The notes under the pieces: generated by a model
Databases searched by the model: none
Told to the model about the DNA's origin: nothing
The model's input: only the letters and a program-made list of their open reading frames with translations
Position numbers and translations under genes: made by a program
In this document: positions 1-33,167 of the stretch, one piece after another
Layout: the number at the start of each line of letters is the position of its first letter
Numbering within the stretch: the first letter of the stretch is position 1
DNA from: Chrysophaeum taylorii
Taxonomy: Eukaryota > Sar > Pelagophyceae > Pelagomonadales > Pelagomonadaceae
Length of the DNA stretch: 33,167 nucleotides
Assembly (NCBI GenBank): GCA_029834535.1
Contig: JAQMWT010000628.1
Coordinates: forward strand, 1-33,167
Direction: 5' to 3'

Positions 1-9
1 CGCAGCCCC

Positions 10-1660
10 TTGAGGCGTTACCATCTCGAGCGGAACCCGGGACCGTTTACGGCGATGCGTGGACCAGAGGAGAGTGCACCTCCTAGGCCACCATCTGTGA
101 ATACGAGAGCGACAGATTTTCGCGGGATGTCGACCCCGAGGTTCTGCCAGACCATCAACGAACGATTCGAGATGTACCAGTCGCAGATGGAGCAAATCAT
201 ACGTGAACTTGAGAACACCGCGCGACGCTCAACAACAACGCTCGGAAGTGGAGCGACAGCGGATCGACAACGATCGACTTCGGCGAATGATGGAGGGAAT
301 CCATGCGGGCGCATGCTCGAGAGGCACGGCCAACCTCTCCGAATGCTACGCGTGTTACGCCCGACGACGATGATGACGCTGTATCGGCACTGACCGACGA
401 TCAGCCACCGCGAAGTCGACCGGAGCCTACCCGCACCATCATACTGACCCCGGTTCGGCGCGTCCTCGTGACGAAGAAGAAATACTTCGTGTCAGGGGAA
501 GGGAGCTGTGGTATGACACGTATCACATTTTCGAATCTCACGGGGCAAATTACCAAGGACCGTGATGAGGTGGACGCGTGGTGGATGCAATTGCGGCGAT
601 GATGGAAGGCAAGATTGATAAACCCTCAATAGCGATGAATGTGATGGAGGCGAGTTCAACTCAACCCGCCCCTATGGAAGCTTATCGCAAGTGGGAGGAA
701 GTAACGGCCCAGAGATGGGAAACAATACAAGGATGGGACCATCACAATGAAAGAGTTGCGCCAGCATGACGAGGACTGTCTGGATGCTATGCAAGAGGCG
801 ACGAAGCTTCCTGGTCCACCTCGGGCTACGGTTGAGGAGCTTGAACGTGAATGGTTCATTTACGGCAAGGGAATTTGTCATTGAATAAGTATATCGCGCG
901 ATGGGTGCAGAAATTCGGCCAGTGGAGAGCAATGTCAGGTCGTGATACTGATCCGGCTGCGTTCCGTTCGCATTTATTGCTGGTCTCCATTCTTGAGCGC
1001 TTGCGGACGAGCGTCGAACTTGCTCAGGCCTCACCGCATATGAAAGCATCTACTCTCACCCTCAACGATGTCATTCAATTGACCATCCAAATTTCAAGAT
1101 TCTGGAAGCCAACCCTACTGCCAACATCGAAGATGCGATTAAGAAGGAGAAAGGAAAGGAGCACGCACCACGAATGAGGAGAGAGCAGCAGCAGCAGAGG
1201 CAGCAGTTGCAGCCAGTCCAACGGGTGGTTATGTTACTGACTCGGGAGTTGGAACCTGGCTACCACAGGGGATAGAGAACCATACGCGTTAAGCAATTAC
1301 GACGTGCCTCAGTTGCGGCCGGCATGGTAGTTGTTACCACGACAACGGTGTATGTCCTGCGCCGGACAATCCCTCGAGGAAGAGGCGTGCTGCTCAGACG
1401 TTGACGGCTGCGGGTTTTCCAGCAACGCCAGAGGGACAGGAGCAATACCGACGGACGCTTTTACCCAGCAGCGTTTGGTTGCAGGCTCTCAACAACAGGT
1501 GGTCCGAAGGCAGCCCGCAGTGCAGCGGACCGCTCAGACCTCGGTGCGCCTGGAGGATCTGACTACGGCTCTCAACACGATGAACTTGATTCGTCAGGCA
1601 CAGCAGACGGCTCCGCCGGGTAGAGGGCGACAGTCTCAGAGAGCGAACCCTAGCCAGCAC
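10..1660 (+). pseudogene. Gag region of Gypsy-1, frameshifted
   Basis: Short open stretches alternate between frames (about 10-393, 303-602, 578-769, 747-884 and 851-1177). The piece at 851-1177 is the best gag evidence: it reads RQGNLSLNKYIARW near its start, followed by hydrophobic helices, like the conserved retrotransposon gag core. Upstream codons at 747-884 encode an acidic helical lead-in ending EELEREWF that joins it after a one- or two-base shift. A zinc-knuckle-like motif follows near 1305. Gag would form the element's particle and bind its RNA. At least four frame changes make this copy non-functional. The first 300 bases are assigned to gag only by position; I do not recognise their sequence. 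Confidence 0.6.
1305..1355 (+). other. Zinc-knuckle-like motif in Gypsy-1 gag
   Basis: This frame encodes CLSCGRHGSCYHDNGVC, spacing C-x2-C-x7-H-x4-C. The canonical gag knuckle is C-x2-C-x4-H-x4-C, so this variant has a longer second loop. It lies where a nucleocapsid motif is expected, between the gag core and the protease. RNA binding is inferred from position and pattern only. Confidence 0.5.
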
Positions 1661-1661
1661 A

Positions 1662-2543
1662 ATGATGGTGTCGCCGCTCAGTGGCTTGAAGTGCTTGGCG
1701 AAGATCAGGATGACACTAAGCGACTACTGCACTGTGCAGTATTCTGAGCTCATGGAGAGCAACGTGTATGACGATGACGAGGTTGGGGGCGATGATGATA
1801 GCTTATCTGCAGAAGGCTATTCCCCTGGTGACCCCATGGAACCTCCTTCCTTTTTGGTCATCACTGAAGATGCATGGGTGGAGGAGCAGGAGCAAAGTAC
1901 CGAAGTGACTGGAGTTGCATCTAGAGTTCTCTCGGAAGACGAAGATAATCGTGACGAATTGGGGTATACGATTGTTCGTGTGGGACAAGACACCTTGGTT
2001 GCCATGGATATAGTGCCACCGAGGGACGACTGTGCCGAGCGTTATGTTGCTCACCCTTCTATCTCTTCGGATTTCGAGAATTTTTGCCCTCAGACTGCGT
2101 TGAAGATCACTCAGGATCCCGACCATCGTGAAAATAAAGCCGTAAGGTACGATGGCACGAGATCCGCCTCTTTGACGTATGTGCCTGTGGCTATCTCTTC
2201 GCAAGATGGTTCGAAATATTCCATCATCACTGCCGGCTTGGATGGCATGGCTGATCCCCCCTACATCGATCACCGCTTGTATCGCAAACTTGATCGTGAC
2301 GGCAAAATCATGTATCATCAGCCACTCCCCACGATTCGCACTCTAAATGGGTCAGGAGGCTCGGGAGCTGCTATTCGAGAATGGGTCATCCTCCGGATAT
2401 CCTTGGTGCCGACGACATCCATGCTGCTCATGTTCTTCGTTGGTCAAACGAATGGGCAGTTACTATTAGGAGCACGAGAATTACGACTCTTGGGTACGAT
2501 TTTGGATTATGCGACAGAGCTATTTTTCGGCGTTCTGAAGTGA
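1662..2543 (+). CDS. Aspartic protease region of Gypsy-1
   Basis: This 293-residue open frame has an acidic N-terminal half (runs of D and E around residues 33-50) and a retropepsin-like C-terminal half. Residues 193-198 read LDGMAD, where D-[ST]-G-A is expected, followed by PPYIDHRLY, which matches the stretch after the catalytic Asp. Near the C-terminus GQLLLGARELRLLG matches the hydrophobic-hydrophobic-G motif of the retropepsin fold (ILGxxxL). The Asp is present (residue 194), but the triad is D-G-M, so activity is doubtful or one residue has been lost. The frame ends just after the LLLG motif; the spacer that follows is in another frame. The protease would process Gag-Pol. Superfamily fairly sure, activity unsure. 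Confidence 0.68.
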   Translation: MMVSPLSGLKCLAKIRMTLSDYCTVQYSELMESNVYDDDEVGGDDDSLSAEGYSPGDPMEPPSFLVITEDAWVEEQEQSTEVTGVASRVLSEDEDNRDELGYTIVRVGQDTLVAMDIVPPRDDCAERYVAHPSISSDFENFCPQTALKITQDPDHRENKAVRYDGTRSASLTYVPVAISSQDGSKYSIITAGLDGMADPPYIDHRLYRKLDRDGKIMYHQPLPTIRTLNGSGGSGAAIREWVILRISLVPTTSMLLMFFVGQTNGQLLLGARELRLLGTILDYATELFFGVLK

Positions 2544-3155
2544 CCATTGGAGTTCTCAAGAATCGGACTTCCGCCTCGCCACAAGACCAGCATGGAATTG
2601 TCCTTTACAATGATGCATTCGATGCGACTCCGCAGGTAGTGCAGATGTTCCCGACAGCTAAGCTTGCTGTGCAATACGGAAACATCCAAACTTGGACGCC
2701 AGTTGGTAAACCGTGGAGTTATGACAGTCTATGCTTTTCTATTCGTATCAGAGCGAATCACCATCACATTCCTTCCGGTGATCAGACTGCTGGAAAGGAA
2801 AAGCTGAAGACCAACTTTGAATGCCCTGCAGCGCGGAGGGAAGATATCATCCGTCATTTCGCGTACGTGACGAGTACTCGATTTCTTCTTCCAAACCAAC
2901 CGTACTTCTTGGAGATGGAGTGCGATGTGCCGCTGGAAAAGAGTCACGTATTCCGACCTTATCGGTCACTCCTCAAAGATCTCCGCCTTGTACCTGGTTC
3001 CTATTCATCGTATTGTACCGATGAGCCCAACGAAGTTCATGTGGCTGTGGAGCACATTGGTGACGAACCCATTGGTATCGACCCCGAAGTCCCGGTGGTC
3101 GAAGGCGAGATCATACCGCATGAAGGATGTGTCAACATGCAGCTAGAAGCCACTG
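2544..3155 (+). other. Pol spacer between protease and methyltransferase of Gypsy-1
   Basis: An open frame (part of 2381-3190) continues from the protease after a one-base frame change, and the methyltransferase frame takes over near 3156. It encodes about 210 residues with no domain I recognise, including a Pro/Tyr-rich stretch and an acidic end (EHIGDEPIGIDPEVPVVEGE). It may be a domain linker or an N-terminal extension of the methyltransferase. Confidence 0.45.
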
Positions 3156-4590
3156 ATGACGTGTCATGCCACTCTTACGGCTGCTGTTGACGACGACGAA
3201 GTCGAGGAGGATGTCTTGAGTGACAGACCTCCTCCTCAGCCACCTCCAGATGAAGAAGTGAAAAAAACACCAGAAATGGAGATGGAGGCGACTGTTAAGG
3301 AGCTGCTATCTAAGCACGCCTCCTTGGTTTGGATACCCATCACCTACACCTTTGTCGTCGTCTATTTTGCTGGCGCTGGAGGATCAACGTTGGGTATCCG
3401 GCGATGCAATGAGCTATATGGCAGTTCATTTCGCATTGTCCTGGCTTTGGATGCTTGTCCTCAAGCCCGAGCCACCTTTGAACTCAATTTTCCGAAAATT
3501 TCCTATGTTTTGCATGAGTTGGGGAAATCTCATCGTCGTACATACGACTTGGTGTTGTCGTATTTACACTCAGATTTTTGGAAGCACTCTTATTTTCACG
3601 CCAGTCCGCCGTGTATCTATGGATCGACTGCCAATTTGCACTACAGGGACGCACGCAAGGGCGCTACTATTACTTCTTGGGTCCTGCGTCATTTCCGCAA
3701 CGCACCTTATGTGATTGGACGATGGACACTCGAGCAGGAACCATCAGTGATCCCTTTTGTGCATCACCAATTTTATGTGCCGCGTATTGTGTTTTGATTT
3801 CTATAATATCACGCCAGAGCTGCTGTGCTCGCGCACGCGCCTACTTGCTTGCAATGTTCGCTTGGAACTGCCGTTATTGTCGCGTGTACCACCGAATTTA
3901 CGGGACCGTTTTGGCCCAGCGTTGGGATTTACCGATGGTCACCCGCTCATTATAGTGAACAGTTTCTCATCTACGCGCCCGGCTATCGGCCCTGCCTTTA
4001 CGGTGACGCGCAATAAGCTCCGCTTAGGACCTCATTTCTCGAACACCCGTCCACTCACGTTGCAGATGCACCACGAAATTATGACCGTTCCTGCTACGTG
4101 GCAATGGGGTACGACAGTTTCCGAGACAGTAGCTATGAAGATGCTTGGCAGTATGGTGCCACCCGCGACTATGACGCGGATTGCGCTAGCAGTGCACAAT
4201 TCGTTTGAACCTTCACTTCGAAATTTGGGTAAGTTGCGGAATATTGCGACGACTACGCTAGCCCAACCTGATCACCATATTCTACGGTTTTCACCTTTTG
4301 TTGTAGAGTCGCGCATTCCAACGCTCGACCCTGCCACTCGAAGTGTATCATGGATTGCGCCCGATGAACTCTATTCTCCTGCGAGTCCTGCACCATCCGC
4401 TGCTGCCACCACCACCCCGCCACCGCCTTCAGTTACATCGCCAGGGACGGCTTCATCTTTTGCAGGGGGCACCGTCGCCACTGCTGTTATGCAGAGCAAC
4501 CAAGTTGATAACCAGCCCTCCGCAACTGCTGAAGAAGAAGGCACCGCGAAAGTGCGACCAGCGTATTTCAATACGTACGACGTTCCGTGA
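3156..4590 (+). pseudogene. DNA cytosine-C5 methyltransferase domain embedded in Gypsy-1 pol (one frameshift)
   Basis: C5 MTases transfer a methyl group from S-adenosylmethionine to cytosine. After an acidic, Pro-rich lead (residues 10-50), residues 66-82 hold motif I, FVVVYFAGAGGSTLGIR, the FxGxGGxxxG cofactor loop. Motif II follows (ALDACPQARATFELNFP). Motif IV, with the catalytic Cys, is ASPPCIYGS (Cys at residue 153). A motif VI-like EQEPSV lies near residue 190. At about 3797 the frame moves by one base; the continuing frame has a motif VIII-like CSRTRLLA, the STRPAIGPAFTVTR stretch typical before the C-terminal lobe, and motif X, LGSMVPPATMTRIAL, equivalent to iGNaVPP. A Pro/Ser-rich linker leads on to the RT. 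Gypsy-2 carries the homologous C-terminal half, so the domain belongs to the family and is not a chance insertion. The Q of PCQ is I here. Fold assignment strong; activity of this copy unlikely because of the frameshift. Confidence 0.83.
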
Positions 4591-4629
4591 GCGGACGCGC
4601 CTCACGACGAACATGGTCAACCTTCACCG

Positions 4630-5565
4630 GTGATGCCTCCTCATTTAGCGGATCAGGAGAGCATGCAGGTCATCCCTCCGACCGTCGCGCAGGTCGAAGA
4701 GGTGATGACTGAATTTGGCATTACAGAGCATCCTGCCTTAGATGATGACGAGAAGCTGATGATGAAGCATTTAATCTCGTATTCGTGGGCATTTTTCGAT
4801 GATGTGATGAGACCTGTTGATTCACCTGAAGTGACGCTCCGGTTCAAAGAAGAGAACCCGACTCCCGTCAAACTCTCGCCATATCGGTTGTCGAAAGAAA
4901 AGATTGAATGTTTGCGGATGCAGATTGAAGCATGGACCCGAGACGGAGTTATTCGTCCCGCGAATTCTCCATGGGGTTTCCCTATTTTGATGTTGCCTAA
5001 GAAAGGTGCTGAGCCTGGCACTTCCAATGCTTACAGAGCAGCTGTCGACCTACGGCGCCTCAATGCATTGCTCAAGGATGATAGCTGGCCGAGTGTGAGC
5101 ATGGCTGACGCGTTGATGTTTCTCATTGACAAGTTTTGTCGTTCCAGTTTGGATATTCGTTGGGGCTATCACAATTTACGATTGTCGCTGGATGCACAAG
5201 ATGTGGTCACCTTCACTAGTCCTCTGGGAGCATACAGCTACATGCGTCTACCTTTGGGAGTCAAACCAGCCGGAAGTTTGTTTTGCAAGCAGTTGAACAC
5301 TGACTTGTCGCAATGGCTATATCGTGATCTCGTGGCGTATATCGACGATATTCTCGCCGGTCACGCAGATACAAAGAATCACTTGCAGTGCCTTGTGCAA
5401 GTTATTCCCCATCTCGCCTTGAAGGGGTACAGCGCCAATATCAAGAAGATTCAGTTTATGCAAGAAGTCATTGAGTTTTTGGGTCATTTATCTACCCCGA
5501 ATGGACTTCTTCCATCACCAAGGTCTTTAGAAGCCATCAGACACATGCCAATTCCTGGCACTTAG
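4630..5565 (+). CDS. Reverse transcriptase of Gypsy-1
   Basis: This 311-residue frame is a Ty3/gypsy RT. Motifs in order: KLSPYRLS before the fingers; GVIRPANSPWGFPILMLPKK; YRAAVDLRRLNALL; SLDIRWGYHNLRL (palm, first Asp); FTSPLGAYSYMRLPLGVKPAG; and the catalytic box VAYIDDILAG (YIDD at residues 237-240). FLGHLSTPNGL closes the connection region. It would copy the element's RNA into cDNA in the particle. The frame ends at a TAG (5563-5565), but the same frame continues at once into the RNase H region, so this is a single premature stop in pol. The ATG at 4630 is only the first in the frame; in an intact element this is part of a longer polyprotein. Confidence 0.93.
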   Translation: MMPPHLADQESMQVIPPTVAQVEEVMTEFGITEHPALDDDEKLMMKHLISYSWAFFDDVMRPVDSPEVTLRFKEENPTPVKLSPYRLSKEKIECLRMQIEAWTRDGVIRPANSPWGFPILMLPKKGAEPGTSNAYRAAVDLRRLNALLKDDSWPSVSMADALMFLIDKFCRSSLDIRWGYHNLRLSLDAQDVVTFTSPLGAYSYMRLPLGVKPAGSLFCKQLNTDLSQWLYRDLVAYIDDILAGHADTKNHLQCLVQVIPHLALKGYSANIKKIQFMQEVIEFLGHLSTPNGLLPSPRSLEAIRHMPIPGT

Positions 5566-6507
5566 TCGGATGCTGACCCTAAGAAGCAAGTGCGATCTTC
5601 CCTTGGAATGGGGAGCTTTTGCCGGCGTCATGTAAGGAATTTTGCGAAAGTTGCAGAGCCATTAAGACAACTGACGTTGCCGGAGGTGAAATTCAAGTGG
5701 ACGAAAGAGTGTCAGGAAGCTTGGGATGCCATCATCGAGGCTATTGTCACGTCGAAGGGCGTCTACCATCCTGATTACTCGTTGCCTTTTTACATTCGAA
5801 CTGATGCTTCCGCGCATGGGTTGGGTGCTTACCTGTTTCAAAAAGTACCAGTCGTTGACGACGATGGAAGAGAAAGAATCGAAGAGAGAGTTATCGAGTA
5901 CTGGAGTCGAACCGTGCCTAAGTCGATGAGGAAGTATGATCCTCGGCGCTTGGAACTCCTCGCAGTACTCTCTGCTCTCGAAAATTCCCGATTTTATATC
6001 GAAGGTCATCATACGAAGTTAGAGACGGATCATCGTAATTTAGCGTTTCTGCGGGATTCGAATCATACGTCTGGACAGTTAGCACGATGGGCTATGCGGC
6101 TTGCTGCGTTCGACCGGGAGCTCGGATACAAACCTGGAAGCTCCCCTGGCATGCGTATTCCGGATTGTCTGTCGCCCAACCCTATCGATAAATTGATCAA
6201 GAAAGATGAAGACGGGGAACCGATCAATGAAGCTTTTTTGATTTTCCAAGAAATCCCCACCGATGTCCCTGGCACCGCTTGCTTCACCTTCTCTTCGGTG
6301 ACGATGCCTATGCTGACGGACAGCGGACCCACCGCAGCTATGGTAGCAGTTAGTACGCGACAGAACGTACAACCGCCTCAATTCTCGTACGAATCTGAGC
6401 CAGTTGACTCCGTCGAACGTCTCCCTTTTGCGGATCAAGCGGAGGATGAGATCACTATCGACGAGATAGCGAAAGAACAAGCTGACGGATTACTACTCGG
6501 ACGTTGA
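5566..6507 (+). CDS. RNase H and pre-integrase start of Gypsy-1
   Basis: This continues the RT frame after the in-frame TAG. The start, with CRRHVRNFAKVAEPLRQL and FKWTKECQEAWDAI, is the tether between RT and RNase H. RNase H then reads FYIRTDASAHGLGAYLFQ (first catalytic Asp), VIEYWSRTV, YDPRRLELLAVL (catalytic Glu) and LETDHRNLAFL (second Asp), with SPGMRIPDCLSP at the end, where gypsy elements have the VPGxxNxxADxLSR motif. The final residues EITIDEIAKEQADGLL resemble the lead into the gypsy integrase zinc finger, but a stop and unrelated sequence follow. RNase H would degrade the RNA template during reverse transcription. The integrase is missing from this copy. Confidence 0.9.
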   Translation, partial: SDADPKKQVRSSLGMGSFCRRHVRNFAKVAEPLRQLTLPEVKFKWTKECQEAWDAIIEAIVTSKGVYHPDYSLPFYIRTDASAHGLGAYLFQKVPVVDDDGRERIEERVIEYWSRTVPKSMRKYDPRRLELLAVLSALENSRFYIEGHHTKLETDHRNLAFLRDSNHTSGQLARWAMRLAAFDRELGYKPGSSPGMRIPDCLSPNPIDKLIKKDEDGEPINEAFLIFQEIPTDVPGTACFTFSSVTMPMLTDSGPTAAMVAVSTRQNVQPPQFSYESEPVDSVERLPFADQAEDEITIDEIAKEQADGLLLGR

Positions 6508-6546
6508 GCGGATTTTTGTGCGTCTCAAGACAAAAAGCGAGCCCAG

Positions 6547-6647
6547 GAGACCACCCACAGTCTCCGAAAAGAGGCAGAAAGAAGGCCGGAGAGACCAACC
6601 ATAGTCTCTGAGACCAACCATAGTCTCTGAGACCAACCATAGTCTCT
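6547..6647 (+). repeat. Tandem 19-bp palindromic units
   Basis: Three perfect head-to-tail copies of GAGACCAACCATAGTCTCT occupy 6591-6647, and a diverged copy lies at 6547-6565. Each unit has complementary ends (GAGAC and GTCTC) around an 8-base loop, so each could fold as a small hairpin. They lie just after the end of the Gypsy-1 pol frame. Origin unknown. Confidence 0.85.
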
Positions 6648-6911
6648 GGCGAGGTAAAAGGCTTGGGCCGTGTAAGTCCGTCGCACCGGTCAACCGCGCA
6701 AGTCGAACAGTGGCCGGCAACTTTTGCTGCTCGACGAGAAGTTTTGGTGTTCGAGATAGCCGTTGATATCCGAGAGAAACCGCACCATGGAAACTAGAGG
6801 AGACTGACGTTTGTTCTGCGACCGCTTCTGCTGAAGAACGACGCTTAGGACCAGAAGACAAAGATCCTGACGGAGGTAGCTTCACATGCCTACACATGCC
6901 TACGACCAAAC

Positions 6912-7064
6912 ATGGAGGGCTGTGAACCCTGTGTGACTAATTTTCGCCCGGATGAAATCGATGTCCTCGTCACTAACTTCGGTCTCCACAGCAACAAAGT
7001 TCCTGCTGATGTAGCTGAACGAGCTTATCGTACCATTCGTGAGCGTGACCTTCGTCACCCTTAA
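6912..7064 (+). CDS. Possible 50-residue ORF at the 3' end of Gypsy-1
   Basis: An ATG-started frame of 50 codons ends 21 bases before the polypurine tract. It has a CEPC pair near the start, and the middle reads FRPDEIDVLVTNFG. It may be a remnant of a 3' pol or gag-like segment, or chance. No family is recognised. The rest of 6508-7085 shows no integrase motif. Confidence 0.25.
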   Translation: MEGCEPCVTNFRPDEIDVLVTNFGLHSNKVPADVAERAYRTIRERDLRHP

Positions 7065-7085
7065 AGTCGAGGACGACTTCATCTC

Positions 7086-7099
7086 AAGTAGGGGGCTCC
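7086..7099 (+). promoter_or_regulatory. Polypurine tract of Gypsy-1
   Basis: AAGTAGGGGGCTCC ends directly before TGTGGCAGTAACGCCC. Gypsy-2 shows the matching arrangement on the other strand (CTAGAGGAGTCC then TGTGGCGGTAACTCCC at 14288). The shared TG start after a purine-rich tract in two elements supports plus-strand priming here and an LTR start. Confidence 0.6.
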
Positions 7100-7430
7100 T
7101 GTGGCAGTAACGCCCATTTCCCCCACTTGCCTGCCTGCCACTTGACTTACCCTGGTTGTTGCCCTGGTATTGACCTTGCATTTATGGGGGGGGTGTCATC
7201 TCGACACCTTCACCTGCGCTTCCACTGGACCCAATGCATCGGGCATTTGTATTGCTTTCTTGCTGTCTTCTTGATATTACCCTCTTTTGATTGTCCGATT
7301 TCGTGATGGCGTGAGGTATTGCGCTGAGATCGGGCGTGTGGTGGTTTCACCCGCGGTTCGGGTTGGGAGGAAGGGTTGTTGAGGCCTCTGGTCCGGCCAG
7401 GAGGGGCGGGTTTCTGAGAAAACCACTACA
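7100..7430 (+). repeat. Putative 3' LTR (start) of Gypsy-1
   Basis: It begins TGTGGCAGTAACGCCC right after the polypurine tract, like the Gypsy-2 LTR start. The LTR end cannot be placed because the 5' LTR is outside the window and only the first ~16 bases resemble Gypsy-2. The stretch holds no gene; it includes a G8 run at 7186. It ends where the Helitron-derived 3' sequence begins. Confidence 0.4.
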
Positions 7431-7788
7431 CACGCGCACTGTAGGTGAACTTACTGGGACCAGGTGAACTTACTGGGGTTTGAGATTGGGACTAGGTGAA
7501 TTTAGTGACCAGGTGAACTTACTGGGGCCAGGTGAACTTACTGGGGGTTTTAGAGTAAACTCAAAGGCTAGCGCCGTGTGCGGATCAAAGCTGCTTAGAT
7601 TGGCGGAGGCGAGAGCGACGAGCTCGAAGGAGGGTGGGGTGAGTGGGTTTACGCCGAACTTAATGGGGTTAGAGATTTGGACTAGGTGAACTTACTGACC
7701 AGGTGAACTTATATGAAACTTACTGGGATTAGGTGAACTTACTGGGGTTAGAGATTGGGACTAGGTGAACTTACTCGCCTGCACTTGT
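7431..7788 (+). mobile_element. Helitron-derivative 3' end, partial copy 3
   Basis: It shares the minisatellite-like 3' part of the elements at 9.9 kb and 24.5 kb: repeated AGGTGAACTTACTGGGACC and GGTTAGAGATTGGGACT units and a central AGAGTAAACTCAAAGG segment. It ends in the same CCTGCACTTGT. The helicase part is absent. The common 3' end in three places marks a true element terminus. Confidence 0.75.
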
Positions 7789-8300
7789 TTGTCTTTAAAT
7801 GTCGACTGCTAAGAGGGGGTGTGTGTGGGGGGGGATGAAGGATGTGGGTGGGTTTGTGGTTGTTTGTCTTTAAATGTCGACTGCTAAGAGGGGGGTGTGT
7901 GTGTGATGAAGGATGTGGGTGGGTTGTGGTAGGAGGGATGTGCCTGACGGGCGGGAGTGGTTGTTTATCTTTAAATGTCGATTGCTAAGAGGGGGTGTGG
8001 GGGGGGGCATGAAGGATGTGGGTGTTTGTCTTTAAATGTCGATTGCTAAGAGGGGGGTGTGTGGGGGGGGCATGAAGGATGTGGGTGGGTTTGTGGGGTA
8101 GGAGGGATGTGCCTGACGGGCGGAGTGGTTGTTTATCTTTAAATGTCGATTGCTAAGAGGGGGGTGTGGGGGGGGGGCATGAAGGATGTGGGTGTTTGTC
8201 TTTAAATGTCGATTGCTAAGAGGGGGGTGTGTGGGGGGGGCATGAAGGATGTGGGTGGGTTTGTGGGGTAGGAGGGATGTGCCTGACGGGCGGAGATAAG
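7788..8300 (+). repeat. G-rich minisatellite array
   Basis: Six units begin TTTRTCTTTAAATGTCG (near 7788, 7863, 7974, 8025, 8132 and 8205), each followed by AYTGCTAAGAG, a long G run with GT repeats, and GATGAAGGATGTGGG. Some also contain GGGATGTGCCTGACGGGCGG. Alternating long and short units form a higher-order repeat of about 160-180 bp. G runs of 7-9 could form G-quadruplexes. No gene is seen here. Confidence 0.9.
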
Positions 8301-8310
8301 TACGCGGGAC

Positions 8311-9735
8311 CTAGTCGGGGTCATCGCCGAGTCGTGGGGCAGGCGAAGAGAGGACGGGCCCCGCCCGTAGGTCGTACGCATGCTGTCGCCGGACGTATGT
8401 GCGACGAAGGGTGACGTCCTGCTGGGATCGGGCGGCCTGGGTGAGGTTCCACGAGGCGGCGACATGGGTGAGGGCGGTGAGGGCACAGCGAGCCCGGCCT
8501 AATGCGTTGGCGATCCCCCACTCACGGTAGATGCGGCGAGCTTGGGCCGCCTTTGCCTCTGTGAAGTTGGCGCAGCCGCTTGCCACCCAGGTTCGCGCAG
8601 CGATGCGCTCTGCGCATGTTTGGGCGAGAGCGTGGCAGGCCGCGCTGGCCTCACCGAAGGCACCAAAGACGAGGCCAGCGACGGTGCCGTAGCTACGTAG
8701 CCGCTGTTCGACAGGGCCCAAGGAGCCAGGCGGTGGTGCTGTACCCGGCTGGGGGATGATGGCGTCAATGCCGCGGGCGTGAGCGAGGTATTCGGAGTGG
8801 ACTTGCGCTGCGCGCCGATCGACAGGCGACGGGTGGGAGGGATGGAGGGCGTGGGCGGTGTACAACGAACCCCAAGCGAGGGTTTTGATGTCGTAGAGTT
8901 GCACCTTGTTGTCGAGCGTGGTGAGGATGTCTGGGACGACGTGGCGACGGTCGAGATTGGCTCGGTACCGGCCGTAGAGGCGCGTGCGAATGATAGGGGC
9001 GACGACGTCAGCAAAGATGCCGAAAACCTCGGACAGGGCTGGGATGCCGGCCTCTTCGACGCTGCAGAGGACGCAGTCGAGCTGGCCGTCATGCCAGGTG
9101 GTCCGCGCTCCTCCACGGTTGATAAGGTTGGCCTGCGTGAGAAGCACCTTGCCGTGAGCGTCGAGAACGACGTCAGTGCCCAGAATGCGAGTGCCCACGA
9201 GGCCCGAACAAGCTGGAGAGGGGTAGCCAAAGTACTGGGCACACATCTCAGCCCAGCAGCGGTTGGGGATTTGAAGGGCGGAGCTGGGCCACGAGCTGAT
9301 GAACGTGGTCGAGAAGCGATCCCAGGAGGACGCCGCTACTCGAAGTGCATCGGTGATGGGAAGGGTGGCCGCAAGGCGCTGGGGTGCAGTGGCCCGAGCT
9401 GTCTCGCGCTGGGAGGTTAGAGCACGCTGGAGTTGGGGTATGAGCACGGGTGTCGAGATGGTGGGGTCGACGAGGACGCCCATGGAGACGAATTCGTGGG
9501 AGAGAGGACCGTCGACGAGATGAACGTTGGCGGGGTCGCCGGAACCAGCGCCGCCGTGGGAAGCCAGCGTGGTACGGAGATCAGCCCGAAGTCCGTCCCA
9601 CGCAGTCTCGAGTGCTCGCCCCAGGCGGCAACCGGATGCGAGGAGGTGGTGCCAACGGTGCAACTCGTTACCTGTGCGAAAAGAAGTGGCACCCAGGACC
9701 GAGGCGAGGCGGGGGAGGTAGCCAGGGACCTCCAA
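8311..9735 (-). CDS. Uncharacterised ORF with PD-(D/E)XK endonuclease-like signature
   Basis: This 474-residue open frame has no ATG at its 5' end and stays open toward the flanking repeat, so it is probably a C-terminal fragment of a longer protein. The start, PGYLPRLASVLG, resembles the tail that follows RT domains in some non-LTR proteins (weak). The middle has WHDGQLDCVLCSVEEAGI, then SEVFGIF, then VVPDILTTLDNKVQLYDIKTL: an E, a PD and a DIK in the order of a PD-(D/E)XK nuclease core. A GPVEQRLRSYGTVAGLVFGAFGEAS segment and a basic helical C-terminus follow. It is flanked on both sides by copies of the same ~100-bp G-rich repeat, which suggests it moves as a unit. High GC (near 65%) sets it apart from its neighbours. 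Nuclease function is inference; it may be the tail of a LINE or other mobile-element protein. Confidence 0.5.
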   Translation of the reverse strand: MEVPGYLPRLASVLGATSFRTGNELHRWHHLLASGCRLGRALETAWDGLRADLRTTLASHGGAGSGDPANVHLVDGPLSHEFVSMGVLVDPTISTPVLIPQLQRALTSQRETARATAPQRLAATLPITDALRVAASSWDRFSTTFISSWPSSALQIPNRCWAEMCAQYFGYPSPACSGLVGTRILGTDVVLDAHGKVLLTQANLINRGGARTTWHDGQLDCVLCSVEEAGIPALSEVFGIFADVVAPIIRTRLYGRYRANLDRRHVVPDILTTLDNKVQLYDIKTLAWGSLYTAHALHPSHPSPVDRRAAQVHSEYLAHARGIDAIIPQPGTAPPPGSLGPVEQRLRSYGTVAGLVFGAFGEASAACHALAQTCAERIAARTWVASGCANFTEAKAAQARRIYREWGIANALGRARCALTALTHVAASWNLTQAARSQQDVTLRRTYVRRQHAYDLRAGPVLSSPAPRLGDDPD

Positions 9736-9807
9736 GGCACCCGTAGGATCGCGAAGGTCGACGAGGTGTGGGAGGGCCTGGGCCGCCGTGCCAACAAAGG
9801 CGGGTGT

Positions 9808-9907
9808 TTGTCTTTAAATGTCGACTGCTAAGAGGGGGGGTGTGTGGGGGGAGCATGAAGGATGTGGGTGGGTTTGTGGGGTAGGAGGGATGTGCCTGAC
9901 GGGCGGG
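9808..9907 (+). repeat. Single G-rich repeat unit flanking the PD-(D/E)XK-like ORF
   Basis: This unit (TTTGTCTTTAAATGTCG, AGAGGGGGGG, AGCATGAAGGATGTGGG, GATGTGCCTGACGGGCGG) is nearly identical to the last unit before the ORF at 8205-8296. The ORF therefore sits between direct repeats of about 100 bp. Confidence 0.88.
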
Positions 9908-9913
9908 TGTTTG

Positions 9914-10916
9914 TCCCCCGATTCAGGGTAAGGATCAGGTAGGCGCGCGAGCCAGACAGTGATCCTGGAAGCCGTCTACGGCGACCTCGCAGACTATTTC
10001 CACGACCCGTGGCGGCTCTTTCAGCGCGCCATTCTCACGCCCCGTCGAAACGATGTCGTCGATGCTGACAACGCGCGCATGACCGCCGCCTTTTTTTCCC
10101 GGAGACGAGGCGTCGGAGTTCTTTTCGGCAGACTAGGTTGGGTCGGAAGACGACGCCTCGCTCTCAAGAGTCAAGTTTTGAACTCCCTGACAACCAACGG
10201 CATGCTGACTTTGATCGCGAGCTTAATGTCTTCGCAACCTCGACCCGTCGCACGGCCACTGCAACGGTACCAGATACATGATCGATCGTGTCGTGTCACC
10301 GAGGCTCCTCCAACCTGTATCCCTTAAGGCCCGCCGTCGCCAAACGATCAACAAGAGCCAGGGCCAGACGCCCCGCGAGGTCGGCGTCCTCTTGCCCAAG
10401 CCCGTCTTCTGTCACGTCCAGCTCTACGTGGCTCTCTGTCGATCGGCAACCCCGAGGATATGCTCTTCTGAGTCGACGACTCCACCCTTCCCCACACGTG
10501 CTGCGCAATACCGATAAGCCCCCTCTCGGCGCCTACACGCGCACTGTAGGTGAACTTACTGGGCCAGGTGAGCTTACTGGAACCAGGTGAACTGACTGGG
10601 GTTAGAGATTGGGACTATGTGAACTTAGTGACCCGGTGAAATTACTGGGACCAAGTGAGCTTACTGAGGTTTTAAGAGTAAACTCAAAGGTTAGCGGCGT
10701 GTGCGGATCAAAGCAACTTAGATTGGCGGGGGTGAGAGCGACGAGCTCAAAGGAGAGTGGGGTGAGGGGATGTGAGCACGAGTGGGTTTACGCCGAACTT
10801 ACTGGGGTTAGAGATTGGGACTAGGTGAAATTACTGACTCGGTGAACTTACTGGGACCAGGTGAACTTACTGGGGTTAGAGATTGGGACTAGGTGAGCTT
10901 ACTGGCCTGCACTTGT
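9914..10916 (+). mobile_element. Helitron-derivative element, full copy 1
   Basis: A ~1-kb unit found again, inverted, at 24.5-25.5 kb. The 5' end is shared as TCCCYCGATTYAGGGTAAGG and the 3' end as CCTGCACTTGT. The 5' 600 bp encode the C-terminal part of a PIF1/Helitron helicase; the 3' 400 bp are tandem AGGTGAACTTACTGGG-type units. Both copies start at the same point in the helicase and share the same frameshift, so this is a defined defective derivative that has multiplied, not two random truncations. The 5' TC is Helitron-like, but the 3' end is CTTG rather than the canonical CTRR, and no strong terminal hairpin was found. Confidence 0.75.
9959..10517 (+). pseudogene. Helitron PIF1-like helicase, C-terminal fragment
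   Basis: The first frame (to about 10204) reads VILEAVYGDLADYFHDP, then AILTPRRNDVVDADNARM, the stretch of Helitron helicases with AILxPxNxxVdxiN, and later LNSLTTNGM. The frame then shifts by one. The second part has [26 protein letters not shown] (helicase motif VI region), then GVLLPKPVF and [10 protein letters not shown], all diagnostic of the PIF1/Helitron C-terminus. Walker A/B and the Rep nuclease are absent. Helitron helicase unwinds DNA during rolling-circle transposition; this fragment lacks the motor and cannot do so. The segment between GTRYMI and TINKS is shorter than usual, an internal deletion. Confidence 0.85.
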
Positions 10917-11016
10917 AATATACCAAAATGATCAAACTTCAAAGAAATTTACCAAACTTTCTGATCAAACTTGACCGGTCCTTAAATTTAAACATTTAAA
11001 CGGGGGAGCTAACGAA

Positions 11017-11369
11017 CTAACTAACTTCAGACCTCTCCCGAGCATGGGAGCCAGGCCGGACCGACAGGAGCCAGTCCGGAATCACGGGCCTGTAGACGAG
11101 GAGCGCCGAAAGGTCGGTCGGCGGAGAGTGACCATCAAGCTTGTCGCCATGCGACGAGGAGACCGCGATGTGACTGACAACCAACTCGTCGATAACCTTC
11201 CGTCTTCGCCCCCCGGCCATACCCCGTCCCACTGCGAACGTTCCGGCTGCCAACCGGCCCGCCCGGGAGGCGACTAGGTGCCAACCTACGCCGGGAGGGC
11301 GGATGCCCTCGCAAGGCTCAGGATTCATGAGGCACCGTCCTCCATCGCAACCGTAGTCGGCGATCAGGG
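11017..11369 (-). mobile_element. 353-bp interspersed repeat, copy 1 (SINE/LINE-like)
   Basis: It has exactly the length of copy 2 at 15911-16263 and differs at about five positions. On the minus strand it starts CCCTGATCGCCGACTACGG and ends in short GTTA repeats (GAAGTTAGTTAG). A minus frame is open throughout, but I recognise no protein. The short tandem tail and the target duplication of copy 2 suggest target-primed reverse transcription. No clear duplication flanks this copy. Confidence 0.8.
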
Positions 11370-11559
11370 TAAGGGAGGTAAGCATTTAAGGCACGAGACA
11401 AAGGCAACGGACTCGAGGTCACTGTTCTAATGGTAAATGGACACCGTGTTGGACGCGCTGCTCACTCACCTGCCCGTAATCGACTGAGTGTCGACCACAC
11501 ATCGGTTTTACGCGCAGAACGTTACAGGGACGTGCTTTCAGAGGTTGAAATAAAAGTCG

Positions 11560-12861
11560 ATGTCGTCGAATAGTCTCACCGGCGCACCATCAACCAAGAA
11601 AAACATCCCTGAAGTGGAACGTGAAGCGAAACATGCTTACGATGCTGGTGATTTTGCTAGAGCGTTACAGGTATCTCTCAAATCCAGCAAATCATCGAGT
11701 GGTGCAGTTCACGGATTGTGTGCGTGTCCAGGCACTTGTGAAAGTGAAAGATTTACATGGTAAAGATGTCGAAGGGAATGGTGCGAATGTTGAAGTACAT
11801 AATTCGAGGTGTTATGTGTCGAACATTTAGGCGAAAAAAAGAGGCTACCGATTTGCGGCAGTGACGCAGCTTCAGCCAAGGAATACGCGATTATGGAATC
11901 TTGTCTGCATTCGAACATTGGTGTCGTGTGCCGTGGTTTAGGCCAGACGAGTATTGCAGATAAGCATTTTGCAAGAGCAATAGAGGCGAATTCGCGCACT
12001 AAAGACCCTGCTTCAAACAAGCGATACTGTATCTTGCAGTTCAATAGAGGACTAAGTTATCTTTCGGCTGGTCGTGGTCGTGAAGCACTCGCTTGCTTGG
12101 AGGATGCTTGCCATGCGTTTAGTGATCGGCCCGCGTTATGGCTACGACTCGCCGAGGCCTGTGTAGCGGAACGCGAGCGGTGCAAGTGGATTTCGGCCGA
12201 GAGGTTGGAATATGCTTGGGGCGAACTAACGAGAATCGAGGGTGTGCAACCCGAAATGGGGAGCGTTGATGGTGTACAACGCACTTTCTACGCAGATAAC
12301 TTCGATGAAGACGAAACTATTTGCTACCTACCTCGGGCGTCTCTATTTGCGCGGCATGCGTTGAGACTTGAGCGCGAGGGGCTGACGCCAAGAGCTGAAG
12401 AGACAAACTCTCACAGACAGCGACATTACTACAGTGACATTGCCGCTGGTTCGATTCTGCTGCTTTCATATGTTCATTTGGAACTTCACGACGTTGCTGT
12501 CGCTTTAGAGTGGGCCGAGTTGCTTCTCTCCTGGCCAAGATGCCGTGCGGCAACTGATGAGAGGATAGATCTCGCGCGGGTATATGCGACTGAGGCTCGA
12601 GCTGCTCTTGGTTACGGCATATGCGAACGTGATGGTGTTGCTTGTCGAGAAAGCTTCACACTGCCACCTGCAGAGTTTAATGATGCCACTCTCATCTCTC
12701 TCATCGACCACCACGATTCATCTGCGGCGTGGGACCATGCAAGTACGGGGTCGAAAGCCGATCGTGGTCGCAGACTAACAGTGCGCACCGCAGGGTGGAT
12801 GTTGCTCAATAAGGGCAGATTTGGTGAGGCTGAGCAATTCCTCGGAAATAGACTGGATTAA
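11560..12861 (+). pseudogene. CNOT10: CNOT10-like TPR protein, truncated
   Basis: CNOT10 is a TPR-repeat subunit of the CCR4-NOT deadenylase complex, which binds the N-terminal part of NOT1 with CNOT11. The first 35-40 codons (from ATG 11560) read like a TPR start (EVEREAKHAYDAGDFARAL). The frame then breaks, with stops at 11761, 11776 and 11782. It resumes from about 11800 for ~350 codons: SNIGVVCRGLGQTSIADKHF, NRGLSYLSAGRGREALACLE, then RPALWLRLAEACVA, the last two close to the CNOT10 signature (G..L...GRP..A..CL; P.LWLRLAE.CI). SILLLSYVHLELHDVAVALE and DLARVYATEARAALG follow, in CNOT10 order. About 200 residues of the N-terminal half and the C-terminal TPRs are missing compared with animal CNOT10 (about 740 residues). 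A 5' intron was considered (CAG|GTATCT at 11671) but the frame does not fit simply. Most likely a truncated gene or pseudogene between transposons. Confidence 0.6.
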
Positions 12862-13540
12862 GGGGCAAATGGCTCCGAGCCATGGCGGTCTCCACTGCCA
12901 ACACGTTTATAGGTTGCCCGCCTTGTCCGAATAGCTGCTTGTAGATGATCAGCAGTGTTGGGGTGGCTGGGGTGCGGCAAGGTTGGGGTGTAGGTTTGGG
13001 AAAGTAGCAAACGCGACAAATTGTTGGAGCAGGACGGTCAGGAGCTTAATCTTTAGACACTTTCGAAGAGCCACCGCTCTCTCTGGCTCTAAGAGCCTGG
13101 CGGTTCCTTACCATAAGGAATAGTGCCGACAGACGGTTATACGGAATTGCGATCTTCCATTCGGGCTCGGCGCTGATATTGTGGCACGACCGCTAGCTAG
13201 AATTTGTATAAGAAACGAGATGTCTTTCGCAGGTAATTATCTTCCGTGTTCATACACAAGCCAGAAATGTCGAAACGAACGATACGATGTCATAAATATT
13301 TTCGTCGAAGGGGACTTTGTGACCTCGATATTCGAGAGCAAGAAATGGGTTTTGTCACGCCGAACTCCGCGAGTATCTCATATCGCTTCGAGGTGACGTT
13401 GATATTACCTCACCTCTCGGTTGCGGGGGTAGTATACGACCGTATTGTTTGAGTTGCAAACCTAAGGGGCAGCAAAAAAAGCAATCCTTAACACCACGTA
13501 GGTAGGTAAGTGCCCTCGCTAGGGCCGGATTCAAGTTTTT
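12862..13540 (+). other. No recognised gene
   Basis: Only short frames are seen (longest about 70 residues), none with a recognised motif. There is a small inverted repeat around 13080 (GGCTC TAA GAGCC within GCCACCGC and GGCGGT). The missing 3' end of the CNOT10-like gene was not found here. Confidence 0.5.
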
Positions 13541-13552
13541 ATATTACAAAAA

Positions 13553-13915
13553 AAAATGGGGAAAATGTCATTTGGTCACGAAAAAGTGTCATTTGGTCAC
13601 GACCTTTTTCGATTTTGTGTGTTGTCATCTGGTCACTCAAAAAAATGTCACTTGGTCAGGCCATTTGGTCAGGCCATGACCAAATGACATTTTTTTTGTG
13701 ACTAAGTGACATTCTCTTGTTGACAGGCACAAAAAATGTCATTTGGTCACACAAAAAAAGTCATTTGGTCACGTTGTACCAAATGACATTTTCCCTGTGA
13801 CCAAATGACACTTTTCTGTGACCAAATGACTTTTTTTGTGACCAAATGACACTAGTGACCAAATGAATTTGTTTTTTGACCGTATGACATTTTTGGCTGA
13901 CAAAATGACACCAAT
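13553..13915. repeat. Foldback array of GTCATTTGGTCAC motifs
   Basis: At least five copies of TGTCATTTGGTCAC (some GTCATCTGGTCAC or GTCACTTGGTCAG) run forward to about 13670. Inverted copies (GTGACCAAATGACA) begin at 13677, two more forward copies lie near 13735-13770, and inverted copies continue to about 13915, separated by A or T runs. The arms could pair into long hairpins. No gene is present. It resembles a foldback or MITE-like element next to the Gypsy-2 LTR. Confidence 0.88.
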
Positions 13916-13949
13916 CGGAAAATTTTTTTGATTTCGTAGCGATTTCGGT

Positions 13950-14288
13950 CGTTAGGAGGCGATGAGTGGTACTTGTGGCGGCTCTAAAATCGTTCCCGAC
14001 CCTCGGACACTGGGGGGGTACTCACCAACACGCCGGAGACCTCTACACTCGAGCTCAATATGGACCTTGGGGTCGGCTTCGCGTCGCCACAACACTTGAT
14101 CACGCTCGCCAAGCCTCTCAACTTGAGGCTGGCTAGTTGCTTTATGATAACAAAACAACCCTTGTGAGGTTGTGACGTAGTCACCACAGAAAGAGGGGTG
14201 ATGTGGTCACAGAAAGGGGTAAGGAATAGAAGGCAGAGTAAGACTTAAGAAGAAGGGTAAGCCCTCAGTGTCGGGAGTTACCGCCACA
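13950..14288 (-). repeat. Putative 3' LTR of Gypsy-2 with its polypurine tract at 14289-14300
   Basis: On the minus strand CTAGAGGAGTCC is followed by TGTGGCGGTAACTCCC, matching Gypsy-1 at 7088-7115. The far end is not defined. The stretch has no gene; it contains GTGACGTAGTCAC and GTGATGTGGTCAC near 14170-14210, resembling the TTTGGTCAC motif of the adjacent array. Confidence 0.45.
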
Positions 14289-14340
14289 GGACTCCTCTAG
14301 TGAGAAATCGAGCTGCCCACAGCGAGCGGCTCATTTGCGC

Positions 14341-15455
14341 TTAGCGCGAGCTTCCGCATCTCGAGCATCTCAAAACTTGACTGGGTAGTACACGCGTTTG
14401 ATAATATGGTCGAGCACATTGACGCAGTGCAAGGTGATCTTGACGACCAACACACCAAACTCGTGAGAGGAAATTAGCCACGCAAGAAACGAGATCTTCA
14501 GTCAGCTTCGACCTGACGGTGAAGCGAAATTCACCAATAAAATTATACGCGGGCTTGAAAAGGCAATTAGAAGTATGCAAATTAGACTTACAAAGGGAAA
14601 ATATGTCCTTGGGATAGAGATCGGAATCATTATGGAAAGCAACACGATGGTTCTCGAAATCACAGCGTGTGCAAACATCGGTAACAGAAATCTGCCACCG
14701 GCAATGAAGTGGCTGAATTAGCAGGGCGTAGGCAATTGGTAGCCTGAGCCGGCGGTCCAAAGAAGCATGCACAGCGAATTTTCATATCAGGACCGAATTT
14801 GCGATTATAACAAAAGGCAGCGCAATATGTAAAGGTAGGCCAAAGGGCAACGCAGAACACGAAGGCAGGCCGAACAGTCATATTCTGTCCTCGAAGACAG
14901 GCTTGAAGAAAAACTTGGAGAAAAAGCTTCGCCGGTTCTGCATGAGGAGCTTGAACATGATAGTGAATCCTAATCAGGAAGAAAAGAAAAGAATTACCGA
15001 GGACGATAGGGCACCGTCTCGTGATAACAACAGGAATAAGTTCCAAAGAGACGCCTACAATGTGTCAAACAATCGCCATCATAGGAGGGCTGCTGAAGTA
15101 GATCATCTTCCTGCTGTGCGTGCGTGTGAGTAGTCTGACACACCACGCATCGAGCGGCAGGGGCTTCGACTTCAGTCGTCATAGGCGGCCACCAGAAACG
15201 CCCCGAAATCAACTGAGCAATGCTCGTGCGATCCATGTATCCATCACAAAAGGGATTGTCCCTGTACAATGGACTGATATGCGTGCAAAGCTTCGCAGAT
15301 ACATAAATCATCTGATGCAGATCGTCAGCAATCCGGCATAGTACTTTATTGACACGTTCGAAACAAGACTCGACTCCACAATGACCAAGAGAGGGGCTTT
15401 GCGCCGTCCAAGGACAAATAGTCGAGTATGAGGGAGTTCTCTTCAGCTCTAGCAC
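14341..15455 (-). pseudogene. Integrase of Gypsy-2, degraded
   Basis: The upstream part (15455 to about 15110) has the gypsy integrase H2C2 finger pattern near its end: CDGYMDRTSIAQLISGRFWWPPM, then EAPAARCVVCQTTH, matching GHxG...T...fyWpxM...C..C. The core appears in another frame (14772-14341): ENHRVAFHNDSDLYPKDIF matches the second catalytic Asp region, and PAYNFIGEFRFTVRSKLTEDL aligns with the HPQTdGQtER stretch carrying the catalytic Glu. Between them (14660-15046) the frame is broken and the first Asp was not placed. Integrase would join cDNA to the genome; this copy is dead. Confidence 0.68.
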
Positions 15456-15910
15456 GAGCTCCTAGCGTAATTTGGTCGGGAGTCTCGTCGACAAACTTTG
15501 GACATGCAGCATCCTCAAACAACGAACGCGATTGCTTTGGCGACCGTTGCTTTGGACGTGGAATCGTCGCATTGGACACAACTAAAGACAGAGGATCACC
15601 CAGAGGTTCACCATTCTCATCAGAGGTTCTAGTCGTAATAGACGACAACCATACATGATATCCTGGCAGTGGCCCTCCTTCGTTATCTGGAGGCTCCGGC
15701 AGTCCTTGAAAACTCAAATAAGTGAGGTTGAGAGGTTCCGCAAACTCATCAATCTCGGTCACATGATCTGGAGGATATCGATAGAGATAATCAGGGAAGC
15801 TCATTCCCGGCGACTTACCCGACCTGTAGTCAGGTTCAGGGTCAAAATTTGCGGGTCGCATATCCCAGTGGGCGAACTGCACAGACGAATGAGGAGTCTT
15901 CCGTAACTAG
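15346..15910 (-). pseudogene. RNase H 3' part and connection to integrase, Gypsy-2
   Basis: The frame resumes after the 353-bp insertion with SSVQFAHWDMRPANFDPEPDY and SGKSPGMSFPDYLYRYP, aligning with Gypsy-1 RARWAM-like and SSPGMRIPDCLSPNP. A Pro-rich linker follows, then DETPDQITLGARARAEENS, equivalent to the EITIDEIAKEQAD lead into integrase of Gypsy-1. This frame is intact for about 178 codons. Confidence 0.75.
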
Positions 15911-16263
15911 CTAACTAACTTCAGACCTCTCCCGAGCATGGGAGCCAGGCCGGACCGACAGGAGCCAGTCCGGAATCACGGGCCTGTAGACGAGGAGTGC
16001 CGAAAGGTCGGTCGGCGGAGAGTGACCATCAAGCTTGTCGCCATGCGACGAGGAGACCGCGATGTGACTGACAACCAACTCGTCGATAACCTTCCGTCTT
16101 CGCCCCCCGGCCATACCCCGTCCCTCTGCGAACGTTCCGGCTGCCAACCGGCCCGCCCGGGAGGCGAATAGGTGCCAACCTACGCCGGGAGGGCGGATGC
16201 CCTCGCAAGGCTCGGGATTCATGAGGCACCGTCCTCCATCGCAACCGCAGTCGGCGATCAGGG
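15911..16263 (-). mobile_element. 353-bp interspersed repeat, copy 2, inserted in Gypsy-2 RNase H
   Basis: Nearly identical to copy 1. It is flanked by a direct repeat TCTTCCGTAAC (15897-15907 and 16264-16274; 12 bases if the preceding G is counted), a target-site duplication. The minus-strand 3' end is a GTTA-type tail (AGTTAGTTAGCTA) before the duplication. Removing the insert and one duplicate rejoins the two halves of the RNase H region, so this insertion is younger than Gypsy-2. No poly-A and no clear pol III boxes are seen. Confidence 0.9.
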
Positions 16264-16765
16264 TCTTCCGTAACAACGTCCGATATCGACGATCCGTCTC
16301 AGATAGAGTCCCTGCTTCGATAGAAACTCCAAAATGCTCCAGAGGGAGAAAGACAGTCCACAGTTCCAAACGGAGGGGCTCGTAGAGTCGTATTTCTTCC
16401 GGCATGGCACAGCTACAATGCTCAATCGTTCGCTCATCTCGAGTGACTCTTCCATCGTCGTCTTCGACTTCGACATTCGTCAGCAATTTAAGTTTGATAG
16501 CCTCACTCTCCTTCACGTGCTCTGGCGTCGGCAACAAGAGTACACCAACCAAATCGCGCGGTGCGTCTTTCCAAGGAACATCCAACTTCTCCTCATATTT
16601 GAATCTGAATGCAAGATGCCCTTTATTAATCTTCTCGCCTTTGACTCGCACGTGTGGCTCGCTCATCATTTTTGGTTCGCGATTCTGCTCAGGATGTGGC
16701 GGAATGTTCAAATGCGGTTGTCGGGGGGGGGGCAGCAAAAGAAGCATGTGACGTCCCCGGCGCAT
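16264..16765 (-). pseudogene. RNase H 5' part, Gypsy-2
   Basis: Aligned with Gypsy-1: KGHLAFRFKYEEKLDVPWKDAP corresponds to KGVYHPDYSLPFYIRTDAS (catalytic Asp kept). VEDDDGRVTRDERTIEHC corresponds to VVDDDGRERIEERVIEYW, and EIRLYEPLRLELW to SMRKYDPRRLELL (catalytic Glu kept). The sequence is much more diverged than the flanking element ends. The upstream 30 or so codons (His/Pro-rich) belong to the pre-RT linker, so no RT remains. The insertion at 16263 stops the frame before the second half. Confidence 0.75.
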
Positions 16766-17361
16766 CTATCCTAGGCGGCGATAAAAGCACCTCAGGAGGT
16801 TTCCATCGAGTGGGATCTTGTAAATCATCAGTTGACACCCACGTGACGATTCGGGTGCACGTGTTAATCGGCGGAAAGTGCCGATGGTAGTAGGTAATCT
16901 CGGTACGCTTCACGGAACCCGTGGAGCGCTGCCCAACAGGACATAGCACTTTCCGTAGCACAGCAGCGTAGGGATCGGTAGCCAAAATTTTCAGAAAATC
17001 CGGAGGGACGAGGGACGGCAAAGGGATAAGCGAAGCGCTTTGCCACAAGCTGCCCAGTCAGAACTTGGCGGCAGGGTCGTCAATTCGACGGTCATCGGCT
17101 GAGTCGGCGGTTCGGCGACAGAGCAACAAGGTCCCATGCGGCGAGAGATGCGCGCGACGGTGTAGCCAGCAGCGGTCGAAATCCGTAAAGGAATCACGTT
17201 GGTCATCGAAAGCAAGTGCGGTTTGTCACCCAGGCCTAACGGGTTCGTAGGCGTGGGCTGTAGATCCACACAAGTCGGAGGAGTTCCTTGCAGGTGCAAG
17301 GGAAGATCAGAGACTGACAAACGCACGCGGCAGCTCATCAAGTTGAGTGTCATGTCGTGGG
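16689..17361 (-). pseudogene. C-terminal half of the C5 methyltransferase, Gypsy-2
   Basis: Two overlapping frames align with the C-terminal lobe of the Gypsy-1 methyltransferase. The first (17353-16991) has GTPPTCVDLQPTPTNPLGLG, matching RVPPNLRDRFGPALGFTDG, then LTTLPPSSDWAACG, matching IMTVPATWQWGTT. The second (17048-16689) has LPSLVPPDFLKILA, the motif X counterpart of LGSMVPPATMTRIAL, then INTCTRIVTWVSTDDLQDP, matching LDPATRSVSWIAPDELYSP. A one-base frame change lies between them. The catalytic N-terminal half is missing because the copia LTR interrupts at 17361. The match between diverged copies supports the domain as an ancestral part of the family. Confidence 0.75.
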
Positions 17362-18003
17362 TGGAGAGATTTGACCCTCTCCGGGTACATGGTAGAGATT
17401 GCGTGCAGTCTTAGGCGTGTACAGACCATTCCGCTTGTCACATGCTACTACACAAGGTAGGGATTTAGGCCCTAACTCCTTAAGGACATTAGGTCCCATA
17501 GAAGCGTTTACACTGACAACGGGGAACGAAGTCTCTGTTAATTAAACAGAAAACCCCGTATCTGACGGTACGCACCTGGAGGCCTACTCCATGTTGGAAA
17601 AGAGCTTCAGACTGGGTTCTTCATAGTCACGAAAATATAATTGCGGAAGGGTAAGGGAGAAAGGAAGAAGGGAAAGCCGTATTACGGAGAGAAAACAAGG
17701 TAGGGATTTAAGCCCGAACTCCTTAAGGACATTAGGTCCCATAGAAGCGTTTACACTGACAACGAGGAACGAAGTCTCTGTTAATTAAACAGAAAACCCC
17801 GTACCCGACGGTACGCACCTGGAGGCCTACTCCATGTTGGAAAAGAGCTTCAGACTGGGTTCTTCGTAGTCGTGAAAGAAAGGGGCGGAAGGGTAAGGAA
17901 AAGGAAGAAAGAGGGAAAGCCGTATTACGGAGAGAAAACCCTCGTGTAGAGATAGGTGTGAAAATGTTCCAGTGTCGCACACATAATAGTGTAGCTCTCT
18001 GGA
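17362..18003 (-). repeat. Copia LTR (block A) with an internal tandem duplication
   Basis: On the minus strand it runs from TCCAGAGAGCTACAC to AATCTCTCCA and matches the LTR at 22560-22965, with the same ends. It contains two head-to-tail 243-bp units (17454-17696 and 17697-17939), which account for its length (642 bp against 406). It is the 3' LTR of the minus-strand copia element and abuts Gypsy-2 directly. Its ends lack a TG start but share the AGAGA/TCTCT inverted core. Confidence 0.85.
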
Positions 18004-18010
18004 CCCCCTC
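18004..18010 (-). promoter_or_regulatory. Polypurine tract of the minus-strand copia element
   Basis: GAGGGGG on the minus strand stands immediately before the LTR start, as a plus-strand primer site does. This places the upstream ORF X inside the element, between RT-RNase H and the 3' LTR. Confidence 0.65.
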
Positions 18011-18120
18011 AACGTGTGGAAACAGTTTATGCATTTCAGACGTTCTTGAGGCGGAACTTGTGCAATATACATGACAACAGTGGACAATGGAACAAACAAC
18101 AACAGAACAGGACAAATTAA

Positions 18121-20224
18121 TTATGATGTCGAGCGTGTTGTAATGTTACGCAAAGAAGCTGTATCAGTATCCACGTCAGATGTATGATCCAATTCATCTT
18201 CGCTATTATCATCCAGTTCCTTTAACTCTAGAGAAGATGAATTATGAACATCAGATGGTGGGTCGTTAGTAGTGTTAGTATTGTGCGTAGTCATTGCATC
18301 ACTCAAGGTAACCAAGGGTGATAAGACAGATGAAAGGAAAGACATAGCAGAGTCGGGAGTAAGAGCGTGTAGATCCAATGCAGGAATAACACGATCATTT
18401 GCATCAGACATAGCTGCATGGAGATGATGAGCTGCTGCGTCGATTTGAACTAGCTGAGCCTCATTACACGTATCTGGAGGGAGCTGTCCAATAGATGAGA
18501 CAAGTGACCGAGAAATGATATGGACAAATACAGCAGAGGACGGGACTATGATGTCCTGATGCATCTGAAGACTTGACAAGATGTTGTCTATTAGAGACAC
18601 ATGCTTGATGTTCTCAATCACTTGGGTGTTTAAATTTTCGTAAGTCTCTTGCATCTGTGTGAGAGATGTTAATGCAAGCAATAGTTGTTGCTCTTGCGCC
18701 TTCAATTGCTGTTCGGTATTAGTGAGACGCAAGGATAAAGACCGAACCTCTTCTTTTAATTGATGTAAAGACTCAGTCATATTATCGTTAGTTTTATCTA
18801 GCGAGGGTTCGGCGGGTGGATTGTCGATCGGCGCTGGTGAAACATCTTCAGAAGAAGTATCATCTGAAAAGACATCACTTATGTCCGAAGGGTAGCCAAC
18901 CTGGATTAGCACATTTTCAAAGGCAGCTTGCTGTATAGGTGATAATTGACGAAAATAATTAAGCATTGGCGGTAACGTCTCCGGGGAGATTGCGTTAAAT
19001 TGGTGAGAAACATCATCAACGAAGCGTTCGACAAGCACATTAAGCAGCCCGTCCGGGTTGCATACTTTATCTTCAACCGAATGTAACAGAGACCAAGCTG
19101 CTACAAGAATCTCAAGATTTACACTCGAGATAAAGGGCAGCCGAAGTAAAAGCATGCTGCTATCGTCAGGGTTAACAATGACGCATACTTTATCTTCAAC
19201 AGAATGTAACAGAGACCAAGCTGCTACAAGAATCTCAAGATTTACGCTCGAGGTAAAGGGCAGCCGAAGTAAAAGCATGCTGCTATCGTCAGGGTTAACA
19301 ATGATTTTGGAGGCATCAACTTTAAGGGATGTTGCAGTTTGCATGATTGCCTCTTTAAGCTGCTTATTAATAGCAATAGACTTTTCAAGGCGGAGGATTA
19401 TAGCCATGATATGGGCCGCTGGATCGTTAAAGCAGGAAAGTTGGAAGGGCTGCGGACTGTTGAATTAAAGCTATCCCATGATGTGACCGATCGCACAGCG
19501 CACAAATCAACAAGGAGAAAGGGCGCGGTACGTCGAAGCAGTGGGATGCATGTTGTTCAGACGCGAGATGATCCTCAATAATTTGGCGAATCCTGTCAGT
19601 TTTAAGTTCATCTTCATTACAAATGGTGAGCACGACTGGTGTGCCTGGCGCATCAACTTTATTGTAGCACTTTGTACACGTCACATGTACTTTGACAACC
19701 CCTTTAATGGGTGGGAAGCGATGAAGACGGATTCCTTCGTTAGGAGATATAGCGGGGGCGTTTCGGATACGCTTAGTCTTGACACACAACACGGAGCTGA
19801 CATATTGGACATTGTCTACAAACTCAGTCTGTTGTGCTTCCGTAAGCAGCTGCTGCAAAGACTTAAACCAGCACTGGGGGTCCTTGTGTTGCGGAAAAAG
19901 GAAGTTGGGTGGTGATGAGCCTAGGGCAGTAACGTTCCCGGACATCATCGCTAATACGTCAAATTTACAATCTTTGAGCAGGAAATACTCAGACTTTGTT
20001 GCTTGCGATTTAGACTGTTGTTGGGCAGCTGCTTTGGGCGTCGATTGATGTCCTTGCGCCACCGACAAATAGGTTTGGTGTTTCCGATTAGGGGAACTAG
20101 TCGGTGCAACGCTTGGAGTTAGAGCATTAAAAGGTGGAGACAGTTACAGTATACCACCACCGCGACCCCGGTTCATGGTAGAGTGGCGTCGGCTCGTTGC
20201 ATCTTTGTTTTTAGTGGGATTCAT
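18121..20224 (-). pseudogene. ORF X: extra 3' ORF of a copia element, coiled-coil acidic protein
   Basis: From ATG 20224 the protein starts with a basic RG-rich segment (MNRGRGGG), meets an in-frame TAA near 20144, continues to about 19430, then shifts frame and runs to 18121. The N-terminal half has a Cys/His cluster (CTKC; later CFDV, CALCDRSHH) that may bind zinc. The middle has a 41-residue exact-type duplication and a helical coiled-coil region (LHQLKEEVRSLSLRLTNTEQ). The end is acidic (LKELDDNSEDELDHTSDVD) and Ser/Thr-rich. It is unrelated to the gag proteins of Copia-1 and Copia-2. It lies after the RNase H stop and before the polypurine tract, the place of an env-like or accessory ORF. 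No membrane segment is evident. Function unknown. Confidence 0.65.
19061..19306 (-). repeat. 123-bp in-frame tandem duplication in ORF X
   Basis: Two head-to-tail copies with a few differences (19061-19183 and 19184-19306) each encode about 41 residues with VNPDDSSMLLLRLPF and LVAAWSLLHSVEDKVC. The period is a multiple of three, so the frame is kept. Recent duplication. Confidence 0.9.
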
Positions 20225-20339
20225 AATGAGAGGACTCTCCACATCACATTTTATGTAGCATTTCACATTTTAGCAAGCCAGTATCCTGTGCATAGCAGGG
20301 TTAGTTTAAAGTCATTTCGGACATAATGGAGGGTAATGA

Positions 20340-21668
20340 TTAACCATCTTGTTGAGCTATGGGTTGTTGTAAGCCGAGTAACGTGCGAAATCTGCTGAAA
20401 AGTGGAGCTCCAAAGGGTTTGGTAAATCCATCGGCGATATTATGGGTACCGGAAACATGATGTAGGCGGATTCGTTTTAACTGTACGTAGTCGCGTATAC
20501 GGAACCAGCGTGTGCTGATAGCTTTAGCCTTAGTCGCGCTGTCGGGGTTATTTGATAGATGAATAGCAGAGGCCGAATCTCCAAGTATGGGACTGTTACG
20601 TATGAACGACATGTCCGATGGGAGGGGATTGTCTTGAGCATCATAATCTAGTAGCAAATTTTTCCCTGAAGGTTGGCGAAGATAGAAGTGAGGGTTTATA
20701 ACGAATGCCATTTCCGTTAGCAATTTGCGCAACCAAATCACATCATCGGCACACATATTGAGGGCGATAAGGTCACTCTCATGCGTAGAAGTAGCTGTTA
20801 TAGGCTGTAGCTTGGACTTCACAGTGATGAGAGAACCAAACAAAAAGATGGCGTAGCCTGTTGTAGATTTGCAGTCTTGTTCATAAGAAGGTGCATTATC
20901 GGCATCAACGAATGCGACCAGTGGATCAAAATTACCTGAATTAACTTGTTCTTTAGTGTAGTCCAACATGGTGGCCATGTCAGTACGATTACCGATAAGA
21001 AGTCGAAGATGGTCCATTAGAGCGGAAGAACCAGAGTAGTACCAGAGGCGAAGATTGCGATTTTCGGGCTTACGCAAGTAGCGGAGCGTTCCTGTTAGTA
21101 CTTGAACATGCAGAAATGCTGGATTATGCATTCCTCGAGAGCAACGACTAAGGCTTTGGGATAAATCAGGGCGACAGGCCAATTGAACAAACGTGAGCTT
21201 GCCGAGTAGCGTAGAGAAGGTATGAAGGATGAACTTGTCCATATCAGAAGATGGCTCTCCAGTTTTATATGTGGTTGATGGTGACATTGGTGTAGAAGTG
21301 GGACGTAATTGCATTAAAATGGGGTACTCTTCGAACAATGCGTCAAGTTTAGCCTGACAATCCAGTGATATAGAGCCATCTGTTGTACGCGTTATGCGCA
21401 TGCCTAGGAGAGTATGGACTTCCTCGAAGGTGTCGACTGAGTATTCCTTTTTCAGGGCTTGCTGGAACTCACGACGTAGAGTTTCCGAAGTACAAGTAAT
21501 GACGACGTCGTCTACTGAGAGCGTGCAAATTAGAAATGTAGCGTCAGCTTGGACTTTAGCGTAAATGCATGTGTCTGTTCGAAATCGTGTGTAACCTAAT
21601 GAATCAAAGAAGCTGTTTATGGTTTGATTCCAAAGGGCAGGGCTCTGACGCAATCCATAGGGTGACAC
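20340..21668 (-). CDS. Copia reverse transcriptase (C-terminal part) and RNase H
   Basis: The 442-residue frame begins within the RT at SPYGLRQSPALWN (the copia YGLkQsPraWn motif) and has the catalytic LSVDDVVITC (Y/S-VDD) and LLGMRI. Then comes the copia RNase H: FVDADNAPSYEQDCKSTTGY, STHESDLIAL (catalytic Glu), LGDSASAIHLSNNP (Asp), and HNIADGFTKPFGAPLF at the end. It would copy RNA to cDNA and remove the template. The N-terminal RT half, integrase, protease and gag are absent: the frame is joined at its 5' end to an unrelated RNase H fragment. The remaining part is intact. The following ORF X and LTR are on the same strand. Confidence 0.93.
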   Translation of the reverse strand: MSPYGLRQSPALWNQTINSFFDSLGYTRFRTDTCIYAKVQADATFLICTLSVDDVVITCTSETLRREFQQALKKEYSVDTFEEVHTLLGMRITRTTDGSISLDCQAKLDALFEEYPILMQLRPTSTPMSPSTTYKTGEPSSDMDKFILHTFSTLLGKLTFVQLACRPDLSQSLSRCSRGMHNPAFLHVQVLTGTLRYLRKPENRNLRLWYYSGSSALMDHLRLLIGNRTDMATMLDYTKEQVNSGNFDPLVAFVDADNAPSYEQDCKSTTGYAIFLFGSLITVKSKLQPITATSTHESDLIALNMCADDVIWLRKLLTEMAFVINPHFYLRQPSGKNLLLDYDAQDNPLPSDMSFIRNSPILGDSASAIHLSNNPDSATKAKAISTRWFRIRDYVQLKRIRLHHVSGTHNIADGFTKPFGAPLFSRFRTLLGLQQPIAQQDG

Positions 21669-21905
21669 GACCGGCGAGGAAGGCAGTATCGCGGTCGAAG
21701 AGGTCAGCGTCCTCGTTGGAAACTAAGACGTTGGCGTAATTGAGCTTGGTCTTGACGTACTTGTAGGCAAAGTCGTACGTGTCAACTGCGCAAATGAGGG
21801 AATTGAGGGCGATACGCAGATGGCGCAAGTTAGGCGACAGAAGACGGCGACGAACGATCTTCAGTGCCGGTTGGTTATCACACCAGACCGTGGTGCAGCG
21901 AACAA
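21669..21905 (-). pseudogene. Foreign RNase H fragment fused to the copia RT
   Basis: The frame reads TVWCDNQPALKIVRRRLLSP, then LNSLICAVDTYDF and KTKLNYANVLV, like the end of a Ty3/gypsy-type or similar RNase H (a D-N/S-x-pA motif followed by KxNxADxLS). It is not the copia RNase H. It is joined at about 21668 to the copia RT in a different frame, and on the other side to the 3' flank of a partial ORF X. A chimeric junction of two retroelement fragments. Confidence 0.6.
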
Positions 21906-21953
21906 ATTAAACAAACAGCAATAAAACAGGGGAAGGTAACATAACAAATCAAT

Positions 21954-22559
21954 TTAGGAAGATGAGGTTGGGCGAGTCGTGACATTGCGTAAAGAAGCGG
22001 CATCCACAACATCAGATGTGTGGTCCAACTCATCATCACTATTATCTTCCAGTTCCTTTAACTCTGGAGAGGGCGAATCATGATCTTCATGCTGGTCGTT
22101 AGCAGTATTGTTTATAGTAATAGCATCACTGAGGGCGACCAGGGGTGCCATGACAGAAGAGAGGAAGGACATAGCTGCGTCCGGTGTTAAAGTATGCAAA
22201 TCTGTTGCTGGGATAACTTGATCCTGTGCATGAGACATAGCGGTATGTAAGTTATGAGCTGTATCGTCGATTAGAGTTTGCTGTGCCTCGTCATAGGTAT
22301 TTGGAGGAAACTGTCACATATACGAAATGGGATCATTGTATCCTGGTGCATTTGGTGGCTTGATAGTACATTATCCAAGAGCGCGACATGTTTAAGATTT
22401 TCGGTCACTTGAGCGTTTAAGGTGTCATAAGCTTCTTGTAGCTGAGTTAAGTTCTTTAGAGCAATCGATAGTTGTTGATCTCGTGCCATCAATTGCTGCT
22501 CACTGTTGGTAAGACGTGAGGATAAGGATTGAATCTCTCCTTTTAACTGGCGTAAAGAT
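21954..22559 (-). pseudogene. ORF X, second partial copy (C-terminal part)
   Basis: Two frames (22557-22271 and 22238-21954) align with the C-terminal half of ORF X: ESLRQLKGEIQSLSSRLTN and LLDNVLSSHQMHQDTMIP, then IPATDLHTLTPDAAMSFLSS and ELKELEDNSDDELDHTSDV. A frameshift near 22310 separates them. Its 5' end is cut at 22559, exactly where the Copia-1 LTR starts, so Copia-1 inserted into this copy. Confidence 0.85.
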
Positions 22560-22965
22560 TCCAGAGAGCTACACTATTATGTGTGCGACACTGGAACATT
22601 TCACACCCTTCTCCACACGAGGGTTTTCTCTCCTTAATACGGCTTTCCCTCGTTCCTTTTTTTTTCTTCCTTACCCTTCCGCAATTATATATTTTTATGA
22701 CCATGAAGAGCCCAGTCTGAAGCTCTTTTCCAACATGGAGTAGGCCTCTAGGTGCGTACCGTCAGGTACGGGGTGTTCTGTTTAATTAACAGAGGCTTCG
22801 TTCCTCGTTGTCAGTGTAAACGCTTATATGGGACCTAATGTCCTTAAGGAGTTAGGGCTTAAATCCCTACCTTGCGTAGTAGCATGTGACAAGCGGAATG
22901 GTCTGTACACGCCTAAGACTGCACGCTGTCTCTACCATGTACCCGGTGAGGGTCAAATCTCTCCA
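22560..22965 (+). repeat. Copia-1 5' LTR (block B)
   Basis: 406 bp, from TCCAGAGAGCTACAC to AAATCTCTCCA, directly followed by a primer-binding site. It matches the minus-strand LTR at 17362-18003 without its 243-bp duplication. The same LTR family on elements with gag (here) and with RT-RNase H-ORF X (there) suggests they are the two halves of one copia family. A TTAATTAAC and several inverted-repeat segments lie inside. Confidence 0.85.
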
Positions 22966-22980
22966 GGTTATGGGCCCAGC
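22966..22980 (+). promoter_or_regulatory. Primer-binding site of Copia-1
   Basis: GGTTATGGGCCCAGC directly follows the LTR. It is complementary to the anticodon stem-loop of eukaryotic initiator tRNA-Met (GCUGGGCCCAUAACC), as in Drosophila copia, which primes with a half-tRNA cut in the anticodon loop. The same site follows the Copia-2 LTR. This fixes the LTR end. Confidence 0.85.
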
Positions 22981-23406
22981 TGCGTAGGTGTGTCAGCCCA
23001 ACTGTGTTGTACGTATAAATGGAGTGATCAATTTACGCCTGATCACGAGTACAATGCGACAATGTGTTTGGCGGTGGTCTACTGTACATGTCCGTTATGT
23101 GACGGTATATGCCCGCCAGTTAAATTGGTTTGTGGCCGAGTTGGGTCGGTCACTGGTCATATGCACTCGCATAGCTAATAAAATTAAAATGTCCCCTATA
23201 CAAGCCGCGGAAACTAGTACGGGTTTTTCCTTACATTCCCCAACAAAAAGACTGACTGCTCGATAATTAATCCATTCTTCAGTCTCAAGTCATCCTGTTT
23301 AAATAGCATGCTGATTTGTTTGGTCTTGTAAATAAGCCCACGTTTAAAATAGCGTACTGTACATAGAACCCGCACTCGAGAAACCCTTCATTTTTATGTG
23401 TCGAAT
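22981..23406 (+). other. Copia-1 leader
   Basis: Between the primer-binding site and the gag ATG. No long frame or motif is recognised; short frames (about 22988-23266) carry no family motif. A packaging signal might lie here, but I can point to none. Confidence 0.4.
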
Positions 23407-24517
23407 ATGTCTATCAGTCCTATAACCTATTTCTTAATAGGTCACAGTCATGTCAAAACAAAACCAATATCCACTACGGATATCTACAAACAAGAACAAA
23501 TCCTCGTTGATAAAATTAACGCAGGATTGCGTTTCCAAGACAACTCAACCGAGGTGAGCTTGCAACTCGAGGTGCTTCGCAGGTATATGACAAGTCCATA
23601 TGTGGACGCGTTATTCTGCTTCGATTCACATAAAGCTTACACCCGGAATGCTCCGGTGTATAATCAACTTCTTGAACAAGAAGTTGATATCATCTTCGCT
23701 CAATGGGAAGCTGAACAAGTAAACGATTTAAACTTACCTGATGAAGATGCCCTGCCTGATCATTTTAAAACTTGGCATGTCAATTCATCACATCAACTAA
23801 CAGTCGATGTCCGTTACAATCTCGAACGACTTTATTACCAAGAGTCCTATAATTTCGTTCGTCCCGAATTAAATGAGGATGTTAAACGTGTCCTCAATCT
23901 ATTAGATACCCGATTCCCTAAATCAACTGTGTATGATTCTTCTCTAACTAACATATCCTTTACAGGTCTCTCTAATACCGACTGGATCGAACACTGCGAA
24001 ACTTATGCTGGTTTCTTGTACACATTTTTTAATATGGAATCACAAGACAAACCAGCACTCGCTATGTGGCCTCAATTAAAGAAGATATATGCACTTACTG
24101 CACATCCTAATAAACTACGTGCAGAAATGCTTTTGTCTTACCATTTCTATGAGACAGTGTCTTGTACAGATGTTACTGAGCTTAAATCTCTGTTTAATCG
24201 AATGTCTTTAAATGTTAATTGGTATGCCCATGTATTCGTCGAAAAACTCCTTGCTTTCCAATCTCAGGCAAAGCAATTAAATAATGATGAAGCATCAATC
24301 CAATTTAATAACTACATAATCACTCTTAAAGCTCACGAGGAGATCTACCGTCTATATGCTAATCCCTCGGATCACGAGCGCTATTCTCAATCTTTATTGG
24401 AATGGTGTAAACTCTACAAGACACGCTCTGGGAACAACTCGATTCACGATCCTGAATTGTTAAAGCTAGTTGATCCTAACGACGTTCGTCCGTTATTGGA
24501 GTTCTTGTTAAAGATAT
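23407..24517 (+). pseudogene. Gag of Copia-1, cut by a Helitron-derivative insertion
   Basis: About 370 codons from ATG 23407. It is all-helical and without a zinc knuckle. It aligns along its whole length with the Copia-2 gag: SLQLEVLRRYMTSPYVDALF with SLQIKHIKQLLRSSHADAFL, FLYTFFNMESQDKPALAMWP with FLHTYFNLESVGKPALAAWP, and LNVNWYAHVFVEKLLAFQSQ with YNPNWYVHVFIEAVLAFRQI. It stays open up to the insertion at about 24518, then continues after it (25548-25849). It would form the element's particle. Apart from the insertion it has no frameshift, so it was intact until recently. Confidence 0.82.
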
Positions 24518-25514
24518 ACAAGTGCAGGCCAGTAAGTTCATCTAGTCGCAATCTCTAACCCTAGTAAGTTCACGTGGTCCCAGTAAGTTCACCTAGTCCC
24601 AATCTCTAACCCCAGTAAATTCGGCGTAAGCCCACTCGTGCTCACACCCACTCACCCCACTCTCCTTCGAGCTCGTCGCTCTCACCTCCGCCAATCTAAG
24701 CTGCTTTGATCCGTACACGCCGCTAGCCTTTGCGTTCACTCTAAAAACCCCAGTAAGTTCACTTGGTCCCAGTAAGTTCACCTGGTCACTAAGTTCACCT
24801 AGTCCCAATCTCAAACCCCAGTAAGTTCACCTGGTCCCAGTAAGTTCACCTACCGTGCGCGTGTAGACGCCGGGAGGGGGCTTATCGGTATTGCGCAGCA
24901 CGTGTGGGGTAGGGTGGAGTCGTCGACTCAGAAGAGGATATCCTCGGGGTTGCCGATCGACAGAGAGCCACGTAGAGCTGGACGTGGCAGAAGACGGGCT
25001 TGGGCAAGAGGACGCCGACCTTGCGGGGCGTCTGCCCGTGGCTCTTGTTGATCGTTTGGCGTCGGCGGGCCTTAAGGGATACAGGTTGGAGGAGCCTCGG
25101 TGACACCACACGATCGATCATGTATCTGGTACCGTTGCAGTGGCCGTGCGACGGGTCGAGGTTGCGAAGACATTAAGCTCGCGATCAAAGTCAGCATGCC
25201 GTTGGTTGTCAGGGAGTTGAAAACTCGACTGTTAAGAGCGAGGCGTCGTCTTCCGACCCAACCTAGTCGGCCGAAAAGAACTCCGACGCCTCGTCTTCGG
25301 GAAAAAAAGGCCGCGGTCATGCGCGCGTTGTCAGCATCGACAACATCGTTTCGACGGGGCGTGAGAGTGGCGCGCTGAAAGAGCCGCCGCGGGTCGTGGA
25401 AATAGTCTGCGAGGTCGCCGTAGACGGCTTGGAGGATCACTGTCTGGCTCTCGCGCCTACCTGATCCTTACTCTCGCGCCTATCTGATCCTTACCCTAAA
25501 TCGAGGGACAAACA
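24518..25514 (-). mobile_element. Helitron-derivative element, copy 2 (inverted), inside Copia-1 gag
   Basis: The reverse complement matches the element at 9914-10916: same 5' start, helicase fragment with the same frameshift, and minisatellite 3' part ending CCTGCACTTGT. The helicase fragment (25440-24882) has AILTPRRNDVVDADNARM-type and [17 protein letters not shown] motifs, and TINKSHGQT where copy 1 has SQGQT. The 5' end carries a duplicated GTAAGGATCAG...GCGCGAGAG segment. Microsatellite (TTTGTCTG-like, 25510-25547) lies between it and the rest of gag. Confidence 0.82.
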
Positions 25515-25547
25515 AACAAACAGATAGACAAACAGACAAACATCTGT

Positions 25548-25849
25548 CGATTAGTAGTTAAGACAATGAAACAAAGTTTTCCTCTAACCGACGCTTGGAT
25601 AAACCCGCTTCCTGGATCCCTTACATCCCTGGTACTACCGCTACCAAGCTACCTAAGGTATTATTGATGGATACTATTCATCAATCCCACGACTCTCTAA
25701 ACAATGCAGAGAAATCTGCTGCCTCTTACCCTTATCCGTCCGTTGAGAACGTGATATCTTCCTCACCCTTCTTCTTCCTTTCTACACAATCAAATAGTCC
25801 CCTGATTTGTGCCTACGCTCATCATCATGGTCTAGCGCGTCCCGAGGTA
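25548..25849 (+). pseudogene. Gag of Copia-1, continuation after the insertion
   Basis: The frame here reads LDKPASWIPYIPGTTATKLP and KVLLMDTIHQSHDS, aligning with Copia-2 KDERPVYWQPYVDGLSSQPK and PKLLLTNTLDSADKS. It stops being Copia-1 at 25849, where the Copia-2 LTR begins. Two later insertions therefore cut the same gag. Confidence 0.65.
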
Positions 25850-26019
25850 TGTAGCACTATACACTTTACCTTTCTCGTGTAGTTCTAGATGCCGCCCTGT
25901 CGTGTTCTGAGGATATAGGGAACATACCTTTTCATTCCCCGAATTAAATACTTCCAGACGTTCATGATGAGACGGGGTGGTTTCCCAGGTGACTTACCAC
26001 TGCTTGCTAATACTCTGCA
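25850..26019 (+). repeat. Copia-2 5' LTR
   Basis: 170 bp from TGTAGCACTATACAC to TACTCTGCA, with a TG start, a CA end and imperfect terminal inverted repeats (TGTAG against TGCAG). It is directly followed by the initiator-tRNA primer-binding site. It is unusually short. The end is firm; the start is inferred from the TG, the inverted repeat and the end of homology to gag. Confidence 0.6.
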
Positions 26020-26033
26020 GGTTATGGGCCCAG
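26020..26033 (+). promoter_or_regulatory. Primer-binding site of Copia-2
   Basis: GGTTATGGGCCCAG, the same initiator tRNA-Met anticodon-arm complement as in Copia-1, placed directly after an LTR ending in CA. Confidence 0.85.
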
Positions 26034-26541
26034 GCGGGTCCCTGAGAAACCAGGTGTTAAAACGTGCGCGTAACCTATGGGTTTTGAACAGTTACCGCGC
26101 CTGTTTAGCCTCGACACGAAAACACACTTGTGAATACAACGCCATTACCATTGGGCTGTATATAATACCTTTTTTGCACACGTGATCGTGTAACCTTGTG
26201 TGCACCTGTTCATAGTATCGTATTGTCATGTCAATGTTGATGTGTGTGTAGTTGGCTAACCTGTACTCTTGCACACATGTTATGGAATATTTTGGGTACG
26301 TCCACTCGTACATTCCATGGCAATGCACTTAACAAGCTCCTTGAGAGCACCAAAACTAACCAGCTGCCTGAGTGACTACGCTTAGCGACACTACTCTGGA
26401 CTCACAGCTTGCACAGTCGTCAAATAGACATCTTTCCATCGAAAACGATGAGTGTACATAGACACCGATAGACAGACCCCCTTAGAATGTCTAGACAGTG
26501 TCAACTGCGTGACTGAACCCACAGGTTCCCCGTCAACTGCT
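26034..26541 (+). other. Copia-2 leader
   Basis: Between the primer-binding site and the first gag ATG. No gene recognised. CACACTTG, CACACG and GTGTGTGTAG stretches occur near 26120-26260, and CACACATGTTATGGAATATTTTGGG near 26271. Confidence 0.4.
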
Positions 26542-27650
26542 ATGGCAGAACACGCAGCACGAGCCGCACCCAAGGCGATCACAGGTGCGGATATATTGAA
26601 GCTCGAAGCTCCTGTAGTTGAGTTTCTTAACGATGGAAATCGATTTCAGCTTCAGACTCGCAAGGTATCCTTGCAAATCAAGCACATTAAGCAATTGTTA
26701 CGGTCCAGTCATGCCGATGCTTTCCTCGAGTACGACTCGTACGAAGCATATACTCGGTCATGCAAGGACTACGAGATCCTCCGGAATCAAATTCTCGATC
26801 GCGTTTTCCTGGAATGGAAGACCGATAGGGCTGCTGATCTCCGTTTAGCTGTTGATGAATTGCCCCCTGAGTATCAGGAATGGCATTTCACCAACGAAGC
26901 TTTCCCCCCACTTACCTGATGCAGAAGTAGCTCAGCTAGCTACTGTCTGTTACGACTATGAAGTCAAGGCATTACGTCCTGAAATCAATGCCCGTTTCTT
27001 AGAAGAGGAACGAATCTTAAATCGCGCGCACCCGAAGGCATTAGCTTTCGACACCCGTGTTCGTGCCCCTGTTACCATGTTTTCGTTAACTGCTGCTGAC
27101 TGGCACACTTATCAGAACACGTATGCTACATTCTTGCATACTTACTTCAATCTTGAAAGTGTTGGAAAACCAGCACTTGCGGCCTGGCCCGCCATCAATG
27201 AGGTATACAACAAAAGTTATTTACCCAACAAGGCTCGAGCCATTATGCTCATCGCCTTTAGTCACTACGAGTCTGTTACGACTACTGATGTGTCCTATTT
27301 GAAACAGCAATTTAACTCTGTTGTTTATAATCCTAACTGGTATGTCCATGTATTTATCGAAGCTGTCCTAGCATTTAGGCAAATCTCTTACCAACTTAAC
27401 CAGGAAGAGACGGACCTTCAATTCGACTTTGGCACTCTTTGTAGGAAAATCTATGAAGAGATACATCGGCATTATGCCGATAATACCAGCAACAATCGTT
27501 ACGATCGTGGTTGGGTAGATTGGTGTTATATGTATGAAACCCGATCTTCATCTCGGCCTGTGCCAGAAGCTGAACGATTGTGTCACCCTACCAACTCTAG
27601 CTACATTTTAGAATACGCATTAGACCTATACAACGTAGTATCAAATGGGT
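26542..27650 (+). pseudogene. Gag of Copia-2 (one homopolymer frameshift)
   Basis: From ATG 26542 (MAEHAARAAPKAITGADIL). The frame changes at a C6 run near 26905 and continues to about 27640, where another frame takes over. It aligns with the Copia-1 gag throughout, including AFDTRVRAP...FSLTAADWHTYQNTY and NWYVHVFIEAVLAF. About 370 residues, helical, with no CCHC knuckle. The C-run shift could be an indel or an assembly error. Gag forms the particle. Confidence 0.8.
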
Positions 27651-28835
27651 CGAACAAAAGACGAACGCCCTGTTTATTGGCAACCCTATGTCGACGGTTT
27701 ATCATCTCAACCAAAGCCAAAGTTACTACTTACAAACACTTTGGATTCAGCAGACAAAAGTCCGACTCAAACTGCTAACACACTCGCCTTCATCACTTCG
27801 TCCCAACCTGGTACATCTTCCACGTTTAATGCTAGACGCTTGCGTAACTCTAATGATTCTCGCCAGCCTTTCTCTCGCAGCGATTTATCGTATCGTTCTG
27901 GTGATTCTTACGTCACCAAGAAAACTGCCGGACAGTCCCATGACCGTCCAATTTACCCCCGCACTTTTGACAGGTCCTCTCGGTCTAACATGAAATTATT
28001 AGATCGAACAAACCACACCTTAAACACCCTGCGAGAACAGTGTAGTGAACTTACGAAGCATGTGACAGATAATGATACCACGGCTCAGCTACAACAGAAT
28101 ATCAACAAGTTATTTGAGACCTTGCTACAATCAGCCGATATCCTGTCAACAACATCTACTGAGGACAACAGTAGTTTACTTCGTCTAAACGAACAGCTCA
28201 TGTTTGCAGAAGACATCATTTATGATGTAGACGTTCCTCTAACCTCGACCGAAAAGTCGTTAAACTACGTGGAGCCACAACACCATACTGTTGTTACTGC
28301 TCCCACCCCAAAGGCTACTCCTACTACAAAAACACAGGGTAATCCTTCCAATACCGTGCCTAACCTCTTTACCGCTCCCGCCATCTCGGCTTTACCACCA
28401 GCATTATTGTCCTCGTTATCTTCACAGGTCCAATCTGCCCTCAACACACCATCACAAGCCGAAACCAAAAGGGATGCCGATCATACTTCGCTATCGTCAT
28501 TTGATGAAAAGCACGGCATGGCTGATGAGGCTGACGAACCATCACCACCTGTTCAACCGATTATTATTCCAACGAATCTGTTATTGCTGAAGAACTTCTT
28601 CACAGCCAGCCTCTCCACTACTTGCCCACATTCGGAAATCGCATTCCTCACCGACTACATGAAGGTAAACAGTGTCCCTCCACATTGCTCTTTTCTATAT
28701 TTTGACTCTTGTGCTACGATCTCATTGATGTCCACTTACGATTTTGCAATACCCAATAATATAATTCCCGGGATTCCAAATACGCGCCGATTGTTATTCA
28801 GACGGCTACAGGACAACAACGGGCATCACACATGA
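27645..28835 (+). CDS. Gag C-terminal linker and aspartic protease (start) of Copia-2
   Basis: About 396 codons. The first 60 align with the Copia-1 gag continuation. A long Ser/Thr/Gln-rich disordered region follows, with a helical segment near residue 130 (LDRTNHTLNTLREQCSELTK). Near the C-terminus is CSFLYFDSCATISLMSTYDF, the copia protease motif with DSC in place of DSG. The rest of the protease, including the A-T-G-Q flap-like stretch, is in the next frame. The Gly-to-Cys change is one base (TGT against GGT) and would be expected to impair activity. The protease cleaves Gag-Pol. Confidence 0.65.
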   Translation: MGRTKDERPVYWQPYVDGLSSQPKPKLLLTNTLDSADKSPTQTANTLAFITSSQPGTSSTFNARRLRNSNDSRQPFSRSDLSYRSGDSYVTKKTAGQSHDRPIYPRTFDRSSRSNMKLLDRTNHTLNTLREQCSELTKHVTDNDTTAQLQQNINKLFETLLQSADILSTTSTEDNSSLLRLNEQLMFAEDIIYDVDVPLTSTEKSLNYVEPQHHTVVTAPTPKATPTTKTQGNPSNTVPNLFTAPAISALPPALLSSLSSQVQSALNTPSQAETKRDADHTSLSSFDEKHGMADEADEPSPPVQPIIIPTNLLLLKNFFTASLSTTCPHSEIAFLTDYMKVNSVPPHCSFLYFDSCATISLMSTYDFAIPNNIIPGIPNTRRLLFRRLQDNNGHHT

Positions 28836-29164
28836 TGTTAACACGCAACATTTTTGTTCCCATACCAGATTATCCACAAATTGGCTATGTTAAGATCGAC
28901 TTCGCTTTATGTCTTCAGCCAGTGCATGACCGACATCTCGCTATCCTGAGCATGCTCGAGTGGAACCAGACGAACCTGACCACTGTGTTCAATGATCGAG
29001 CTGAGCCAAAGCTCAGCGCTGTCACGAGCCGCATAGACAAAGATGTACGTATACCCATACACTATGTACCAGCTAATTTACCTGCCCTCCCTTGTCTCAC
29101 TTACAACATCGCTCGCGACAAGCAACTCGAGCTTCGTTCCCTCGCATTTCCCCTCAAGCGATAA
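28795..29164 (+). pseudogene. Protease C-terminal part of Copia-2
   Basis: After a frame change near 28795, ATGQQRASHMMLTRNIFVP resembles the copia protease strand after the active site. It continues as FALCLQPVHDRHLAILSMLEW, similar to the ...vLyvPxLxxNLLSvxxL end of copia proteases. Stops at 29164. Confidence 0.5.
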
Positions 29165-29305
29165 CATGAAAACAGGGATCTACTGGCATACTACAACTAC
29201 CTACTCCAAATGGTTTTGCCAGATCGCCCGTGGATTCGCCCTTTGGTTCTCAATCTTCGGAAACAGAACAAGTTTGTTCAGCAAAATACGCAGCCATTAA
29301 CTTGA

Positions 29306-31283
29306 CTACTTTCACGCCCAGTGTTTCTCTCACAAGAGTCCAATCTCCGCAAACCCTCTGTCATGTTACTTTGTTCTGGTTTGTCAACTCCGGCGTTCCT
29401 GTCTCACGCCACTAATGACTTAGGCTCAAATATCAATGTAAAAGTTGTTGTTGAGTCTGATGATTAAAGTTGTTGTTGAGTCTGATGATACGCTTGTTCG
29501 TATGTTACGCCACCGTTTTCCTACTGTATTATTATTTGAATCTCTCCCCGGCTTTATTAACCATCTTCACCTAATCTCACCAGAGGAAAGGCGCACATTC
29601 TATTGTGATATAATTGAGATCACTCCTCCCTGCACAAACAGGAATTTACTAAAACAGCATAAGACAGAAGACTTACACAGCCTGCTGGACGACTCTCTTT
29701 TCGACAGCATGTTGTCTGTCATCAAGCTACTCCAGCCCTTGGTACTACTGGCGGAGATGACGCCTCCACATAAGTACTGTCATCAAGACCACATCACAGT
29801 GGCCAACCTTATCCATACTACACTTGATTACTGTGTCGATGTTGTTGATAGGTTCCCGACCTACCTCTGTGGCGACTACCAATCTAGAGAAAGATGGATA
29901 TGCATCGCACGCAGATATTCTACTGGACCAATTAAACTATTGTCGTGGCCCATCCTCCATCCACGCCCCTTCCTAAAGATCGTGGATGATCTACAAGCTA
30001 TTCCCAAGCGCCTTTGGCTACCTAAACACGTATCCAAAGACTGGATCCGGGTGTTCCCCGATCCTCCATATATCCCCGTTCCTAAAACGTTTGCACCTTA
30101 CTCTCGCACAGGTTCTGCTCAGCTTACTATGGCTGACCTTGAATCCCTCAATATGTTACTGCTTCGCCTTCACTCACAACAGGCTCACGAGCAACGTACT
30201 CACTCTGTTCAATCCGAGTGTACTTATCATCAGTTGTGCTTTAAACGCTCCTCAATGGAGCCACGACCCAATGCAACGCATCCCCTCTATAACTTGTTTG
30301 CCAGCTTACACACTAACTCACCCACTCCTGTGTCCTATTACATAACCGTTTTCGAAACTAACCAACCGTCGCACAGGTTATTACTTACAACCTCATCAAC
30401 ATCACACGACTCCTACTTCTTAACTGGTGGCCACCATTCCGACGGCAACCTCACCATAGAGAACGCCACCACCAAATATCAGATTTCCATCAACGGCTTT
30501 GGAAGCACGTATACGTTCACTGCTTCCGACATCCCCCGCGACCGGGACAGGTCCATATATTTGGAGCCGTTTATGGGTTACTTGTGGATAGTCCAAGCCC
30601 TTCCCCAAGTTGGCTCCGCTGCCACCTATGGCACCGCCATACAAAAACTCTTGTCCAGATGCTCTCTTGTGATGCCTGGCTGCCTTACCTACAAGGCCAC
30701 CGACAACTCTTTCGACTACAAGGATTCTCATTTTGCTCTGGAAGATCACCACTTATCTCATAGTCGCTATATAGGGTATCTTCGTGGAAGTGACCGCAAA
30801 CTCGGCTCTAAAATCCACTCCATGCTTGCTCCATTGCCAACCGTCCGAGGGTATGCCAATATTATTTTACTCGACCCTCGCAACGGGAAATTACGCTACC
30901 CCACTCGACCGGAGTTGATTCGTGCTAACAACCACACCAAACAACAGGAATCTTTCCTCTTGTCTCTACGCCATGACCTTTGCTGTGACATGCTCAGCAA
31001 TGCTCTGCCTGCCGGTACGTACAGCACTCTGTACAAGCACCTTTCGCTCATCGTTGCCGATATTAAATCCCTTATGTTGGACCCTACCTTCCAACATACT
31101 GCTGCCGTGACGAAGAAATCCTATGTATCCAATTTCATGACCGTTGATCAAGCTTCCACCACGTGCAGCACAGATACCTTGTCTTTGGCACAAGCTTTTA
31201 TGATGTCTATTTCCAGCAACTGCTTGACCGAAATGTCGTTAAACTATATATCTTCGTCCTACGAAGATACTCGTTACTCGTGA
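29306..31283 (+). pseudogene. DNA cytosine-C5 methyltransferase-like domain in Copia-2 pol
   Basis: A ~650-residue region lies between protease and integrase, where copia elements normally have only a short pre-integrase segment. The upstream frame has a motif I-like SVMLLCSGLSTPAF, then NVKVVVESDD (motif II, acidic residue at the strand end). A 25-bp tandem duplication at 29440-29489 then introduces TAA. In the following frame (from 29445): VVVESDDTLVRMLRHRFP, FYCDIIEITPPCTN (motif IV; catalytic-type Cys at residue 63), LVLLAEMTPPH (motif VI position, Glu kept, Asn replaced), and YQSRERWICIARR (motif VIII). Spacing and order fit the catalytic lobe of C5 MTases. After residue 160, LSWPILHPRPFL and about 440 further residues are unrecognised, and no clear IX/X block is seen. 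It is not close to the Gypsy-1 domain. The copy is broken by the duplication. Confidence 0.72.
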
Positions 31284-31372
31284 TGATGAGGATGCACCTC
31301 CAAGTGACCCTGCTGCACACCAGGATGACGACGCACCGCCTTCCCCTGCCTTAGACACCGAACTCAAGTTCG

Positions 31373-32547
31373 ATGTTCGGCGCAAACGGTATTCCCGCTC
31401 ATCCCATTCCTCGTAAGTCTCTCGCACACGGATCCACCGAATATCTCAATGCCAAAGAACGTGCCAATCGCTTCCACCGGGTGCATCACTGCCCCGACAA
31501 CGTCGCTGCCAAGGCCCCCAACGTACTTGCTCGCCCTGGATTCTCTGCTTCTGACATACCATATCGCGACTTATGCACCGACTGCATCGCACACAACAAG
31601 CGCCACCCGCACAAGCATTTCAATGCGACCAAGCCTTCTTTTGAGCAAACTCACAAAGCCGGCGAAGTCTGGGCGTGCGACGGCGGCTATGTGACCATCC
31701 CATCCGAATGGGAGGCTTCACACATATCATCGTCTTCAAGGAACTCATTTCGAAATTTCTCTTGGTGTACTTTACACGCACCACCAACGCCACGGAGTTC
31801 ACTCAAGCTCTGGATTTTGTGTATGACTTCTGTCGTACACAACTCAACGTGCACATGCGCACCCTCTACTCCGATGCATTCAAGCCCTACTTTAGCCAGC
31901 ACATTACCTCCCCGTACCGCGTCGATAAGGGCATTCAACTCATCGCCTTCCCGCCGTACATGCACCACTTTAACTTTGAAGTTGAGTCTGCCATCGGTTT
32001 CATCGCCTCCGCCTCCTCAACTCGCCTTCGTTCTCTCCTTAATGCTCACTATCGTGGCGCCAAGATCGTGGAACCAGCCATCATGTTCCCATGGGCGGTG
32101 ATACACACCGTTCAAAGCTACAACCTTCTCCCGAACGCCACGCTCGAGCGCATTCATCATGCTATTCTGAGTCCGCAACAGCTACTCTACAACCAACTCA
32201 ACACTCCCCAACACGATATGCTCAAGATTTTTGGCGCTGAATGTTACCTTCTATTGGAGCCCCATGAACACCACAAGTGGGAACCGTGCCGCCGCAAATA
32301 TCTATATCTCTGTTGCGCCAACGCGCAAAACCCGCTCGTCTCCCCACGCGTCGACCATCTCGCTGACGTCGTCCTCAACCCTGAAAACGGACAAATTCGT
32401 GTTTCGTCCAAGCTGCAATTCCTCTACATGCTGCAGCATCCTACTCCTGATCCTGAACTTGCTCCTCCGCCTCACGCTCCTCCCGCGCCTTTCTCGCTCA
32501 CACCCCACACCGCTATCCAAGACCATGTCATTCAGAGGGGACAATGA
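31373..32547 (+). pseudogene. Integrase of Copia-2 (one frameshift)
   Basis: The first frame (31373-32101) has the pre-integrase HHCC finger, RFHRVHHCPDN and DLCTDCIAHNKRHP, then VWACDGGYVTIP with the first catalytic Asp. The frame shifts near 31700. The second frame (31675-32547) has GGFTHIIVFKELISKFLLVYF, LYSDAFKPYFSQ (second Asp) and MHHFNFEVESAIG (Glu position). The C-terminal KIFGAECYLLLEPHEHHKWEP and VVLNPENGQIRVSSKLQFL match the copia integrase end. It inserts cDNA into the genome. The single shift makes this copy defective unless it is an assembly error. Confidence 0.88.
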
Positions 32548-33167
32548 CTCCTTATCCTCAGAAGGGGCACTCCCCACCTCCTTCAGCTCCTTCTTCGTCC
32601 CCTGCTCCTGCCTCTTCTCCCTCTTCTAACACTCTCGCCGACGATTCTGGCTCTATGTCACCGCCGCCCTTGCTTCCTTCGTACAAAGACCTTTGCACAA
32701 GATGACCTCATTCTTGTCCCAGGTTCCAAACAGCCTAACACTCGCAAGGCCACTTCTATGAAAACTATCCGAGCCCGGTTACAAGCGTCTACTATTGGTG
32801 CTTACAAAGCCGCTGGTGGCAAACTCGCCGATTTCCGCTGGGATCTTCGCCACCACTTTCTTACGTTCAAGTCTCCCACGTGGTGGTATCCTCTGGTCTG
32901 CTATCTGCTCAGAGGGGAACATGCGTTGTTAGCTCGTCTTCTTCTCCCGTTGCGCACTGACTTACTTGCCCGCTACCCGCACGTCGATGGTTACTTCGCC
33001 CACGCCAAGTGCGCATCCAGCATCCCAGCTGCAACCTTTTTAACTGCTGATGGTTCACCTGCGTGCCCTATTCCTCAGCCCCTTTTATCTGCGTTCACTG
33101 AACACGCTGCTGCCTTCGGCACTTCTTCCTTACAATATGCACTTACGTACCTGGCGCCGACCAGCTT
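32544..33167 (+). CDS. Unrecognised pol segment after the Copia-2 integrase, open to the window end
   Basis: A Ser/Pro-rich frame (32544-32705) is followed by a one-base change near 32692 and a frame open from there to 33167 (about 158 codons, no stop). It has KATSMKTIRARLQASTIGAY, then KSPTWWYPLVCYLL, LLARLLLPLRTDLLARYPHV, and FTEHAAAFGTSSLQYAL. I recognise no RT motif here. In copia the RT usually follows the integrase after a variable linker, so this may be a long linker or an extra domain; the RT is expected beyond the window. Confidence 0.45.

Follow-up and report, generated by a model that had tools for sequence, protein, structure and literature searches.

A cytosine-C5 methyltransferase domain within the pol region of a multicopy Ty3/gypsy retrotransposon family in an algal genome

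The stretch of DNA analysed here (33,167 nucleotides; the window) begins on its forward strand with a defective copy of a multicopy Ty3/gypsy LTR retrotransposon. The 5' end of the element lies beyond the start of the contig, and the window holds the 3' LTR only. The gag-side part (22..1471) is 95.6% identical in DNA sequence to L045:182-1632, a related locus of the same genome (blastn); in such relatives the Pfam gag match is weak (E 0.039). A protease-like region follows (2121..2543), recognized by motif reading only (GLDGMAD, 2235-2255), and the corresponding stretches of L045, L046, and L047 gave no Pfam match, even at an E value of 10. The methyltransferase (MTase) domain (3318-4224) is split over two frames (3147-3797 and 3751-4590), with a frame break near 3790 relative to its kin; its N half (3318..3791) and C half (3796..4224) are 98.7% and 97.2% identical to the L045 MTase. 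The reverse transcriptase (RT; 4591..5565; RVT_1, E 2.5e-15; YIDD at 5338-5349) ends its frame at a stop codon (5563-5565) and is followed by the RNase H region (5566..6507; RT_RNaseH, E 1.9e-25; RT_RNaseH_2, E 3.9e-23). Between 6507 and 6930, blastn revealed a gap, and no counterpart of the L045 integrase (L045:6678-8141) is found in the window. A remnant of the pol C terminus, seen in translation (6930..7061), precedes a 331-nt 3' LTR with TG...CA ends (7100..7430), whose boundary is the same in L045 and which has 40 scored matches in the genome. All of these features are on the forward strand. Given the several frame breaks, the stop in the RT, and the missing integrase, this copy is dead. 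An initial annotation had assigned 3156..4590 to a C5 MTase lying between an aspartic protease and the RT. The RT and RNase H do lie downstream on the same strand, the protease is a motif reading only, and the domain itself is narrower than proposed, with approximately 4225-4590 forming a linker between MTase and RT.

A second, decayed copy belonging to another branch of the family (subfamily B) lies on the reverse strand at 14994..17368 (blastn, 72 to 74% to L047-L049) and retains an MTase remnant at 17027-17368 on the same strand (tblastn, 41% to the L047 MTase; E 1.3e-20). Other features of the window were also noted. A 300-nt dispersed repeat occurs at 11010-11309 and 15904-16203 (98% identical), the second copy lying inside the decayed reverse-strand element, and 639-nt inverted copies are present at 9925-10563 and 24836-25474 (96% complementary). 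A 500-codon open frame on the reverse strand (8311-9813) has DNA that recurs in L048 and L064 at 92 to 97%, a copia-type RT occupies 20340-21722 of the reverse strand (RVT_2, E 8.6e-16), and a TPR-repeat open frame at 11803-12861 (TPR_2, E 1.4e-7) is possibly a piece of a host gene.

Inspection of the window MTase revealed a series of motifs on the forward strand: FAGAGGSTLG (motif I; 3366-3395), PPC (within 3600-3623), EQE at the position of motif VI (within 3726-3749), SRTRLLA at that of motif VIII (3829-3849), RPAIGPAFTVTR (3976-4011), RPLTLQMHHEIMTVPATWQWG at the position of motif IX (4048-4110), and MLGSMVPP at that of motif X (4141-4164). The motifs that the initial annotation had quoted (FAGAGGSTLG, PPC, RPAIGPAFTVTR, and GSMVPP) are thus all present, in order and on that strand. 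Both an alignment of four MTases of the family (A1) and hhalign place motifs I, IV (PPC), VI (Glu), VIII (RxR), IX, and X in order. Motif VI reads EQE where ENV is usual, and motif X reads GSMVPP or ASVVPP, not GN-VPP. All four aligned MTases keep PPC, the motif VI Glu, RxR, TVTR, and VPP, the subfamilies being about 42% identical. Every one of the 39 locus matches has PPC; these were fetched as best matches and represent at most 28 places.

Profile searches gave a graded result. The two halves of the window MTase scored 20 bits (E 5e-4) and 19.2 bits (E 9e-4) against PF00145, below the 22-bit cut-off, whereas the open-frame relatives L045 and L046 scored 30.7 and 30.8 bits (E 3e-7), each with two matching stretches; L047 alone among the open-frame relatives fell under the cut-off (18.9 bits). 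The profile check that the initial annotation had proposed therefore came out positive for L045 and L046 and short for the window halves and L047. With NCBIfam dcm, the best E value was 7.4e-5, far below the cut-off, under which two host MTases fell as well. The PHROG "DNA methyltransferase" profile matched L046 (E 7.3e-12), L045 (E 6.5e-10), and L047 (E 1.2e-6). When A1 was aligned with a profile of six C5 MTases by hhalign, the probability was 98.9% (E 1.3e-17), with 261 aligned columns that reach from motif I to motif X; five of the six references (A4) had been chosen as tblastn finds of L046, so this similarity is somewhat favoured. A PDB profile search with A1 yielded two weak matches, both to cytosine MTases (E 0.036 and 0.44). 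A chance motif match is ruled out by PF00145 in the kin, by PHROG, and by hhalign. On its motifs and profile matches, the window domain is a member of the cytosine-C5 methyltransferase family.

In the genome to which the window belongs (70.8 Mb, 697 contigs), searches with the window RT and the N and C halves of its MTase found at least 125, 159, and 145 matches, respectively. These are lower bounds on copy number, since the best candidates alone were scored (123 of 1118, 150 of 756, and 139 of 733). Among the matches listed, RT matches of subfamily A are 79 to 100% identical to the window and those of subfamily B, 21 in number, 60 to 61%. The first 81 of the 125 RT matches were typed, the other 44 being 19 partial subfamily A matches, 21 subfamily B matches, and 4 fragments. 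An MTase match lies upstream of the RT in 72 of these 81, C47 and C440 included; the lists behind this count had left out some short MTase matches, and it stood at 70 of 81 before those of C47 and C440 were added. On C510, the MTase matches lie approximately 4 kb upstream of the RT. Among the matches listed, none to the MTase lies upstream of the RT on C51, C311 (80478), C322 (108343), C6, and C79. Copies on many contigs rule out one odd contig as the source of the family, and the upstream MTase in most RT matches typed rules out an accident of the window copy alone.

Several relatives are open. L045 and L046 carry the gag side, the protease-like region, MTase, and RT in one stop-free frame (1812 and 2129 codons). 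L047, of subfamily B, has a single stop-free frame, which measures 2693 codons in the locus and extends to 3067 codons in the contig; it holds MTase, RT, RNase H, H2C2, and the integrase core (rve); against PDB it matched the Ty3 RT-RNase H (E 4.1e-66) and the PFV integrase (E 6.5e-17). The L047 element, on C5, lies between two LTRs of 336 nt that end in TG...CA and do not differ from each other; given this identity, it looks like a recent insertion. No target-site duplication was seen at this one element (flanks ATGCT and AGGAG). The 40 scored subfamily A LTR matches bracket MTase matches on C423, C237, C411, C4, C35, and C330; no LTR pair was recognised within loci L045-L048, L050, and L051, of which L048 and L050 each gave one repeat family. 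The 5' LTR of the C5 element is followed by a match to a tRNA-like 3' end, with no tRNA established. A search with this primer site found 100 places, each a single mismatch away, and the variant listed is the same for all of them except one; this near uniformity makes them look like element 5' ends. After the integrase, the L047 polyprotein continues for about 150 residues (KFVVFRIPDRKR...) that are common to L048 and in which Pfam found nothing beyond a weak Integrase_p58_C match just before them.

The MTase is clearly under purifying selection, near the level of the RT. The L045-L046 pair gave dN/dS ratios of 0.059 (MTase) and 0.046 (RT), and the L047-L049 pair 0.043 and 0.024, respectively; with dS at 1.49 to 2.52 the ratios are rough, yet far below 1. 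Pooling of 12 stop-free subfamily A copies gave a dN/dS of 0.20 (66 non-independent pairs, uncorrected counts).

Copies without the domain also exist. The frame of L063 (C248) passes from the gag side across the protease-like region into the RT, with no MTase in between, and L062 (C335) has the identical junction, at which its frame is broken. This junction occurs at four places in the genome, including C248, C335, and C394, and a reversed control gave 0. These copies lack about 1.1 kb of L046, and their flanks are 98 to 99% identical to L046. Given this closeness to an MTase-bearing copy, the absence is taken to be a late loss and not the ancestral state, and we read the common junction as a probable single recent deletion followed by the spread of an MTase-less lineage. 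The initial annotation had named members without the domain at this site as evidence against it; such members were found, at four places with one junction, and are understood as late loss. They weaken the need for the MTase in cis, whereas the claim about the family stands. Loss by one lineage indicates that the MTase is dispensable, at least with trans help from full elements. These siblings of one subfamily offer a natural plus/minus comparison within one nucleus. CpG ratios, each from single sequences, were 0.96 to 1.05 for subfamily A, 0.97 for the MTase-less L063, and 1.19 to 1.30 for subfamily B, and among them no CpG sign was specific to MTase-bearing copies.

A genome search with PF00145 gave at least 57 matches (the best 123 of 474 candidates scored), ten of which were examined. 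Two are host-like genes, both far above the cut-off, at L002:1006-3537 (within a 2086-codon frame) and L001:1498-2577; on their motifs we take them to be DNMT5-like and DNMT2-like, respectively. No DNMT1, DNMT3, or DNMT6 was recognised among the ten in this single-exon search. The other eight (L003-L008, L050, and L051) are elements of Ty1/copia type (L050:3096-8498; L051:3-5306). Their C5 MTase is another one, which exceeds the PF00145 cut-off and sits between a protease-like motif and the integrase/RVT_2. One 1801-codon frame of L050 contains a DGGAS protease-like motif, the MTase (PF00145, E 9.8e-8), a weakly matched integrase (E 0.0055), and RVT_2 (E 1.3e-17). Set against the reference C5 MTases, the profile of its MTase reached 93.2% (E 2.9e-7, 141 columns). 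A second copia-type family is represented in the window at 29442-31283 and by at least 78 genome matches. Its MTase-like stretch has TPPC, AEM, and QSRERWICIA and a weak hhalign match (35.5%, E 3.9e-4), with no Pfam MTase match and no MTase among its PDB matches. The gypsy and copia MTase profiles gave no match to one another (0.1% and 0.3%), and the two copia profiles aligned at 1.6% (E 0.031) along the whole domain. Such mismatch is weak evidence, since A1, A3, and A5 were built from few, close sequences; it fits separate captures by gypsy and copia elements, without proving them. A broader scenario, which we consider doubtful, is that Ty3/gypsy and Ty1/copia elements each captured a C5 MTase independently, the type being probably that of phages or bacteria. 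These enzymes would far outnumber those of the host and supply de novo methylation, with the host's DNMT5-type enzyme maintaining it.

There is very little room for doubt about the gypsy family itself: the domain, its place in the domain order, its recurrence, the flanking LTRs, and the purifying selection. The C5 MTase inside a Ty3/gypsy pol that was first noted in the window has thus held up. The initial annotation had further proposed that the element could methylate its cDNA or integrated copies, or influence silencing by the host. The family enzyme is probably active. It would be made within Pol and travel with the RT into the particle, where it may methylate the element's own cDNA, or else fresh insertions, such that new copies arrive already marked; we put this step slightly under an even chance. 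A DNMT5-type host enzyme could copy the marks, and the DNMT5-like gene suggests that they could be maintained; work on Cryptococcus reportedly indicates that DNMT5 can act by maintenance alone. Copied marks might quiet the element between rounds or let it pass as host DNA. The whole chain, from a defective copy of the family to an active MTase, self-marking, and host maintenance, is our leading account, with a probability of roughly 55%. Against this account stand the spread of MTase-less copies to four places, CpG ratios that give no sign of self-methylation, the weak PDB profile match, the changed letters of motifs VI and X, and the position of L047 under the Pfam cut-off. De Mendoza et al. 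(PMC5890265) proposed self-methylation and report that some retrotransposon DNMTs methylate CG when placed in yeast.

An active MTase might instead act mainly on something else, be it RNA (the element's own or the primer tRNA) or the DNA of the host, with an indirect benefit to the element. Selection keeps the domain without telling its target, and DNMT2-type enzymes act on tRNA (PMC12344493); however, the likeness of the element MTase to DNMT2 is that of a common fold only (the best match to the DNMT2-like protein of the host has an E value of 7e-4 and ranks below those to phage and plasmid MTases), and we consider such a target unlikely. Less probable still is a domain that no longer methylates and persists because it serves Pol or the particle structurally or by binding. 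The changed residues of motif VI (EQE) and motif X (GSMVPP/ASVVPP) and the existence of MTase-less copies would suit that role, but the catalytic PPC is kept in every locus match and in both subfamilies at 42% identity, as are the motif VI Glu and RxR. That the MTase is a functionless passenger of a successful element is very improbable: one lineage did lose it and then multiply, but a dN/dS of 0.04 to 0.06 at a dS of 1.65 to 2.52, close to that of the RT, argues strongly against this, and the same place of the MTase in two subfamilies speaks against it too.

The best pairwise matches of the MTase are phage or plasmid MTases, and the best tblastn E value is 7e-4. The MTase of Aphanizomenon phage CL131 (31 to 33% to subfamily A) and that of a Rubrobacter marinus plasmid (32 to 34% to subfamily B), each over about 90 to 110 amino acids, have a similar motif order; unlike the element-borne MTase, they are free-standing genes. 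In a tree of 12 MTases, six of the nine inner branches are open, which leaves kinship with the phage and plasmid enzymes undecided by the tree. Direct origin from the host DNMT2-like or DNMT5-like gene is unsupported, the best E value being 7e-4, to the DNMT2-like protein. A scan of viral contigs with A1 gave 27 pattern matches and no relative.

To our knowledge, Ty3 carries no MTase. The Ty3/gypsy structures 7q5b and 4ol8 (PDB) are alike in RT-RNase H and integrase, and their matched region holds no MTase. Why a genomic parasite should bring along a silencing-type enzyme is a question that de Mendoza and colleagues raised for dinoflagellates and one charophyte (PMC5890265); the precedents named in the initial annotation agree with that paper, which alone among those consulted gives a detailed description of such elements. 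MTase-bearing retrotransposons, including a charophyte Gypsy, are described there, and the closest is KnitGypsy-Dnmt3 of Klebsormidium nitens (PMC5890265), likewise an LTR Gypsy with a C5 MTase in the Pol frame, several copies, and purifying selection on the MTase. That element has a Dnmt3-class MTase and a DIRS-like repeat arrangement (PMC5890265), whereas plain LTR pairs are found here. Nothing ties the present MTase to Dnmt3, in a comparison that held no Dnmt1, Dnmt3, Dnmt6, or K. nitens sequence. The host lineage differs from K. nitens as well: the genome has a RuBisCO large subunit on a contig of its own, nearest to entries that we take to be diatom and red-alga enzymes. The host is accordingly an alga whose plastid is of the red type. 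In Symbiodinium, SymbioDIRS-Dnmt3 and SymbioLINE-Dnmt are also retrotransposons that bear C5 MTases in high copy number, but as DIRS and LINE elements they differ in their RTs and integration enzymes, and Symbiodinium Copia elements are without a DNMT (PMC5890265). PMC12344493 assigns members of DNMT3 to "LTR Copia and DIRS" elements, citing PMC5890265, whose charophyte element is a Gypsy. The accessible parts of PMC12477816, PMC9998398, PMC3145265, and PMC6180176 report no MTase-bearing element, and no prior report for this lineage was found in the open full-text literature, whose coverage stops short of preprints and most subscription papers. Retrotransposons with a captured C5 MTase were thus already known, though from few lineages; it is well supported that this genome adds a further lineage and an MTase without a tie to Dnmt3. 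It also adds a Ty3/gypsy MTase under purifying selection, the retention of which suggests that such elements may mark their own DNA, and, of added interest, copia-type elements that bear another MTase, along with MTase-less siblings of recent date.
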